Position numbers and translations under genes: made by a program
The notes under the pieces: model-generated
Told to the model about the DNA's origin: nothing
Seen by the model: only the letters and a program-made list of their open reading frames with translations
Database searches by the model: none
Assembly: GCF_900108505.1 (NCBI RefSeq)
Contig: NZ_FNWU01000007.1
Coordinates: forward strand, 34,087 to 98,086
Length of the DNA: 64,000 nt
DNA from: Halopenitus malekzadehii
GTDB lineage: Archaea; Halobacteriota; Halobacteria; Halobacteriales; Haloferacaceae
Direction: 5' to 3'
Shown here: piece after piece, positions 1 through 64,000 of the stretch
Layout of the letters: each line of letters begins with the position of its first letter
Numbering within the stretch: position 1 is the first letter of the stretch

Positions 1-1193
1 GGACGGCCTTGTTTAACAGACTAGGGAACGGCGAATTCGAGTACCTCGTCGAGGCAGGCGTCGAGCTCGCAGCGCTCAATTTCCTCCTGGGCGGTGTCAC
101 GACCGTGAACTCCATGGACGCACGGCCTGCCGCAGGTGCGGAGACGTTCGGGGAAGCAGGGCTCCGCGGATTTTTCGGCCCGGCGATCTCGGACCTCTTC
201 TGGGACCAACCAGTCGATCAGCAGTTCGCCCGTGCTCGCGAGTTCGTCGAAACGTACCACGACACGTACGACGGCCGAATCAGGGCGACGATCTGCCCGC
301 ACGACGACTGGTCGTGTACCCGGCAGCTGTGGGAACGGACCGCATCCCTCGCCGCAGAGTATCCGGACCTGCTCGTCCACACGCACTTGCTCGAACTCGA
401 GGAGAGTAACACGATGGCACGAGCGAACGGTGGCGAGGACTCGGTAGGATTGCTCGACGACGTTGGACTCCTGGACGACCGACTGGTCGCTGCTCACTTC
501 CGCCTCGGCGACGAAGAGGACATCCAGCGAACCGCCGAGGCGGACGCGGCTGTTGCGCACTGCCCGTCCGTCTTCTGTTACTGGAATCCGGACGGGGAGA
601 CGCAGTGGACGCCCGTTCCCGAGCTTCGAGCCGCCGGCGTCGACGTCGGAGTAGGGATTGACGACCACTACTGGCACGACTCGTACAGCATGTTCGGTGA
701 AGCGCGGCAAGCTCGGCTGGCGGCAAATCTCAAGCGTTCAGCCGGGCAGTTCGACTCGATGGAACTGATACGAATGCTCACTATCGAGGGCGCACGCGCG
801 CTGGGGATGGGCGACGAGATCGGCAGTATCGAAGCGGGAAAGCGCGCGGATATTATCCTCCTCGACGTCGACAAACCGAAGTTCACGCCACTGACCAACG
901 TTCCCGCACACGTCGTGAACAACGCGGTCCCGGCCGACGTCGAGACAGTGATCGTTGACGGCGACGTCGTCCTCCGGAATGGTGTGCCCGAGACAATGGA
1001 CTCGGACGACGTGCGACAGCGAGTAAATCAGGCTGTCGAACGCTTCATGGACGAGACAGGCTGGGAGTTAGACATTGGTGGTAGTGAACCGCCGACCAGC
1101 ATCGAGACTGTACGGGACCTCCCAAAGCGTGGCCCTGCGCGACTCCTGACTCGCCTCGCGATGCAATCCGCGCGTGATCGGTTCTCCTTCTAA
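1..1193 (+). CDS. Amidohydrolase family deaminase/chlorohydrolase, 5' end cut by window
   Basis: The reading frame is open to the left edge, so the N-terminus lies outside the window; 394+ residues are visible. It resembles the metal-dependent amidohydrolase group that includes S-adenosylhomocysteine/methylthioadenosine deaminases and triazine hydrolases. Visible metal-site candidates are the HTHLLE motif near residue 125, the AAHF histidine near 160 and the Asp pair in GIDDHYW near 218. The usual first HxH would be in the missing part. The C-terminal segment has the family's IEAGKRADIILLD composite beta-domain signature. The substrate cannot be named, because AHFRL and GIDDHYW differ from the typical deaminase motifs. 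It does not appear functionally linked to the metal genes that follow. Confidence 0.8.
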   Translation, partial: TALFNRLGNGEFEYLVEAGVELAALNFLLGGVTTVNSMDARPAAGAETFGEAGLRGFFGPAISDLFWDQPVDQQFARAREFVETYHDTYDGRIRATICPHDDWSCTRQLWERTASLAAEYPDLLVHTHLLELEESNTMARANGGEDSVGLLDDVGLLDDRLVAAHFRLGDEEDIQRTAEADAAVAHCPSVFCYWNPDGETQWTPVPELRAAGVDVGVGIDDHYWHDSYSMFGEARQARLAANLKRSAGQFDSMELIRMLTIEGARALGMGDEIGSIEAGKRADIILLDVDKPKFTPLTNVPAHVVNNAVPADVETVIVDGDVVLRNGVPETMDSDDVRQRVNQAVERFMDETGWELDIGGSEPPTSIETVRDLPKRGPARLLTRLAMQSARDRFSF

Positions 1194-1222
1194 GACCCTG
1201 CCAGCGTAGGGGTGGTTCCCCC

Positions 1223-1747
1223 TCAGGAATTTCTGTGGGCGCGAACGAACGCACGTCGCAGGACGGTCAGAAGAACGTACGTCTCGTACTTCTGGGTCTG
1301 GCAGTGCTCGCAGGGCTGCATATCCTCGACGATCTCCTCAATAGCGTCGTCGTACTCGTCGGTGAGCGTAGTGAGCGCGTCCGTGATCTGGGGCTGGGCA
1401 GCGTCGATCATCTCCTCGACGGCGGCGTCGGCCGAATCTGGTAGTGAGTACGAGAGGACGATCGTGTTCGCGTGGTAGTACTTCGTCGTCCCACCACGCC
1501 CCTCCTCGAAGCGAACGACGTCGACGAGGCCCGCATCCCGGAGCTCGTTGATGTGATGGCGGACCGTGTTCTCCGTCCGGTCGATGCCGCGATCGTCGAG
1601 GCGTTCGTGGACCTCGGTCGCAGTTAGGGCTTCCTCGGACAGAATGTCGAGGACCATCGCCCGCATCGGCTCGTCGATGGCGTCCGAAATCCGAGTGTCT
1701 CGCACCGCGATGTCGTCGAGACGGTGGTCGGTATCGGAATCACTCAT
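1223..1747 (-). CDS. ArsR-like winged-helix regulator with C-terminal CxxC
   Basis: A 174-residue protein starting at MSDSDTDHRL. An upstream in-frame ATG at 1900 would add 51 residues of non-conserved-looking sequence. Residues 25-100 form a winged helix of the ArsR/HTH_20 type (DEPMRAMVLDIL, then TENTVRHHINELRDAGLV as the recognition region). Near the C-terminus, MQPCEHCQTQKYE carries a CxxC pair that could bind a metal or form a disulphide. It is divergent from the HMA protein and P-type ATPase, so it is inferred to be their metal-responsive repressor. The metal is unknown. Confidence 0.75.
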   Translation of the reverse strand: MSDSDTDHRLDDIAVRDTRISDAIDEPMRAMVLDILSEEALTATEVHERLDDRGIDRTENTVRHHINELRDAGLVDVVRFEEGRGGTTKYYHANTIVLSYSLPDSADAAVEEMIDAAQPQITDALTTLTDEYDDAIEEIVEDMQPCEHCQTQKYETYVLLTVLRRAFVRAHRNS

Positions 1748-1902
1748 ACGAGGACTGAGCGCGAGCACGCGGGAAAAGGTAGCGGGGCAGGAGTCGGGTA
1801 GGTGTCTGTCGAGGTATCCAGTACAGGATGGACCCGCGATAGCGAAAGCCCTAGACGACCCGTTTGACTGTTCCAACGACTCGTATCCGAATTCAAACAT
1901 AT

Positions 1903-1916
1903 CATATAAAAAATAC
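1903..1916 (+). promoter_or_regulatory. Probable TATA element for the metal-export operon
   Basis: The A/T run catataaaaaatac lies 33-46 bp before the HMA start codon at 1949, where an archaeal TATA box is expected for a transcript with a short leader. GTTTGA at 1862 and TCAAAC at 1893 form a spaced inverted pair just upstream, and TCAAAC recurs at 1939. Together they could be the operator of the divergent regulator. This is inferred from position only. Confidence 0.4.
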
Positions 1917-1948
1917 TTATTGAGGTACGGGCACTATCTCAAACTGTA

Positions 1949-2164
1949 ATGAGCGACACAACCCAATTCCGCGTCCTCGACTTCGACTGCCCGACCTGCG
2001 CGAGTACCGTCGAACGCGCCCTGTCGAACGTCGACGGCGTCCAGCACGTCGAAGTCCACTACGCGACCGGCCGCGTCGAGATCGAGTACGACGACAGCGT
2101 CGCTGACCCCGACGCCTTCGCAGAGACCATCGAAAACCAGGGGTACACTCCCCAGCCCGCCTAA
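1949..2164 (+). CDS. Free-standing HMA metal-binding protein (CopZ-like chaperone)
   Basis: A 71-residue single heavy-metal-associated domain. The metal loop is DFDCPTCAST (Cys near residues 14 and 17), followed by the typical betaalphabetabetaalphabeta spacing (VERALSNVDGV, VHYATGRVEIEYDD, AFAETIENQGY). It ends 4 bp before the P-type ATPase start codon, so the two are almost certainly co-transcribed. The ATPase has no N-terminal HMA domain, so this protein probably serves as its detached metal donor or sensor. The DCPxC loop matches that of the second ATPase at 6642, which suggests similar metals for both systems. Confidence 0.88.
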   Translation: MSDTTQFRVLDFDCPTCASTVERALSNVDGVQHVEVHYATGRVEIEYDDSVADPDAFAETIENQGYTPQPA

Positions 2165-2168
2165 CACT

Positions 2169-4088
2169 ATGAACAAACAATCGATCACGCAGTACTACCG
2201 GAACCACCGGAAGGCCATCGTCACGGCGACAAGCGGCCTGCTGTACGGCGGTGGCTGGAGTCTCGGCTACCTCACGAGTTTCGAGATGGCAAGCGCCGCC
2301 ATCCTCGTCCTCGCGACGGTCGTGGGTGGCTACGACATCGCCAAGACCGCTTACCACGAGGTCACCAACCGGACGCTCGGCATCAAGACGCTGGTGACGC
2401 TGGCCGCCATCGGTGCTATCGTCATCGGGGAGTACTGGGAAGCCGCCGCCGTCGTCTTCCTGTTCAGCCTTGGCAGCTACCTCGAAGGCCGGACGATGCG
2501 GAAGACCCGGACGGCACTTCAGGAGCTACTGGAGATGACGCCCGACACGGCGACCGTCCGTCGCGACGGGACACTCCAAAAGGTCTCCGCCCGCGATGTC
2601 GAAGAGGGCGAAGTCGTCGTCGTAAAGCCGGGCGGGAAGATCCCGGTCGACGGAACCGTCGTCGACGGCGAGAGCGCAGTCAACCAGGCGCCGGTCACCG
2701 GCGAGAGCGCGCCCGTCCACAAGGCCGACAGCGACGAGGTGTACGCCGGGACGGTCAACCAGGAGGGCGCGCTAGAAATCCGGACGACGGGAGCGGGATC
2801 GGATACGACTCTCGAACGGATCATCCGTCGCGTCGAGGAGGCCCAGGAGGCTCAGTCGCCCACGGAGAGTCTCATCGACCGGTTCGCGAAGTACTACACG
2901 CCGGCCGTCATTGCCCTGGCTATCGGCGCGTACGCGGTCACGCAGAACGCGATCCTGTCGCTGACGCTGCTGGTCATCGGCTGTCCGGGCGCGCTGGTCA
3001 TCGGGCCACCGGTCAGCATCGTCTCGGCCATCGGTAACGCCGCCCGGTCGGGCGTGCTGATGAAGGGCGGCGAACACCTCGAACGCGCCGGCAAGATCGA
3101 TCTCGTCGCCTTCGACAAGACGGGGACGCTCACGAAGGGCGAGACCACCGTCTCCGGTATCGAGGGGTTCGGCGTCGCCGCCGCCGACGTCCTCTCGCTC
3201 GCAGCGACCGCCGAGAAGAAGAGCGAACACCACCTCGCGGACGCCATCGTCGACATGGCCCGCGAACGCCAGACGGCTGCGACGGACGGTGGAGCGACGG
3301 TCGCCCAAGCGGACGATACGGACGTGGGGCGCAGGTCGGTCCCCGATCCCGACGACTTCGACGTGGTCGCCGGCAAGGGCGTCATCGCCCATGCCGATGG
3401 CCAGGAAGTCGTCGTCGGCAACCGCGCGCTGCTGGACGACCGCGACGTCGATGTCCCCGATCGGGTCGCCGACTACGTCCGCGAGCGTGAGGGGCGCGGC
3501 GAGACAGTCGTCCACGTCGTTCGGGACGGGGACATCATCGGCGCGATTGCGATGCGGGACGAGCTCCGGGAGGCCGCTCCTGGGGTCGTCGCGGCGCTCC
3601 AAGACGCTGGCATCGAGACGGTGATGCTCACCGGCGACAACGAGCGGACGGCCGCTGCCGTTGCCGAGGAGGTCGGTATCGACGAGTACCGTGCCGAACT
3701 CCTCCCCGAGGACAAGCAGTCCGTCATCGAGGGCTACCAGGCCGACGGCCACGTCGTCGCGATGGTCGGCGACGGCATCAACGACGCGCCATCGCTGGCC
3801 ACTGCCGATGTCGGCATCGCGATGGGTGCTGCGGGAACGGACACCGCTATCGAAACGGCTGACATGGCGTTGATGGCCGACGACCTCGAACGCATCCCGT
3901 ACGCGGTCAAACTCAGCAAGGCGACGCGCTGGAACGTCCTCGAGAACGTCGGGCTCGCGGTGCTGACCGTGACCGTCCTCCTCACGGGCGTGCTCACCAG
4001 CTACGTCACCCTCGCGTCGGGAATGCTGGTCCACGAGGCCAGCGTCCTCCTCGTCATCCTCAACGGGATGCGACTGCTCCGCTACTGA
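2169..4088 (+). CDS. Heavy-metal P1B-type ATPase with CPG transmembrane motif
   Basis: A 639-residue integral membrane ion pump. Visible motifs are the actuator TGES (near 176), the phosphorylation site DKTGTLTKGE (near 316) and the hinge GDGINDAPS (near 535). There are two membrane-segment pairs before the actuator and a terminal pair. The ion-site motif is GCPGALVIG, so CPG replaces the usual CPC. The nucleotide-domain HP dipeptide reads SEHHLA instead of SEHPLA. The N-terminal metal-binding domain is absent and is supplied by the preceding gene. Export of a soft divalent metal (Cd, Zn, Pb or Co) is the family expectation; specificity is uncertain because of the CPG motif. Confidence 0.88.
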   Translation: MNKQSITQYYRNHRKAIVTATSGLLYGGGWSLGYLTSFEMASAAILVLATVVGGYDIAKTAYHEVTNRTLGIKTLVTLAAIGAIVIGEYWEAAAVVFLFSLGSYLEGRTMRKTRTALQELLEMTPDTATVRRDGTLQKVSARDVEEGEVVVVKPGGKIPVDGTVVDGESAVNQAPVTGESAPVHKADSDEVYAGTVNQEGALEIRTTGAGSDTTLERIIRRVEEAQEAQSPTESLIDRFAKYYTPAVIALAIGAYAVTQNAILSLTLLVIGCPGALVIGPPVSIVSAIGNAARSGVLMKGGEHLERAGKIDLVAFDKTGTLTKGETTVSGIEGFGVAAADVLSLAATAEKKSEHHLADAIVDMARERQTAATDGGATVAQADDTDVGRRSVPDPDDFDVVAGKGVIAHADGQEVVVGNRALLDDRDVDVPDRVADYVREREGRGETVVHVVRDGDIIGAIAMRDELREAAPGVVAALQDAGIETVMLTGDNERTAAAVAEEVGIDEYRAELLPEDKQSVIEGYQADGHVVAMVGDGINDAPSLATADVGIAMGAAGTDTAIETADMALMADDLERIPYAVKLSKATRWNVLENVGLAVLTVTVLLTGVLTSYVTLASGMLVHEASVLLVILNGMRLLRY

Positions 4089-4116
4089 CCACGAGACACG
4101 ATCACAACCACAACTC

Positions 4117-4770
4117 ATGACATCGAATTCGACTGCGACTGACACGACCCAGACGAGAACCAATTGGCAGGTCGACTACGACGCCGACCCGATCGAAATC
4201 CGCGACCCCGTCGCGGAGGCCCTCGGCGTCCTCGAACCGGGCGAGCCGTTCGTCGTCACCTACCGGGACGCGGTGAAAGAGGCAGGACACTCCTGTCCGA
4301 CTGCCTCGGGCGCCTACCGGATCGTCCAGCTCGGGCTCGACGCCCTGTATCCCGACGACTATCCAGTCCGGAGCGAAATCGAGGTCCAGACGGCCGGCCC
4401 GCAGGAGGATGCTGCGTACGGCGTGATGAGCCGTATCATCTCGTACGTGACTGGCGCGACCGGCGATGACGGATTCAGCGGGCTCGCCGGCGGCTATGGC
4501 GGCCGCCGCGACCTCCTGTGCTTCGACGGGTTCGACCCGGACACGGCGGACCCGACGTTCCGGTTCCGGCGAACCGACACGGACGAGACCGTCGAAGTGG
4601 CCTACCACGTCAGCGACGTTCCTAGCGGTGGACCCGCAATCGGGAACCTCCAGAGGATTCTCGACGGATCGGCAAGCGACCAGCAACGGGAGGCCTTCGC
4701 TGACGCTTGGCACCGCCGCGTGCAGGCTGTTCTCAGAGACGCCACCCTATTCTCCGTCGAAGGGGTATGA
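4117..4770 (+). CDS. FmdE-like domain protein
   Basis: A 217-residue soluble protein 28 bp after the ATPase stop, probably in the same transcript. The segment GHSCPTASGAYRI (near residues 57-69) resembles the GHxCPG...G core of FmdE-family proteins. VTGATGDDGFSGLAGGYG followed by a Cys (near 112-133) resembles the later family core. FmdE itself is named from the formylmethanofuran dehydrogenase operon, but the domain also occurs in unrelated proteins and may bind metals. In this context a metal-binding or metal-handling role is more likely than any methanogenic role. The assignment rests on short motifs only. Confidence 0.5.
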   Translation: MTSNSTATDTTQTRTNWQVDYDADPIEIRDPVAEALGVLEPGEPFVVTYRDAVKEAGHSCPTASGAYRIVQLGLDALYPDDYPVRSEIEVQTAGPQEDAAYGVMSRIISYVTGATGDDGFSGLAGGYGGRRDLLCFDGFDPDTADPTFRFRRTDTDETVEVAYHVSDVPSGGPAIGNLQRILDGSASDQQREAFADAWHRRVQAVLRDATLFSVEGV

Positions 4771-5479
4771 ACGCGGCGGTGTACCCCTCACACTCGTAAT
4801 GAGAGTTACCGCGATATACTGTTGGGCTCCTTGGGTACCTTGGTAGCGCCATCACCTAACTCGCCGACATCGATATGAGAGTACCCCACGCAAACCATCC
4901 CCTCAGAGTTGTCCAAGTATCGAGCTACAACCGCCAACCCAAATACTCAAACAAGAATCTCGCCCATCCCGCGTCAACTGCCATATGGAGCAAGGTAATC
5001 GTGTTTCCAATGGTCGATATCGATCTCCACAGCCTCTGAAGTCGTTGGAGAACCGACCGTGACCCATCAGTCATAATCTGCGGCAACGTCTACGGACACA
5101 TCTATGCCGTTGTATGAGTCGTCGGAGCGCCCTGTCGGTGCCGTCGATATTGACGGGGTACAAGAGGTCAACTATGATTTATTTCCAGTTCATTTCGAAC
5201 TGATTCGAAGGCACGCATCAAATCTATCCTCCGAGGTTGTGGGGGAGTTCACAGTATCGGAAAGTAGAACGCTACCAATCGCTTGGTTTCCACCTCTATC
5301 GGCTCGAATCCATCCTCTCGTCTCTGTTCGGCACTTTTCATACTTGATCTGACGCCTGTATTCGGGACAATATGAGGGAGTCGCGTCTATGACAAAGATA
5401 TGGGATTTTCAGCAAGCGAGTCACTGTCGACCACATTTCCAACACTACCCCTTTCCGACCCGGAAGAGAACGAACAGCC
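4771..5479. other. 709-base stretch without a convincing gene
   Basis: Base composition is more even than in the flanking genes. An 82-codon open frame at 5104-5352 (+) has no recognisable motif and no clear promoter, so it was not called. The stretch may be decayed accessory sequence between two metal-related blocks. No RNA gene or repeat was recognised. Confidence 0.4.
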
Positions 5480-5767
5480 ATGCCCAGCGATTCCGACTCG
5501 AACGGTGTCCGCGTCTGGCTCGTCGAGCGGACGTACTCCGACGACGAGCAGAATCTCATCATCCTCACCTATGCAACCCCAGACGGTGAACGATACTTCC
5601 GGAAAGAACGGGCGCTCACTTCCTTCACCGACGTCCGCGACACGACGGCCGCCGTCGACGCCGACCCGGACAATCTCGGCTCGGTCAATGACGCCGATCT
5701 GCAGGAGCAGTACGCCGCCGAGGCCCAGCGAATGCGGGAGGAACACGACCCCGACGACGTGATCTGA
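5480..5767 (+). CDS. Conserved-looking small acidic haloarchaeal protein, unknown function
   Basis: A 95-residue acidic protein. The first half looks like a small beta-rich fold (VRVWLVERTYSDDEQNLIILTYATPDGERYF). The second half is helical and acidic and ends in MREEHDPDDVI. It has no signal peptide or membrane segment. It lies 65 bp before the Bat-type regulator that precedes the second metal ATPase. GC content and acidic composition match the real genes around it, so it is probably expressed. No function is proposed. Confidence 0.65.
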   Translation: MPSDSDSNGVRVWLVERTYSDDEQNLIILTYATPDGERYFRKERALTSFTDVRDTTAAVDADPDNLGSVNDADLQEQYAAEAQRMREEHDPDDVI

Positions 5768-5832
5768 CTCCAGTCGACACGATGGCAGCACCGAGCCCAC
5801 GTGTTATATCCAGCCGCCCTCTACGCGTGGGT

Positions 5833-6582
5833 ATGCGCGAACTCGTCTTCGCCCTCGAATACGAGCCGGGGTGTAACAGGGTGGCGGACGCCCTCGCTGA
5901 CCACCCCGACGCCCGCGTCCGCTCGCTCTCGCTGCACGCCACTGCGGAGCAGCTCTGGCGAGTCGACCACGCGACCGGCATTCCGGACGCACTCGACGCC
6001 ATCGAGGACGCCTTTCTCACCAGCGACTACTACGCCGACTGTCTGGCTACCGAGGACTGCGGCGCCACACAGACCACTCGCGTCCTCGACCGCACGGACG
6101 ACACGCTCGTCCTGTACTCCGACTGGGAGCGCACCCCCTCCTGCGCGTCCGTCCCCCACATCGCCCGCGACCATCTCGGCAAGAGCGTGTTGTTCGAGAC
6201 CCGTCACGAGGGCCGCCACTACACGTGGCGACTCATCCACTCCGGAGAGGGCGACGTGGCCGCGTTCTTCGACGCCCTCGAAGTCGCCGTCGGGGACTGC
6301 GCCCGGATGGAGATGCTCCGAACCGCGGACACGACTGCGTCGGTGGGGGGAAGCGACGAGACGCAAAGTGGTCTGTCGCCGGAGCAGGAGGCCGCACTCC
6401 GGGCAGCCGTCGAACACGGGTACTACGAGTCCCCACGCGAAGTCGACGTCGGCGAACTGGCCGAGCATCTCGACGTGCCGCGGTCGACGCTCACCTACCG
6501 ACTCCGCCGGGCGGAGGAACACTTGGCGAAGCAGCACGTCGCCGACGAACGGTTGCCCGAAGATCCCCCGGCAACACGCTGA
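5833..6582 (+). CDS. Bat/HTH_10-type transcription regulator
   Basis: About 249 residues if started at MRELVFALEYEP; an in-frame ATG at 5782 would add 17 residues that look non-conserved. The C-terminus (LSPEQEAALRAAVEHGYYESPREVDVGELAEHL, then PRSTLTYRLRRAEEHL) is the classic haloarchaeal HTH_10 domain of bacterio-opsin-activator-type regulators. The N-terminal part contains spaced cysteines (DCLATEDCG near 57-64 and PSCAS near 91), which could sense metal or redox. It sits immediately upstream of the CPC-type P1B ATPase on the same strand, so it is inferred to control that gene. Confidence 0.8.
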   Translation: MRELVFALEYEPGCNRVADALADHPDARVRSLSLHATAEQLWRVDHATGIPDALDAIEDAFLTSDYYADCLATEDCGATQTTRVLDRTDDTLVLYSDWERTPSCASVPHIARDHLGKSVLFETRHEGRHYTWRLIHSGEGDVAAFFDALEVAVGDCARMEMLRTADTTASVGGSDETQSGLSPEQEAALRAAVEHGYYESPREVDVGELAEHLDVPRSTLTYRLRRAEEHLAKQHVADERLPEDPPATR

Positions 6583-6590
6583 ACCTCGAT

Positions 6591-6604
6591 TTGGAATATT
6601 CCAA
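6591..6604. promoter_or_regulatory. Perfect 14-bp palindrome upstream of the metal ATPase
   Basis: TTGGAATATTCCAA is identical to its reverse complement. It lies 38-51 bp before the ATPase ATG and just upstream of a possible TATA-like GCTTATCG at about 6609. Position and symmetry suit an operator or activator site for a dimeric regulator, either the preceding HTH_10 protein or the ArsR-like ones nearby. Confidence 0.5.
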
Positions 6605-6641
6605 CAAAGGCTTATCGAACTGACGCCCCTACTGTGAGGTG

Positions 6642-9011
6642 ATGACAGAGAATCCGGACGCAGCGGGGGAGACGAGCGGGGGCGGGCAGCGACGGGAGCT
6701 GACCGCCCGCCTCGTCGTCCCCGAGATGGACTGTCCATCCTGCGCCCAGAAAGTCGACAAGAGCCTCCAGCGCGTCGACGGCGTCGTTGACGCCACGCTC
6801 CAGCCGACCACCGGTACGGCCAACGTCACGTACGACTCAGACCGCATCAGCGAGGCCGATGTGGTCGACGCAATCGAAGGCGCCGGCTACGAGGTCGTCA
6901 GAGAGTCGGATTCCGACCACGATGAGTCAGAGGATGCGGCCGGTGGCGCCGACATCGCGCCACCGTCGGAGGTCTGGACGAGTCCTCGCGCGAAGAAGAC
7001 GTGGCTCGGCGCGGCGTTCGTCACGCTCGGCCTCCTCTTCGAGTTCCTCCTCACCGGGCAGAACGTCACGGTGGCGAGCGTCCTCGAGTACCCGCTCCAC
7101 ATCGCCGACGTCCTGTTCCTCGGCGCTGTCGCCGCCAGCGGCATCCCCGTCGTCCGCAGCGGGTACTACTCCGCGAAGAACCGAAGCCTCGACATCGACC
7201 TGCTGATGGGGACGGCGATCATCGCGGCGACCGGTATCGGCTACTTCGTCGAGGCGGCGACGCTGGCCGTCCTGTTCAGCATCGCCGAGCTGCTCGAGGA
7301 TTACGCGATGGACAGGGCGCGGGACTCCCTGCGCGAGCTGATGGAACTCTCGCCCGACGAGGCCACCGTCGTGCGCGACGGCGAGGAAGTCACGGTGCCC
7401 GCCGACGAAGTGGAGGTGGGTGAGACCGTGGTCGTTCGCCCCGGTGACAAGATTCCGTTGGACGGCACGGTCGTCGAGGGCGAGAGCGCGGTCGACCAGT
7501 CGCCGATTACCGGCGAGAGCGTCCCCGTCGACAAGACCGCCGGCGACGAGGTGTACGCGGGCGCGATCAACGAGGAGGGCTACCTCGAAGTCGAAGTCAC
7601 GTCGACGGCGGGCGACTCGACGCTCTCGCGCATCATCGAGATGGTGCAGGGCGCACAGGCGAAGAAGACCGACACCGAGCAGTTCGTCGACCGCTTCTCG
7701 GGCTACTACACGCCGGTCGTGGTCGTGTTGGCAATCCTGACCGCCGCCATTCCACCGTTGGTCATCGCCGACCCCGTCTCGGTGGACGTGGCCGGGTACG
7801 GGTTCACCTTCGCCGGCGACTGGCAGACGTGGTTCATCCGCGGACTCACCCTGCTGGTGATTGCCTGCCCGTGCGCGTTCGTCATCTCGACGCCCGTCTC
7901 CGTGGTGTCGGGGATCACCAGCGCCGCGAAGAACGGCGTGCTGATCAAGGGCGGCAACTACCTCGAAGCGATGGGCGAAGTCGATGCCGTCGCGCTCGAC
8001 AAGACGGGGACGCTCACGAAGGGCGAACTCGCCGTCACCGACGTCGTCCCGGTCGGCGACACCACTGAGGACGATCTGCTCCGTCGCGCCGCCGGGCTGG
8101 AGCGGCGCAGTGAGCATCCCATCGCCGCAGCGATTCTCGCCCGTGCCGACGAGGCGGGCGTGGGCAACCTGCCCGACCCGACTGGCTTCGAGAGCCTCAC
8201 CGGGAAGGGCATCCGCGGGGAGATCGACGGCGAGACGTACTACGCGGGCAAGCCCGCACTCTTCGAGGAGTTGGGCTTCGACCTCGCTCGGGCACGCCGC
8301 GAGACGGACGGCGGCGTCGTGGCGGAAGAGGCGGCCGAGTCCGACGACGGGGCGTTCGCCGAGGACGCGCTCGCCGCGCTGGAGCGGGAGGGCAAGACGG
8401 TCGTTATCGTCGGAACGGAGTCGGAGTTGCTGGGTGCCATCGCCATCGCCGACGAGGTGCGCCCGGCCTCGAAGCGGGCCGTCCAGCGCCTGCAGGAGCT
8501 TGGTGTCGAGCGCGTCGTGATGCTGACGGGCGACAACGAGGGCACCGCCCGCGCCATCGCCGAGCAGGTCGGCGTCGACGAGTACCGCGCCGAACTCTTG
8601 CCGGAGGAGAAGGTCGACGCCGTCGAGGAGTTGCAGGCGGAGTACGGCGAGGTGGCGATGGTCGGCGATGGCATCAACGACGCGCCCGCGCTCGCCACCG
8701 CGGAGGTCGGTATTGCGATGGGAGCCGCCGGCACCGACACCGCGCTCGAGACCGCCGACATCGCGCTGATGGGCGACGACGTCGGGAAGCTGCCGTACCT
8801 CTACGAACTGTCGCACACGGCCAACGGCGTCATCCGGCAGAACATCTGGACGAGCCTCGGCGTGAAGGCGCTGCTTGCCGTCGGCGTGCCGATTGGGCTC
8901 GTCAGCGTCGCCGTCGCTGTCGTCGTCGGCGACATGGGGATGAGTCTCGGCGTCACCGGGAACGCGATGCGGCTGTCACGGATCGAGCCCGACCGGTTCT
9001 CCGACACCTGA
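6642..9011 (+). CDS. Zn/Cd/Pb-type P1B ATPase with N-terminal HMA domain
   Basis: A 789-residue metal-exporting P-type ATPase. It has an N-terminal HMA domain with MDCPSCAQK, then membrane segments, actuator TGES, ion-site motif CPCAFVIS, phosphorylation site DKTGTLTKGE, SEHPIA in the nucleotide domain and GDGINDAPA in the hinge. CPC together with LIKGGNYLEAMGEVDAVALDKTG resembles the P1B-2 (ZntA/CadA) branch. The ATG at 6642 is preferred to the overlapping GTG at 6639 and follows a GAGGTG stretch. Unlike the pump at 2169, it keeps the HP dipeptide and its own HMA domain. The two are therefore not simple duplicates and probably have different metals or affinities. Confidence 0.92.
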   Translation: MTENPDAAGETSGGGQRRELTARLVVPEMDCPSCAQKVDKSLQRVDGVVDATLQPTTGTANVTYDSDRISEADVVDAIEGAGYEVVRESDSDHDESEDAAGGADIAPPSEVWTSPRAKKTWLGAAFVTLGLLFEFLLTGQNVTVASVLEYPLHIADVLFLGAVAASGIPVVRSGYYSAKNRSLDIDLLMGTAIIAATGIGYFVEAATLAVLFSIAELLEDYAMDRARDSLRELMELSPDEATVVRDGEEVTVPADEVEVGETVVVRPGDKIPLDGTVVEGESAVDQSPITGESVPVDKTAGDEVYAGAINEEGYLEVEVTSTAGDSTLSRIIEMVQGAQAKKTDTEQFVDRFSGYYTPVVVVLAILTAAIPPLVIADPVSVDVAGYGFTFAGDWQTWFIRGLTLLVIACPCAFVISTPVSVVSGITSAAKNGVLIKGGNYLEAMGEVDAVALDKTGTLTKGELAVTDVVPVGDTTEDDLLRRAAGLERRSEHPIAAAILARADEAGVGNLPDPTGFESLTGKGIRGEIDGETYYAGKPALFEELGFDLARARRETDGGVVAEEAAESDDGAFAEDALAALEREGKTVVIVGTESELLGAIAIADEVRPASKRAVQRLQELGVERVVMLTGDNEGTARAIAEQVGVDEYRAELLPEEKVDAVEELQAEYGEVAMVGDGINDAPALATAEVGIAMGAAGTDTALETADIALMGDDVGKLPYLYELSHTANGVIRQNIWTSLGVKALLAVGVPIGLVSVAVAVVVGDMGMSLGVTGNAMRLSRIEPDRFSDT

Positions 9012-9020
9012 CGGCCTCCT

Positions 9021-9461
9021 TCACTCTCCAAGTCTGCTGTACTCCCGGAGCTGTTCCCGGAGGCCGTCTTCCTCGACTGGAGGATCGAACTCTCCCTCGT
9101 TCTCTCGTGCCCACTCCGTCAGCTCCCCGACGTCTTCGTCGAAGTGCCGGCGTAACGCTTTGATCGTGCGGTACCGCTCCGTGAGACCTGTGTGGTCGAG
9201 GTAGAGGCGGAGCTTTGCGCCCGCCTCGGTCAGGCGGTATGCGTGGGAGGTGCCGCGCCCCTCGATTTCTCGGCGCTCGTACAGTCCGAGTTCCTCGCCC
9301 TCCCGCAGGCGGGTCGAGACCGTCGACCGGCTGACCGTCGATTCCTCCACTAACCGTGTGAACTGGCTCCCGTTTGGTTCGATTTCACAGAGCAGTTCGA
9401 CCGCGCCCTTGGCCTCGAGGTAGGCCGACAGGGGTGCGTCCGAGCCGTCTTCACCACTCAT
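9021..9461 (-). CDS. Winged-helix regulator, convergent with the metal ATPase
   Basis: A 146-residue protein starting at MSGEDGSD. Residues 12-80 form a winged helix (SAYLEAKGAVELLCEI, then TVSRSTVSTRLREGEELGLYERR and a GRGTSHAYRLT wing), followed by a helical C-terminus. This resembles haloarchaeal HxlR/PadR-like or ArsR-like repressors. The start is supported by a TATA-like tract about 26 bp upstream, giving a leaderless message. Its gene runs toward the ATPase with only 9 bp between the stop codons. The target is unknown. Confidence 0.75.
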   Translation of the reverse strand: MSGEDGSDAPLSAYLEAKGAVELLCEIEPNGSQFTRLVEESTVSRSTVSTRLREGEELGLYERREIEGRGTSHAYRLTEAGAKLRLYLDHTGLTERYRTIKALRRHFDEDVGELTEWARENEGEFDPPVEEDGLREQLREYSRLGE

Positions 9462-9480
9462 GGCACCAATAGTACAGTAC

Positions 9481-9494
9481 ATACTATACTAATA
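9481..9494 (-). promoter_or_regulatory. TATA-like element of the winged-helix gene
   Basis: Read on the minus strand the tract is TATTAGTATAGTAT, centred about 26 bp before the start codon at 9461. A repeated GTAC/GTACTGTAC motif lies between it and the start and may be an autoregulatory site. Confidence 0.4.
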
Positions 9495-9741
9495 CTTGGG
9501 GATTGTGCCGCCGCTGAACGGTGCAGAGCGGATAGAATACCGACACGCGTTTACGCGTCCCTCCACTTCACAGGCATCAGTCACCGACGGGGTCTGCTTC
9601 CCGGAAACACGGAAACGACACGCCCTCAGTTTAGTACAAATCATACCATTGATCGGCAAAATGATGCTCGCGAACGCGGCGGACGCGGCGACAGCCGACC
9701 CGAGGAGACACCGAGTCGTCACCGTCTCGAACCCTCCATAG

Positions 9742-11649
9742 ATGCCGCTGGACGACTCCCTCCGAGACGCCGTGAACGACGTGCGGCTGCAGGCGGAGGA
9801 ACTCTTCCCCGAACACGGCAATCTCACGTACGTCATCGGAAAGATCGTCCTCCCGACCCACCTCCTCGCGGACGGACACGACCACCAGACCAACACCCCC
9901 TTCGACTTCGAGGGGATGCTCAAACTGGCCATCTACAGGCGCGTGACCGGGATGAGTCAGGAGGCCATCTCCGACCAGCTCGAAAGCTGGCCCTACCTCC
10001 AGCAGCGGTTCGGCTTGGACGGTGCCCCGTCGCAGGAGACCATCTCCTACACGAAGCGACACCGGTTCGAGGATCTGGACACGCGCCATTTCCTGCGGGC
10101 GGTCGCCGACGAGTTTGCCGAGTTGACCGAGGAACACGACTCCACGTACAGCCCCGACCAGCCGCCAGACAGCGATCCGTCACCGGAGGAGGTCGCGGCG
10201 AGCGGCGAGCCGATTCACCACTACGTGGATCGGCACGCCAAGCACGTCATCACCGGGGCGCAAAACGAGGTCTGGCCGGTGCTTGACACCGGCCGCGCCG
10301 ACAACACCAAGCACGCCGACAGGCGGGTGTGGGAACACCAGACCGCGATGAGCCTCTCGAAACGCGCGGGGACGCACAGCGTGTTCCGGACGTTCAACAA
10401 GTTCCGCCGGGACGCACTCCACCACGACACCCACCTGTACGCAGTCCAGATGCTCGGCCTCCCCGACGATCACGACTACGACCTCTCCGAGTACCCCGGA
10501 GCCCGCCTCCCCACGCCCGACTGGCGAGACGTCGCCTCCTCTGTCACGAACCAGTTCAACGCCGCCGTCGACAGGCAGATGGCCAACATCGCGCCGACCG
10601 CGCTGTTCACAGAGCCGGTGGTGGCCGCCCTCGACACGACCCACGACCCGTTCAACGTCTCCCCGTGGAAGGACGAAGAGGACATCGAGCCGGAGGACGA
10701 CCGGATCGCGGTCGGCAGAGACACGGGAAGGACGAAGGTGCCAAAGGACGACTACCCCGAGATGGTGAACGGCGGCGAGGACAGCCACACCTACCAGTAC
10801 GAGTACGCGACGCTCACGGTCGTCGGTCGGAACGCACCCATCGTGCTGGCGGTCGAACCCGTCCGTCACGACTCGACGTGGGAAGGGGAGGAGGGGGAGA
10901 CCGTCAGCTGGGCCGAAGTGGTCGACCGCTTGCTCACACAGGCGCGGAAGCACGTCGACATCCAGCTCGTGATGGCCGACCGGGCGTTCGACGGACACGC
11001 CGTCGGCCACGTCATCGACCAGTACCACGGCGTGAACTACCTGATTCCCAAAAAGAAGAACGCGACCGTCGGGGGCGAGAACGTCGCCGACAAGTTGGGC
11101 GACGTGAAGGAAGACATGACGCTGCGGAGTCGCGTCGAACGGGACGCGTCCCTGTACCTGACCTCGGACACCCCGTACGTGGACGTGGCGGACGACCCGA
11201 CCGTGGGCGAGGACGGCTACAGCCACGACGCGAGCTTTCTGTACGTGCCGGCGGAGGACGAGGACTGGGCCGTGGACGAGGACAACGAGTACGCCGTGTT
11301 CGTGACGAACGCGGACGACGTGTCGCCGATGGAGGCCATCGGGCTCTCTGACGAGTACTCCAAGCGGTGGGACATCGAAATCGAGTACAAGATGGTCAAG
11401 CCGCTGCTGCCGTCGATCCGGTCGACGGACTACCGGATGCGGTTCTTCACGTTCGCGTACAGCCTGCTGCTGTACAATCTGTGGCGGATGGTGGATCACT
11501 CGCTGAAGACGTTGGTGTCGGAGGTGTACGACGAGTACGGCCGAGGGCCGCACGAGGAGCGGTTGGATCCGTTGCTGACGCTGGCCGACCTCCACATGAC
11601 CGTGGTGGCGTTGATGCTGTTGCCGGACGGGGTCGACCCGCCGTTCTGA
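9742..11649 (+). CDS. IS4-superfamily DDE transposase
   Basis: A 635-residue transposase. The N-terminal domain has an HTH-like region (GMSQEAISDQLESWPYLQQRFGL). The RNase H-like catalytic core shows the first Asp in ALDTTHDP (near 292), the second in MADRAFDGH (near 412) and the Glu in RWDIEIEYKMVKPLLPSIRS (near 540). The C-terminal FFTFAYSLLLYNLWR stretch is typical of haloarchaeal IS4-type enzymes. The frame is intact, so the element may be active. I could not identify convincing terminal inverted repeats or a target duplication by eye, so only the gene is annotated. Confidence 0.85.
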   Translation: MPLDDSLRDAVNDVRLQAEELFPEHGNLTYVIGKIVLPTHLLADGHDHQTNTPFDFEGMLKLAIYRRVTGMSQEAISDQLESWPYLQQRFGLDGAPSQETISYTKRHRFEDLDTRHFLRAVADEFAELTEEHDSTYSPDQPPDSDPSPEEVAASGEPIHHYVDRHAKHVITGAQNEVWPVLDTGRADNTKHADRRVWEHQTAMSLSKRAGTHSVFRTFNKFRRDALHHDTHLYAVQMLGLPDDHDYDLSEYPGARLPTPDWRDVASSVTNQFNAAVDRQMANIAPTALFTEPVVAALDTTHDPFNVSPWKDEEDIEPEDDRIAVGRDTGRTKVPKDDYPEMVNGGEDSHTYQYEYATLTVVGRNAPIVLAVEPVRHDSTWEGEEGETVSWAEVVDRLLTQARKHVDIQLVMADRAFDGHAVGHVIDQYHGVNYLIPKKKNATVGGENVADKLGDVKEDMTLRSRVERDASLYLTSDTPYVDVADDPTVGEDGYSHDASFLYVPAEDEDWAVDEDNEYAVFVTNADDVSPMEAIGLSDEYSKRWDIEIEYKMVKPLLPSIRSTDYRMRFFTFAYSLLLYNLWRMVDHSLKTLVSEVYDEYGRGPHEERLDPLLTLADLHMTVVALMLLPDGVDPPF

Positions 11650-12041
11650 CGGGGGCAACTTTCTAGTAATTATTCTGACCGATTAGCGACTCGTAGCTCT
11701 GCCACACTCCGTTTTCGCCGGTATTTATCGGAAAGAGTATGTTTTCGTCGGTGGTGGCCGGAGCAAGTCCCGACTGACCTCCCAAATACCGATTCACCCC
11801 CGATAATCGGTTGATTCGGTTGGTAGCTACCCCTACTTTCCGAAACTATGGGGGAGTTGAGACTACAACGGTTTTAGAGGGACTGTGATGCGTGGTTTCG
11901 GACGAATAGATGAGCAGAAACTGATTCAGATCGCTTTCTGACCGAGCGTTATTGTTGGATAGTCAACTAAGCCAGCGTGTTTCCGAGACCGTGGGTAGTG
12001 TAGCCACTCAGACGCCATGCTACCACGGGTAGAGGGCCTTA
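11650..12041. other. 392-base stretch between transposase genes
   Basis: No coding frame is supported. It should contain the right end of the IS whose transposase ends at 11649, and possibly an end of the transposase remnant that follows. GTGGGTAGTGTAGC near 11992 is roughly mirrored by GCTACCAC near 12019, a possible degenerate inverted repeat. Confidence 0.35.
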
Positions 12042-12335
12042 CTATCCGATTCCGGTTTCCTTCTTCAGCAGCGTCAGCGTATTGTCGGCTGTTACGATCG
12101 GCGAATGTTCGTACTCACCAGTCAACTGTACCTGCACGAGTAGATCGACCGCTCGCCAGATCGAGTACAGGAGACAGGCGAACGCGAAGTAGAAGAATCG
12201 CAGTCCAAAATGCTTCGAGGTCGTCGCACCCATGAACCGCTTGATCGACTTGTACCCACTCTCGATCTCCCATCTGTACCCGTACTCTGTGAGATGCCCG
12301 GTTCCCGTATTCGTCATGAACAGGGGCCCACATAT
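12042..12335 (-). pseudogene. C-terminal remnant of an ISH3-like transposase
   Basis: The minus-strand frame encodes YRWEIESGYKSIKRFM followed by LRFFYFAFACLLYSIWRAVDLLVQVQ, the typical C-terminal third of ISH3/IS4-type transposases with the catalytic Glu. The conserved match begins abruptly after TEYG. The upstream part of the open frame (to 12479) does not look like a transposase, and the first two catalytic Asp motifs are missing. This is therefore a truncated, inactive copy, probably left by an old insertion and deletion. Confidence 0.7.
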
Positions 12336-12539
12336 CGCTCTACTCGCGGAAGTACTCACCAGCTGCCAAGAATACCGTGCGAGATATGTGGGTGAATTCA
12401 TCAGTGGGGTCAGACCATATTCTGCGACCATTTCAACGACTATGCCCTCTGGAATCACGAATCCATCTTGTTCTTCCACATTCAGTGAACTTATTACATA
12501 CGTGAGGCTCTGAAGAGCGCTACCCTCGATTCACCACAG

Positions 12540-12551
12540 AGATAATATATG
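12540..12551 (+). promoter_or_regulatory. TATA-like element before the 523-residue repeat protein
   Basis: AGATAATATATG lies 20-31 bp before the ATG at 12571. This spacing supports that ATG over the upstream in-frame TTG at 12553 and suggests a leaderless transcript. Confidence 0.45.
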
Positions 12552-12570
12552 ATTGCCTGAAAATAAGGCT

Positions 12571-14142
12571 ATGCGAAATGACGACCCAGATGAAGTTGGC
12601 AACACAGTCTACCAACTTCTAACAAAATTCGACCACACATCACTTACTTATTTAATTGAAAATCTGTGTCAACTTCAAGGGCTAGTGACGGAAATGACAA
12701 AAGGAGACCCATCTACAGGCGGAGACTTAGTCGTCCGTAACGTGCTCCCATACCCTCAGTCGATTATTATTTCAAATCAAATTGATACACGAGTTGATGA
12801 AGCGTCGCTGCAGGACCTACTCGCAGAGTCTACACAGAACTACGAGACAAAGTATACTGTGGTCACTACACAGCAGCCTACTGAGAGTGCGCTTGCTTTT
12901 GCGAGCGACCACGATATTGGGATAATTGGTGTTGGGGATCTTGTCGAAGTGGTTCTCACACAGGGTGCAATTGAGTTGGTTGTCGAGTATGCTAAGGAAG
13001 ATGACCATATCGTATCGACGCACGAAGACCTGCTTTTGGCGCTTGATGATGTTTCACAGGGATTTACTGACGAACAAGGTCCAGAAGAGACAGCCACTGG
13101 TGAAGAGTCGGCTAAACGCCCCCGAAATCGTCCGATTTCGGAGAATGACCGGCTAAGCCTTGGTCTGGTCGGCTATGATATGTACGCGCCAGATGGCACT
13201 GTCGAGGGAGTGCTGATTGCCGTCAAACTTACAGCCAAGGAAGAAACCGAGATCAACGCATCAGCGTTCTCGCTTACATTCGCTGACGGAACAACCGTAG
13301 AAACCATCAGTGAAGCAGAATCGCCGCTGGTCAGCAAACTAGAGGGTATACTTCAGCCGGAATGGGCGGTGGGAAGTGTGTCAATCGGTGAGAACGAAAG
13401 TCGCCGATATATCCTGTATGTACCTACTACTACTGAATCACCGCCAGAGACGCTTTCATTCAAGGATCTTCAGTTACCTATGCAGCCACCGATTAGTGCA
13501 CAGACATTCCGAGGTCTTCCCGGCTCTGTCGTTGGTATTTTCAATGATATATTGGGAAGTTCACTAACAGAAGGGCACGAAGAGAGTTACGTCAGCTACG
13601 GACTCGACGACCAAACGGGCCATACGAATCGAGAAGAACAGAGTATAATGGCTCAGAACGACATTCTCAGCATTTCGCTTATCGGATATAAATATGTAGA
13701 GGATGATGAATTCAAAGGCGTTCTTGTCGGTATCGAATTGAAATCAGAGGACTATAACTTGAGAGTGACACCCGACGACTTCGAATTTCACTCTGCCGAC
13801 CAGTTCACGTATTCGGGGACAGGCCCATCGGGTGTTGACGTGACCGCAAGTATCGCAGATGAACTGCCGCAGAAGTGGCGAACAAGTAAGGCCAGTATCT
13901 CTGGTGGCGGACGAATCAACTACTTGGTGCTCTTTCCGACGGAAGAGCGACCTGATTTTTCAAAGCTCAGCTATTCCAACGAGGTTTATGACCTGGTGAA
14001 TATTCCAAATAGGGATATGAAAGAAGCGACTGGCTACGAGTGGGACGATATGATCAGTCTTGAATTACCCCTCTCCGAGGAATCTCGAATGCAATACCAC
14101 GGTGCATTGCCGGAAGCAGTCATAGACAACATACCCACATAG
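12571..14142 (+). CDS. Unknown protein: possible Mrr-like N-domain plus two repeated DUF4352-like beta domains
   Basis: A 523-residue protein, lower in GC than the metal block. The N-terminal ~150 residues end in a pattern (YTVVTTQQPTESALAFASDHD, then IGIIGVGDLVEVV) reminiscent of the C-terminal core of Mrr/PD-(D/E)XK restriction-like folds, but I do not see a clear catalytic D...ExK, so nuclease activity is unproven. Two similar beta domains follow: residues about 190-305 (NDRLSLGLVGYDMYAPDG, GVLIAVKLTA) and 360-480 (NDILSISLIGYKYVEDDE, GVLVGIELKS). They probably arose by internal duplication and resemble DUF4352/telokin-like folds. There is no signal peptide. A defence or regulatory role is possible. 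Confidence 0.5.
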   Translation: MRNDDPDEVGNTVYQLLTKFDHTSLTYLIENLCQLQGLVTEMTKGDPSTGGDLVVRNVLPYPQSIIISNQIDTRVDEASLQDLLAESTQNYETKYTVVTTQQPTESALAFASDHDIGIIGVGDLVEVVLTQGAIELVVEYAKEDDHIVSTHEDLLLALDDVSQGFTDEQGPEETATGEESAKRPRNRPISENDRLSLGLVGYDMYAPDGTVEGVLIAVKLTAKEETEINASAFSLTFADGTTVETISEAESPLVSKLEGILQPEWAVGSVSIGENESRRYILYVPTTTESPPETLSFKDLQLPMQPPISAQTFRGLPGSVVGIFNDILGSSLTEGHEESYVSYGLDDQTGHTNREEQSIMAQNDILSISLIGYKYVEDDEFKGVLVGIELKSEDYNLRVTPDDFEFHSADQFTYSGTGPSGVDVTASIADELPQKWRTSKASISGGGRINYLVLFPTEERPDFSKLSYSNEVYDLVNIPNRDMKEATGYEWDDMISLELPLSEESRMQYHGALPEAVIDNIPT

Positions 14143-14531
14143 TTACGACGAGTCGCTCCCCACTTCTAAGACCGGTAGTGGGTATTCATCTATCGGTTTA
14201 TGAAGTAACTGTTTGATTTCAGGGTCGTTCAGGGGAGATCAACTGACTGGTCTCTGGTATCGGTGTGTTATGGGTTGTTTCACCCCATATAAATTTTCAC
14301 CTGTCTTTTCTCTTTGGTGTCCGTTAGGTCCAAGAAATGTGTATTCTGCGTAAACAATTCATATTCGCTGAATGAGAATCAACCCAGTTGCGAGATACGC
14401 GATGTGTATGCAGCACGAGGTCACTCATTTTATTCATATCTGACAAATTATGTAGCAATAGCTACGCAGTCCTTCCTAGCGGGTGTTTCATACACAAAGT
14501 AGTGAATAGAATGTGTGGGTCAAATCTATCC
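14143..14531. other. AT-richer stretch without a supported gene
   Basis: Two short overlapping frames (14314-14502 and 14388-14588) show no motif and no haloarchaeal acidic composition, so they were not called. The segment looks like decayed accessory DNA. No RNA gene was recognised. Confidence 0.35.
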
Positions 14532-14852
14532 TCAGAGATTCTGAGTAGTTGTGACAGTGCAATCACCCACTCTACTATTTTGATTTAGCACCAAAAATGC
14601 CAATAGTGGCCAGCGTATTTGTTGGAATGCCACTAATGGAGCGAGATAACTTCGACGAGACGGCTCCCGGTGAAATCGTTCCCACGACGACACCGAAGGG
14701 ATGATGGGATACTTGAAGAACTCACCGGGAAAAAGCGTAATCGGTTCTATCGGGCGATCGAAGCCTTCAAAATAATCAACAAGCCGATCGACCAACTCTA
14801 GATATTTGACCTGATCAGAGCGGGCCATATGCATTGAGAAGGCCGGCCTCAA
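14532..14852 (-). CDS. Possible small or fragmentary protein, unknown
   Basis: A 106-codon frame. From the internal Met MARSDQVKYLELVDRLVDYFEG it looks like the start of a genuine soluble protein, with amphipathic helices followed by IEPITLFPGEFF. The C-terminal half is less protein-like and GC falls. It may be the 5' remnant of a longer gene truncated by rearrangement. No family was recognised. Confidence 0.25.
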   Translation of the reverse strand: MRPAFSMHMARSDQVKYLELVDRLVDYFEGFDRPIEPITLFPGEFFKYPIIPSVSSWERFHREPSRRSYLAPLVAFQQIRWPLLAFLVLNQNSRVGDCTVTTTQNL

Positions 14853-14933
14853 CTACTGTTGAGAAAGACTACGAAGACGGTTGATCGGTTGGACACCCAA
14901 ATTCCCTTTAGTCAGCCCATCATACAGCCGGTA

Positions 14934-15362
14934 ATGACAGAGATACCTAATTCACTACGCCTTCTCTATGAAACAACACTTGAAAAGCACGATGACAAGT
15001 ACACGATTTCGATCCCGAAGGAGATAGTCGACGGAAGCTCACTTACCACTGATGATGTCTACCGAGTGGCGTTGCTCGCCTCAACAAACGGAGCTCAGGA
15101 TGAAGCGGCCTCAGACCTCGCGACCAACGACAGTGATCCGGATCGCCACGACACCGGGGCACCGCCGGTAGAAGAGGGAGAAGTACGGTCAGTGACCATT
15201 GATACGCTAGGTGACCAAGGTGATGGAATCGCGAAAGTCGAACGAGGGTTCATCGTAATTGTTCCCGGGACTCAACCCGGCGATAAGGCTGACGTCGAGA
15301 TCACGGACGTGAAGAATTCGGTCGCTTTCGCCGAGCCGGTGACCGAGCCCGAGGTTAGATAA
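14934..15362 (+). CDS. TRAM-domain protein with variable N-terminal region
   Basis: About 142 residues if started at MTEIPNSLRLLYE; an in-frame upstream ATG at 14859 adds an unlikely 25 residues. The C-terminal ~60 residues form a TRAM domain (VRSVTIDTLGDQGDGIAKVERGF, then IVPGTQPGDKADVEI), a small RNA-binding OB-like barrel. Free-standing TRAM proteins are common in haloarchaea and are thought to act as RNA chaperones. The N-terminal KYTISIPKEIVDGSSLTTDDVYRVALL resembles an AbrB/SpoVT-like swapped-hairpin segment, so the protein may combine nucleic-acid contacts. An acidic linker joins the two parts. Confidence 0.75.
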   Translation: MTEIPNSLRLLYETTLEKHDDKYTISIPKEIVDGSSLTTDDVYRVALLASTNGAQDEAASDLATNDSDPDRHDTGAPPVEEGEVRSVTIDTLGDQGDGIAKVERGFIVIVPGTQPGDKADVEITDVKNSVAFAEPVTEPEVR

Positions 15363-15442
15363 CGACATCGATCCCTACGACGCCCCCGAATTCACTAGTA
15401 TCGACTGGTAAATGAATCCATTGTTTACTCCCAATATATACA

Positions 15443-15487
15443 TTCATTAGATATGTTCATTGTATGTATTCATTAGTTGTGTTCATT
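15443..15487 (+). repeat. Four 13-bp direct repeats upstream of parA (possible centromere/operator)
   Basis: The core TTCATT occurs at 15443, 15456, 15469 and 15482, exactly 13 bp apart. Flanking bases are similar in each copy (A/GTTCATTxxxTxT). Inverted copies AATGAA follow at about 15510 and 15527, before the parA promoter. An evenly phased array immediately upstream of a ParA operon is the usual arrangement of a plasmid partition site that also autoregulates. Function is inferred from position. Confidence 0.65.
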
Positions 15488-15542
15488 GATTGTTCTAGGC
15501 ACACGATATAATGAACAACAAAGATGAATGAATACACAGAAC

Positions 15543-15548
15543 TTTAAA
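15543..15548 (+). promoter_or_regulatory. TATA-like TTTAAA of the parA operon
   Basis: TTTAAA lies 26-31 bp before the ATG at 15574. It supports that start codon and a leaderless message. The inverted AATGAA repeats lie directly upstream, where a bound partner protein would block transcription factor access. Confidence 0.5.
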
Positions 15549-15573
15549 GATGAATTGGGTCTATTACGTGAGT

Positions 15574-16449
15574 ATGCTAGCGTACTCAACGTACAGTGAA
15601 GCTGGTGGGGTAGGCAAGACGACGACGGCCGCAAACTTGGCAGTGGCACACGCACGGGCTGGTCTGAGACCGCTCGTCGTGCCGCTTGATCCCCAAGATG
15701 GGGACCTATCCCGGTTATTCGGTGTCGACACTGACCGCACGGAATCTGTCGACAACCTTGTCCGGCATATGATTCGTCGACCAAGCGGAGATTTCGACGA
15801 TCTCGTCCGGACCGTCGAAGGCGTCGATATCATTCCGGAACATAATATGCTCTCAGACCTCGCCGAGTATCTCCAGCGAGAGAAGGATCAGGCAGAGGCG
15901 ATGGGAGAGGCATTCGGAATGCACGCACAGTTACTCCGCGTTCTCCGTGAAGCCGGTGTCCCTGACAAATATGATGTGCTCATTTGTGATCCGCCAGCGA
16001 CAGAGGGACCCCACCTCTACAATGCGATCCATGCCACTCGATCACTCATAATTCCCGTTGAACCGAGCGCGAAGGGGAGAGCTGCCGTTGAAGGCCTTGA
16101 ATCGCTTGTTGCAGGTCTTGAGGATCAATTGGATGTCGAAGTTGGCGTTCTTGCTGCGGTCCCAATTGGATTCAAAAATACACGAGATCAGCGGACGATT
16201 CTGGATGAGATCGACTATCCAATTCCAGAAGTTATCGGGGAGCGTGCGTCGTTGATGGAAGGCTGTTGGATGCAGCAGTGTTCGGCATTTGAGTACGTTC
16301 GCGAACACCGAGACCGGCAGCGAGAGTACGAAATTGAGACGCTTGCACAATTCGACCGTATCGCGCGTCATATCGAACAGCAGGGAGGGATTGAAGCGCC
16401 GAATCCACCGGAACCTGGAGACCTCGAACACGAGGTGCTATCCGTATGA
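15574..16449 (+). CDS. parA: ParA-family partition ATPase
   Basis: A 291-residue ParA/MinD-type ATPase. The deviant Walker A is SEAGGVGKTTTAANLA (residues about 6-21). The switch I region is PLDPQDGDLSRLFG, Walker B is VLICDPPA (near 140), followed by SLIIPVEPS. The start at MLAYSTYSEAGG is chosen because ParA proteins begin close to the Walker A strand and a TATA box is correctly placed; an earlier in-frame ATG at 15550 would overlap the promoter. The downstream gene overlaps by 4 bp (ATGA), so the two form an operon. The role is segregation of the replicon carrying the window. Confidence 0.9.
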   Translation: MLAYSTYSEAGGVGKTTTAANLAVAHARAGLRPLVVPLDPQDGDLSRLFGVDTDRTESVDNLVRHMIRRPSGDFDDLVRTVEGVDIIPEHNMLSDLAEYLQREKDQAEAMGEAFGMHAQLLRVLREAGVPDKYDVLICDPPATEGPHLYNAIHATRSLIIPVEPSAKGRAAVEGLESLVAGLEDQLDVEVGVLAAVPIGFKNTRDQRTILDEIDYPIPEVIGERASLMEGCWMQQCSAFEYVREHRDRQREYEIETLAQFDRIARHIEQQGGIEAPNPPEPGDLEHEVLSV

Positions 16450-16847
16450 CGGGTATGAAAGAGGGTGCCGGCGAAGATCCCTTCACATCAAGCGATGAAG
16501 ATACAGATAAAACCGGTGAATCAACGTCGGCTGAAACGTCCACGAACGAGTTGGAAACCGAGACAGCTGAGTCTACCCAGTCGTCTCAACAGCAGCGATC
16601 AGTACAGATCCCGTACAAATTTCGTCGAGACGGTGTTCAAGATGGCCGTGAGCGCGTTCCATTGTTCCTCCAGAGTGAAACCAAGAGTGCCGAACGCGAC
16701 GCCCAGCGAGAACTCGAAGATCGTTTCAACGACGACGTCTCGATCACCGACCTTCGGGAAGCTCTGATGAAGGCTGGTCTGGACCATCTTGATGAGGTCG
16801 AAGCACATCTTGAAGAGTGGGGATACGGGATGACGTTCGAAGAGTAG
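16446..16847 (+). CDS. ParA partner, probable centromere-binding protein
   Basis: A 133-residue protein with a 4-bp start/stop overlap with parA. The N-terminal half is disordered and rich in Ser, Thr and Glu. The C-terminal half (VQIPYKFRRDGVQDGRERVPLFL, then helices ESKSAERDAQRELEDRF-like and DVSITDLREALMKAGLDHLDEVEAHLEEWGYGM) is compact. Position, size and operon structure match small ParB/ParG-like partner proteins, with the 13-bp array as its likely binding site. It is not a classical ParB with a CTPase domain. The DNA-binding fold is not certain from sequence alone. Confidence 0.6.
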   Translation: MTGMKEGAGEDPFTSSDEDTDKTGESTSAETSTNELETETAESTQSSQQQRSVQIPYKFRRDGVQDGRERVPLFLQSETKSAERDAQRELEDRFNDDVSITDLREALMKAGLDHLDEVEAHLEEWGYGMTFEE

Positions 16848-17304
16848 ACCAGACATAGGATGAGATTGCGTCGGGAAGAACAACCTACAAACTAGAGAGG
16901 ATGGCACATATGAGGAAGGATCCGATCTAAACTTTCTCACCGTAAAGCACGTCGTCATCGAGTTAACAAAGACCGATATCCCGAACGCCAGACCGATGTG
17001 CGCGTGAACGCCGTCCATCCTGGGTCTATCGAAAAACTCTCCTTCGAGGAAGACGGAATCACCGGGATCCCAAAGTTCGTAAGCAGATCGAGAGCTACAA
17101 CGTGGTGAAGCGGCTGAGAACACCGAAGGGCGCAAGGTGAGGCATTAGCCTGTGACGTCAGATAGTCCTTCCACCAACAGTCTACACGCCGTATTCCAGG
17201 GAGAGGTGGTGATCAATATGTGACATCCCTATAACTGAAAAAATACGTTCAGAGTGGCTACTGGCGGTATATTCAATTATATGTAGTCTCAATAATAGAG
17301 TGAA
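16848..17304. other. 457-base stretch with a possible short-chain dehydrogenase relic
   Basis: On the plus strand near 16945-17100 one frame reads YPERQTDVRVNAVHPGSIE, and VRVNAVHPG is characteristic of short-chain dehydrogenases. The match is short, has no start and is soon interrupted by a stop. It is best seen as the trace of a deleted gene. Nothing else was recognised here. Confidence 0.3.
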
Positions 17305-17712
17305 ATGGCGGAATTCCGCCGAGCAGGTGACGAACGGGTCAACGTCTTCGTCGTCGACGATGTCCATCTCTTCAAGCATTTCTTCGATGACGACGAGGTA
17401 TTCGATCGGCTGAAGCAGTACTACAACAACCACCAGTATCGGTTCGAAGTTCCTGCGAACGAGTTTGAAGAACTCCGGGAATTTCTCGAGGAGCACGGAT
17501 ATGGACTCGTGGACGTCGACGTGACCGAGGAGTTCGTCGTGGTGGTGAAGAAATATACCGATCATCCAGACAATATCTTCAAAGAATCCGTCGTCCAGCG
17601 GACAATCAATGGCTACAACTGTTTTCTAATGACCGATCAGTCGGCTGTCGAAAACGCAGTCCAACAAGGGGCCATTCGACTAACGCAAACAGATCTAGCG
17701 AACCCGTTTTGA
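17305..17712 (+). CDS. Conserved-looking small haloarchaeal protein, unknown function
   Basis: A 135-residue acidic soluble protein with alternating beta strands and helices (ERVNVFVVDDVHLFKHFF, NEFEELREFLEEHGYGLVDVDV, then EFVVVVKKYTDHP). The internal segment EELREFLEEHGYGL resembles the C-terminal EAHLEEWGYGM segment of the ParA partner at 16446, which hints that the two share a small fold. It ends 28 bp before the stop of the convergent helicase gene. A plasmid-maintenance role is possible but unproven. Confidence 0.6.
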   Translation: MAEFRRAGDERVNVFVVDDVHLFKHFFDDDEVFDRLKQYYNNHQYRFEVPANEFEELREFLEEHGYGLVDVDVTEEFVVVVKKYTDHPDNIFKESVVQRTINGYNCFLMTDQSAVENAVQQGAIRLTQTDLANPF

Positions 17713-17739
17713 AGGAACACTATCGTGCCAGACGACTGT

Positions 17740-20139
17740 CTAGAGCTGGTTGATCAGATTGTCCAGTACAAGCAGTGTGGCGTCAGTATGGAGGAACCGG
17801 TTCTGGTTCCCACATTGAGAGTCCATTATACAAGCGGGACAACCACTCGTTCCGTTACAGTCACACTGGCTCACTCGCTCGCGAGTCCGTTCAGCGATCG
17901 TCGCTGTTTGGTCAAAGATTCGTTTGGTAAAGCCGAGCCCTCCTTCGACGGCGTCGTGGATGAACCACGTTGGAACGCCCGTCTCCGGGTGCGCGATAGT
18001 ACTCAAGCCGCCAAGGTCGGATTTGTCCATCCGCAGTTCGAGGGGTGTGAGCTTGATCATTCCGTGTTCGGCGCCGTGGAGGCCACCACCAAAGACTTCC
18101 ATTACGTCGCTGTCCGTTAGCGTCGAAGAATCTTCACCCGTGATCTCGCGAAGGACGTCATCCTGCAGTGACGGTGGAGTTTCGATCCACATCAACTGTG
18201 TATTGAGTTCGATCGGCGGAAGGCCCGTGGGTCGTAACGGTTGGGTCGCTGAGCCAGAATTGATGTCCTTCCGCCGAAAGTGGGTATAATGGATCTCGAC
18301 GGTACCCGTTCCCCAAGAGAGCTGGTATCCGTTCCCGAGCTCTCGGGTCGCCTCCGGATCGATATTACGAACGGTCTTTTCGGAGATCGTCTCGGTATAC
18401 TCGTTTGTCCGAACCTCTTCGACGGTGATGGAGGGGTTCGGAACGTCTTCGACGAAGTCAACGACCTCGTACTGGACCCCGTTGTGGAGAAAGAGCGCGC
18501 CTTCGTGATGGTCTCGATATGCTCGTTCACGGTCGATCGGCTCCATATCGATGTCCCGATCCTGACAGCGGACGTCGAACTGGATATCTGAGGACGTATA
18601 CATCGAGATGTCGGATTGCGGTCGCGGAGAGCCGGTATAGCGGACGCTTCGCGACAGATCTCCTGCGAGTTTTCCGGCATCGATCCACATCTCGACGGCA
18701 CGATCGAGGCGATCTCCATCGAACCACTCCCGATCGGCGGCCGTCAGCGGGTGTTCTTGTGCAGCGCACAGGATATGCTGTGCGTAGACAGGGTTGTTCT
18801 CGAGCCCAATGACGGCATCCTCGATCGCATCGCCGAGAACGTACGCAGGATCATCGAGGATGTACTGGTCGATCGCGTCTGCACGAGCAACGAACACCGA
18901 GAGGGCATCAGAATCGCCACGGCCGGATCGTCCGATCTGCTGCCAGAACGACTGTCGGGTACCCGGATATCCCGTGAGTATCGTTGCATCCATCGAACCG
19001 ATGTCGATCCCGAGCTCGAGGGCATTCGTCGACGTGACGCCGTCAAGTTGCTCGCTCTTGAACTGGTATTCGGTTCCACGACGTGTCTCCTTCCCCAGGC
19101 CGGCGTGGTACGGTTCGACGCTTAGATAGCCGGAGTTTGGGTGAGAACTCGCCGCGTTACTGGCGTATTTCGCTCCGAGCTCCGCGTTCTTCCGACTCCG
19201 AGTGAACATCAGCGTCTGGGTGCCGTTGAGTCCAAGATGCGCAAGAACGGAACTCGCTTCGCGAACAGGATTCGTTTGCGCCTGTTGAAACTCCTCGAAG
19301 TCGGCATCAGGACCCAACAGCCCGTCGTCGACGGGTGGCTTCCAGAACGCGATGTCACGCTTGCCTCGAGGCGAGCCGTCTTCATCAACGACGGTAAACG
19401 ATTTCCCGGTCAGTCGCCGCGAGTGTTCAGAGGGATTCCCGATCGTTGCGGAGGTACAGACGATCTGCGGGTCACTGTCGTAGTGTTCCAGGATCCGTCG
19501 TAATCGGCGGATCGTCCACGCAACGTGCATCCCGTGGACGCCCGTGTACGTGTGGGATTCGTCGATCGCGAGAAGGTCGCAGTTTGCCCAGAACGTGTGC
19601 CATCGCGTGTGGTGTGCCAAGTAGACGTTGATCCCGACGAAGTTCGTGATGATAACGTCGGCCGTTTCCCGAATCTGCTTTCGGCGATTCTGGGGAGTAT
19701 CGCCGTCGTATACTCGAACGGAAATGTTCAATCCCAGCGTGCTGAAGAACTCGTTGAGTTCCTGTTCCTGATCTCGAGATAACGCCTTCGTCGGGTAGAC
19801 GAGAAGTGCCGTCGAATCCGGATCCGCGAGATAGTTCCGAGCAATTTGAAGGGCATAGACGTAGGTTTTTCCCGATGACGTCGAGGTTGCGACACAGACA
19901 TCATCACCATCTGCTAAGTGACGGAGGGCAGATGCCTGGTGGGTGTAGAGATCCCCCACAGACTCACTGATCGAATCAGCGAGCCCAGCACCGAGTACTT
20001 CGTGCGGATCAACGTATGCACCGGCTTGTGCAGATACGGATTCGGCGTGTTGTAACTGACCCTCGTACTGGGGAAACGTTCGTTCGAGTCCTCGAGCAGT
20101 AATTGGGGCGTACTCCGGTGGGTCTGGATCTGAGCTCAT
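17740..20139 (-). CDS. mrfA: MrfA (YprA)-like DEAD/DEAH helicase with DUF1998 zinc domain
   Basis: A 799-residue SF2 helicase. Walker A is TSTSSGKT (near 90), the DExH-type box is AIDESHTYTGVHG (near 195), followed by TSATI and QQIGRSGRG (near 398). The C-terminal zinc cluster of DUF1998 is CDCNGTSGCPACIMDSQC (near 757-775). This layout is that of Bacillus MrfA/YprA, a 3'-5' helicase for repair of mitomycin-type DNA damage. The start is the ATG at 20139, 2 bp after the exonuclease stop; a TTG at 20148 is less likely. The adjacent MrfB-like nuclease makes the assignment stronger than the helicase alone would allow. Confidence 0.82.
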   Translation of the reverse strand: MSSDPDPPEYAPITARGLERTFPQYEGQLQHAESVSAQAGAYVDPHEVLGAGLADSISESVGDLYTHQASALRHLADGDDVCVATSTSSGKTYVYALQIARNYLADPDSTALLVYPTKALSRDQEQELNEFFSTLGLNISVRVYDGDTPQNRRKQIRETADVIITNFVGINVYLAHHTRWHTFWANCDLLAIDESHTYTGVHGMHVAWTIRRLRRILEHYDSDPQIVCTSATIGNPSEHSRRLTGKSFTVVDEDGSPRGKRDIAFWKPPVDDGLLGPDADFEEFQQAQTNPVREASSVLAHLGLNGTQTLMFTRSRKNAELGAKYASNAASSHPNSGYLSVEPYHAGLGKETRRGTEYQFKSEQLDGVTSTNALELGIDIGSMDATILTGYPGTRQSFWQQIGRSGRGDSDALSVFVARADAIDQYILDDPAYVLGDAIEDAVIGLENNPVYAQHILCAAQEHPLTAADREWFDGDRLDRAVEMWIDAGKLAGDLSRSVRYTGSPRPQSDISMYTSSDIQFDVRCQDRDIDMEPIDRERAYRDHHEGALFLHNGVQYEVVDFVEDVPNPSITVEEVRTNEYTETISEKTVRNIDPEATRELGNGYQLSWGTGTVEIHYTHFRRKDINSGSATQPLRPTGLPPIELNTQLMWIETPPSLQDDVLREITGEDSSTLTDSDVMEVFGGGLHGAEHGMIKLTPLELRMDKSDLGGLSTIAHPETGVPTWFIHDAVEGGLGFTKRIFDQTATIAERTRERVSQCDCNGTSGCPACIMDSQCGNQNRFLHTDATLLVLDNLINQL

Positions 20140-20141
20140 AG

Positions 20142-21587
20142 TTACCAATCAGAGAGACGTTGCTGTGTGGTTGTTTCCGTGATATCGCGAGATGGTTCGT
20201 TGGTCGATACGATACGGTTACTCTTCGCGAGTGACTCATAGATCACAGCGAGTCCGCGGACATCGTCTTCACAGTAGGACTCGAATCGGTCCCAATCCGG
20301 CTCCGTCGACGGGGATCGGTCCGCCATCCATTGTTGATATGTCCTGGCAACTGCAGCTCCAGTCAATCCGGTCTCGTCACGTTCGTAACCAAGCGCTGCG
20401 GCGACATCTTCGAGTTTATTCGTGCGGCCAGGAAGGATCGCGTTCTGCTTCTCAACTGCCCACTGGTAGGGATCGAAGCGATAGGTACTGTTCCAGTCGT
20501 CCTCGTAGTGTGGGCAATACTCGATGATGTGATCAAGAATAACGCTGAAGTCGAACTTCCAACCACGGTACGCGACGAGAGGACGATGGCTCGCATTCGC
20601 TGTATACCACGCTAGAAAGTCCTCGATCGCCCGGCCTGGCTCGTCAGGGTTCGTCTGGATAAACGACAGATATCGGCCATCCGTTGCTGTGCCGTCCAAG
20701 ACACCGATAAGCCACGTGATCGTGGGAGAGAGTCCATCCGTTTCGATGTCGATGTACACAGGATCTCCGTTTGGAAGCGGGTCGTCAGATTTGCGTACGA
20801 TCTCGTCGTGAGCGATCGCCGTTGCGCTTTGCTGGATGCGGTCGGCGATCGTCTGCCCGAGCCCAGGAAGATCGGACAGCGAACTCGTGGAGGTGCTGGC
20901 AATATCTTCACGACTCGTGAAACCTGCTTCTCGGAGCTGTTGTGCACGTTTTCCTCCAACCTGATCCAACGCTCGAAGCCCGAGTTGCGATCGTGTTACT
21001 GAACGCGTGAGTACACGTCCGTCATCGCGACAGTCAAGTGCAACCAGAGGAGTGCCGGCATATCCCGAATCGATCCCCCCACCAATAACGGAGAGCCCAT
21101 CCCACTCACGGCGGTAGTCAGCCGGAAGGGACGCCGAGATGTGGACGTACTCACCCTCAAGTTGGTTCGTTTGAAGGGACGAGACATACTCTTCGCGACC
21201 GACAAGTGTGGTCGAAAGTGATGTTGTATCCACATCCAGTTCGAGGAGTCCACTAAGGACGAACGATGGCCGATCGACATTGAGATCTCGGTGTTCATAC
21301 TCACGGAGTTTGCAAAGGGTCTGTTCAGTGGGAGAGAGTACGAACTGAACACCATCGATACGACGTGGACCACTCGCTGGTGCGTCACTCGCAGGATGAT
21401 ACAGAAGAGTTTCTGAATCGAGTTGTCGTCGAAGATGACTTGCAGCACGCGGTTCGGGAGAGCGGCCCGTTAAGAGGACGATCGACGGATCGTAGTAGGT
21501 GAGCCAGTCATCCAGTAGCGATGGCTCAGCCTGGTCAACAAATTGTGGAGATGCACACGCGATACGAGCTGAAGCAGACATCGACAT
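20142..21587 (-). CDS. mrfB: MrfB (YprB)-like DEDD exonuclease with helix-hairpin-helix
   Basis: About 481 residues, started at MSMSASARIA. An open frame extends 42 residues upstream but looks non-coding. The middle has a helix-hairpin-helix pair (LDQVGGKRAQQLREAGF and LSDLPGLGQTIADRI). The C-terminal half is an RNase H-like DEDD nuclease of the YprB type: YIDIETDG supplies the first Asp and Glu, YRGWKFDFSVILDHI the next Asp, and FESYCEDDVRG the last. The N-terminal part probably adds DNA binding. It is translated just before the helicase, as in bacterial mrfAB. Likely role: joint unwinding and resection at DNA lesions. Confidence 0.8.
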   Translation of the reverse strand: MSMSASARIACASPQFVDQAEPSLLDDWLTYYDPSIVLLTGRSPEPRAASHLRRQLDSETLLYHPASDAPASGPRRIDGVQFVLSPTEQTLCKLREYEHRDLNVDRPSFVLSGLLELDVDTTSLSTTLVGREEYVSSLQTNQLEGEYVHISASLPADYRREWDGLSVIGGGIDSGYAGTPLVALDCRDDGRVLTRSVTRSQLGLRALDQVGGKRAQQLREAGFTSREDIASTSTSSLSDLPGLGQTIADRIQQSATAIAHDEIVRKSDDPLPNGDPVYIDIETDGLSPTITWLIGVLDGTATDGRYLSFIQTNPDEPGRAIEDFLAWYTANASHRPLVAYRGWKFDFSVILDHIIEYCPHYEDDWNSTYRFDPYQWAVEKQNAILPGRTNKLEDVAAALGYERDETGLTGAAVARTYQQWMADRSPSTEPDWDRFESYCEDDVRGLAVIYESLAKSNRIVSTNEPSRDITETTTQQRLSDW

Positions 21588-21898
21588 TGCTAGAGAGGGA
21601 GTGGGTATTGATACGGGATCCACGGTCTTGAGTGTCTGGTTCAACGAAAATAGCAACCATACGTGAAATCGGCAGTGCTGTCGAGCGAGGTGAGTGAAGT
21701 ACCTCGGGGTCAAGCCCAGTGCTTTCTCCTTGAATTCTGTTAACTCAACAGATTAGGACAGAACATATCTGCTAGTCACTGGGTCACCAATCTTCAACTG
21801 ACATATACAGAAAAACCAGTGTGTTCAACTCATTCTTATTGAAATTTTCCCCTCAATGTTGCATAATAGTTATCAACAATCGCGGTGTGTGTTCACAT
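21588..21898. other. Divergent intergenic region between mrfB and the amidase
   Basis: Contains the promoters of both genes. GCATAATAGTTAT at about 21861-21873, some 26-38 bp before the amidase ATG, is a good TATA candidate. No other gene or repeat was recognised. Confidence 0.4.
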
Positions 21899-22885
21899 AT
21901 GAAGAGCATTGCGAGAGAAGACGCAACTAAATACGAGTTTGGTCGTGACATGGAACCCCTTCTGGAAGTAAGTCCAGGTGAGTCATTCAGAGTTGAAACG
22001 TGGGATGCATTTGAAGGAGTACTCTTTGACCACGGATTCGGAGAGTTCACAGCCGAAGATGTACCCAATATGCAGGCACCACCGCCAGTGTTCGATGCCA
22101 ATCCCCTAGCTGGCCCCATCTACGTGGATGGTGCCGAACGAGGCGACACCCTAGCAGTAACTGTAGAAGAGATTCGCCCCCAACGAGGCGTAACAACGAC
22201 AATGGAAGGATTTGGAAGTCTCGCAGGAAGGAGTGGTTGGGAAGAATGCCCAGTTAACCACGCCCACGAGGTGACGCTCAAGCCAGGTCCAAGTGGAACA
22301 ACAGCTGATGGAACTGCTCATCTTGAAATAGAAGATCACGAATGGGCCTGGGATCTGAATCCGCACATCGGAACGATCACCACTGCACCGGGACGAACCG
22401 TTCAAGAGTCAGTTACCTCCCAAGGTCCCTGGGGTGGTAATATGGACGTCCGGGATCTCAACCAGGGAAGTACTGTCTATCTCACATCGTTTAACGATGG
22501 TGGGCTACTCTTTGTCGGAGATGTACACGCTTCGCAGAGTGATTCCGAATATACCGGGATTGCAGTTGAGTCAACTGCCGAGATTGTACTTAGTATCGAC
22601 ATCGTCGAGACACCTGTCCCCGGTGTCTTTCGAATTGAAGACGACGAATCAATAATCCACGTTGATTCTGCGTTGAATGCTGGAACAGTTGAAGAAGCGG
22701 TTAACGGTTGTTTTGTTGCTATGATGGAGGAGCTAGTCTCAGAACACGGGTTGAGCAAACGCGAGGCATATGTTCAGATGAGTGTGAATCCTGCAGTTAC
22801 TGTTCGTCTCTACCAGTTTGTTTATCCCGGGTTTGCAACATTTGGAGTCAAGCTAGACAAGTCGTTCCTCGATCAATTTGCGTGA
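21899..22885 (+). CDS. Acetamidase/formamidase family protein
   Basis: A 328-residue protein of the FmdA/AmdA family, metal-dependent amidases that release ammonia from formamide or acetamide. Visible family features are NPLAGPIYVDGAERGDTLAVTVEEI, the NPHIGTI strand, PWGGNMDVRDL (near 185) and the late GDVHASQSDSEYTGIAVE region. The start at MKSIARED is supported by a TATA-like tract; the open frame extends 26 codons upstream without coding character. It is monocistronic and unrelated to its neighbours. Many haloarchaea carry several paralogs whose substrates are not known. Confidence 0.88.
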   Translation: MKSIAREDATKYEFGRDMEPLLEVSPGESFRVETWDAFEGVLFDHGFGEFTAEDVPNMQAPPPVFDANPLAGPIYVDGAERGDTLAVTVEEIRPQRGVTTTMEGFGSLAGRSGWEECPVNHAHEVTLKPGPSGTTADGTAHLEIEDHEWAWDLNPHIGTITTAPGRTVQESVTSQGPWGGNMDVRDLNQGSTVYLTSFNDGGLLFVGDVHASQSDSEYTGIAVESTAEIVLSIDIVETPVPGVFRIEDDESIIHVDSALNAGTVEEAVNGCFVAMMEELVSEHGLSKREAYVQMSVNPAVTVRLYQFVYPGFATFGVKLDKSFLDQFA

Positions 22886-22924
22886 ACAAATCGGAGGGTT
22901 TGCTAACTTTTGAAGAAGAAAATT

Positions 22925-23263
22925 TCACTCAGAGACTGCCCCCTTGTATTCCCAGTCAAGACTTCCTCCCTGTCGACGGACGATGTACTTGTAAGGACCG
23001 TGTAAATTGCCTTGTTGGCATTTACAACCATCTTTGCCACAGCTGACTTTCTTGATCACGACTGTCCCGTCGCTTGAGTCCTCAACTGCTTCGATCGATT
23101 CATTCTCGGTAACGTCGATCTCGTCAGCATTGACATCGTGGCGGTATGCGAGAAGATCGTCGATCCATTCCTGGAGGTCGTGGAGAGTGGGATTGTCCTG
23201 TTTGGGGATTCCCTCAGCGAGATAGTTCGGTAATGAATCGGGCGCCGGTGGTTGAGTAGACAT
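22925..23263 (-). CDS. DUF6788-like cysteine-motif protein
   Basis: A 112-residue protein starting at MSTQPPAPDS; an upstream in-frame ATG adds 5 residues. The conserved C-terminal motif is VSCGKDGCKCQQGNLHGPYKYIV, a CxxxxCxC-x(6)-HGPY pattern typical of small proteins found on mobile elements and plasmids, likely a zinc or nucleic-acid-binding site. It lies beside the replication origin, in the usual position of plasmid accessory genes. Function is unknown. Confidence 0.65.
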   Translation of the reverse strand: MSTQPPAPDSLPNYLAEGIPKQDNPTLHDLQEWIDDLLAYRHDVNADEIDVTENESIEAVEDSSDGTVVIKKVSCGKDGCKCQQGNLHGPYKYIVRRQGGSLDWEYKGAVSE

Positions 23264-23323
23264 TATCTTACCAAACAAACAGACGTAATCGTAATTAAAC
23301 GTTAGGTAAGACTAGAGGTTAAG

Positions 23324-23692
23324 CACTCCGCAGTTTCCGAAGCTTATCTGGTTAAGAAGACCTATATCGAGGAATAGACAACGATCAGGTTGCTACGGAT
23401 ACAATGGTACTCCGGAGCGACTCAATACGCGAAGAGTTGCAAATATCCTCGAAAGACGGCGAGACACACCACTGTTTCCGAAGCTCTGGAGTTTGGTATG
23501 AGCTGCATCTTCGGTCAACGTGTGTGAAAACGAACGATTAGACGTGTTGAGCGTTTCTTTGAACAGGTACTCTTTGCCGAGAACTTCTCTGGGACGTGAT
23601 TCTCGTATCGAATTATGAGTTACCCTCCACTGTTTCCTAAGCTTTTCTTGACGAAAGACGACTAAGACCCTCACTCCACTGTTTCCGAAGCT
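23324..23692 (-). repeat. Origin recognition box-like repeats, left arm (4 copies)
   Basis: Four copies of a motif with consensus AGCTTCGGAAACAGTGGAG lie in minus orientation at about 23324-23344, 23469-23486, 23623-23644 and 23672-23692. One copy has GCAG for ACAG and one has TAAGCTT for CGAAGCTT, so they are imperfect. They face the right-arm copies across the AT-rich tract. This inverted arrangement beside orc1/cdc6 is the standard structure of haloarchaeal origins. Confidence 0.75.
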
Positions 23693-23767
23693 ATCGTCTA
23701 GAGAAAGAGGGTGAGGGCGTAGGATACAGAAGATATTGCCGGAGAACGTTGAATCATCTCGGATCCT

Positions 23768-23800
23768 AATATAATAAAATAAATATATTTTATTTATTAC
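23768..23800. other. AT-rich tract, probable duplex-unwinding element of the origin
   Basis: A 33-base run almost entirely of A and T (taatataataaaataaatat and onward). It sits between the left (minus-oriented) and right (plus-oriented) origin repeats, as expected for the site where Orc1/Cdc6 opens the DNA. In a genome this GC-rich such a run is notable. Confidence 0.7.
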
Positions 23801-23900
23801 TGTTCTTTTCTAGGGTACTACGGACACTGTTTCTAGCATAGTATCTTAATACTTTCCCTTATTAACTGAGTTCGTCAGAGGGGTGGGTGCGTTTCAACAA

Positions 23901-24020
23901 TAGCTTCGGAAATAGTGGAGTGAGTGTGTTATAAAAAGAAAGGTATCTTAGGAAACGGTGGTGGGTGTTTGTTTATATACTACCGAGCTTGGGACGCTTC
24001 GGAAACTAAGGAAGCGGTGG
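23901..24020 (+). repeat. Origin recognition box-like repeats, right arm (1 good, 2 degenerate)
   Basis: A good copy, AGCTTCGGAAATAGTGGAG, is at 23902-23920. Weaker plus-orientation copies lie at about 23946-23965 (TTAGGAAACGGTGG) and 23995-24020 (GCTTCGGAAACTAAGG, then GCGGTGG). The last ends just before the orc1/cdc6 TATA box, so Orc binding could also repress its own gene. Confidence 0.6.
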
Positions 24021-24029
24021 TTTTATAGC
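24021..24029 (+). promoter_or_regulatory. TATA-like element of orc1/cdc6
   Basis: TTTTATAGC lies 24-32 bp before the ATG at 24053. It supports that start over the upstream in-frame GTG at 24038. An origin repeat ends next to it, suggesting autoregulation. Confidence 0.5.
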
Positions 24030-24052
24030 ATCGTGGTGTGAGGCCACCTTTC

Positions 24053-25309
24053 ATGGGGATGTTTCAGCGAGATCGTCAGGTGTTTGCGGATGCTGAACCC
24101 CTTGACGACTCCTACGAGCCGGAAGACATCCGTGAACGCGACGAGGAACTCGAGAAGTACAAGCGTGCCCTCCAACCGATCATCGACAATCGCCCGACAT
24201 CGAACATCTTTCTCTACGGGAAGACGGGGACGGGAAAGACTGTCGCGACGAAGTTTATGCTCTCCCACCTCGAGAACGATGCGACCGAGTATGACGATGT
24301 CGAGCTCTCGACTGTCTGGGTCAGCTGCGAGAATCTCTCCTCATCCTACCAGGTGGCGGTTACTCTCGTTAATGAACTCCGAGAGAGCAAGGACAAAGAC
24401 CGCATCAGTACAACAGGGTATTCGCAACAACGAGTCTTCGATATTCTATACGAAGAACTCGATGAATTCGGTGGAACTGTCGTGATCGTCCTCGACGAGA
24501 TCGACAATATCGGTCACTCCGACGATATCCTCTATGGTCTCCCCCGAGCACGATCGAACGGCTACGTCGAGGATGTCCGACCGGTGATCGTCGGAATCAG
24601 TAACGATTTCCAGTTCCGAGAAAATCTCTCACCGAAAGTTAAGGACACATTAGCTGAAAAGGAGATTCTCTTCCCACCGTATGACGCGAATCAGCTTCGA
24701 TCGATCCTTAACCCGCGTGCCGAGAAAGCTTTTCACGACGATGTCCTCAATGACGATGTCGTTCCACTTTGTGCGGCGTTTGCTGCACAGGATACTGGGT
24801 CCGCCCGGCAAGCGATCCGGCTTCTTCGCGAAGCCGGCGAGCTAGCCCAAGCAGACGATACTGAAACTGTTTCTGAAGAGCATGTCCGGAATGCCCAGGA
24901 CGAACTCGAAAAGAACCAACTCTACGAGGGGATGCAGGAACTCACGACGCAAGGCCATGCAGTGCTTTGTGCGCTCGCATACCATCAGGCGATTGGTGAG
25001 GTTCCAGTGCGATCTCGTGACCTGTACCAACGATATGTGAAAATCTGTGAACGTCTCGACGCTGATAACGTCAGTGAACGCCGTGTTCGCGATCACCTCT
25101 CCGATATGAACATGCTTGGTCTCATCAGCGTGTATGAACGGAATGAAGGACTCTCCGCTGGTCGCTATCATGAATACGATCTGGATGTTCCATTGAAGGC
25201 CGTTCTGGAGGTTCTTCTCTCGACGAACCGTTTTGAAGGACCTGCAAAGATCATCCGGTCGACAGCTGATGAAAACAACCTCCTGCAGTCCGATATTTCC
25301 GATTATTGA
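24053..25309 (+). CDS. cdc6: Orc1/Cdc6 replication initiator
   Basis: A 418-residue AAA+ initiator. Walker A is FLYGKTGTGKT (near 53-63) and Walker B is VIVLDEIDNIG (near 145), followed by sensor motif PVIVGISND. An arginine-bearing lid (SARQAIRLLREAGELA) and a C-terminal winged helix (about 310-400; RRVRDHLSDMNMLGLISVYER) complete the fold. The gene is flanked on both sides by origin-type repeats. This protein is therefore the probable cognate initiator of the local origin, driving replication of a plasmid or secondary replicon. It is intact, unlike the second copy at 62962. Confidence 0.93.
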   Translation: MGMFQRDRQVFADAEPLDDSYEPEDIRERDEELEKYKRALQPIIDNRPTSNIFLYGKTGTGKTVATKFMLSHLENDATEYDDVELSTVWVSCENLSSSYQVAVTLVNELRESKDKDRISTTGYSQQRVFDILYEELDEFGGTVVIVLDEIDNIGHSDDILYGLPRARSNGYVEDVRPVIVGISNDFQFRENLSPKVKDTLAEKEILFPPYDANQLRSILNPRAEKAFHDDVLNDDVVPLCAAFAAQDTGSARQAIRLLREAGELAQADDTETVSEEHVRNAQDELEKNQLYEGMQELTTQGHAVLCALAYHQAIGEVPVRSRDLYQRYVKICERLDADNVSERRVRDHLSDMNMLGLISVYERNEGLSAGRYHEYDLDVPLKAVLEVLLSTNRFEGPAKIIRSTADENNLLQSDISDY

Positions 25310-26308
25310 ATCTTATCCATGGATTAATGTTGTTGTTAGGATATCAATTTTAATTGACTGTTTAATCTGGAAAAAGCTCCGGAAACGGTGGAGGGGGTTG
25401 GTTCTCTCGAAGCTTCGGAAACAGTGGAGGAGACGGATGTTGTGACTTGAGGATCTCTCTAAGTTGGAGTTCTCGGTCTGCGATTGAGTTAAGCAAAGCT
25501 CCGGAAATAGTGGAGTGTTCCAACCTCCGAAAGCTCCGGAAACAGTGCTGTAGTTCGGTGGAGCAGATCTTTCGGATGAACGAATATCCATTTACGATTT
25601 TTGAGTGCCACCACACCACTACGTCGAGTGAAGAACAGGCTGTGAACTGCTCTACTAGCCGATTTCTGATTCAAACCGCAAAAATATGATCGGTTCTTAT
25701 CTAACAAATCTAATCAAATAACCAGGCGTTGTTTGGTAAGAAATTCTCTTCATAGACGTCGAGATCTTGGCTCTCTGTGAGTATCACGCATACCCGGGTC
25801 CTCCGATAATCACATCGCGAAAAGCTTCGGAAACAGTGGAGGGTGTCTACAGAGATTCAGCGAGAGTGCCGCGGGGTTTGCTTCCTCGGTATTTCACGCA
25901 AGACGTTGACGTCTGGGGGCGTTCAGTATGTGGATTGACCTTCGGTATTTGTGATTATCCTCTATGGAAATGTAACCAATCGGTGCCCGGCCATCCTGAT
26001 GGTAGCTTAAGTAGTCAACAAGCCGTGACAGATTGAGCTGAAATCACTCAGTAGTAACTGCCAAGATACGCAGTTCTCCGTTGCCGTGATCCTCAATACT
26101 TCGATCGACACCAATATTTTCAAGTTTTACTTCAAATGCCCGTTGGGATATGTCCGTTCCCGCTTCACACACACCAAGTCGATTCAGTTGAGATTACCTC
26201 TGTGGCGGCCGAATATAGAGCATCCGACCACACGACTACCTTATTCCTACTTAACACGGCTCACCGCAGTCAAATATTTATTATACACTAGATACTCAAC
26301 CCGTAATC
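25310..26308. other. About 1 kb non-coding region after orc1/cdc6
   Basis: Holds the five downstream origin-type repeats listed separately. The rest (25560-25800 and 25850-26270) has only short open frames with no motif. An AT-rich AAATATTTATTATAC at about 26272-26286 is the probable promoter of the GIY-YIG gene that follows. Confidence 0.5.
25374..25842 (+). repeat. Origin recognition box-like repeats downstream of orc1/cdc6 (5 copies)
   Basis: Copies in plus orientation lie at about 25374-25394, 25410-25430, 25496-25516, 25531-25548 and 25821-25842. All match A(A)GCTYCGGAAAYRGTGGAG closely; one ends in GCTG. They are irregularly spaced and do not face an obvious second AT-rich core. They may titrate Orc1, form a further origin arm or help termination or copy-number control. 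Confidence 0.7.
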
Positions 26309-26833
26309 GTGGATCTTAGCTCAATCCCAACCGATCCAGGTGTTTATTGTATGTTTGACCTAGACGATACGCCAGCATACGCGGGTCAAACTAGTAACCT
26401 TCGCAACCGACTACGCCAACATTTCGTTCGCCAAGATTCGAGTGTCTCAAGCTATGGCCGACTCGATCCCTGGGACATTGCTACAGTCGCTTGGTGGATC
26501 ACGGACCAGACTGACCGCGCAGAACAAAAGTTGCTAGCCGATTTCGAACCGTATCTGAACTTTGCGGATGGGAACAATATCACGGTTCAGATAGATACGA
26601 TCGATACTGGAACACCAAATGGTACTTTCGCACTTATGTCTAAGGATGAGCAATCGTTCCGCCGTCAGCCCTACAATCGCGTCAAGCAAAAGATCGAGCA
26701 TATCAATCGAATGGTAGACAAGATTAAATATGCAAATCACAGCGACGATACTCGGCGAACTCTGTACGAACACAAAAGGATCTTAGAGCAGAACCTTGAG
26801 GAATTTCTTGGAGTTGAGGAATCTGACAACTAA
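26309..26833 (+). CDS. GIY-YIG nuclease-domain protein
   Basis: A 174-residue protein with GTG start. The N-terminal ~85 residues are a GIY-YIG fold: GVYCMFDLDDTPAYAGQTSNL holds the GVY and YAG versions of the two signature triplets, and LRNRLRQHF supplies the conserved Arg. TDRAEQKLLADFEPYLNF supplies the catalytic Glu region (Glu near 71) and the family's final motif. The C-terminal half is helical and may bind DNA or a partner. The GTG start is supported by a TATA-like tract about 25-37 bp upstream. It sits at the left edge of the modification/restriction island, so a defence or mobile role is possible. Confidence 0.8.
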   Translation: MDLSSIPTDPGVYCMFDLDDTPAYAGQTSNLRNRLRQHFVRQDSSVSSYGRLDPWDIATVAWWITDQTDRAEQKLLADFEPYLNFADGNNITVQIDTIDTGTPNGTFALMSKDEQSFRRQPYNRVKQKIEHINRMVDKIKYANHSDDTRRTLYEHKRILEQNLEEFLGVEESDN

Positions 26834-27216
26834 AAGTGGGATCTATTTTTTGAGAATCTATATTTTATTTAGTTTAACCAAGAGGCTCGAGTTCTTCTCC
26901 TGTGCTTGTCTAAGTGTATTGGGCTGCATTATTCAGAGGCTTAATGTTCGTTTGAGGTTCCAGTGATTTCTCCTAGTATAGACTCTCGAAATGTTTGAAC
27001 ATACTTTGTTGAATCCGATGAATGCGTCGAGATTATTGTTTGACGTTGAAGACGGCGGCACGTCAACACCGTTCACAGAATTCGCGATACCACCTACGAA
27101 GATGGACCGTCTAAATTGATGCTTGATAGACGGAAATGGAAGCAACACAGATTACGTGTCAGCCGGAAAGAGGTAATGAGAATACGTTTATTTAAATCGA
27201 TCGCTTTACACGATTT
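26834..27216. other. AT-rich stretch, probable terminator region
   Basis: Just after the GIY-YIG stop a T-rich run (ATCTATTTTTTGAG, then TATATTTTATTTAG) looks like an archaeal U-rich terminator. The remainder contains only short unconvincing frames. Confidence 0.4.
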
Positions 27217-27687
27217 TTACTCTAATTCCCCCTCATCATACAGGGACTTCATATCCTCCCACCATTCATCCAGAATTATTTCTGGACGCATATTCCCGTC
27301 TAAATACTCAGTAGCCCATTCGGCTGCATCTACTCTATTGAGGTCGTACACCTTCTTTTCCGTCAGCTTTCCACCATCAGTAGAAATGTCTGATTCTAAA
27401 AGCTCATAGAAGGTTTTATTCTTAATTTTTTTCCCGAGAGAGCCATTCTCGGACATCTTCTGGAGATCGTTGCTATGGAATAGCTCGTCTTTGTAGTAGT
27501 AATCTGAACCCTCGGCGAAGGTACCATCAATATGTCCTATCTTCCAGTCAACTCGACGATTTCCTTCCATCACAGTCTGAACAGCGTAGACAGTTCCTTT
27601 ACCCTTATGAGAAACATTGGTATTGATCTCAGTTTGGATCTCCTCGGTCTTTGATTCGTCTTGATCGTCGGTCGGCAGTTCTGTCAT
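27217..27687 (-). CDS. Unknown acidic protein next to the modification cluster
   Basis: A 156-residue acidic protein. The first ~30 residues are low-complexity and acidic. The central part (KGTVYAVQTVMEGNRRVDWKIG) suggests a beta sheet, and the rest is helical (NDLQKMSENGSLGKKI, AAEWATEYLDGNMRPEIILDEWWEDM). A TATA-like AGTATTATTAC about 27 bp upstream suggests independent leaderless expression. GC content is lower than in the flanking islands. No family was recognised. Confidence 0.55.
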   Translation of the reverse strand: MTELPTDDQDESKTEEIQTEINTNVSHKGKGTVYAVQTVMEGNRRVDWKIGHIDGTFAEGSDYYYKDELFHSNDLQKMSENGSLGKKIKNKTFYELLESDISTDGGKLTEKKVYDLNRVDAAEWATEYLDGNMRPEIILDEWWEDMKSLYDEGELE

Positions 27688-27991
27688 ACTAACTTGGATT
27701 GGCAGATAGGTAATAATACTTGTTGCACTATATGGACGCTTGTTCCAGCTTTTAATTCATCAAACCGCGGATAAACAAAATTTTGAATCAACAGCTCAAT
27801 TGAAATCCTCAATAGTTGATAGTCTTCTACACCCTCGATTGCTGAGAAGGAACAGATGCTATATTATTTTAGCATCCTTGCGAAGTGTGGATCTGATTCA
27901 AGTAACCTTGAACTGCCGGAGAGCAATTGGCGATTGGATCAACCGATATGATATATTAGAGCCTCGAAGATATCAATAATGGGCCCAGCGA
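27688..27991. other. 304-base stretch between the unknown gene and the dpdA-like gene
   Basis: Contains the promoter of the minus-strand gene ending at 27217, and downstream flank of the dpdA-like gene. A 79-codon plus-strand frame (27740-27979) has no motif and was not called. Confidence 0.35.
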
Positions 27992-30013
27992 TTACTGGGG
28001 TGGTGTCGATGGGAGCACGTCATTTAGGTGCTCAGATAGCTCTTCAAGATTAGTTGCTCTGAAGTGTTCAGTGAGCGCGCGCATTTTCGGATCTTTTGGA
28101 AGGACAACGCCATTTCCGTACTCGGAGAACGCTTGCTCTATTATGGTGCGGTAGGTTTTGCTGGTCGCATAGCCAACAATGGCATCGAACTGTGAGCCGT
28201 ATTCCTCGAGGTAGGAGACCAAACGGTCCGCGACGAGTTGTTTGCGCTGTTTCTCAGCGTTTGTCAGCACGTACTCGTATGATTTAATCTGCGAGAGACT
28301 CTCGTACTGCTCGGGTACGGGGCCGTACATACCGGAGACAGTTACTTTGTGAATCTTACTGCTCCACTCAGCGGTTGCGTCTGCCACGACACGGTGTGTT
28401 CGGGAATTAGAATACGGCTTAGTTTGGCTACACGGGAGAACGAGTAGTACGCGCTCATCACCGACCTGGTAGTCCTTCCGTTGAAGAATGTTGAAGTCTT
28501 CCGGTGTGTGTTCAAGCGAGATCTCTTGGTCATCGACTGGAATATCCAAATCAAGCCGTTCCTGCTCTGCATCACTTTGATCGGCGGTTAGTCGATTGTA
28601 GCCGCGCTCACGGAGCTGCTGTGCCAATTCACGGTCTCGGACTGTTGCCCGTTTTAATGCCCGCTTGATGTTCCCCACATCGTTGCGAGCCATCTTGGCA
28701 ACGTATTCAAGCAACTTGCCGTCACCGTCGTTGATCAGCTCCCGCACATAATTCATTTCATCTTGGTAAACACAGAAGTTATGATAACTCATTAGTGCAT
28801 AAAAATCGCTCTTCATATACTTTCCATCTGGATCATACGACTCGCTGTCGTACATCGTGACCTGTAGTTGCTCGAAACCTATCCGCCGTAGATGCTCACA
28901 TGCGGGACATTGACAGCCCCAGTCGTCGGGAATCTGATCCGCAGTGAATTTCGACCAGTCCGCTACCCATCGTGCGTCGGCTGTCCGGTCGACATCGACA
29001 CCAAAATCACCCAAGTCGTGTGTCGAAGCGTTCGGATTCCGGACGAATTTCTCATCTGAAACTCCAATCTCTCGATTGATGAATTTCTTGAACTGTGCTG
29101 CTTGCATATAGCTTGACGAGTCAAATGAATCCGCGCCAAGAAGCGTCAGGAGCGCCGTGAACTTCCCACTAATCCCGAATAAATGAAGCCCGAGATCATT
29201 TTTTCTATCCGCAGGAATCGCATCCTTCGCACCTTGCACGATGTCAACCAGCATTTCGACGTTCGTTCGGAGTGGGACGAGTGACCCGATTGCAAATCCC
29301 TCAAATGACTTGTCAATGTGCGTCGCACGGTCAAGGAATGTCCCAACGTACCAATTGATCGTTTCGTAGTCGTGACCATGAATAGCGACATATACCGCGG
29401 GCGGATCTGACTGATCCTCCAAGAGTTCAAGACAGCGTATGGCGCTGTCAATACTGTCTTCCATTCGTTGAGTCGTCTCCTCATCGTTCAGATTCGGTGG
29501 GATCGGGTAGTCTAGGGTAGCGATAATGTCAGCGCCATAATCGAGCTGTAAGTCTAGAATACTCTCTGGATTCGTGTAGATGGCCCACTCATTGTCATCG
29601 CCTCCCTCCGTTGGCGGGTCACCGAACGTGTCGGAGTTTAGAAGCTTGAATCCGCCTGAGTCTACAAACAACGGCTTGGTGAAATTCTCCGGCTGTGAGT
29701 GATACGGCTTGACCGGTTTATGATCAGTGAAGTGATTATGGATCGGTTTCGAGCGCCAGTTCTCAAGCGATTCGGGAGTGATATTGAAATCCAAAAAACT
29801 CATCGCTTGGAACATCGCACCTTGAAACTCGGGTTCTCCGAAGAGATGATTCCTCAATCGACTCCAAATTCCGCCGGACTTTTCGTTGGGTCCACCGATG
29901 AAATTGACTACGGGAAAGAACGCTGGTGTCTGAACATCGCCGTGTGGTGTGTGGATAGTACCGCGGCGTGCGTTGCCAGCATCGTCAGTCGTGTCGGTCT
30001 CAAACGATGCCAT
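27992..30013 (-). CDS. dpdA: DpdA-like DNA 7-deazaguanine transglycosylase fused to an ArcS-type domain
   Basis: A 673-residue protein. The first ~420 residues are a tRNA-guanine transglycosylase (TGT)-like barrel beginning RRGTIHTPHGDVQTPAFFPV. Active-site features are DSGGFKLL (near 117), GFAIGSLVPL (near 235), and FDSSSY (near 298) carrying the likely nucleophile Asp. The zinc set CQCPAC (near 365-371) is followed by YHNF. The C-terminal ~150 residues start VLLVLPCSQTKPYSNSRTH (near 525-541), which fits the archaeosine synthase motif PC-X3-KPY-X2-S-X2-H exactly. DpdA inserts preQ0 into DNA in bacterial Dpd islands; ArcS acts on preQ0 in tRNA to make archaeosine. The neighbours favour DNA over tRNA as substrate. 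Substrate and product are inferred. Confidence 0.8.
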   Translation of the reverse strand: MASFETDTTDDAGNARRGTIHTPHGDVQTPAFFPVVNFIGGPNEKSGGIWSRLRNHLFGEPEFQGAMFQAMSFLDFNITPESLENWRSKPIHNHFTDHKPVKPYHSQPENFTKPLFVDSGGFKLLNSDTFGDPPTEGGDDNEWAIYTNPESILDLQLDYGADIIATLDYPIPPNLNDEETTQRMEDSIDSAIRCLELLEDQSDPPAVYVAIHGHDYETINWYVGTFLDRATHIDKSFEGFAIGSLVPLRTNVEMLVDIVQGAKDAIPADRKNDLGLHLFGISGKFTALLTLLGADSFDSSSYMQAAQFKKFINREIGVSDEKFVRNPNASTHDLGDFGVDVDRTADARWVADWSKFTADQIPDDWGCQCPACEHLRRIGFEQLQVTMYDSESYDPDGKYMKSDFYALMSYHNFCVYQDEMNYVRELINDGDGKLLEYVAKMARNDVGNIKRALKRATVRDRELAQQLRERGYNRLTADQSDAEQERLDLDIPVDDQEISLEHTPEDFNILQRKDYQVGDERVLLVLPCSQTKPYSNSRTHRVVADATAEWSSKIHKVTVSGMYGPVPEQYESLSQIKSYEYVLTNAEKQRKQLVADRLVSYLEEYGSQFDAIVGYATSKTYRTIIEQAFSEYGNGVVLPKDPKMRALTEHFRATNLEELSEHLNDVLPSTPPQ

Positions 30014-30086
30014 TCTCTACACTCCATTGACGATGGGATGTGATAAGTTCGGTCGTTCCGCGATGAGACGGTCTCAATTGGATCTG

Positions 30087-31637
30087 CTACAGTCTGTCCT
30101 GAACCGTGACAATATGGATATTATGCCGACGACCATTATTATATATCAGTCGGTTCTTCTCGAGGTCAATCGTAACCTCTCCACTATGATATCCTGAACG
30201 CTCAAGCTCGCTCAGCTCATCGCGGTCGCCGTACGACCAACAAATGATTTTATCGACGCTCTCAAGCGGTTTATCTGCCTTAAAATGATCTGTGAGCCGA
30301 CGATGGATCGAACTCGCATAGAGGTTGGTATCTTGACGCACCAACGCATTGACCTCTGCATTTGGGTCGTAATCTTCAATTGTAATCTCCGGCTCAGCTC
30401 CAAAGCGGTTCGAGCGCTCTAATCCAAGGACGACTTCGGCGTCGTTCGATGGCGTGAACCGATCACGCTCGTGAATCCGTTGCTCGCGCTTTTCGATGGA
30501 AGATTGTTGGGATTCTGCGCGACGGGTGAGTTTCGCCTTACGACGGTGGGACAAGTAGTCTTTGAACCACGGATCTGATGCGATCTTCGAAAGGTAGTGA
30601 CTGAGTTCCTCTACGATTGTCTGATACACCGGGCTAGACTTGTTCCGTATCTTTTCGCGGTTTGCCGACAACTCAAGGTCTTGGCAGTTTGCAATGAAGA
30701 AGAAATGGAGGAACTCGTTGTCGTGTGAGATGGTGTCATTGACTCGTTCAACTTTGATATGATCTTTTGCCAGCCAGACGCCGAACTGTGCCGAGTGCTT
30801 CCCGTAAGTAGGAAGCTCGTTACGAGCGTCTTTACCTCCTACCATTCCAACCACTTCTACAGTTGTTTCAGTTCCATTTTCGGTCTCGGCGGTGAGTTCC
30901 CGTGGCGGGTAGTGTTTACACATCCGCGATTCCGAGAATTGGCCTTCTCCGGGCTCCCGCTGCTCGGACGGGAACTCAAGCTTGTTGTTCATTACCAGTC
31001 GGTCTCGTGTGTCATCAATCTCGTCTCCGAGGATGACCGTTATCTCCATTTCTCGGAAATCATCTGTGAAGAAGTGACCTGTTGATCCGGCGAGCGTCTT
31101 CCATTTCAGGTAGTGCTCGATCTTGTTGTAGGTAAGCGATGCTGGCGAGAAACCGTAGCCGGATTTAAATCCGGTAATACGAATATGTGTCCCGGAGTTC
31201 CCTTCTTTGACTGTCTCCTCATTCAGCACATACTCGGGCATAGTCCGGTTATTGAGCTTTTCCCACGGCTGATCCATCTGTGCGCGTAAGTTGGTCCCGT
31301 TCTTCGTGGTATTGACGAGTACCTCTTCGCTTTTGTAGAAAATTTTTGTTCCGTGACCTTTGTACCCGATCGAGCCGTTTTGGTGGCCTCGTTTCGTGGA
31401 ATTTCCGAGATCAAAGAACGACTCAAGATCAGCGTGATCCATTCCCTCTCCGTCGTCTTCGATAACGATTTCTGATCCAATCGATCGGTCTCGAATGGTA
31501 ATTTCCACTTCCGTCGCACCGGCATCATAACTGTTCGACAGCGACTCGCGGATTACTTCAAGTGGGTCCTCAAAGTCGCTAGCGATCTCTAAAAATTCGT
31601 TTACTTCGTTTACTTGTGGTGTTTTCGTCGTTGACAT
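30087..31637 (-). CDS. GHKL (Hsp90/MutL/Morc-like) ATPase
   Basis: A 516-residue protein with a GHKL ATP-binding fold. The N-box is IRESLSNSYDAGAT (near 28-41), motif G1 is EDDGEGMD (near 58-65), and G2 is GSIGYKGHGTKIFY (near 87-100). A second domain and a charged coiled-coil-like region (RRKAKLTRRAESQQSSIEKREQRIHERD) follow. It begins directly after the stop of the upstream TGT-like gene (TGA then ATG). Such ATPases often act as ATP-gated clamps on DNA. Bacterial Dpd modification uses a ParB/ATPase partner, DpdB, which is not seen here, so this protein may take that role. That is inference. Confidence 0.75.
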   Translation of the reverse strand: MSTTKTPQVNEVNEFLEIASDFEDPLEVIRESLSNSYDAGATEVEITIRDRSIGSEIVIEDDGEGMDHADLESFFDLGNSTKRGHQNGSIGYKGHGTKIFYKSEEVLVNTTKNGTNLRAQMDQPWEKLNNRTMPEYVLNEETVKEGNSGTHIRITGFKSGYGFSPASLTYNKIEHYLKWKTLAGSTGHFFTDDFREMEITVILGDEIDDTRDRLVMNNKLEFPSEQREPGEGQFSESRMCKHYPPRELTAETENGTETTVEVVGMVGGKDARNELPTYGKHSAQFGVWLAKDHIKVERVNDTISHDNEFLHFFFIANCQDLELSANREKIRNKSSPVYQTIVEELSHYLSKIASDPWFKDYLSHRRKAKLTRRAESQQSSIEKREQRIHERDRFTPSNDAEVVLGLERSNRFGAEPEITIEDYDPNAEVNALVRQDTNLYASSIHRRLTDHFKADKPLESVDKIICWSYGDRDELSELERSGYHSGEVTIDLEKNRLIYNNGRRHNIHIVTVQDRL

Positions 31638-32879
31638 TCAGAAGTACCCCCCGAGTGATTCGTTTACAACGCGATGCGCGTGCTGTTGCATCGACTTTTC
31701 TCGGCCCAGAGACTGCTCGATATACGAAATCAGCGCTTCGTCTCCCGGAGTTTGAATTGCGGATTGGATACGTTTTATTTCCTCTTTTTGGATGATCAGG
31801 TTATGCATTGCAACGGTACCGAGTTTGTCCTTCTGGTACTCCACGTTCCCTTCCATCCGATTAACTAACACGTCATCACTACAGACCTGACAGTCACATT
31901 CTGTAAAATCGACTTCGTCTATGGGCTCTGAATTGTACAATGATGTATCGTATTTCCCGTTAATCGCGGAGTGAATATATGATGATGAATCAAACGTGTC
32001 TGCACCGACTGCTGCCAAGAGAGGAATCGCACTAGATGAGATCCCAAGCACGTGGAGTGGGAGTTCCTCAAACCCCCAGTCACTCAAAACTTCACGGCAA
32101 TCACTCACTGCAGTGATCAGCTTCCCCTTATTATCTTTGAGTGGAACGAGACTCCCGAGGGCGACCCCATCAAATTCACGATGGACACGGTCCTGACCGA
32201 TGACTTTCTCAATTTCTGTGAGAAATGTATCGAGCATTGAATAGTTGTACCCATGGAGTGTCAGATATCGCGTGTCGTCTCGAGTTGTGAGGTTAAGGAA
32301 CTCGTCGACGTTTTCGGCTGTAAGTCGTGCTTTCTCGACACGAGTCAAGTAGTCATCGTCCGGCTCAATTGGTCGATCAAGATTTACAAGAACGTCTCCA
32401 CCAAGTTTCCGTTGTATTTCAACGATTGCTTCTTGATCGACTTCGACCTCAAAGTCGCTGCCATCTAAAGTTCCGTCTCCGAGAAATTTGAACCCACCTG
32501 AGTCAAGGAAAAGGGTGCCATTAAAATCGAACACATCGCGGTCTCTGATTGGTTCGGAGATGTAGTCTTCGTACCGTTCTCTTGAGATACCGTAGTCCGT
32601 GAGTGACGAAACAGAGGTCATCACACCATCGAAATATCGACTGTAATCACCACCGTTTACGACATCGTCGCCGTTTATGAACTCCTTTATTGTACGGTGG
32701 ATCCCACCGCCGTAAAGGCTGGAATCGGTGCCACCGGCGTAGAAGTTCACCACCGGTAGCAGGTTGGGTGTTTCCAACTCGGTATCGTCAATCCTGAGCA
32801 CACCGCTTCGAGCGTCTCCAGCCTCGCTAATAATCTCGAACAGTCCGTCATCAAGACGTTGTGAGCCGGAAGGGGCCAT
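31638..32879 (-). CDS. Second DpdA/TGT-like transglycosylase paralog
   Basis: A 413-residue TGT-family protein without the ArcS-like extension. It keeps FLDSGGFKFL (near 125), GVALGSLVPL (near 240), FDSSSYIH (near 297), and the zinc set CDCQVC (near 327-332) followed by MHNL. The catalytic Asp residues and all four zinc ligands appear intact. Similarity to the 27992 protein is clear (DSGGFK, GSLVPL, FDSSSY) but the two diverge in the N-terminus. It overlaps the preceding DUF6884-like gene by 1 bp and abuts the GHKL gene, so expression is coupled. The pair may form a heterodimer, as paired TGT subunits do elsewhere, or modify different sequences. Confidence 0.78.
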   Translation of the reverse strand: MAPSGSQRLDDGLFEIISEAGDARSGVLRIDDTELETPNLLPVVNFYAGGTDSSLYGGGIHRTIKEFINGDDVVNGGDYSRYFDGVMTSVSSLTDYGISRERYEDYISEPIRDRDVFDFNGTLFLDSGGFKFLGDGTLDGSDFEVEVDQEAIVEIQRKLGGDVLVNLDRPIEPDDDYLTRVEKARLTAENVDEFLNLTTRDDTRYLTLHGYNYSMLDTFLTEIEKVIGQDRVHREFDGVALGSLVPLKDNKGKLITAVSDCREVLSDWGFEELPLHVLGISSSAIPLLAAVGADTFDSSSYIHSAINGKYDTSLYNSEPIDEVDFTECDCQVCSDDVLVNRMEGNVEYQKDKLGTVAMHNLIIQKEEIKRIQSAIQTPGDEALISYIEQSLGREKSMQQHAHRVVNESLGGYF

Positions 32880-33418
32880 CAGGTAATCACCGCGGGAACA
32901 GTGTCCGACCGAACGAATCGCTTCAGCTGTTTTCCCTTCTCCCCGATACCGTCCCCTTGGACTGTCGATATGTCGACATCACACCGATCGGATAAATCAC
33001 CAACCGCTTGTAGGTACTCCTTTCCCAAGTTTAGGACAATCTCGTCGTATCTCTTTTCTTCGATACGTTTACGAATAGCATCGGTCACCTGATCTCGGAG
33101 TTCCTCAGCGCGAGAAGTGGTCATCCGTCGGTCGTACGTAGTTATCGCGTCCTCAGTGTCGATGATTCCGTATTCTGCAGAGAGTATACAGATGTCGATA
33201 TCGGGATCGAAGGCCTCCTCTCGTTTCGCCTTTTTGATAATTCTGAAAAAGTATCCGTCGTAGACGTCTAGTGCCTGTGTCGGCTCCGTCACCTGATTCT
33301 TTGTGGCCGAGCAGGACTGTACCAGCAGTGAAGGCATTGAGAGTTTATCCAACGCGGGGGACCTAAAATCTTCCCACGTACCGGCCCGGCGACTAATCAA
33401 AGAAGTACGCCTGTTCAT
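32879..33418 (-). CDS. DUF6884-like protein, partner of the TGT paralog
   Basis: A 179-residue soluble protein. The core begins MPSLLVQSCSATKNQ (Met at 33337 is an alternative start) and continues VYDGYFFRIIKKA and DIDICILSAEYGIIDTEDAITTYDRRM, the usual pattern of DUF6884/YaaA-like domains. SCSATK resembles the PCSQTK of the ArcS-type domain in the 27992 protein but lacks KPY-X2-S-X2-H. It could be a detached processing or binding domain for 7-deazaguanine. Stop and next start overlap by 1 bp (TGATG), giving strong coupling to the TGT paralog. Confidence 0.65.
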   Translation of the reverse strand: MNRRTSLISRRAGTWEDFRSPALDKLSMPSLLVQSCSATKNQVTEPTQALDVYDGYFFRIIKKAKREEAFDPDIDICILSAEYGIIDTEDAITTYDRRMTTSRAEELRDQVTDAIRKRIEEKRYDEIVLNLGKEYLQAVGDLSDRCDVDISTVQGDGIGEKGKQLKRFVRSDTVPAVIT

Positions 33419-33425
33419 AGAGTTC

Positions 33426-33641
33426 CTACGGGAGGGCGTTTCCTACCCTCCTACTAGTTACTTTACTGTCATCTCCTAACGACTGAAACTTCAGATGAAC
33501 GATCCGTATATCATAGTCGATATAAGCCGAGGCGTCCGTCGTTCCCGTTGGTCCGAACTTGTCGAGAACGTTGAGGAAAGTCTCTAACCGGTACTCTTCG
33601 GCAAACTGATCGCTTTCCTTGTCACGCTTTTTGTTTACCAT
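33426..33641 (-). CDS. Small haloarchaeal winged-helix regulator
   Basis: A 71-residue protein starting at MVNKKRDKES; eight more codons are open upstream. The pattern EYRLETFLNVLDKFGPTGTTDASAYIDYDIRIVHLKFQSLGDDSKVTSRRVGNALP matches small haloarchaeal winged-helix proteins that end in VxxRxVGNAL. It lies 7 bp before the DUF6884-like gene and is probably the first gene and local regulator of the modification operon. No effector-binding domain is visible. Confidence 0.6.
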   Translation of the reverse strand: MVNKKRDKESDQFAEEYRLETFLNVLDKFGPTGTTDASAYIDYDIRIVHLKFQSLGDDSKVTSRRVGNALP

Positions 33642-33811
33642 ATCGTGTCCACCCGCGCGTTTCACATAGCGTATTGGACTCGAATACCGGATCTAGAGGC
33701 TCACACCAATAAGTGCTCTCTTGATGAGTATCCCAGTTAGTACCAACGAGTTCTCGGAGGCTCCGGCACCCGAACCGAGCCTTCAGATACGAGGACGAAT
33801 CCGTAGTCGAC

Positions 33812-34444
33812 TCAACGACGTTCTTCATCCTGTCGCGAACGATCTTCCTCGGTGAAGTTCGACATCGTTCCAGTTGAGCGAGCATCACTGATACGCTGGG
33901 ATGTCGAGTCGTATGCGGCTCTGGCACCATCTCCCGAATGGGCCATATCAAGAGATTTGTTTGCATCAATACCCATTCCTTCAGCAGTTAGTGCAGCATC
34001 CTGGTTCGCGCCGATAAAAAGAAACTCCCAACTGTCCACCTGCTTCCTCGTTTCTATCTGCTCTCGAATGGCACTCTGAGGTATTTCTGAGGCATTCTCT
34101 TTTCCATCAGTCAGAATCACGATAGTGATTATTTCGGGTCGGTTCTCTGGGTCGATATCGTCGATGAAGCTTGCAGTATTTTCGATTGCAGTGTAGATCG
34201 CGTCGTAGAGTGCGGTCTGACCGCCTGGCGTATACGTATTTTTCGACAACTCAGGGGCACTTTCTATTGTCGTCCCGCGATACGTTATATCAACTGTCGA
34301 GTCGAAATCGACGAGCGAGACAGTTGCACTCCCCTTTTCATTGCGCTGATCCACGAGGAATGTATTGAACCCACCGATGGTATCTTCTCCAATGGCTGAC
34401 ATTGATCCCGACGAATCGAGGACAAAGGTGATATGTGCATCCAT
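33812..34444 (-). CDS. von Willebrand factor A (vWA) domain protein
   Basis: A 210-residue protein that is almost only a vWA domain. The metal-ion-dependent adhesion site is FVLDSSGSMS (near 8-16), with the later Thr in PGGQTALYDA and Asp in VILTDGKENAS. The C-terminal tail is charged and disordered (NFTEEDRSRQDEERR). vWA proteins often pair with AAA+ ATPases or defence complexes and bind partners through Mg2+. It precedes the HTH gene of the modification operon by 170 bp in the same direction, and its promoter region faces the 34722 gene. Confidence 0.8.
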   Translation of the reverse strand: MDAHITFVLDSSGSMSAIGEDTIGGFNTFLVDQRNEKGSATVSLVDFDSTVDITYRGTTIESAPELSKNTYTPGGQTALYDAIYTAIENTASFIDDIDPENRPEIITIVILTDGKENASEIPQSAIREQIETRKQVDSWEFLFIGANQDAALTAEGMGIDANKSLDMAHSGDGARAAYDSTSQRISDARSTGTMSNFTEEDRSRQDEERR

Positions 34445-34721
34445 AGTGCACTCGGCGGAGGGTAATTATATCCCATAAAAAGATATTCGCAAGTATCTCC
34501 TGGATGATATTAGTGATAAATTTCTTTGAGCGGATGTTGACTATCCGTCTCGTGGGACGTAATCACCTGCAAATACACCAGTTTGTGCTCTACTTTCTAG
34601 ATCAGATAAGCAAGTGATTGCTTGGCCGTCAGTTTTTAAATCGTGCCTACCAGTTAATATATTGAAACTGGATGCCGGTAACCAATCAGTCTAGTGTGAT
34701 CGATAACAACTTGAACTCAGA

Positions 34722-35513
34722 ATGACCCGAGAAAGGGGGGACACATCTCCGAATATGAAGCCCGGGCCTAGAGAGATGCGTTCAAAAGCTCGAGGGAAGA
34801 TCTCGAAAGCAGCGTTCACGAACCGAGAGGCCGGACCTTTCTCGAAAGAGTATCTCTCAGGGAGGTCTATCTATGCGCGTCTCCAAAAGGGCGAGGTCAT
34901 CCAATATCTTCTTGTCAACAAGTCTGATGGTGTTATGGTCCATTCAGCAGACGGCGCGGAAAGTGAGTCGATAACCGCTGGTTCCAACTATCGGTCGGTT
35001 ATGGCTATTACTGATCGTCGAATCCAGTTTGCGCTTGGGGGACACGAGGACACTATATTAGAAATCAAGGACAAAGAAGTGACTGGGGCAGATTTTCAAA
35101 CCAACCCATGGGAAAGAAGTATTACTGTCACAACAGAGTCGAAACAGTACAAATTTCCCGTTAGCATAGAGGAATCATCAGATCACGAAGACGCTGTCAA
35201 GTACATTCAGGATTACCTTGTTCTTGAGACATCTATCACAGAAACCGGCGTCACATCAGATAGCTCTTCTACATTGGTTAGCGAAAGTAAGGTATCTGAG
35301 CCGCAGTCTCCCCCCGACAAGATCCCCCCTGGAGAACTGCAAGAAGTGAACGGCATAACCGATACGATTGAAAGATCACTTCGCGGATCTGGATTCGAGA
35401 CTCGGAGCGACCTGAAGAAAGCGTCACTAAACGACCTCGCCGAAGTCGCGGATATCAGCGAACAGGTTGCGATGCGAATCAAACTTGACGTCGGCGGAGA
35501 ATCGAGAGAGTGA
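34722..35513 (+). CDS. PH-like domain plus helix-hairpin-helix protein
   Basis: A 263-residue protein. Residues about 50-170 look like a bacterial/archaeal PH-like domain (YLSGRSIYARLQKGEVIQYLL, SVMAITDRRIQFALGGHED, SKQYKFPVS). A disordered linker follows, and residues about 210-260 form a helix-hairpin-helix tail (LQEVNGITDTIERSLRGSGFETRSDLKKASLNDLAEVADI). The HhH suggests DNA binding. It lies 49 bp before the large helicase gene on the same strand and may open the restriction operon, although a possible TATA box sits between them. Confidence 0.6.
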   Translation: MTRERGDTSPNMKPGPREMRSKARGKISKAAFTNREAGPFSKEYLSGRSIYARLQKGEVIQYLLVNKSDGVMVHSADGAESESITAGSNYRSVMAITDRRIQFALGGHEDTILEIKDKEVTGADFQTNPWERSITVTTESKQYKFPVSIEESSDHEDAVKYIQDYLVLETSITETGVTSDSSSTLVSESKVSEPQSPPDKIPPGELQEVNGITDTIERSLRGSGFETRSDLKKASLNDLAEVADISEQVAMRIKLDVGGESRE

Positions 35514-35562
35514 AGAAATATAATCATAGAAACATATCGTAGTAATTATCGAAACTATCCCA

Positions 35563-38500
35563 ATGCACTCACCACAGCGAACACTCGACTCCGCGATTGA
35601 CCGTGCAGCAGAGATTACCTGGTGGAACCGCCAGATGACTCGGCTCGACGAAGTCGTCGGCGAGGATGAAGCAACATCGTTCGTTCGGAATGAAACCGTC
35701 GAACAAAAGGGTCCATACGTCGAGTTCGTCGACGCTCCGAAGTTCCATACGCGATCAGCAGTAGAGTTCCTCGGTGATCTCGACTACAGTGACGAACTCA
35801 TCAACGCGATCGTCGATGACCTATTTGATGGCGACTCGAGCGGATCACTCTATGAACATCAAGCAGAGACGATCGAGTCGATTTCGGCTGATTCGAGCGA
35901 CAACGTCTTGGCGGTACCAACTGCGACGGGAAAGACGGAGTCGTTCTTTTTCCCGATCCTTGATCACTGTATCTCCACGGACGAACCGGGGTTAAAGTCG
36001 CTAATCATCTACCCAATGAAGACTCTCGGTGTCGACCAGCTCAACCGGTTTATTTCGTACCTTGACCGGATCAACCGCCACCGTGACCCCGAAGACAGGA
36101 TTACGATCGGGATTTGGGATTCCGACACACCGACTCGAATCGGGACCCGTGAACACGAAATAGAGGAGGGCTCGTACGTCCGAGGACTCGAATGTCCACG
36201 AGAGGCGGGTGAGAAACTCCGGATGCTTGGCGATATGACGGTGGGAACGGAAGATAACAAATATTCGTGGATCCGAGTAACACGAGACGCTATCAGGAAC
36301 GGCGCAGATATCCTGCTCACGAATCCCGAGGCGCTCGACCATATGTTTGTGAGCAATAACTCGGAAACGCGTCAGATACTCGGGGAAGACCCAGGTCAAC
36401 ATCCCGTGGAGCACGTTGTCTTCGACGAAGCGCACATTTGGAGCGGAATCTCCGGTGCCTCAGTTCGCCTCCTCTCGGAGCGGCTCAAATCGTTCTACGC
36501 GGAGAGAGATCCCCAGATCACGATGGTCTCTGCCACCGTGGACAACCCCAGGGAGCTCGCGCACAAACTCACTGGAACGCCCGAAGCCGAAATCAACTCA
36601 ATCGATTTCACGCCACGGAAGTTCTCGATCCAATCATCGCCCTCGTTCGATCGGTTTGCGCCGTGTGACCTCGGTGAGGTTGCCGCTGTACTCGCCCTCG
36701 CCGACCTCGGCGAATTCACCCCAACTGACCTTGCCGAAGCCGGGCTCGGGGACGCCTACGAGACGGTCAACAAGATCGGTCTCGTGTCTGTCAGTGCTGC
36801 TGATCTCGTGACTCTCCCAACAAGTCTCGATTGGGTTCGGAACCCCATCGCTGACGAAGTCGATGAACTTCTCGCGGACAACACGTTTGACTCGGTGGCG
36901 GAGATTGCGTCCACTGAAGCGGGACAAAATCATCTTGCCGAAACGCTGCTTAAGACCGGCGGTCTCGATAGCGAGTGGTTCGATTTCGTCAGCTCTGAGG
37001 TGCCAGAGGCTGCTGCGTTCGCCAGTTGGTTCGACGAAGGAACGACCGGTGACGTTGGGTTCAGACACTACGACGGCCTCTTGGCAGAACTCGCCGACGA
37101 AGGTGTCGACGAGACTGCCGGGGTGCTGGACGCAGTGATGGCGTTCGGCCGCCTTGCGGGAATGGTGACGGAGAAGTACCACGTCTTCCTGAAGCCGCCG
37201 ACTCAGGCGTACCTCTGTGAGTGCTGCAGCGACGTTACGCGGGATAAACATTGTACGTCGTGCGATACACGAAACGCGGAAATCCAGTTCTGTAAGCGGT
37301 GTCACTATCCGTTTGTCGAATACGATACGGATGACGACGAGGAGCATTTCCGACCCTTCGACCAGGCTGCTCCCGTTGACGACTGCCCGGGCTGTGGTCA
37401 GTGGCCCCGGCTCACAGATATCGGCGTACCGACGACGAGCCTCCTGTCGTATATGTTGACGGAGATATGCCGAACGAGCCCGTCGAAGAAAACGCTCGTC
37501 TTCTCGGATTCTCACAGCGCCGCTGAGTCTGTAGGTGACAGTATCATCGGAACAGAGTACGGCTTGATGGCGGAGACACTCTACGTACAACATCTGATCG
37601 AGAACGGAGGCAGCGCCGGTAACTACGAGGCGTTCCGTGCAGTCGCCGACGAACTCCGGGAAGCGTACTGGGAGCCACTCATTCAGAACGAAATCGACGA
37701 GGACGGGACAGCGTACAACTTCCTCCGCACGCTTCTTGACGATATCGAGGCTCACGCGATGCTTCACAACGCGGAAAATCTTCTCGATAGCGCACTTGTC
37801 ACCGCGGAGTCTGTCACGCAGTTCGATGATCCGGTCGAACGTGTCGTTGCGCACGAGGCTTACAAGCTGTTCGTGAAGGATCCTCGGGTGGGGTTCTCGA
37901 AGAACACCATCGAGATCGAGGGGCTCTCGCTCCCCAAAATTGCCGAGCGAATTTCGTCTCGCTCTGGCTACGATACTGACACCGTCCACAACGTCCTCCC
38001 TGACGTCCTTGATGCGTTGCTTGACGATTCGATCGTCGTCGAGCAATCGTGGGAAGAGGTCAGGCAAACGATAGCGAACGCGAACGTTAGTGAAGACCGG
38101 AAAGAGGAAACCGTCGAATACGTCGAGCGGGTCCGCGACGAGTTCAACGAGGCCGAAATTCGTGACGAGGAATCAGAAACGGGAATTCTCACCCGTGTTG
38201 TACGCCGCGACAAGTCGACGCTTACACTCCTAGAGCGGGCGTCATTCTGTACTGACTGCTACCGCTCGTACCCCATCGGCGACGCCTCACTCTCGGCTTG
38301 TCCCGACTGTGGGACCCCGATCGAATCGTACCAGCGGTTCACTCGTGACGAGGACGGAATGCTCGTCGCCGACCCTGGATACGCGGACGTCGACTCTGGC
38401 TGGTCGTATGCCGTCGACCACTGGGCTCACGACGTCACGACGCCGATAAGGAATGGTGCCGATCCGGAGTTCATCAGTGTCGGCATTCACAAGGGAAACG

Positions 38501-40293
38501 TTCCACACACGCTTCGCGGAGCGATCGAGGAGGGGTTTCGTAAAGACGACCCGGACGTCAACATCGTCAGCGCGACGCCGACGATGGAACTGGGAGTCGA
38601 CATCGGGAGCCTCGATACCGTCGCCCAAGTGGGTATTCCACCCACGCTTACGAACTACGTCCAGCGAAGCGGTCGAACCGGCCGGACACGCGGGAGTTCC
38701 TCACTCGTCGCCACCGCCATTCGGGGTGAACACCCGGTGGACGGGCATTACTACGGAAATCTCGAAATGTTTCTCGATGACTTCGAACCCGTACGTGTCC
38801 CTGATCCTTACGAGTTTGAAGAGCTCCTCGCTGGTCATATCGTGACTGAGACGTTCGCGTATCTGGCCCGTAACCCACACCCCTCCAACGTCTTCGAGAG
38901 GAAATACCTCCTGAATGAGACCAACCAGAACTTGGACGCGTTCGTTCACAGTGTCGAGGAGAGTCTCGACATTCTACAGGAGTTCCTGCTTGCAGAACGC
39001 CGAGAAGCGCTCGAGCGGCATCTGCAGTCAATCTTCGGGCAGCAGGGTATCGATGCGTTCGAGTCGGTGTTCGTCGACAGTGGACCTCTTTCGATGCCTC
39101 ACCGTATCGAAAAAACATTCTCACAGATCATATCGATGTCGGGGTCGGCGGAGACCAACAAAGCGTTCACTGAATCAAACAACCGCCTCGATCAGTGGCT
39201 GGGCCGGCTCGGTTATTTAGCGAACTACCGCAGCTTCGGCCAGCAGTTCCCTGTGAAGTTCTCTGGACGTTCCGAGGGGATCGAGTTCGAGGGATCCGGT
39301 CGACTCTACGATATGTTCCCCGGCCCGGAGAATGACTTGGGATCGCTCGTCACCCTCCACGGTACGGACTATATCGTGGATGACGTCCGCGGAAGTTCGA
39401 CACCGCTCACGACGGTTATGGTGTGTACGAACGAAGACTGTGAACGTCCGTTCGAAAGCTATGAACTCGACACGGAACGGTGTCCGTACTGTGATACTCC
39501 CCTCGAAGAAACGAACGTTCATGGGGTGAGTTCGGTCGAGTGTAAACCGGCACGTGGGGGACAGAAGCGGTACAACACCCAGGGACTGATGACGACTGCT
39601 GTCTCCGATAGCGAAATTCCCCCCGAAAAGACTGCCTCGATGACTGTGTTTGGACTGGATTGCGAGGCGAGCTACGGGGAACTTGACGTGACGGACTTCG
39701 TGTACGCGTACGAGCGCCGTCACTCGGCGAGCCCCGACAAGTCGATCTTCCGGTCGCAAGCACTCATCGAGCGCGACCCGTCTTCATCGTCGCCCGACAG
39801 CGGGAAGTCGTGGGAGGACCGCCTCGAGGAGAGCGAGACCGAAGAGTACGCACCGGTCGGCCAGCAGTATCACACGCAGGGTCTGACTCTCGAATTCGGA
39901 CAGAAGGACGTTGCCGAACGACTCGATGTCGCTGGCGATGACGCGATATGGCCACAGGCGCTCGTCAGCCTGAAACAGGCCCTCGAGAAAGCGATCGCCG
40001 TCGTGGCACAGTGTGAACGAACGGATTTCCGAGTCGACACAGACAAGACTGAATCGACGATTACCGTTCGCGTCGTGGATAGCCGCCAGGGTGGGAACGG
40101 GATCGCTTGGCAGGTCTGGAACGCGCTTGATGACATCCAGGCCCGGGTCGGAGAGGTCGCCGACTGCGACCGATGTGAGGACTTCTGTGACGAGTGCTTA
40201 CTCCTTTCGCGCACGCCCGCCTACTACCTCGAGAACGACTTACTCGATAATCAGGTGCTCAGTGCCCTAACCACCGTTCCCTCCAACATATGA
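35563..40293 (+). CDS. Giant SF2 helicase with zinc clusters and DUF1998-like C-terminus
   Basis: A 1576-residue helicase. Walker A is PTATGKTESF (near 120), the DEAH box is VFDEAHIWSG (near 286), and SATPTMELGVDIGS (near 1005) and QRSGRTGRTRG (near 1034) are in the second core. Between the two cores are zinc clusters (CECCSDVTRDKHCTSC, CKRCHYPF, CPGCGQWP near 548-610). Another CTDCYRSYPIG/CPDCGTP pair lies near 895 and CTNEDCERP/CPYCDTP near 1290. The C-terminus has GGNGIAWQVW then CDRCEDFCDECLL (near 1535), as in DUF1998 helicases. It overlaps the next gene by 4 bp (ATGA). A role in unwinding foreign DNA in a Dpd-type restriction complex is inferred. Confidence 0.85.
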   Translation: MHSPQRTLDSAIDRAAEITWWNRQMTRLDEVVGEDEATSFVRNETVEQKGPYVEFVDAPKFHTRSAVEFLGDLDYSDELINAIVDDLFDGDSSGSLYEHQAETIESISADSSDNVLAVPTATGKTESFFFPILDHCISTDEPGLKSLIIYPMKTLGVDQLNRFISYLDRINRHRDPEDRITIGIWDSDTPTRIGTREHEIEEGSYVRGLECPREAGEKLRMLGDMTVGTEDNKYSWIRVTRDAIRNGADILLTNPEALDHMFVSNNSETRQILGEDPGQHPVEHVVFDEAHIWSGISGASVRLLSERLKSFYAERDPQITMVSATVDNPRELAHKLTGTPEAEINSIDFTPRKFSIQSSPSFDRFAPCDLGEVAAVLALADLGEFTPTDLAEAGLGDAYETVNKIGLVSVSAADLVTLPTSLDWVRNPIADEVDELLADNTFDSVAEIASTEAGQNHLAETLLKTGGLDSEWFDFVSSEVPEAAAFASWFDEGTTGDVGFRHYDGLLAELADEGVDETAGVLDAVMAFGRLAGMVTEKYHVFLKPPTQAYLCECCSDVTRDKHCTSCDTRNAEIQFCKRCHYPFVEYDTDDDEEHFRPFDQAAPVDDCPGCGQWPRLTDIGVPTTSLLSYMLTEICRTSPSKKTLVFSDSHSAAESVGDSIIGTEYGLMAETLYVQHLIENGGSAGNYEAFRAVADELREAYWEPLIQNEIDEDGTAYNFLRTLLDDIEAHAMLHNAENLLDSALVTAESVTQFDDPVERVVAHEAYKLFVKDPRVGFSKNTIEIEGLSLPKIAERISSRSGYDTDTVHNVLPDVLDALLDDSIVVEQSWEEVRQTIANANVSEDRKEETVEYVERVRDEFNEAEIRDEESETGILTRVVRRDKSTLTLLERASFCTDCYRSYPIGDASLSACPDCGTPIESYQRFTRDEDGMLVADPGYADVDSGWSYAVDHWAHDVTTPIRNGADPEFISVGIHKGNVPHTLRGAIEEGFRKDDPDVNIVSATPTMELGVDIGSLDTVAQVGIPPTLTNYVQRSGRTGRTRGSSSLVATAIRGEHPVDGHYYGNLEMFLDDFEPVRVPDPYEFEELLAGHIVTETFAYLARNPHPSNVFERKYLLNETNQNLDAFVHSVEESLDILQEFLLAERREALERHLQSIFGQQGIDAFESVFVDSGPLSMPHRIEKTFSQIISMSGSAETNKAFTESNNRLDQWLGRLGYLANYRSFGQQFPVKFSGRSEGIEFEGSGRLYDMFPGPENDLGSLVTLHGTDYIVDDVRGSSTPLTTVMVCTNEDCERPFESYELDTERCPYCDTPLEETNVHGVSSVECKPARGGQKRYNTQGLMTTAVSDSEIPPEKTASMTVFGLDCEASYGELDVTDFVYAYERRHSASPDKSIFRSQALIERDPSSSSPDSGKSWEDRLEESETEEYAPVGQQYHTQGLTLEFGQKDVAERLDVAGDDAIWPQALVSLKQALEKAIAVVAQCERTDFRVDTDKTESTITVRVVDSRQGGNGIAWQVWNALDDIQARVGEVADCDRCEDFCDECLLLSRTPAYYLENDLLDNQVLSALTTVPSNI

Positions 40294-41222
40294 CGAAGCC
40301 ATCGACGTTCAATCGGCTCAGGAACGCCGATATCGCAGCCGTCCACGACGACACCGGACAGACGTACTGGTGGATGCTTCGTTCGCTTCCGGCCATCAAC
40401 TATCTCGGGTTCCAGACGTTCACCTACCCTACGTCGTGGCGCTCGCTCAACACCGGTGGGGAGTTCCCGTCGTACACGAATCAGTACGACTACCTCGACT
40501 ATGACTACAAAGTCCTCGGGCAACTCGAAGAGGACGCGTTTCGCAACGATTTGGTCGTCACGACGAGCGAGTATTATGAGAGGGAAACCCAGTACTCAAT
40601 CGACCATCTCGTCAGCCGCTACGCAACTCGTTCAGAGACGCTCATCGTGGTCACGGACTCACATCGGTTCACGCCACGCGGTGGGCAACGTCCGCTCTAC
40701 CAGGAACAGTTCGTCGAAAACGTTGGCTCTTATCAGCGTCTGTACACTGCATTCGAGCAGGTCTACGAGGACGTCGGGTGGAATCTCCCGCTACTGGACA
40801 CAAAGAACCTCTTCATCCATGACAACGCGAACCTCTATGAGTTTATCACCGGGGAGGAACTCGAGGATACCGAAGGCCTGTTCAAAGTTCTTCCTGATGC
40901 ACCGTTCCTGCCCCTTTACACCGTATTTGGGCAGATCTTTGCGCGACCAGACGAGTATGGTTCCGTTCCACTCGACGAGGATGACGTGACGGGCCTTGAA
41001 CGGTGGCTACGCCGGCGTATCGAGTGGGATCGGGAAACTGCGTCCGGGGTCGCTCGAAGCCTCAACCGTGCGGTGAGCGACGATGGACAGACGTTCGACC
41101 CGTCCTACGCGGCACGGACGCCGATAGTTAAGGATGCCGCAGACAGGGCAACCGAAATCAACCCCGACGAATCATCAATTCATAAACGATACCATACCTG
41201 GTTACAACAGCCTAACAGATGA
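40290..41222 (+). CDS. Unknown operon protein between helicase and DpdG-like gene
   Basis: A 310-residue soluble protein translationally coupled at both ends (ATGA overlap upstream, 4-bp overlap downstream). It has the composition of a globular alpha/beta protein (WWMLRSLPAINYLGFQTFTYPTSWRSL, SETLIVVTDSHRFTPRGG, LYTVFGQIFARPDEYG). No catalytic motif was recognised. The tight coupling to the helicase suggests a stoichiometric subunit of the same complex. I cannot assign it to a named Dpd protein. Confidence 0.7.
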   Translation: MTKPSTFNRLRNADIAAVHDDTGQTYWWMLRSLPAINYLGFQTFTYPTSWRSLNTGGEFPSYTNQYDYLDYDYKVLGQLEEDAFRNDLVVTTSEYYERETQYSIDHLVSRYATRSETLIVVTDSHRFTPRGGQRPLYQEQFVENVGSYQRLYTAFEQVYEDVGWNLPLLDTKNLFIHDNANLYEFITGEELEDTEGLFKVLPDAPFLPLYTVFGQIFARPDEYGSVPLDEDDVTGLERWLRRRIEWDRETASGVARSLNRAVSDDGQTFDPSYAARTPIVKDAADRATEINPDESSIHKRYHTWLQQPNR

Positions 41223-42058
41223 GTAGTAGCGAAGGATATCTCCTCAACGCGATTCAGACGCCGGGACCACTCCTCCCAGTATATCGATCGATCAGTCACG
41301 GGAGCGAGACGAAGTCTCACATCAAGAGCGACACCCAGATTGACTCTGGGCTTGATTCCATCCTAGACGGGCTTAGGCTCCTTCGAATGATCGGCAAAGA
41401 AGAAGAAGCGTACTACGCTCGTGACTATGAGTGGGATGTGGGAGACGAGCGCTGGAACTTCCGACTCACCGCCCTCCATAACCTTGCACAAGAATGCCAA
41501 CCAAGTGACTGGGGCAAGCAAGCCTCCGTCTTGCTCAACTACAAGTACTTACTCGATAAGGATATCCAGCATTTCGAAAATAACGAAGAACAGGTTTACT
41601 CCGATATCGACGACTGGTACGCCGAAATCAATTATCGGCCACAGTCCCAGCAGGGACTAATAGTACATAATGATAATAAGTTCGCAAACTGGACACGGCT
41701 CGTTCATTTCCTCGGACTGGTTCATAAAGTGAGTGGCCGAGAACATACTGTCTACCCTGACCCGACTTTGATCCGACACTCGCTTGAACTCGCTGCTGAA
41801 GACAGAGGGATAAATATCGATGGGACGCCCGGCATCGTAATTGGACAGTATCTCCGCTGGCTTCGTGAGAATCTGATCTATGTCGAAATGACATCTGACG
41901 GCGTGATCCCTGAAGGGATTGCTCGTATCCTGTTCGAACTCATTCGGGACGGTGAAATCCGGGCAACCGAGTACGGAGACGCCGGTGCCGTTGGCCTCGG
42001 TGGTATCCCTCCGTACGACGGAATCGACGGCGAAGCAAACGCAATCAAACTGATCTGA
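41219..42058 (+). CDS. dpdG: Probable DpdG-like subunit
   Basis: A 279-residue mainly helical protein. It begins EGYLLNAIQTPGPLLPVYR, and the repeated helical segments could include winged helices (DSILDGLRLLRMIGKEEEAYY; IPEGIARILFELIRDGEIRAT). It sits directly before the large P-loop ATPase with 1 bp between stop and start, matching the order G-H-I-J-K of bacterial Dpd restriction genes. The identification rests on size, order and neighbours more than on sequence motifs. Likely a structural or DNA-binding subunit. Confidence 0.5.
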   Translation: MSSSEGYLLNAIQTPGPLLPVYRSISHGSETKSHIKSDTQIDSGLDSILDGLRLLRMIGKEEEAYYARDYEWDVGDERWNFRLTALHNLAQECQPSDWGKQASVLLNYKYLLDKDIQHFENNEEQVYSDIDDWYAEINYRPQSQQGLIVHNDNKFANWTRLVHFLGLVHKVSGREHTVYPDPTLIRHSLELAAEDRGINIDGTPGIVIGQYLRWLRENLIYVEMTSDGVIPEGIARILFELIRDGEIRATEYGDAGAVGLGGIPPYDGIDGEANAIKLI

Positions 42059-42059
42059 T

Positions 42060-44930
42060 ATGAGTACAATTCAGGAAGATACAGAGCTCCAGTGTCCGCA
42101 CTTCGAGGCAGTCGACGAGAAGACGCTTCGGCAACTGTTCTCGAAAGTCGCAGCGGTACGCTCAGACAACAAGGACCTATTCGAGTACACACACCGTCCG
42201 ATCAAGGTATTTCGGTCGCCGCAGGGAACTCGCTCAGAAGAAGAGGTCGTCGGGGAGGAGGAAGTGTACCGCGAATTCACCGACCAACGAGTCGGGAATT
42301 TCTCCGTCGTTATCGAGGGAGAGGTCGGAACCGGAAAGTCAGAGTTGTGTGCTTTCTTATCACACCAGCTTGAGCAAGACGGTCGACCAATCCTTCACGT
42401 CGATAAAGACGACGACCTAATGACACTCCTCTCGGAACGAATTCCCGAGTTCTACGAGAAGCATTTCAATGAAGAACTGCCCGGTGCATCGAACTTTCAG
42501 CAACTCCGAGAAGATCTCAAGAAAAACGGGAGTGTCGTCGCCAACAATGCAACGTCCGGTGCGATTCTTAACCTCAGTGCGCGCGGTAACGAAGTTGACG
42601 CAGAGGGGAAAGAAGAGAAGATCCGAGAATTCGTTCAGGACCAACTCTCACTCCTCGTCGAGAAGGGTGAATATGCGAAAGAGATCAAGTTTGTTACCGA
42701 GCAAGCGTATCGCCGGAACGATTTCCTGCAGGTCATTGAGGACTCGATCGATGTCGAAGACGCAGTTGAAGCGTTTAACGAGGAGCTCTGGCGGGAGATT
42801 CGAGAGCGATATCAGACGGCATCCCTCGGCGATGTCCTTGAACGTGTGGGCGACCGGTTCACGGATACGCGGCCGGTAATCATCTTTGAGGACTTCGCTA
42901 TCACGGCAATGGAGGGGAAGCGGCTCCGGAACTATATGGAACGCGATAAGCCAAGCGACAATTGGGACTTCGTGGTCGCTGGCACTCGAGACTCGACAGA
43001 CGTTCTCCACACGCAGACTGCTGAGGACCGTTTCGAGTTTTATCGAACGAATCGTCAGAACTCGAATAGCGTCCTCTTCCTCGACGAGGACTCCGCTGTT
43101 GGTTTTATTCGGCCGTATCTCGGCTACTTCAAGTCCTTCGACGGGAGCGTGGAGTACGACCGTAGTGGGGACGGGCTTGACCTCTCGTTAAACCCTGCTC
43201 CTTCTGAGTCTATCTGTGCTGACTGCGGGTTCTGTGATGAATCATTTCGAGATCTCTTCCCGTTCAACGAGCCGTTCCTTGAACGCGTCTACGCTGGGCT
43301 CCAAGACGACGAGCAGTCCCCGCGAGAGTACGTTATGGCTGTATTCGATGTACTCCGTGATTACTACGAAGGGTACATCGACGCGCCGTCGAGTGCTGAT
43401 CGTCTAGCAGTGTTAACTAACAAAGTTGATCCAGCCACCCCAATCTACGAGAGCGCAGAATCTCTCGCAAACCTTGCGCGGTGGTACGGGGTTCCGACAG
43501 CTGACGGGATTGAGGTTGACGCCAGGTTCATCTCTGCCTTCGGAGAATCCAAGGCAGTGGAAGAAACTGACGGGGTCACCCGTTCGGATGGTATTGTCAC
43601 AATTCCGACTGACCTCGGATCCACGGATCCACCTGGACCGAAACCTACAGGACCGAAACCGCCTGACCCGCCAAAGCCCAGCAAAGCTGAGCGGCTAATC
43701 CAAGACCTCCAACCGAACGTCCAGCCGTGGCAGAGCAATCCGGGGGAGTTCTCTGATATCACCCGATACCTCCGTATCGGTCTGCGTGCTGCAATCAAAC
43801 ATCTCACCGATGACTTCGAACTTTTCGATGGGATGGGACTGCGGTATAATCTGAGCAGCCAGAAAGATCCGTTCGTCTTCAGGAGTCAACAGCAGTCCCC
43901 TGATCAAAATCAAATCGTCATCGATCCGCAGGAATTTCGGCTATCCGATCTGAAGAACCTCCTAGAGTTCGGTATTTACCGAGAGGAGAAGAGATCACAG
44001 GCTGACTTTGACGAGTTGCTGCGAGGACTCGGAACGCAATTGACAGGATATGCACGACAGTGGCAGCAGGAGATCATCGAACAGGACCTTCGTTCGGATC
44101 TAAAGTTCTTCAAAAAGAACGCGGGGCACAAATTCGAAGACTTCGCTCTCGCGGGCTACGCGTATGTGGTTCTTCTAAGCTCTCCGTTCGAGGAAGTCAC
44201 CGCCGAGAGGTTGAGCGGACGGTTCAGCAAGTCCGGTTCGTACACCCTCGATTCGGAGCTTCGAGAAGCATTGAAACAAGAACTCTCGACAGATGGGTTC
44301 AATAATCTCGTCAAGTTTATGAACCAAGCTGACCGGTTCGAAGAGATGGTCAGTGCCTTCTTCGGGGCGAACGCGAACACGCTCGATGTGGCTCGTGTTC
44401 GTGAACGGCTCGAAGAGCATCCCCCTACTGCCGTCTTCGAAGGGCTTGGTCGGGGTCGAATCCAGCGTGTCTCCTCTCGTGTACGTTTCGATACGGACAG
44501 CAAAATCAGGGATATTGCTGATGTCTCGTACGACCTCAACCGCGTGTTTGAGGAGCTGGAAGACGAGTATAGAGAGAATACGATCACCACAATCTCCGAT
44601 GAACTCGCGTCTGTCTCTATCTCGAATATCACTAGCATTCTCGAAACACTTCGGACGTATGACCATGTGGACACTGATATGGTTGAGTCACTCGGTAAGT
44701 TCGTGGCGTTAGATCAGCAAGCTATCGACGAAGCCGCGGACGCCGCTCGTCTCGCTAGTGACCTTGAGAACAGGTCAGATGACGAACAGCTACAAGCAAT
44801 ATTGATTAGCCTAAAACTAACGACAACCAACGTCTACAAGCGTTACAACAATATTTCCATTGTCGGCGGCGGCACCGGACCCGACTTTGCGAAGAACTTC
44901 CTCGAGATTGGAGGATATTATGTCGACTGA
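42060..44930 (+). CDS. dpdH: Large P-loop ATPase, probable DpdH
   Basis: A 956-residue protein. The N-terminal ATPase has Walker A EGEVGTGKSELCAF (near 87-100) and the candidate Walker B PVIIFEDFAI (near 275), followed by VAGTRDST. A Cys cluster CADCGFCDE lies near 384. A Pro-rich linker (GPKPTGPKPPDPPKP near 528-542) leads to a long helical C-terminal half. Size, fold order and operon place fit DpdH of the bacterial Dpd restriction arm. It overlaps the next gene by 11 bp. Likely an ATP-driven motor or switch of the restriction complex. Confidence 0.65.
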   Translation: MSTIQEDTELQCPHFEAVDEKTLRQLFSKVAAVRSDNKDLFEYTHRPIKVFRSPQGTRSEEEVVGEEEVYREFTDQRVGNFSVVIEGEVGTGKSELCAFLSHQLEQDGRPILHVDKDDDLMTLLSERIPEFYEKHFNEELPGASNFQQLREDLKKNGSVVANNATSGAILNLSARGNEVDAEGKEEKIREFVQDQLSLLVEKGEYAKEIKFVTEQAYRRNDFLQVIEDSIDVEDAVEAFNEELWREIRERYQTASLGDVLERVGDRFTDTRPVIIFEDFAITAMEGKRLRNYMERDKPSDNWDFVVAGTRDSTDVLHTQTAEDRFEFYRTNRQNSNSVLFLDEDSAVGFIRPYLGYFKSFDGSVEYDRSGDGLDLSLNPAPSESICADCGFCDESFRDLFPFNEPFLERVYAGLQDDEQSPREYVMAVFDVLRDYYEGYIDAPSSADRLAVLTNKVDPATPIYESAESLANLARWYGVPTADGIEVDARFISAFGESKAVEETDGVTRSDGIVTIPTDLGSTDPPGPKPTGPKPPDPPKPSKAERLIQDLQPNVQPWQSNPGEFSDITRYLRIGLRAAIKHLTDDFELFDGMGLRYNLSSQKDPFVFRSQQQSPDQNQIVIDPQEFRLSDLKNLLEFGIYREEKRSQADFDELLRGLGTQLTGYARQWQQEIIEQDLRSDLKFFKKNAGHKFEDFALAGYAYVVLLSSPFEEVTAERLSGRFSKSGSYTLDSELREALKQELSTDGFNNLVKFMNQADRFEEMVSAFFGANANTLDVARVRERLEEHPPTAVFEGLGRGRIQRVSSRVRFDTDSKIRDIADVSYDLNRVFEELEDEYRENTITTISDELASVSISNITSILETLRTYDHVDTDMVESLGKFVALDQQAIDEAADAARLASDLENRSDDEQLQAILISLKLTTTNVYKRYNNISIVGGGTGPDFAKNFLEIGGYYVD

Positions 44931-45600
44931 CAGTGAGTCGCTCGAAGCCAAGCTGCAAAGCGTACAGAAGCAGTACCGACGTCAGCACCTCGCTAATGAA
45001 CTTGACGAACTAGCGGAAACGATGGAGGAAACACTCCTTCAGCGTGAACTCGCAAGTGCGTTCTTCGACGAGTGTGTCGAGATCGATACCTCGGCGCGCC
45101 AGTCTGTCGATGAGGTTATGGATCTACTCGAACGAGGGGAGTACGAAACCATCGAGGAACGTCTCCCGGGGCTCGAATCAGAGGTAGAGAGTGCAGAGAC
45201 GACAGTACAGAACCGGATCCAGGAGCTTCGACTGAAGCATAATTCAACGGTTACCGCGATGCAGCGGCTGAACGATCGCGTCGAACGCGTGGACGAGTTG
45301 CGTCTCCGAGCTCTCGGCGGCCTCCTTGACGACTGGCGGTGGAAGGAGCACGTCTATTCGAAGGAGGATGTGACGTTTGAAGAGTTATCTCAGAATGCCC
45401 GCGAATACGGTCAGGAGATGCGTGAGGCGTTTGATGAACTTCAAGAGACGTTATTTGGCCACTATCCTCCGGATATCAGGTCGCTGATCGAGCGGATGAT
45501 CGATGACGAACGCCTCTCGTACGCCGATCTTAAACCCGAACAGCGGACGCTACTCGCTGAGTCAGATATCGGCGAATATATAGAGCTGACACTCTCGTAG
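44920..45600 (+). CDS. dpdI: Coiled-coil protein, possible DpdI-like subunit
   Basis: A 226-residue protein, highly charged and helical (LEAKLQSVQKQYRRQHLANELDELAETMEETLLQRELA; LESEVESAETTVQNRIQELRLKHNSTVTAMQRLNDRVERVDELRLRALGGLL). Long heptad-like stretches indicate a coiled coil. The ATG at 44920 overlaps the ATPase stop and follows a GGAGGA ribosome-binding sequence; a longer frame from 44860 is unlikely. The position between the ATPase and second helicase fits DpdI. The symbol is by order only. Confidence 0.5.
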   Translation: MSTDSESLEAKLQSVQKQYRRQHLANELDELAETMEETLLQRELASAFFDECVEIDTSARQSVDEVMDLLERGEYETIEERLPGLESEVESAETTVQNRIQELRLKHNSTVTAMQRLNDRVERVDELRLRALGGLLDDWRWKEHVYSKEDVTFEELSQNAREYGQEMREAFDELQETLFGHYPPDIRSLIERMIDDERLSYADLKPEQRTLLAESDIGEYIELTLS

Positions 45601-45680
45601 GCTCTTCCCTCCCGCCGTTACAAGGTGTTAGTAAGCTTGAAGAACGGGCGGGTGAACGACAATAGTATCCCCCTCTTCTT

Positions 45681-48600
45681 ATGCAATTCGTAGATCGGAA
45701 CACGAAGCCATCTCGACTGAACGATGATATTCAGCCACTGATCGAAGCGATACTTCATAACCGCCGAATCTTCAGGACGGAGCAAGATGATCCTCCGTTC
45801 GTCACAGAGGCGCTCAAGTACAGGCGTGAGCGGCAGAAGCGACGACAGACGAGCCCGTACACCGGGTCCGATGAATTCGTCCAAGAGATCATCGACCTGT
45901 TCGGATTCGATCCACTCGACTTCCAAGTCGAGAGTTGGCAGACGGTCGATGAACTCGACCGGGAACGTCGAGAGTTGAATCAGAACAAGGCCGCTGTGTT
46001 TTCTGCACCCACCGGATTCGGCAAGACGGAGGCGTTCTTGGGTCCACTCTACCAGCTGCTTCGTGATGGACGACAGGAGTCGACGGCCATCGTCTACCCG
46101 AGTCGGGCGTTGCTACAGGACCAACTGGGCCGTGTCCTCGAACATATCCACCAGATCAATTCAAACACCGACGATCAGCTCTCCGTCGGTGTCTACGTCG
46201 GTGGTATGCCATACAAAATGAACGAGGTTGAGGGTGACCGGACCTTCTTCACCGGTAATAGCGGCCGCCCTCGGTTCAAACTTGCCAACTGCTGGTGTGG
46301 CGAGGAAGGCAGTCCGAACGCGTTCGAGTACCACGGAACGTCCCAGAGTTACACGCTCCGTTGTGAAGCCAACCCGGATCACTCGTTTACCGATCGTGAG
46401 CTGATCTTGTCGCGCCACGATATGGTATTCAACAACCGTCCCGACATCGTTCTCACGACACTTGAGTCACTGGAAGGGTTCGCCCTCAAACCTCACTATT
46501 CGCTGGTCGATCACTTCGAAACAATCGTCCTAGACGAGGTCCATATGAACACCCAGATTCGAGGGGCTCATGCGTCGAAGATTATCGATAACGTCAACGC
46601 GATCACCGATCAGCCCATCCTCTGGTTGGGGTCGAGCGCTACCATCGACAGTGCGGCTCGGTTCGGAAAGCGCCTCTTCGGTGTGTCGAACGACGACATC
46701 CGCACGGTCGAACCTGGCGCATCTGATTTCGATGACGATCACGACGATTACGAACACTACTACTTTATGCTCGCCGCGCCTGACGGTCCGGGGGCGTCGT
46801 CGATGTCGATCCAACAGCACCTTCTCCTCGGACACAGCCTCCTTGAGAACTCTTCCGGGCAGCGTGGGAAGATGCTCGCCTTCATCGATAGTATCTCGCA
46901 AATCAATCAAAAATATACGCAGCTTCTCGACGCGGACCACAACCGAGAGCTCTGGCGCTACCACCTCGGCGACGGCGATGATGATGTCGAAGACTGGGCG
47001 GCCGTTGCTGAGGCGATGGATCACAGGTTCCTCAATGAACACCTCTCGTTTATGCCGGTCTCTGCCGAACACGGTTTCGACTCGGGGGACGTCGGTGCCA
47101 GCGATGTCCTTCTGTCCACGTCGTTCTTAGAAGTGGGAATCGACGTCGGCGAAATAAAGACGATTACGCAGTATAGGACGCCTTGGGATCTTTCCTCGTT
47201 CAAGCAACGTGCCGGTCGCGCCGCGCGGAAGGAAGGGATGGACGCACACGTTGCGGTGATGCTCTCGAGTCTCACTGGGGACTCGAATATGTTCTACCGG
47301 GCGGACCGGTTCCTCGACTCTGATATCCGTACACCGCTCAAGACAGACAACGATGTCATTGAATGGGTCCACTCACGGTTCCGTGAGTACTACGAGGTAT
47401 CACTCGGGATCGCAGACCAGCCCAATCTCAGCCTTCGTGACCCCGGTGAACAGTTCCTCGACGAATATATAGGCGATCGACTCGAGTTCGACGCCTACCG
47501 TGATTTATTGCTTTCGCCGGAAGAATTCTTTGACGAAGAGTTCGGAATCGACGTCGCTCCACAGCCCTTACTCTCAGAGGAACTCGTAGGCGAGGCGCGT
47601 ACGGCGCTCAGGTCACACCTCGAAAACCAACGTGAGACGTTCGAGGAGATTGAGTCATTCTTCGAGCTCGATGACGGAAACGTAGTACGGGGCGAGGAAA
47701 CGGTCAACACCTATGTCCATAAGGTCCAAGATCAGGTACTCGAACTGATCAACGCCTTTTCCGGGCAGGTATCGGGTTATGAGAACGAACTCGAGGCGCT
47801 CGGGGAAACGGGATATGAGGAGGAAGTAGCATCGCTTGAATCGAGTTTAGCAGACCTTCGAGAGACTGCGTCGGAAATCCCTGAGGGAGATACACAGACC
47901 CAGATACGACATTTCGATGACTTGCTCGCGGACCTGTTCAGCCTGACCGGTCCGCTGATGAAATTCCGGAGCCGGCTTGATCGTGCTACAGATCGGACGA
48001 TACCACAAGTTCGGACGGACAGGCTTAGTGACGTACAAGACGCGGCTATGCAGCTGGGCAGTCTAAGCGATGATGAACGGATCAAGGAGTACTACCGCAC
48101 ACAGAAACGTATCCACTACCTCATCGAGGCACTCGACGAATTAGAGGAATACGTCGCGTTTAGCAACCCCCACCTCAGTCTCTACGCCGTCAAGCGGCTC
48201 CTTCGGGGTGCGTATTACTTTGAACAGTACCTCGGTGTGACCGACCGTAGCCTCGGGGAGGTTTGGTATATCCCCCAGAACTACTTCGGTGGTGCTGGGC
48301 GCTTCTTTAGCGTCTTCAATCCCGATAAAGGCGACAGCACTGATGAGTCGATTGACAAGCTCGTCAGTACATACACGCCATATCGTTCGGAGTACCAATC
48401 GGAGACCAACCAGATGTACGCGTTCCTACCGCGTACTCGCGTTACAGAAGACGGCGTCGAACTGGACTACTCCCAGCACGTCAGTGGAGAGATTCAGGAC
48501 GGCATCCTCATCCCTGACTCAATCGAGCTGTCCGCGATGGCCGATTTGAGTGAGGATGCGATGAATATCGTCCGGTACTGTCCCGTCTGCTACCAGGTAA

Positions 48601-49757
48601 TCACCGATATCGATAGCTGCCTACGCCACAACAAAAGTGAACTGGGAAAAATTCATTCTAACCCTCAGGTGAGTACGAACGTCGAACTCCGCTCGGAAAC
48701 GGAGCGGGCAGGTTCGGTAACGCTTGCAGACGTCTCCTCGGAGGTAACACTTGACGGAGTTACGTTGAGTATTCGTCCTGCTCAGTCATGGGGGACAGAG
48801 GTGAGTTTCGATCAGCGGGACCCGTTCGAGGTAGAACTCGACAGCCCGGAAGAGAAACTCGGCTTCCAAATCGATACACGAGGACTCGTGTTCAATCTCG
48901 AGTCGTTCCTTGAGAGAGTCGCCGACGAGGATGTTCGTTCGCTCGTCGAACGCTACCACGAGTTTGAGGAAATCGACTACGAGTACGTCGCGTATCACAC
49001 GGCAGCACACTTCTACCTCCAGATCGTTTCGGATATCAGTGCCGTTAACACCTCGATGCTGTTCTACGGCTTCGACCGCGATGCAGGCGAGGTGTACATC
49101 TTCGAACGAACAGAGGGTGGCCAGGGAATCGTCGACTTGGTTTTCGAGGACCTCTCGAACGATCCTGGGACAGTGCTGGAAGCGATTAACCGGGTTGGAT
49201 ACAATTCACAAGTTATCAACGAACGCCTGTGGGCAAGTGAACCCTTCGTCGACCAGCTCTGTACATCGACCGCTGAATCCGATGTTGAGGCGGCGGTTAG
49301 AGAAACACTCGATACCCCGTTCGAGTCAGTCGTGGACCGGGTTGTTCAAGAAGTCCTGTCCAGTGTTGACAAAGCCGAACAGTTCGCAATCGACGAGGAA
49401 ATCGACGCCACCGACGCGTATCGGGTCAAGCAGACAATCGCTCAGAAGCAAGTGTCCGGCGTGGACGAGTTCCCCGATACTGCCGTCGATGCGCTAAGTG
49501 TCGATCTCTCCGATGTCGATCGAGCAAAAACGGTATTCTTCTCCCCCGATATCGACGGCTGCGTGGAAAATCTTCACCTCGGAGACTGCATCGCCGCGAC
49601 GGATCAGAGTAACTCACTCAGTTACGTCCTGCTTGAAGCCCTTCGAGAGGATATTACTGAAACAGTTCCCGCCGACCAGACTAGCACCGAAATGTTCGAC
49701 CGAGAACTTCCCCCAGCAGGTGAATTCGATGACAAGAGCGTTTTCCTTACCTTCTGA
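45681..49757 (+). CDS. dpdJ: Second giant SF2 helicase, probable DpdJ
   Basis: A 1358-residue helicase. Walker A is APTGFGKTEAFLGP (near 108-121), the box II is VLDEVHMNTQIRGAH (near 284), with SSATID near 320, SFLEVGIDVGE near 480 and QRAGRAARKEG near 510. The C-terminal part has a Cys/His cluster (CPVCYQVITDIDSCLRH near 967) and the DUF1998-like signature ERTEGGQGIVDL (near 1143). It differs from the 35563 helicase in the core (DEVH versus DEAH, GFGKT versus ATGKT), so the two are old paralogs rather than a recent duplication. Its 3' end overlaps the PLD gene by 29 bp. Confidence 0.75.
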   Translation: MQFVDRNTKPSRLNDDIQPLIEAILHNRRIFRTEQDDPPFVTEALKYRRERQKRRQTSPYTGSDEFVQEIIDLFGFDPLDFQVESWQTVDELDRERRELNQNKAAVFSAPTGFGKTEAFLGPLYQLLRDGRQESTAIVYPSRALLQDQLGRVLEHIHQINSNTDDQLSVGVYVGGMPYKMNEVEGDRTFFTGNSGRPRFKLANCWCGEEGSPNAFEYHGTSQSYTLRCEANPDHSFTDRELILSRHDMVFNNRPDIVLTTLESLEGFALKPHYSLVDHFETIVLDEVHMNTQIRGAHASKIIDNVNAITDQPILWLGSSATIDSAARFGKRLFGVSNDDIRTVEPGASDFDDDHDDYEHYYFMLAAPDGPGASSMSIQQHLLLGHSLLENSSGQRGKMLAFIDSISQINQKYTQLLDADHNRELWRYHLGDGDDDVEDWAAVAEAMDHRFLNEHLSFMPVSAEHGFDSGDVGASDVLLSTSFLEVGIDVGEIKTITQYRTPWDLSSFKQRAGRAARKEGMDAHVAVMLSSLTGDSNMFYRADRFLDSDIRTPLKTDNDVIEWVHSRFREYYEVSLGIADQPNLSLRDPGEQFLDEYIGDRLEFDAYRDLLLSPEEFFDEEFGIDVAPQPLLSEELVGEARTALRSHLENQRETFEEIESFFELDDGNVVRGEETVNTYVHKVQDQVLELINAFSGQVSGYENELEALGETGYEEEVASLESSLADLRETASEIPEGDTQTQIRHFDDLLADLFSLTGPLMKFRSRLDRATDRTIPQVRTDRLSDVQDAAMQLGSLSDDERIKEYYRTQKRIHYLIEALDELEEYVAFSNPHLSLYAVKRLLRGAYYFEQYLGVTDRSLGEVWYIPQNYFGGAGRFFSVFNPDKGDSTDESIDKLVSTYTPYRSEYQSETNQMYAFLPRTRVTEDGVELDYSQHVSGEIQDGILIPDSIELSAMADLSEDAMNIVRYCPVCYQVITDIDSCLRHNKSELGKIHSNPQVSTNVELRSETERAGSVTLADVSSEVTLDGVTLSIRPAQSWGTEVSFDQRDPFEVELDSPEEKLGFQIDTRGLVFNLESFLERVADEDVRSLVERYHEFEEIDYEYVAYHTAAHFYLQIVSDISAVNTSMLFYGFDRDAGEVYIFERTEGGQGIVDLVFEDLSNDPGTVLEAINRVGYNSQVINERLWASEPFVDQLCTSTAESDVEAAVRETLDTPFESVVDRVVQEVLSSVDKAEQFAIDEEIDATDAYRVKQTIAQKQVSGVDEFPDTAVDALSVDLSDVDRAKTVFFSPDIDGCVENLHLGDCIAATDQSNSLSYVLLEALREDITETVPADQTSTEMFDRELPPAGEFDDKSVFLTF

Positions 49758-50172
49758 GAGCCTCTCGTACTTCATTGGGTTCACGCTGCTGCATTGCGAC
49801 CCTGTCGTTGTGGTCTCGCCTTGGCTGAGCGACGTCTCCCTCAGTCTCCCGATCAACGACCGATTCGAGTCTCGGGAGGTGTCCCTCGTTGAAGCGCTGG
49901 AAACGCTCTCAGAGAAGGAGATCCATCTTCTGGTTCGTTCTGGGGAGTCACACAACGATTACATCAAACGGAGACTCCCTGAGCACGTCCACGTTCAGGA
50001 GATTGAGGGCCTTCACGCGAAGGCTGTCGTCTCGGACTCATTTGTCTACCTCGGCTCAGCAAACATCACACGTGGCGGTCTGACCCTCAACCGTGAACTT
50101 TGTGAGATAATAGAGAACGAGTACGGTTCAGCGACCGAGTACGTCAAGCTGACACTCGATCTTACTGTGTGA
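49729..50172 (+). CDS. dpdK: Phospholipase D-like nuclease, probable DpdK
   Basis: A 147-residue single-domain PLD-like protein. The HKD motif is HAKAVVSDSFVYLGSANITRGG (near 104-125), with His, Lys, Asp and the GSAN tail in the usual spacing. A single HKD means that activity would need a dimer, as in other small PLD nucleases. The open frame extends upstream to 49498, but that part lies over the helicase in another frame and has no PLD character. The ATG at 49729 overlaps the helicase stop by 29 bp. This is the best candidate for the effector nuclease of the restriction arm. Confidence 0.7.
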   Translation: MTRAFSLPSESLSYFIGFTLLHCDPVVVVSPWLSDVSLSLPINDRFESREVSLVEALETLSEKEIHLLVRSGESHNDYIKRRLPEHVHVQEIEGLHAKAVVSDSFVYLGSANITRGGLTLNRELCEIIENEYGSATEYVKLTLDLTV

Positions 50173-50395
50173 CGGGCGCGATCGGTTCCGTTGAGAGTGG
50201 CAGGTGATTTGGCTCTGTTAAAATACACGGGATCTGATAGAGCTTGGTACAAGATATCGAGAATGTAGTCAACACAAGAACTTCGTTATTTTTCCCAAAC
50301 AAATCCTGAATCAGCCGATAGAATGTGCCTGTGAAGCTACCGATAGAGGTGGTGTTCCCCGCCTATGAATGACCCACAATAGAGGTCTGATTTTA

Positions 50396-50827
50396 CTACT
50401 TAGACTGCCAAATCACGAAATAGGCACCTGCTATAGGAGGTATAATTCCAAATGTCCAAGTTGGTATGATATTAGGGATTGAAGAGGAGAATACGAACGG
50501 CACCACCCCGAGAGCAGCGATATACAAACCGATTGTCGCATCAAAGTTCTTTGAGATCAGATTATGCCAAGTATAGGAGAGAATAGTACCCAATGCGGCG
50601 ACTAAGCCGATTGCAATTACAGACAGACCTCTACCTCCCTGTACCATATCCGCCGCACCATCCAACCAGAGGGAGACTGTTCCCTGGGGCGAAAAGGGGG
50701 AACCATCAACTAAGGTCTGTAGTAGAGTAGTAGCGGAATTTGTGAGCAGAAAAGCGGAGATAATCGCCAGAATGAAGGCTTTCCACCCCCGACGGATCGC
50801 CTCCCGAATCCAGTCCCCAATATTCAT
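50396..50827 (-). CDS. Small membrane protein, four predicted segments
   Basis: A 143-residue hydrophobic protein with membrane segments at about 16-38 (AFILAIISAFLLT), 65-88 (GLSVIAIGLVAALGTILSY), 97-116 (IGLYIAALGVVPFVFSS) and 122-140 (TWTFGIIPPIAGAYFVIW). It runs opposite to the island genes and ends 223 bp after the PLD gene stop. There is no enzyme motif. A membrane-acting defence effector is possible but there is no direct evidence. Confidence 0.6.
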   Translation of the reverse strand: MNIGDWIREAIRRGWKAFILAIISAFLLTNSATTLLQTLVDGSPFSPQGTVSLWLDGAADMVQGGRGLSVIAIGLVAALGTILSYTWHNLISKNFDATIGLYIAALGVVPFVFSSSIPNIIPTWTFGIIPPIAGAYFVIWQSK

Positions 50828-51027
50828 ATCTAGTATTTATCTGTTTAAATATATTATTAACGGTATATGAGCCACTCGTATAACCGCTCTATCAAACACC
50901 ATTTCCGAGAACTCGGGGGAGCCAGTAAATACAGAGGATAGATGTAACACCACCGCCGAAAAATATCTCCGGCTGAGGATTTCAATAGAACCGGCCATTT
51001 AGAAGAAGACCCCGAGATGGAACCAAT

Positions 51028-51756
51028 TCACGAGGTAGAAGAACCAAATGGTTGAATCTCATCGACGACTGAGAGGTCTTTTGGGTGGACAATCGTGATC
51101 GTCCACTCCTCACCCTTCGCGCCTTTGAGAACCTCGTTGATCTCGTCCGCGAGATCGAGCAAGTCATCTCGGTCAGTCGTGGTAAACACGCCCGAACTCT
51201 CCTCAGCCTCTGCTGACCAGAGCGCAGCATCGCCAACGACGCTTCGATCCTTGTCGTTCGGAATAACGTTCTGCAGCGCGAACAGTACGGTCAATCCTGG
51301 CTGTTGGTCGAACAAGCCGTCCGGAACGACTTCATCGGCAAGATAGCAAAGTCGACGCTCGATCGAACGAAGTGTATGGCGGAGATCGCGTTGGATCTTA
51401 CGCCGGTCGTCCAACTGAGCAAGCTTCATCTGGATGTTTCGAATGTGTCGCTCATCGTTCGCCTGAAAATATGGACGCCGTGACGCCGGATCATACTCAC
51501 CGATCTCTTCCGTGTCGTCGATAAGGTATGCGAGGAAGTCCTCGTAGATGTGTTCACGGCGTTTCCGGACCTCCTCGAGTTCGTCGGCGACGGTTATTCC
51601 GACGACAACCTCAACATCGTCACTATCGAATAACGGAGACGTGTGGTCGCGTTCAATAACCCGCTGGGCGTAGTTGAGAAGGACACTCGTATCAACGAAG
51701 ACGTTGTCGGGACTCAGTGTTCCCACCCCTGCATTGTCATCTCCGATGCCGGACAT
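51028..51756 (-). CDS. PIN-domain nuclease, possible toxin
   Basis: A 242-residue protein with a PIN-like fold. The start of the domain is NVFVDTSVLLNYAQ (near 18-31, first Asp), with VVVGITVADELEEV (Glu) near 50. The last conserved block is SVVGDAALWSAE followed by GVFTTTDRDDLLDL (late Asp cluster near 170-200). The insertion of ~60 residues between makes it longer than typical VapC toxins. It lies 6 bp after the stop of the 51763 gene, in the order partner then PIN. Confidence 0.7.
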   Translation of the reverse strand: MSGIGDDNAGVGTLSPDNVFVDTSVLLNYAQRVIERDHTSPLFDSDDVEVVVGITVADELEEVRKRREHIYEDFLAYLIDDTEEIGEYDPASRRPYFQANDERHIRNIQMKLAQLDDRRKIQRDLRHTLRSIERRLCYLADEVVPDGLFDQQPGLTVLFALQNVIPNDKDRSVVGDAALWSAEAEESSGVFTTTDRDDLLDLADEINEVLKGAKGEEWTITIVHPKDLSVVDEIQPFGSSTS

Positions 51757-51762
51757 ATTCTC

Positions 51763-52821
51763 TCATTCGAGATATTGTGTTGATAAATCGTGTAGTCTTT
51801 CGGCCAGGACACTATCGTCGATCGGTTCGTAGTCGCCCGGTGCCGGGAGAAGGTCGACCGAAGCGAGATCGGCCGAAATTGTGCTTCGTTCGTCGAGGAC
51901 GCGATCGTCAAACTCTTCGAAGGCGGCGAGCTGCTCTGCCCGCAAGTGGTCGGCCTGAGAGCCACTCGCGGTGTTCGCTGAGATGAGGAGACAGGGATAT
52001 TTCCAGACGTAGTAGTAGAAGAAGTCCTGAAGGCGTTCGATGGCCGACCGGTGTTCAGGAGTGAGATCCGCCGTCGAATGTTGATCGAGTCGTATTACGG
52101 CATCCTCGATGAGGTTGGTACCCTCAACAACGATATCGAGAGTCTGACTGAGGCCGTCGTGGCGACCAATATAGTAATGGAGGTCAGAAATCGAGAGTCC
52201 GATAGACTCCCGAACCGAAGCGATCGACCGTTCCGGGGTGCGGCCCTCGATGAAGGCGTCAATCGCGTCGACGAGGTCAGCGAGATGCGTCCGGAGATGT
52301 GTGCTCTCGATATACAGCAGACGGTACTCATCAGGAGCTGTCTCTTGGTAGAAGTTTTGGAGAAATCGCATCGTCCGTTCGTGCCAGAGGTCGGGGATCT
52401 CTTGGCGGTAGAACGATAGCAGATCGCTTCGGGAGACGTACGTTTCGAGGTCCGACGAGGGCTCCGAATCGAATTCTGGTCTTGACGAGTCGGTAAACAG
52501 AATCGGATCGACCGTGCTCACGTTTCCAGTCGCGTCCTCAGAATCCGTTTCCGGAACCGATGGACTGCTTGGTCCTGTCGGTCCGTCAGCCGTTTGTAGT
52601 GCATCCGGACCGATCGACTGATCAGGGACGACAGCACCGGCGAGATACCAGCTATGAGTGACCGGGATCTCGAACTCGTCGATTGCGAAGTACAGGAGCT
52701 TTTGTATTTTTGTCTTGTTCGCGTAACTCTCATCGATTTCTGAGAGTGAATCTATCGCCTCCTCAAGGATGTCGAGAAGTTGATTAACGAGTTCGGATTC
52801 AGTTTCAGTGAGATCAATCAT
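51763..52821 (-). CDS. SocA/Panacea-like protein, possible antitoxin partner of the PIN protein
   Basis: About 352 residues if started at MIDLTETESEL; 27 further codons are open upstream. NKTKIQKLLYFAIDEFEIPVTHSWYLAGAVVP (near 30-60) resembles the core of DUF4065/SocA (Panacea) domains, which neutralise many unrelated toxins. A long Ser/Pro/Asp-rich linker separates it from a C-terminal helical region (DLTPEHRSAIERLQDFFYYYVWKYPCLL). Pairing with an adjacent PIN nuclease fits a toxin-antitoxin unit, but haloarchaeal proteins of this type are poorly known. Confidence 0.55.
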   Translation of the reverse strand: MIDLTETESELVNQLLDILEEAIDSLSEIDESYANKTKIQKLLYFAIDEFEIPVTHSWYLAGAVVPDQSIGPDALQTADGPTGPSSPSVPETDSEDATGNVSTVDPILFTDSSRPEFDSEPSSDLETYVSRSDLLSFYRQEIPDLWHERTMRFLQNFYQETAPDEYRLLYIESTHLRTHLADLVDAIDAFIEGRTPERSIASVRESIGLSISDLHYYIGRHDGLSQTLDIVVEGTNLIEDAVIRLDQHSTADLTPEHRSAIERLQDFFYYYVWKYPCLLISANTASGSQADHLRAEQLAAFEEFDDRVLDERSTISADLASVDLLPAPGDYEPIDDSVLAERLHDLSTQYLE

Positions 52822-53439
52822 CAGTTCTCGACGGTAGTGGTGTTTGTGCCGATAATCGCATCGAGGGTGTGCAGCAGTAAATCTCTTCGGTCGTTTAGTC
52901 ATCCTGATCGGAGGTTTTCGGGCAGGTACCGTTCAGTCAGTCGAGAGGGCACACTCCATTTAAACTGATAGCCAACGAAAATGACTGGTCTTGGCGTTCA
53001 GTCTTCCTCCCAGGAAGTGCGACCCAGTCGCCGACACGCTTCGGCGAGTTCAGTGCGTTCTTCCAACGAACGATTCAGAGCATATCGACAGACTGCAGTA
53101 CGAACAGACGGTGTTTCGGTTCGGTGCGTATATTTCTGTGCTTCTCTCTGACACAATCAGCGACATAGACGCCCACCTGAACGAGCTGGAGAACGCTATC
53201 CCGAGCGTGTACGAGTCTTCTGGTTTCGCACTCACATCTGATTCCGCTTGAGGGTTCGAATACTGGTTTCGGTTATCAATTTAAGTCAGATACTGCTGCT
53301 CTGTCGTACCGGGCGACCCGGTATGTAGTGTGCCTCTGACAATCGCCCACCCTTTCACGCGTCGAACGAGGGTAAAACTAAAGAGAACGTCGGACTCATA
53401 ACAGGATAAGCACCGAACTGCTGCATCAGCAGCACCGGC
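52822..53439. other. 618-base stretch with a possible gene remnant
   Basis: A plus-strand frame at 52991-53251 (TTG start) ends in HIDRLQYEQTVFRFGAYISVLLSDTISDIDAHLNELENAI, which looks protein-like, but its N-terminus is poor. It may be a 3' remnant of a decayed gene. The rest carries the promoters of the 51763 gene and of the TFB. Confidence 0.35.
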
Positions 53440-54378
53440 TTGTTGGCACCGACAACGAATTCCCGTCAGCCCCAACGTCTTGCCAGTAGTGCAGCTTCGG
53501 CCACAACAGCCGGGCCCAACCCCAGAAATCGCAGTGAAACCACTCCGGGGACAAATTGCCCGGATTGCGTCGACGGCAAACTCGTTACGGACGATGGAGT
53601 TACTTATTGTAACGGCTGCGGCGTCGTAGTCGAAGACTCCCCGATCGAGCACAGCGAGCCCCAGTGGCGCGACTACAAAGACCGCCGACTCGGGCCGGAG
53701 CAGAGTCAACAGTGGGCGAACACCGGCACAACGATAACTCGATCTCTTAACGGTGACACGGACCGACTCAGCCGGTACAACGAGCGGCTGCAGAGTGATG
53801 AACGTTCACTCGTAAGCGGCCTTCGTGAACTCCGCGATATCGCGGCAGCAGTCGAACTATCTCAGCCGATCCGTGAGCAGGCAGCGTACTGGTACCGAAA
53901 AACCGTCCAGAAGGGATTACTAAAGGGCCGATCAATTGAGGGGTTCTCCGCCGCGTGTGTGTTCCTTTCAGCACGAGAGAGTCGACATCCCATAACGCTC
54001 AGCCGACTTGCTCCATACTCTCCCCTCTCGGAGTCAAAAATCCGTAAACACGTGAGTGTCATTCGCATCGAGTTCGAACTGTCGATTCCCCCCGCCCGAC
54101 CACAGGATTTCCTCCCCCGTATCGTCTCTGAGCTTGAGTTTGGCCCAGACGTCGAACGCAGCGCAGGCGCATATCTCACCCAGGCAACTGACGAGGAACT
54201 ACACGTCGGTAAACATCCCGCCGCAGTCGCTGCGACAGCTGTGTACGCCGCCGCAACCGGCCTAGATCTGCCGGTTAACCAGCAGGCAGTAGCGGACGCG
54301 GCTGACGTCTCGGCGGTCACCATTTCACGTCAATACCAGGAAATCCAAGAGCTCTCCCCGTTAGAGTCCACTTCCTAG
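53440..54378 (+). CDS. tfb: Transcription initiation factor TFB
   Basis: About 312 residues with an apparent TTG start; no ATG or GTG exists in frame between the stop at 53407 and the zinc ribbon. The N-terminal zinc ribbon is NCPDCVDGKLVTDDGVTYCNGCGVVVED (near 39-65), followed by the B-finger-like SEPQWRDYKDRRL. Two cyclin-like repeats (about 110-200 and 210-300) include GRSIEGFSAACVFLSAR and KHPAAVAATAVYAAATGL. Haloarchaea carry several TFBs that direct alternative promoters. This one, on an accessory replicon, could drive the surrounding island. Confidence 0.9.
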   Translation: MLAPTTNSRQPQRLASSAASATTAGPNPRNRSETTPGTNCPDCVDGKLVTDDGVTYCNGCGVVVEDSPIEHSEPQWRDYKDRRLGPEQSQQWANTGTTITRSLNGDTDRLSRYNERLQSDERSLVSGLRELRDIAAAVELSQPIREQAAYWYRKTVQKGLLKGRSIEGFSAACVFLSARESRHPITLSRLAPYSPLSESKIRKHVSVIRIEFELSIPPARPQDFLPRIVSELEFGPDVERSAGAYLTQATDEELHVGKHPAAVAATAVYAAATGLDLPVNQQAVADAADVSAVTISRQYQEIQELSPLESTS

Positions 54379-54497
54379 TTCGATAGCACCGTGCCGATGT
54401 TCGTTGGGAAGTTGTTCAGGGGGATTTCAGACGCTAGCTGACTTGGTTCGCATCTCGGATATCTATTTAAGTAAGGTGCTGTTCGACTAATGTACTG

Positions 54498-55007
54498 ATG
54501 ACGAAAGATCTATCTCAATATCCGATCGAGGGGCACCTTACACCGGTTGGTGCACTCACGTTTAGCAAATCCGGTGGGTGGTGGCGCGCTATTGTCCATT
54601 CCGAGGACGAATACGGGAACGAGAAGGTTCGATTGTATCTCTGGCACGACAACGACGCCAAGGGATGGGTTACAAAACATAAGTGGAACATCGACCCAGA
54701 GCACTGGCCAGCGGAACGACGCGTCGTCGCAGATCACGTCGGTGCAGCCGTTGATGCCGATACACCCTACTTCCCTGTCCAACACTACAACGTGGTCGGC
54801 GGGCAGACGGTCAAAAAGACGGACGAGTGGTGGACTGCCGTCGTCCAGTACGAGGACAACTACTCATCAACGCATAAGACGCGTCTGTATATGTGGCAAC
54901 TCGAAAATGACGATGCCAAAGGGACTGGCTACAAATGGAACGTTCGCAGCGACACCTGGCCGGAGGAACGTGACGCCGTCAATCGCTATGTAGAGCACCT
55001 ACAGTGA
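54498..55007 (+). CDS. Unknown protein with two internal repeats
   Basis: A 169-residue protein composed of two similar units: about 25-80 (GGWWRAIVHSEDEYGNEK, RLYLWHDNDAKGWVTKHKWNI, HWPAERRVVADHV) and about 105-165 (EWWTAVVQYEDNYSSTHK, TRLYMWQLENDDAKGTGYKWNV, TWPEERDAVNRYV). The shared Trp and Lys-Trp-Asn positions suggest a duplicated small beta/alpha domain. It lies 55 bp before the nuclease-helicase gene on the same strand. No known family was recognised. Confidence 0.65.
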   Translation: MTKDLSQYPIEGHLTPVGALTFSKSGGWWRAIVHSEDEYGNEKVRLYLWHDNDAKGWVTKHKWNIDPEHWPAERRVVADHVGAAVDADTPYFPVQHYNVVGGQTVKKTDEWWTAVVQYEDNYSSTHKTRLYMWQLENDDAKGTGYKWNVRSDTWPEERDAVNRYVEHLQ

Positions 55008-55062
55008 CAGCGATAGCCGCGAGTAAGAGCCAGCAGGCTCTTAAACGACACATTTCCGACGT

Positions 55063-58000
55063 ATGAACAACTCTCAGCGCACGACTGTCAGTCCGAGTGC
55101 AATCGCACAGTTCTACAAGCTTCAGCAGTGTCCGATGTACCTCTACCATCGCTACGTCGACGAGAACCTCGGTTCCATCTCCGATATCTCCTTAAGCCCT
55201 CTTCTCGCCGCAACAGGCCAAGCGTTTGAAGCCGGGCAGCTCCGTCATCTTCTTGATGCCGACATTTACAGCATCGGTCCGGTAGATGAGGACCACCCAT
55301 TCGACGAACGCTGGAGCGGCGATCCAGAGACGGACATCGAACGGCTTCGAGCGGTCGTCGAAGACCTTGCGACAGGCGATAGGACGAATCCAATCGTCTT
55401 CTTCCAGCCACGGATCGAGGGAACTGTCGGTGCGTGGCCCATTCGTGGTGATGCGGATATCGTCATCGCAAGCCCGGATACAACTGCCCCTGGTCCCCGC
55501 AGCGTGGAAGTGCGCGTCGTCGAACTCAAGTCTTCGAGTTCGGTGAAAACCCACCACCAGCTGCAAGCTGCCATCTACTCGCTTCTGCTCGAGTCTCTGT
55601 TGGCGGATATTAATACGAGCGTCTCAGCGAGTATCGTTTCACAGGAACCGGAACGGAACGACCTCGCGGACCTCGTGACATCCACCGGCAATCTCGACCT
55701 GCGACGAGTCGGCACCTTCGACTTAAGCACGCGCCAGAACGATATCCAACTCCTCCTTGAACCCGACGGTGCACTCGACGCTGAGCTCCTTGACGGCGAC
55801 GAGATGCGAGAACCCGGCAATCCGCCCACCTACCGAATCGATGCCCGTTGTGACGCCTGTGCCAAGCAGTCGAAGTGTATCGCCCACTCGGTGACGAACC
55901 ACAACCTCTCCTTGCTTGGGCTCAGTGAGGGCGTACAGGAGTCTCTCAATAGTCTCGGCATCCAAGATCTCCACGACCTCGCAACGCTCTATGACTGGCC
56001 GATCGAGGAGCGTAATCGGAAAGCGACTTCTTATGTCCACCCACGCCCTAGGGAGCCGGAACTTGTCACGCGCATCCTACGGGAAACGGAGATCTCGAAT
56101 CTCCGCGATACCGCACAGATCGCCCACCGCTTCCTGCGACAGATCGATCCAGATTACGAAGATCAGTGGCAACAACAATCTGACAAGGCTGGTCCGTGGG
56201 GGGACTACCTCATCGGCTCCGGCCGAAACCTTCCCGATGATAACCCGCCGGAGAGCTTCAACCTCAATTATCCTCGAAAGTCGCTCGTGCGAGTCTACCC
56301 CTACGTCCAGTACGATTTCGTACGCAATCGAGTCGTACTCCTCGCGGCGAAGGTAACGTCCAGTCAATACGAGGATGAGCACGACACTGGGCAGTTCATC
56401 ATCAGCCACCCAGATGAGCTTCCGAACCTAAACAACGAACGCAAAGATCAAGAGGAGCGCCGGTTGATCGAGCGGTTCTTCGAGCGGCTCTCCTCTGCGG
56501 TCAACGAGGTTCGCCCTGACCTCCGTGAGGAAGGGTATAGCGATACGGAAGGTTTTATTCACATATATCCATATGGAGACTCCCAGCGGCGGACGCTTAT
56601 TGACGCTGTCAAGCGTCATCCAGAATCGGCTGCCGCACAGGCAATTCGGACGCTTCTCGGGTACCGTGAAGAAATCGATCAGACGAGTGTGAGTGTCCTT
56701 CGTGACGAGTTCCGCGACAGACACGCGTTCCGATACCCGGGACTAGGCGTTGTTCAAACGGCAGCCCAGTTCTACTCGGGAGATACTGAACTCGACTGGG
56801 AACGTCCACGGGACACTGAAGAGGTGCCACTCAAGCAGGTATTCGCCCTTGGCTTCTTTGAGACGACTGTTTCATACGATCAGATAGGCTCCCGCATCCT
56901 CCTCGATTTTGATGATGGTCTCCAAATTGCCTCGGACCACTTGAGCGGTGAATTCCCCATTCTCGGTCGGAACCAAGACACGATTCCGCTAGAGTACATC
57001 TACGCTACCGAGGAATTTGATCTCCTCAAACCCAATCTGGCTGAGGATCCTGAGATGCAGTCACAGATCGAGCGATACCGTCATCACACCGATGCGGGGT
57101 CCTCACGAGTGACACTGGACGACGTTGAGGACATCGTTCACTCCATCTGTGACGCCTATGAGCACATCGAGCGCTCGATTCGAGATAAGGACGCGACGAT
57201 GACGAAACAGCCGATTGAGCTTGAGGACCTCCGCGAGAATACGCTCGGCGTATCCGAGCTTCAGTCGACCTGCCTTGAGTATCAGGAACTCGAATTCGGC
57301 GCGAATCGACGCGAAATCGTGTCCCACTACCGGAAACCGCTCAGTCAACGCACGGCAGCTGGCCGGGCGATCCCGTTCGAGGTTACCGAACCGCCTGAAG
57401 AAGGCGATGATGACTCAGAGTCACGGATGTGGCTCAGTGGCTCGATACTTCGGTCGCTCGGAGACGATTCACAGGATGGGATTCAGGCCGACACCCCCCT
57501 CTCGCTTGAAGAAAGGAGTTTCGTCGTAATGACGCCGTTGAAACGTAACGGCGACGGGACCCTAACAGAGGACGTGAGACCGCCACGGCGGATCGCAAAT
57601 CAGGTACTGGGACGACTCACTCGTGTTGATACCGAGACGGGCGCGGTCCGGGTTTCATTCCTTGGATCCCAAAGCAGGTCCAGGGAGAAATTCAAACCGA
57701 ACCATTCCGGCTGGACGACCGACGAGGACGACGAGTGGGACCGACAACTCATCGAAGAAGGGATGCAGTTCGTGCTGGACCCGGCACTCGATGACTTCGT
57801 CGCCCACCGTGCTCACGCCGCGTTGGAACATGCCGGCCAAAACGACGTACATAATCGGCTGGTCAATCTGTACGACGACGAGATCGCAGACGCGCTCCGA
57901 CTGAACTCCCCGCAGTTCGACCCTACAACCGTCCGATCCTTCCTCGAGAAGTTCGACCAAGTAATGCCAGAATCGACGAACTACGACCAAACCGCGTTCG

Positions 58001-59493
58001 TCTCACAGACAGATCACACGGTTGCCGCGCTCCAAGGACCGCCCGGAACCGGGAAAACGAGGTATGCATCTGCTCCGGCGATACTCGCACGTGCCAACGC
58101 GGCGACCGGATCGTTTTCGGGGATTGCAACGGCCCATTCACACAACGCCGTCGACGAACTCGCCAGGTCCGTTGCGGACGCCCAGCGACGGCTCGCCGAG
58201 GATGGAGTACTTGAGAACGCACTTCTCATTCGGGTGCAATCCGGATCTCATTCGGGTGACCTCCCCGGAAACGTCCGAGAGTATAGGGCCTACGACGACC
58301 GTGACGAACTGCAAGATATCTTTGAGAAATACGTCCTCGGAAACGAGGCGCCTGGTTCCCTCATCGTGTTCACGACGCCGGTAACCCTTCGGAACTTCGT
58401 GAACGCTGTCCGCTGGACTATCGACGACGAGGCTGATTCGGTCGAAGATTTCATGACTGATGGCCGTTGTCGGCTCTTCGACTTCGCCCTCGTCGACGAG
58501 GCGAGTATGATGGATCTCCCCCTGCTATTTCTCGTCGGCGCGTTCCTCGGACGAGACAAGCAGCTGATGCTCGTCGGTGACCACCGTCAGATGCAGCCTA
58601 TCCAGGCACACGACTGGGAGAGCGAGGATCGCCAGACTATCGAAGAGAACACGCCTGCAGTCTCCGCGCTTGATTTCGTCCGGTTCCTCCGCGGTGACCA
58701 AGACAGTAACTTCGAACGGTTCGATCGTGAACCGCCGACTTGGAGTGAAAAGGATGCGGTGCTCCCGATGGACCGCCTGAAACGGACCTATCGGCTTCCT
58801 CCCGCAATGGCCCGTTTCGAAACCGAGTTGTTCTACCACCGGGACAACATCACGCTCGAGTCAGCCGGGTCGGCACAAACGATTCCGGATGTCCGCAGTG
58901 ACGATATCCCTCCCTGGGTGAACGCCGCACTTGACCCGGAGACACGTGTTACTGTCTTGCTGCATGACGATAACGTCTACACCAAAGACAGCCCTGTCGA
59001 GGCGTACCTGGCTGACAGGATGTTAGATCCGCTTCCAGTTGTCGCCCAAGAGCCCGAATCAGACGAACTGAGCGCGGGTGTCGTGGTTCCCTTCCGCTTG
59101 ATGCGTCGGCGAATGCAAAATCACGTTGACTTAACTGTCGATACCGTTGAACGGTTCCAGGGTGGCGAACGTGACGTAATGGCGCTGGCGATGACTGCCG
59201 GCAACCAAGGGTACGTGAATCAGATTTCTGAGTTTCTGCTGGATGCGAATCGGTTTAATGTCGGTGCCAGTCGGATGAAGCGGAAGCTCTTCATCGTCGT
59301 CTCGAAATCTCTGTTTCGGGCTGTCAGTAGCGATCCCGAAAAATACGAGCAACAGAAAGCATGGAAGCAGCTCTACCAAGCGCTCATCGCTGACCGAGAC
59401 CCCGTCGAGACGATACACCTCACCAACACGGAGGTTCCCGAACTCGACGGACGGACCGTCTCTGTACAGGTGTATACAGGATTCCGAGATTGA
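55063..59493 (+). CDS. Cas4/RecB-like nuclease fused to a Dna2/Upf1-type SF1 helicase
   Basis: A 1476-residue protein. The N-terminal nuclease has Cys24 in QCPMYLYHRY, the PD-(D/E)XK motif IRGDADIVIA (near 126) and VRVVELKSSS (near 155), then CDACAKQSKC (near 263-272). These are the four Cys of a 4Fe-4S cluster as in Cas4 and Dna2. After a long middle region, the helicase has Walker A QGPPGTGKTRY (near 989-999), Walker B FALVDEASMMD (near 1141), GDHRQMQPIQ and the late motif VERFQGGERDV. It resembles Dna2-type end resection or a stand-alone defence enzyme. The 54498 protein may be a partner. Confidence 0.85.
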   Translation: MNNSQRTTVSPSAIAQFYKLQQCPMYLYHRYVDENLGSISDISLSPLLAATGQAFEAGQLRHLLDADIYSIGPVDEDHPFDERWSGDPETDIERLRAVVEDLATGDRTNPIVFFQPRIEGTVGAWPIRGDADIVIASPDTTAPGPRSVEVRVVELKSSSSVKTHHQLQAAIYSLLLESLLADINTSVSASIVSQEPERNDLADLVTSTGNLDLRRVGTFDLSTRQNDIQLLLEPDGALDAELLDGDEMREPGNPPTYRIDARCDACAKQSKCIAHSVTNHNLSLLGLSEGVQESLNSLGIQDLHDLATLYDWPIEERNRKATSYVHPRPREPELVTRILRETEISNLRDTAQIAHRFLRQIDPDYEDQWQQQSDKAGPWGDYLIGSGRNLPDDNPPESFNLNYPRKSLVRVYPYVQYDFVRNRVVLLAAKVTSSQYEDEHDTGQFIISHPDELPNLNNERKDQEERRLIERFFERLSSAVNEVRPDLREEGYSDTEGFIHIYPYGDSQRRTLIDAVKRHPESAAAQAIRTLLGYREEIDQTSVSVLRDEFRDRHAFRYPGLGVVQTAAQFYSGDTELDWERPRDTEEVPLKQVFALGFFETTVSYDQIGSRILLDFDDGLQIASDHLSGEFPILGRNQDTIPLEYIYATEEFDLLKPNLAEDPEMQSQIERYRHHTDAGSSRVTLDDVEDIVHSICDAYEHIERSIRDKDATMTKQPIELEDLRENTLGVSELQSTCLEYQELEFGANRREIVSHYRKPLSQRTAAGRAIPFEVTEPPEEGDDDSESRMWLSGSILRSLGDDSQDGIQADTPLSLEERSFVVMTPLKRNGDGTLTEDVRPPRRIANQVLGRLTRVDTETGAVRVSFLGSQSRSREKFKPNHSGWTTDEDDEWDRQLIEEGMQFVLDPALDDFVAHRAHAALEHAGQNDVHNRLVNLYDDEIADALRLNSPQFDPTTVRSFLEKFDQVMPESTNYDQTAFVSQTDHTVAALQGPPGTGKTRYASAPAILARANAATGSFSGIATAHSHNAVDELARSVADAQRRLAEDGVLENALLIRVQSGSHSGDLPGNVREYRAYDDRDELQDIFEKYVLGNEAPGSLIVFTTPVTLRNFVNAVRWTIDDEADSVEDFMTDGRCRLFDFALVDEASMMDLPLLFLVGAFLGRDKQLMLVGDHRQMQPIQAHDWESEDRQTIEENTPAVSALDFVRFLRGDQDSNFERFDREPPTWSEKDAVLPMDRLKRTYRLPPAMARFETELFYHRDNITLESAGSAQTIPDVRSDDIPPWVNAALDPETRVTVLLHDDNVYTKDSPVEAYLADRMLDPLPVVAQEPESDELSAGVVVPFRLMRRRMQNHVDLTVDTVERFQGGERDVMALAMTAGNQGYVNQISEFLLDANRFNVGASRMKRKLFIVVSKSLFRAVSSDPEKYEQQKAWKQLYQALIADRDPVETIHLTNTEVPELDGRTVSVQVYTGFRD

Positions 59494-59596
59494 CTGAATC
59501 TAGTCTGTTCCAGTTTTAGAATACGCCTTGCTAGCACTCACACTAGAATTTATCATTCGACTAAAACATATTCAAAACAATTCTTTGACTGTAGAG

Positions 59597-60259
59597 CTAA
59601 GCGGGCCGTTCTACGAATTCTGTGACGGCGTAGAACGGGAGCGTATCGATCAGTGCGACAAGCAGTTTCACGATGTACTGTCCGACGACTATTGACACGA
59701 GCGCCCAACCCCACGTCGGCTCCCCACCAAGGCCGAGTGACGGAAAAATAGCGAAGCCGAGTATGATGAACACAACCGTGTCCACGCCTTGACTAATTGC
59801 AGTGGACCCGCAGTTCCGGAGCCAACGATGACGACCAGCAGTGCGAATCTTCAGATTGGCGAAGAGTCGGACGTCGAGATGCTGGGCCACTGCGAGCGCC
59901 ACGACTGAGGCGAGGATGATCGATGCGGAGCCTCCAAGCGTCGACACGAACGCTTCTTGGCCGTCGTAGAACGGCGCAGTTGGCATCCAAATTGCGAGGA
60001 ATACGAGCGCATACGCGATGACGAGCGTGACGACGGTTCCGTTGACCACGGTCGCAGCGTATTCTTTTCCGTGGTACTCGACGAGCAGGTCTGAAGCGAG
60101 ATACGCGACGCCAAAGGCAACAAAACCGGCGGGGACAGCAACACCGCCAAGCCCGGGCAGTTCGATCCACGTCAGTTTCGCTGCGAGGACGTTTGCGAGG
60201 ACGATTGATCCGGCGAATACGGCGGTGAAGATCGCACGCGTATCGTCAGTCTCCATCAA
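59597..60259 (-). CDS. Queuosine-precursor transporter-like (VUT/YhhQ) membrane protein
   Basis: A 220-residue membrane protein with about six segments. The segments VFAGSIVLANVLAAKLTWIEL, AGFVAFGVAYLASDLLVEYHGK and WLRNCGSTAISQGVDTVVFIILGFAIFPSL are characteristic of the VUT/YhhQ family, which takes up queuosine precursors such as preQ0/preQ1. It is divergent from queD and was probably acquired with the 7-deazaguanine pathway. Likely role: uptake of a precursor that supports tRNA or DNA modification. An alternative is another vitamin-like substrate. Confidence 0.8.
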   Translation of the reverse strand: MMETDDTRAIFTAVFAGSIVLANVLAAKLTWIELPGLGGVAVPAGFVAFGVAYLASDLLVEYHGKEYAATVVNGTVVTLVIAYALVFLAIWMPTAPFYDGQEAFVSTLGGSASIILASVVALAVAQHLDVRLFANLKIRTAGRHRWLRNCGSTAISQGVDTVVFIILGFAIFPSLGLGGEPTWGWALVSIVVGQYIVKLLVALIDTLPFYAVTEFVERPA

Positions 60260-60413
60260 CTGTCACCACCGTCTGTGACCATACAAGTACGCGCAGTGCT
60301 GCGTTGCGACTCGGCCCGGTTGGATGCCGGTGGGCAACGAGGGACCTGGTGGAGATGGGATAATTGTGAGTGTGAGTGGTACTGCTGTTCCATCGATTGA
60401 GTAACGAAACTCA

Positions 60414-60443
60414 ATATTTATATATTCTCCGAATATTCTCCGA
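60414..60443 (+). promoter_or_regulatory. queD promoter with an 11-bp tandem repeat
   Basis: TATTTATATAT (60414-60424) is a TATA element 22-32 bp before the queD ATG. Overlapping its end, ATATTCTCCGA is repeated exactly at 60422-60432 and 60433-60443, ending 2 bp before the start codon. A tandem repeat between TATA and start could be an operator controlling preQ0 synthesis. Confidence 0.5.
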
Positions 60444-60445
60444 AT

Positions 60446-60907
60446 ATGGGTCGAAGTTTATCGAGAGACGAATCCGAATCAGATGTGCTTCAGGAAGCAG
60501 GCCAATGCACACTCCAAATCGGGGAGGACAACCCAATTCGGATCAGTTCGGGCCATCGCATCCTTCAGCACGACGGGAAGTGCTCGCGGCCACACGGTCA
60601 CAACTACGAGATTACCGTCGAAGTGACCGGCCAACTCACCGAGGAGGGGTGGGTCGTCGACAAAGGGGACGTCACAGCCGTCATTGACGCGTGGGACCAC
60701 CGGTTCCTCGTTGAAGAGGGTGACCCCCTCGTCGACGCATTCGAAGCGGCCGGCGACGGAGATGCGCTCGTCGTCTTGGACCACCCACCAACGGCAGAGG
60801 TAATGAGCGTCTTGCTCGAACAGCGAATGCGTAAGTCGTTCCCGGACACCGTTTCGGACGTGTCGGTGTCGGTGAGCGAAACCGGCGAGCTCTGTGTGAC
60901 GTACTGA
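60446..60907 (+). CDS. queD: QueD, 6-carboxytetrahydropterin synthase
   Basis: A 153-residue protein of the 6-pyruvoyltetrahydropterin synthase fold. The zinc histidines are in SSGHRI (near 35) and CSRPHGHNYEI (near 47-57), the Cys is the catalytic one, and EEGWVVDKGDVTAVIDAWDHRFLVEE follows with the later His. It converts 7,8-dihydroneopterin triphosphate to 6-carboxytetrahydropterin, the second step to preQ0. The stop overlaps the queE start by 1 bp. GTP cyclohydrolase for the first step is not in the window. Confidence 0.92.
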   Translation: MGRSLSRDESESDVLQEAGQCTLQIGEDNPIRISSGHRILQHDGKCSRPHGHNYEITVEVTGQLTEEGWVVDKGDVTAVIDAWDHRFLVEEGDPLVDAFEAAGDGDALVVLDHPPTAEVMSVLLEQRMRKSFPDTVSDVSVSVSETGELCVTY

Positions 60908-61683
60908 TGCCGGTTGCAAGTGACGTCGAGGAATCTGCAACGGACACTGACGCGGCTGGTGAGGGGCTCCCGATCAATGAGGTGTTCTACTCGCTGCAGG
61001 GCGAGGGAACGCTTGCTGGCATCCCCTCGGTGTTTGTGCGGACCTCTGGGTGTAACCTGCGGTGCTGGTTCTGTGATTCGTACCATACGTCGTGGGAGCC
61101 GACCGGGGCGTGGCGCGACGTCAACTCTATCCTGGAGGAAGTCCAGTCCCACGAGCAGGCCAATCACGTCGTGCTTACGGGCGGGGAGCCACTCATCCAC
61201 GAGCAGTCAGTCGAGCTCTTAGAGCGACTGGCTGCGGAAGGTTATCACACGACGGTAGAGACGAACGGGACGATCTACCGGGATGCACCCATTGATTTGA
61301 CGAGTATCAGTCCGAAACTGGCGAGCAGCACGCCGACGCCGGATCGTGACCCGAAAGGCGACGGTGAATGGGAAGAGAAACACGAAGAAAATCGGATCGA
61401 TATGGATGCGTTGTCCCTGATGGTGGATGCGTATGAGACGCAGTTGAAGTTCGTCGTGACCGACGAGTCGGACCTCCTGGAGATCACGGATCTGGTTGAG
61501 CGGGTGCGGGCGGCGACGGCAACGACCGTGGCGGACGATGACGTGTTGTTGATGCCGGAGGGTATGACGCGGGAGCAACTCGATGGGACGCGCAGCGAGG
61601 TGGCAGAGTTGGCGATGGAGTACGGGTACCGGTACACGCCACGGCTCCACGTGGACTTGTGGAACGACGCGCCGGGAACATAA
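60907..61683 (+). CDS. queE: QueE, 7-carboxy-7-deazaguanine synthase (radical SAM)
   Basis: A 258-residue radical SAM enzyme. The cluster-binding motif is TSGCNLRCWFCDSYHT (near 47-62). VLTGGEPLIHEQSVELLERL, VETNGTIYR and ISPKLASSTP are typical of QueE, with the usual shortened barrel. It turns 6-carboxytetrahydropterin into 7-carboxy-7-deazaguanine, the third step to preQ0. It is translationally coupled to queD. Confidence 0.93.
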   Translation: MPVASDVEESATDTDAAGEGLPINEVFYSLQGEGTLAGIPSVFVRTSGCNLRCWFCDSYHTSWEPTGAWRDVNSILEEVQSHEQANHVVLTGGEPLIHEQSVELLERLAAEGYHTTVETNGTIYRDAPIDLTSISPKLASSTPTPDRDPKGDGEWEEKHEENRIDMDALSLMVDAYETQLKFVVTDESDLLEITDLVERVRAATATTVADDDVLLMPEGMTREQLDGTRSEVAELAMEYGYRYTPRLHVDLWNDAPGT

Positions 61684-61795
61684 GTGTCGCCCAAGGACAG
61701 CCCGGTCGACGGAGTGCGGTGTCGCGGGTATGGTGCGGACGTCACACGCGGCGTGGTGAACAGAGCAACAATTAATTCGACGCAACTGAGCAGAT

Positions 61796-62485
61796 ATGAG
61801 CAACAAAAGCGCGGTAATTCTGGTTTCCGGCGGGATGGATAGTGCGACAGCTGTGTACGAGGCGATAGAGCAGGGGTACGAGCCGTACTTCCTACACACG
61901 TCGTACGGGCAGCGTACCGAAGACAAGGAGTACGAGTGTGCGAAAGCGCTTGCTGAGGAGGTTGCTGCAGCTGACTTCCTGCATATCGAAACAGGGCACC
62001 TCTCGCAAATCGGCGGGTCGAGCCTGACAGATGAAGAGATGAGCGTGGCTGACGCGGATCTCGAGAGTGACGAAATTCCGACCTCGTACGTCCCCTTCCG
62101 GAACGCAAACCTGTTGTCGATGGCGACATCGTACGCGGAAGCGACTGACTCGAAGGCTCTGTTTATCGGGGCGCATTCCGAAGATTTCTCCGGGTACCCT
62201 GACTGTCGGCCAGCGTTCTTCGACGCCTTTCAGAACGTGATCGACGTCGGGACGAAACCGGGGACAGAAATCGAGTTGAAAGCGCCATTCGTCGAATGGT
62301 CAAAAACCGAGATCGCTGACCGTGGACTGGAACTCGGCGTGCCGTACGAGATGACGTGGTCGTGTTACCGTGATAAGGAGCCGGCGTGTGGGACGTGTGA
62401 TGCGTGTGCGTTCCGGCTTGAGGCATTCCGAAATGTCGAGTCGCGGGACCCCATCACGTATGCAGAGCGGCCGAAGTTCTCGTGA
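61796..62485 (+). CDS. queC: QueC, 7-cyano-7-deazaguanine (preQ0) synthase
   Basis: A 229-residue ATP-dependent enzyme. The PP-loop is VSGGMDSATAV (near 10-20), followed by the HTSYGQRTEDKEYECA segment and VPFRNANLLSMATSYAE. The zinc site is SCYRDKEPACGTCDACAFR (near 189-207). It makes preQ0, the precursor of archaeosine and of DNA 7-deazaguanines. It lacks the N-terminal GAT domain of the GAT-QueC proteins that can replace ArcS, so any conversion to archaeosine here would rely on ArcS-type chemistry. It follows queE after 112 bp with its own TATA-like CAATTAATTC. Confidence 0.93.
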   Translation: MSNKSAVILVSGGMDSATAVYEAIEQGYEPYFLHTSYGQRTEDKEYECAKALAEEVAAADFLHIETGHLSQIGGSSLTDEEMSVADADLESDEIPTSYVPFRNANLLSMATSYAEATDSKALFIGAHSEDFSGYPDCRPAFFDAFQNVIDVGTKPGTEIELKAPFVEWSKTEIADRGLELGVPYEMTWSCYRDKEPACGTCDACAFRLEAFRNVESRDPITYAERPKFS

Positions 62486-62599
62486 CTCGTCAGCTAATAC
62501 GCGTCTCACTTTTGTAGCGGTGCTGTGTGGGAGCGGCCTATGGGTGAGCCTATTGCCCTGTGCGACACTATGAAGATATTCCTCTACGAATACACGTGT

Positions 62600-62806
62600 A
62601 TGCCGAAGGTAAGCGTTGAAATTCCCCAGGAACTGCTTAATGATCTCGATGAGCACGTCGGTGACGAGGGAAAATTTGTCAACCGAAGTGACGCAATTCG
62701 TGCATCGATCCGCAAAACACTCGATACGCTCGATCAGATCGATAAACGACATGGACGGGTCAACTCATCTGAGAGTGAAGACACCGAGCTAGAAAGTACC
62801 GAGTGA
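62600..62806 (+). CDS. CopG-type ribbon-helix-helix regulator
   Basis: A 68-residue protein starting at MPKVSVEIPQELL. The sequence KVSVEIPQELLNDLDEHVGDEGKFVNRSDAIRASIRKTL is a classic ribbon-helix-helix DNA-binding domain. The tail is acidic and disordered. It follows queC by 114 bp and could regulate the preQ0 genes. An upstream frame from 62525 is not needed. Confidence 0.8.
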   Translation: MPKVSVEIPQELLNDLDEHVGDEGKFVNRSDAIRASIRKTLDTLDQIDKRHGRVNSSESEDTELESTE

Positions 62807-62961
62807 GTTTTCGGACGTTTCCGGAAATGGTGTATTTCCACGATCAGAATCAAGGGACAGCAGAGCAATAAAAATAGGTATTCAATGGCGATCAGAGCCT
62901 TTCCGGAATCTACCCAGTCACACTTTTATCGTTTACCCAGAGAATAGTTACCCACCGACAG
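62807..62961. other. Promoter region before the second orc1/cdc6, with two TTCCGGAA boxes
   Basis: TTTCCGGAAA (about 62818-62827) and a second TTCCGGAA (about 62900) are palindromic and about 82 bp apart. They do not match the AGCTTCGGAAACAGTGG repeats of the first origin. They could be relics of a different Orc binding site or regulator sites. Confidence 0.3.
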
Positions 62962-63920
62962 ATGATCCGCGATGCTCGTGTCCTCCGTGCCGGATTCGTC
63001 CCTCGAGAGGTTGAGCATCGCGACGCCGAAGTAACCACCTCTCTAGCGTCCTCGATCCCATCACGAATGGAGAACCAGCCGACACAGCTATCTTCACCGG
63101 ACCCAGCGGGACGGGGAAGACGTGTATCTCGAAATTCGTCACGGAACGGCTGCGTGAAGAGGTCCTCAACGACCTTGGCGCCACGATCGATATCCACCGG
63201 CAGTCGACGCCCCACGACGAACTCGTCGATCGCCTCCAGCAGCACGACGGCCCGCGAACCGTCGTCATCCTCGACGAGGTCGACCAGCTCGAAGACCCGA
63301 GCGTCATCTACGACCTCCACAGCCTCCCGCAGTTCGCGATCATCTGCATCGCGAACAAGGAAGAGGAGCTGTTCAGCCGCGTCGACGACCGCCTCGTGAG
63401 CCGCCTGCGCTCCAGCGAGCACGTCCGGATGGACAAGTACCACGATGAGCAGCTGTACGATATCCTGAGTGCGCGGGCGAAGTGGGGGCTCGACGAGGAC
63501 GTCATCACCGACGACCAGCTCTACCGGATCGCCGACGCGGCCGCCGGCGACGCCCGCCTCGCAATCGGCATCCTCCGAACGGCTGCCGGCAAGGCCGATC
63601 GCGAGAACCACGAGCGAATCGGTGACGACATCCTCCTGGACGCTGCCGAGGATGCTCAGGTCCAGATCAAGCAGAAGAGCCTCGACTCGCTCACGCCGCA
63701 CCAGCGCGTTGTCTACGACATCGTTCGCGAGCACGGCCCGATCGGGCCGATCGAAATCCACGAACGCTATTCCGAGGACGTCGATGACCCACGGACGAAG
63801 CGGACTGTTCGGGCGTATCTATCAAAGATGACTCAATACAACCTCCTTGAAGCAGATGGGTCCAGCCGAGATCGGGAATACACAGCCATCGACCAACTAT
63901 CTCCCACGCTCGCTGAGTAG
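62962..63920 (+). pseudogene. cdc6: Second orc1/cdc6, frameshifted and internally deleted
   Basis: The gene starts normally at MIRDARVLRAGFVPREVEHRD. After codon GAA at 63028-63030 one base is missing (about 63031-63033), and the frame then continues as NHLSSVLDPITNGEPADTAIF, TGPSGTGKT (Walker A), later VVILDEVDQLED (Walker B) and a C-terminal winged helix to 63920. Comparison with usual family spacing indicates that about 20 residues are also absent between REEVL and NDLGATIDIHRQS (near 63160), with the frame kept. Either lesion should inactivate it. Not recent background noise: the rest is well preserved. Confidence 0.8.
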
Positions 63921-64000
63921 GTGGCTAAGGAACTGATAGGTCCCGTTTTGGTGAACGGAAAATGCACCCCCGTGATTTATTACTGCAGGAGCGATTATGT

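Follow-up and report, generated by a model that had tools for sequence, protein, structure and literature searches.

A predicted haloarchaeal defence island with two transglycosylases, one of them fused to a predicted nitrile-converting domain related to archaeosine synthase

In tRNA, one protein inserts preQ0 and a separate one converts it; DUF5591 is the core of archaeosine synthase, and RaSEA finishes archaeosine. For DNA, the genome of phage nt-1 encodes both a DpdA2 and an ArcS, its DNA is reported to contain little dG+ and more dPreQ0 and dADG, and the role of ArcS homologues on DNA is described as an open point (PMC6884629). With dpdAB as a requirement, a published survey recovered islands from eight bacterial phyla (PMC11888242). 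In the BREX-related capture systems, a TGT is described in archaeal and bacterial defence loci, where it is sometimes fused to a GNAT domain (PMC12839542). Finally, the BRIGADE systems, described in a 2025 preprint (Bell et al., PMC12458937), are reported there only in halophilic archaea.

We analysed a 64-kb stretch of haloarchaeal DNA (the window), in which the minus strand encodes a 673-aa protein with an ATG start (27992..30013) that joins a TGT half (residues about 1-470) to a half resembling the ArcS core (about 514-638). The protein matches the Pfam models of TGT (PF01702, 102 bits, cut-off 26.3) and DUF5591 (PF17884, 60 bits, cut-off 26) and the TGT superfamily model TIGR00449 (96.6 bits, above the cut-off of 47.6), and is below the cut-offs of the whole-protein models for ArcS (NF040592, 74.7 bits against 440) and TgtA (TIGR00432, 87.5 bits against 350). 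Its motifs are DSGGF (118-122), FDSSSY (297-302), CQCPAC (367-372) and HN (411-412); the initial annotation had read both domains in this frame, and every motif that it named lies where it placed them. Both domains were present in 29/29 fusions scanned, and matches to PUA or TGT_C2 in 0/29. The host also encodes a single TgtA and a single ArcS on a different contig, which makes the fusion of the window an additional protein; the host ArcS has both C2 and PUA and scores 207.7 bits for DUF5591 and 804.9 bits for NF040592. A search of 391 Halobacteria genomes gave matches in 46, of which 38 have full-length fusions (host included), 5 a short TGT alone and 3 a more distant TGT; the fusion was absent from both of the same-genus genomes listed (G017 and G061). 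Halorubrum strains, for example H. lipolyticum DSM 21995 (L012), have a copy that is 94% identical.

In the second half of the protein, PCSQTKPYSNSRTH (bases 28394..28435, minus strand; residues 527-540) fits PC-x3-KPY-x2-S-x2-H exactly, as had been claimed. The formula is the initial annotation's own and was checked here against sequences, not against print: it fits 25 of 26 chosen fusions and all 24 ArcS proteins picked from about 30 loci, which bears out the statement that ArcS carries it. Among 29 diverse relatives of the fusion, D118, D298, H411 and N412 of the TGT half and P527, C528, S529, K532, P533, Y534 and S537 of the ArcS-like half are invariant, and C367 and C372 are each conserved in at least 90%. 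We also compared two larger sets, namely 120 listed of 326 haloarchaeal relatives, whose named members are all haloarchaea, and 120 listed of 686 bacterial relatives, whose names include cyanobacteria, Chloroflexota, Poribacteria and others. In the listed haloarchaeal relatives, C528, K532, P533, Y534 and S537 are found in 120/120, P527 in 119, H540 in 96 (Q in 24), D118 in 119 (one gap) and D298 in 120; in the listed bacterial ones, P527 is found in 119 and the remaining motif residues in 120/120, D118 in 117 (one Y, two gaps) and D298 in 120. Together, D118, D298, C528, K532, P533, Y534, S537 and H540 are present in 95/120 and 117/120, respectively, and the 25 haloarchaeal misses consist of 24 with Q for H at 540 and one gap.

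The TGT-like part had been called intact, and this stands for D118, D298, C367, C372 and H411 but not for C369, the middle cysteine of the zinc site, which is aligned in only 72/120 of the listed haloarchaeal relatives (120/120 of the bacterial ones). The accompanying statement that ArcS has lost its TGT side agrees with the ArcS columns, where D118 is D in 4/8 and the D168 column is P in 6/8. Position 212 is His in 119/119 listed haloarchaeal relatives with a letter there, in 120/120 listed bacterial relatives and in 12/12 short TGTs, and Gln in tRNA TGTs. Its identification with 'histidine 196' of DpdA was rejected, since H196 of the 9g DpdA falls at H277 in the alignment, a residue common to TgtA; cyanobacterial and Haloarcula DpdA carry Gln at column 212, against a DpdA-specific histidine. 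Overall, the fusion is a real and conserved protein with two sets of predicted catalytic or motif residues, situated inside a known type of defence island.

The fusion is the last gene of a minus-strand operon with the order DUF6884, short TGT, GHKL ATPase and fusion; the first two genes overlap by 1 base, the second and third abut, and 73 bases separate the ATPase gene from the fusion. The first gene (32879..33418, 179 aa) encodes a DpdC-like DUF6884 protein (PF21818, 49.1 bits, cut-off 30); in a set of 16 DUF6884 sequences a DpdC model was matched by 14, and the best PADLOC model was the candidate PDC-M57A in 16/16. The second, short TGT (31638..32879, 413 aa) scores 80.9 bits for TGT and 123.3 bits for TIGR00432 TgtA, below the cut-off of 350, and its D126, D297, C328/C330/C333 and H359 are invariant in 11 sequences, the window copy included. 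Both TGTs of the island keep two aspartates and H-N. The GHKL ATPase (30087..31637, 516 aa) scores 62.8 bits for HATPase_c_3, and no DpdB was found among the matches listed for 16 window proteins. The nearby second TGT and DpdC-like gene change the pathway that the initial annotation had pictured.

A divergent, plus-strand operon opens with a bPH-like and helix-hairpin-helix protein (34722..35513), which neighbours the fusion in 7/38 genomes that have one. It is followed by a YprA-family helicase (35563..40293) with an MZB domain, closest to DruE models (139.5 bits) and taken as ARMADA-like; by proteins of 310 aa (40290..41222) and 279 aa (41219..42058), both of unknown kind, which accompany this helicase in 24/24 loci (24/38 overall); and by a DpdH-like P-loop ATPase of 956 aa (42060..44930; NF041065, 33.6 bits, E 1.5e-8, cut-off 450). 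Farther along are a 246-aa protein with weak, scattered model matches (44860..45600), a second YprA-family helicase closest to DpdJ (45681..49757; NF041067, 154 bits, E 3.8e-45, cut-off 800) and an ORF with a DpdK-like phospholipase-D (PLD) nuclease (49498..50172; NF041068, 48.5 bits, cut-off 100; PLDc_2, 32.5 bits, over the cut-off), the true start of which is probably near the stop of the DpdJ-like helicase.

The window also contains genes for preQ0 synthesis on the plus strand: queD (60446..60907; PTPS, 74.3 bits; 67% to an annotated relative), queE (60907..61683; a radical SAM protein, 66% to an annotated QueE) and queC (61796..62485; 243.8 bits), the sole full-strength queC of the host genome. 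On the minus strand is a Vut_1 transporter (59597..60259; PF02592, 134 bits), presumably of the family of the preQ0 importer YhhQ. All three que genes are within about 20 kb of the fusion in 14/38 genomes, belonging to 4 of 8 families. For queC, about 1.3% would be expected with one copy per 3.3 Mb (P = 2e-17; P = 3e-13 for two copies per genome; relatedness ignored in both). An island-only supply was rejected for the host, because its only full-strength queC is this one, which therefore also serves tRNA.

These genes are best read as an island for 7-deazaguanine restriction-modification; of its two transglycosylases, one is fused to its own putative nitrile-converting domain. In the proposed mechanism, preQ0 from the queDEC route would be inserted in DNA by the fused TGT. 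The ArcS-like half would then add an amine (lysine, or ammonia from glutamine) to this base, with the further effect that the TGT could no longer remove it. ArcS itself is reported to need no tRNA structure around its preQ0 nucleotide substrates, and ArcTGT does not swap the ArcS product out again (PMC11298593). The short TGT and the DpdC-like protein would constitute a parallel arm, in which the GHKL ATPase would substitute for DpdB, likely giving dADG, and the two YprA helicases, the DpdH-like ATPase and the PLD nuclease would cut DNA without the marks. To judge from the conserved residues and the gene company, a mechanism of preQ0 insertion in DNA followed by conversion by the fusion's own domain is likely. 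We consider it reasonably probable that the fusion swaps guanine for preQ0 in host DNA, that its second half converts the nitrile to an amidine-type base, and that the product is a self mark against the island's restriction genes. dG+ may be one predicted product of the fusion, rather than the sole option.

Fused domains and ArcS share 15 positions at which at least 85% of either set have the same letter; nevertheless, they split 100/100 in a DUF5591 tree and differ at five class-specific positions (560, 561, 583, 615 and 639), where ArcS has T, S, V, H and T and the fusion S, G, L, Y and P. The class-specific letters are found in 24/24 ArcS proteins, or 22/24 at position 639, and position 615, H in all 24 of them, is Y in 26/26 fusions of the tree and in 240/240 listed relatives. 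Given this deep split and the five residues, the amine donor and the product may differ from those of ArcS.

The second half could instead be a DpdC-like hydrolase, such that the fusion alone makes dPreQ0 and then dADG, and DUF6884 serves the short TGT. Motif 2 of the fused domain, SGxYG, is near the SAxxG of DUF6884, whereas ArcS has TS at those two places, and fusions of DpdA to DUF6884 do exist. For example, the plasmid pHsi139 of Haloarcula (L011) encodes a 969-aa DpdA, whose C-terminal stretch resembles DUF6884 but falls just short of the cut-off (28.8 bits against 30), together with a 346-aa TGT; G130 (L110) has a 563-aa DpdA-DUF6884 protein and one of 341 aa; and Picosynechococcus (L111) and Nostoc plasmids pair a DpdA of about 700 aa with a TGT of about 310 aa, the large Picosynechococcus DpdA having an N-terminal DUF6884 domain. 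These paired loci are matches opened for comparison and not a sample. The profile comparisons favour ArcS, however: against ArcS, hhalign gives 99.5% for the haloarchaeal fused domain and 99.3% for the bacterial one, and against DUF6884 78% and 1.7%. In addition, the KPY-x2-S-x2-H block is ArcS-like and was absent from the DUF6884 sequences compared, and the operon already holds a DpdC-like gene. We therefore regard a hydrolase as unlikely, even with the apparent lack of RaSEA in three cyanobacterial fusion genomes (below), which speaks for it. Because the hhalign values are mixed (ArcS against DUF6884 gives 90%), the idea that ArcS, DpdC and the fused domain belong to one wider family of nitrile-converting folds is a guess.

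The initial annotation had framed the fusion as archaeal; in fact, there is a bacterial family as well. Full-length relatives occur in cyanobacteria at 30-34% identity. DUF5591 was found in three of 194 genomes of the cyanobacterial phylum, among them the L033 seed genome; the frames are about 620 aa long in all three, and the fused domain is the sole DUF5591 of these genomes. In four cyanobacterial loci (L033, L034, L198 and L199) a GmrSD_N (DUF262) protein is encoded after the fusion; where the stretch extends farther, in three of them, a HEPN protein is encoded as well. L198 additionally has an intervening helicase, closest to DpdJ (172 bits, cut-off 800). Pfam was run on L033 and L198, and the other loci were matched to L033 at 72-90%. 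DUF6884, GHKL and a second short TGT gave no match in the four loci, where the short-TGT query matches the fusion only. Named fusion records, archaeal and bacterial, are mostly labelled 'tRNA-guanine transglycosylase' among the matches listed.

TIGR01210, which we take to be the RaSEA model, is over its cut-off in the host and in 6/6 other archaea, and is matched in 0/3 of the cyanobacterial genomes with a fusion, whose completeness is unknown. A lysine adduct, if made there, would therefore lack a known route to dG+, since we know of no enzyme that could trim it in bacterial fusion hosts without RaSEA. Direct formation of dG+ is also possible, because the ArcS of M. jannaschii reportedly accepts ammonium, asparagine or glutamine (PMC11298593).

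In haloarchaea, a short TGT is found somewhere in the genome in 37/38 fusion genomes (in G177 it reads with stops), G236 being the one without it. The triad of DUF6884, short TGT and GHKL ATPase is within about 20 kb of the fusion (less where contigs end) in 33/38, and in 41 loci its members occur either all three or not at all. As the triad also stands without the fusion, in 3/3 of the short-TGT-only genomes looked at (of 5), our data suggest two arms rather than one chain. Over the same distance, the YprA helicase, the 310-aa and 279-aa proteins and DpdH occur together in 24/38 genomes and the set is absent in 14/38; the DpdJ-like helicase is present in 19/38 and PLD in 11/38 (absent in 27/38). 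Among viruses, a single-sequence scan of viral contigs with the fusion gave 7 stretches that fit a pattern, none of them a relative; phage records gave no match to the fusion, and only weak Sulfolobus virus matches to the host ArcS.

The near-constant company of the two TGTs, and the TGT pairs in some other loci (L011, L096/L110, L111 and L112), might instead reflect a heterodimer, in which the fused domain would be a reader that holds or senses dPreQ0 and no enzyme at all. We find this distinctly improbable. Both TGTs retain their aspartates and H-N, so neither looks like the inactive member of a heterodimer; among the listed relatives, the fused domain has nearly invariant motif residues; and a second TGT was not found in the four cyanobacterial loci.

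The phylogeny of the TGT half places it on the DNA side. In a 69-row tree, the fusions of both domains of life form one clade (95/89) with the short TGTs as its sister (98/93), followed by small haloarchaeal TGTs, two of six of which (L011 and L096) occur beside a DpdA, and by two Firmicutes TGTs; this tree was built without the 9g DpdA (no profile match), two large and two small cyanobacterial TGTs and the large G130 protein. The fusion does not fall among tRNA-modifying enzymes, the placement that the initial annotation had named as fatal to its reading, because the TGT half and its group are split 98/98 from TgtA, ArcS and bacterial Tgt. A second tree included two cyanobacterial DpdA proteins, of which L111 was verified at 485 bits with the curated model NF041059 and L112 is DpdA by its record, and left out 10 near-copies, the 9g DpdA, ArcS, the two Firmicutes TGTs, the large G130 protein and the badly aligned L011 DpdA. 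Here the fusions, short TGTs and small TGTs group at 95/90 and TgtA with Tgt at 98/97, and DpdA is unplaced (80/56, long branches). An Aeromonas match (H3) was rejected as a DpdA: on inspection it looked like an ordinary tgt, with queA and secD as neighbours, and in the tree it is a bacterial Tgt.

The term 'DpdA-type' used at first is too loose. The fusion has no match to NF041059 (cut-off 200), for which L111 served as positive control, and the short TGT reaches 24.1 bits. In PDB profile searches, neither TGT reaches the DpdA structure 7ui4, found by L111 at 4e-91, and both reach arcTGT 1iq8 (E 1.7e-25 for the fusion and 5e-29 for the short TGT). By tree position and gene company, the fusion is a DNA-side TGT outside the curated DpdA family.

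There are two further alternatives. The fusion might conjugate 7-deazaguanine to an island protein, like Cap9/Cap10 of type IV CBASS; Cap10 is a TGT-family defence protein (PMC11996544), and its structure 9ntn is weakly found by both TGT profiles. This is very improbable, since those E values (0.0045 and 8e-4) compare poorly with those for arcTGT, and the host genome has no second full-strength QueC as a Cap9 candidate. The least probable alternative is an RNA enzyme, that is, a TgtA/ArcS paralogue for another RNA site, for although TGT with DUF5591 is the domain pair of ArcS and the best solved relative is arcTGT, the fusion lacks PUA and C2, lies on the DNA side of the tree in defence-island company, is patchy (38/391, and missing from G017 and G061), and occurs in cyanobacteria that have DUF5591 only as part of the fusion; bacterial tRNA is not known to contain archaeosine.

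Returning to the reading of a DNA transglycosylase with its own converting domain, a bolder form of it is that one polypeptide plants preQ0 in chromosomal DNA and, at least in the bacteria that show no RaSEA, leaves an amine-linked base that is stable, such as preQ0-lysine or a similar amidine conjugate, and that haloarchaeal DNA carries two 7-deazaguanine marks, one per transglycosylase. We hold this form to be doubtful. We know of no self mark in cellular DNA that has an amino acid hanging on a base. A widespread fused enzyme with both sites conserved makes the question of ArcS on DNA testable using one gene, and would show how a cell can halt a reversible base swap, by converting the base before it is swapped back. 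Fusions of TGT to an ArcS core, as well as paired-TGT loci, exist across archaea and bacteria.

How does the locus compare with the known systems? ArcS, the archaeosine synthase alpha that acts with RaSEA, shares the DUF5591 signature motif and a TGT-like half in front of it; the fusion differs in keeping the TGT residues that are degraded in ArcS, in having neither C2 nor PUA, and in its separate deep branch. In phage nt-1, the DNA TGT, of the DpdA2 type, and ArcS are separate phage genes (PMC6884629). The second domain in the BREX-related capture systems is GNAT and not ArcS, and their authors found no DpdB or DpdC (PMC12839542). The Dpd system of Salmonella Montevideo (dpdA-K) resembles the island in its TGT, DpdC-like DUF6884, DpdH-, DpdJ- and DpdK-like genes and preQ0 supply. 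All of the island's Dpd-like genes but DUF6884 are below the curated cut-offs, however, its two TGTs are not NF041059 DpdA, and a GHKL ATPase would stand in for DpdB, of which there was no sign among the matches listed.

The closest likeness in surroundings is to BRIGADE type I, which the whole island appears to fit as that type is outlined in the main text of the preprint (PMC12458937): a halophilic archaeon, ARMADA-like and Dpd-branch YprA helicases, a PLD nuclease and a predicted 7-deazaguanine cluster. The two island helicases are of the YprA type and are candidates for these two branches, their best models being DruE (139.5 bits) and DpdJ (154 bits, under the cut-off); the BRIGADE feature of a PLD or PD-(D/E)xK nuclease with a 7-deazaguanine cluster is present as PLDc_2, DpdK-like, and queDEC. 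The initial annotation knew of no described archaeal system with such a fusion. That stands for the fusion itself, since a literature search with supplements outside its scope found no description of a TGT-ArcS fusion among the records listed, and not for its surroundings, which fit BRIGADE. 'Transglycosylase', 'TGT', 'DpdA' and 'ArcS' are absent from the main text of the preprint, the supplements of which may draw the fusion (PMC12458937). Whereas BRIGADE is reported only in halophilic archaea, one cyanobacterial fusion adjoins a DpdJ-like helicase. Compared with that main text, the modification operon, the two TGTs and the ArcS-like fusion are new, and the fusion operon offers a modification arm for BRIGADE systems.

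Two further genes of the window recur with the transglycosylases in other genomes. A GIY-YIG nuclease gene (26309-26833) adjoins the gene for the TGT-DUF5591 fusion, and its relatives lie near the fusion in 7 of the 38 Halobacteria genomes that carry it, the window being counted, and near the short TGT in all three genomes fetched of those that have the short TGT without the fusion. For a 1476-aa AAA helicase (55063-59493) the top defence match is MkoA, and 8 of the 38 genomes have a relative of it close to the fusion. Elsewhere in the window, at 17740-21713, the gene of a helicase with an MrfA Zn-binding domain and one with an RNase_H_2 domain overlap; the two genes look like an MrfA-MrfB repair pair. 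In a genome of the same genus that is without the fusion, a search for a full-strength QueC, which acts in preQ0 synthesis, found none.

There are several other arrangements of the fusion. A Haladaptatus plasmid has two distinct TGT-DUF5591 fusions in a single stretch (L009, 11223-24688), together with a short TGT, DUF6884, GHKL and an MkoA-like protein. At four cyanobacterial loci (L033, L034, L198 and L199) the fusion is adjoined by a GmrSD_N (DUF262) protein, with a HEPN protein at three of the four and, at L198, a DpdJ-like helicase in addition. Two Firmicutes contigs (L036, 8553-10450; L037, 887-2783) each have a divergent pair, consisting of a weakly TGT-like gene and a stand-alone DUF5591 gene, which resembles the fusion split in two.

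Finally, we note that a second small TGT adjoins DpdA at four loci, namely those of Haloarcula pHsi139, genome G130 (L110/L096), Picosynechococcus and Nostoc. A DUF6884 (DpdC-like) stretch lies within DpdA itself at three of the four, the scan having covered the first three; it is at the C-terminal end in both haloarchaeal proteins and N-terminal in that of Picosynechococcus.
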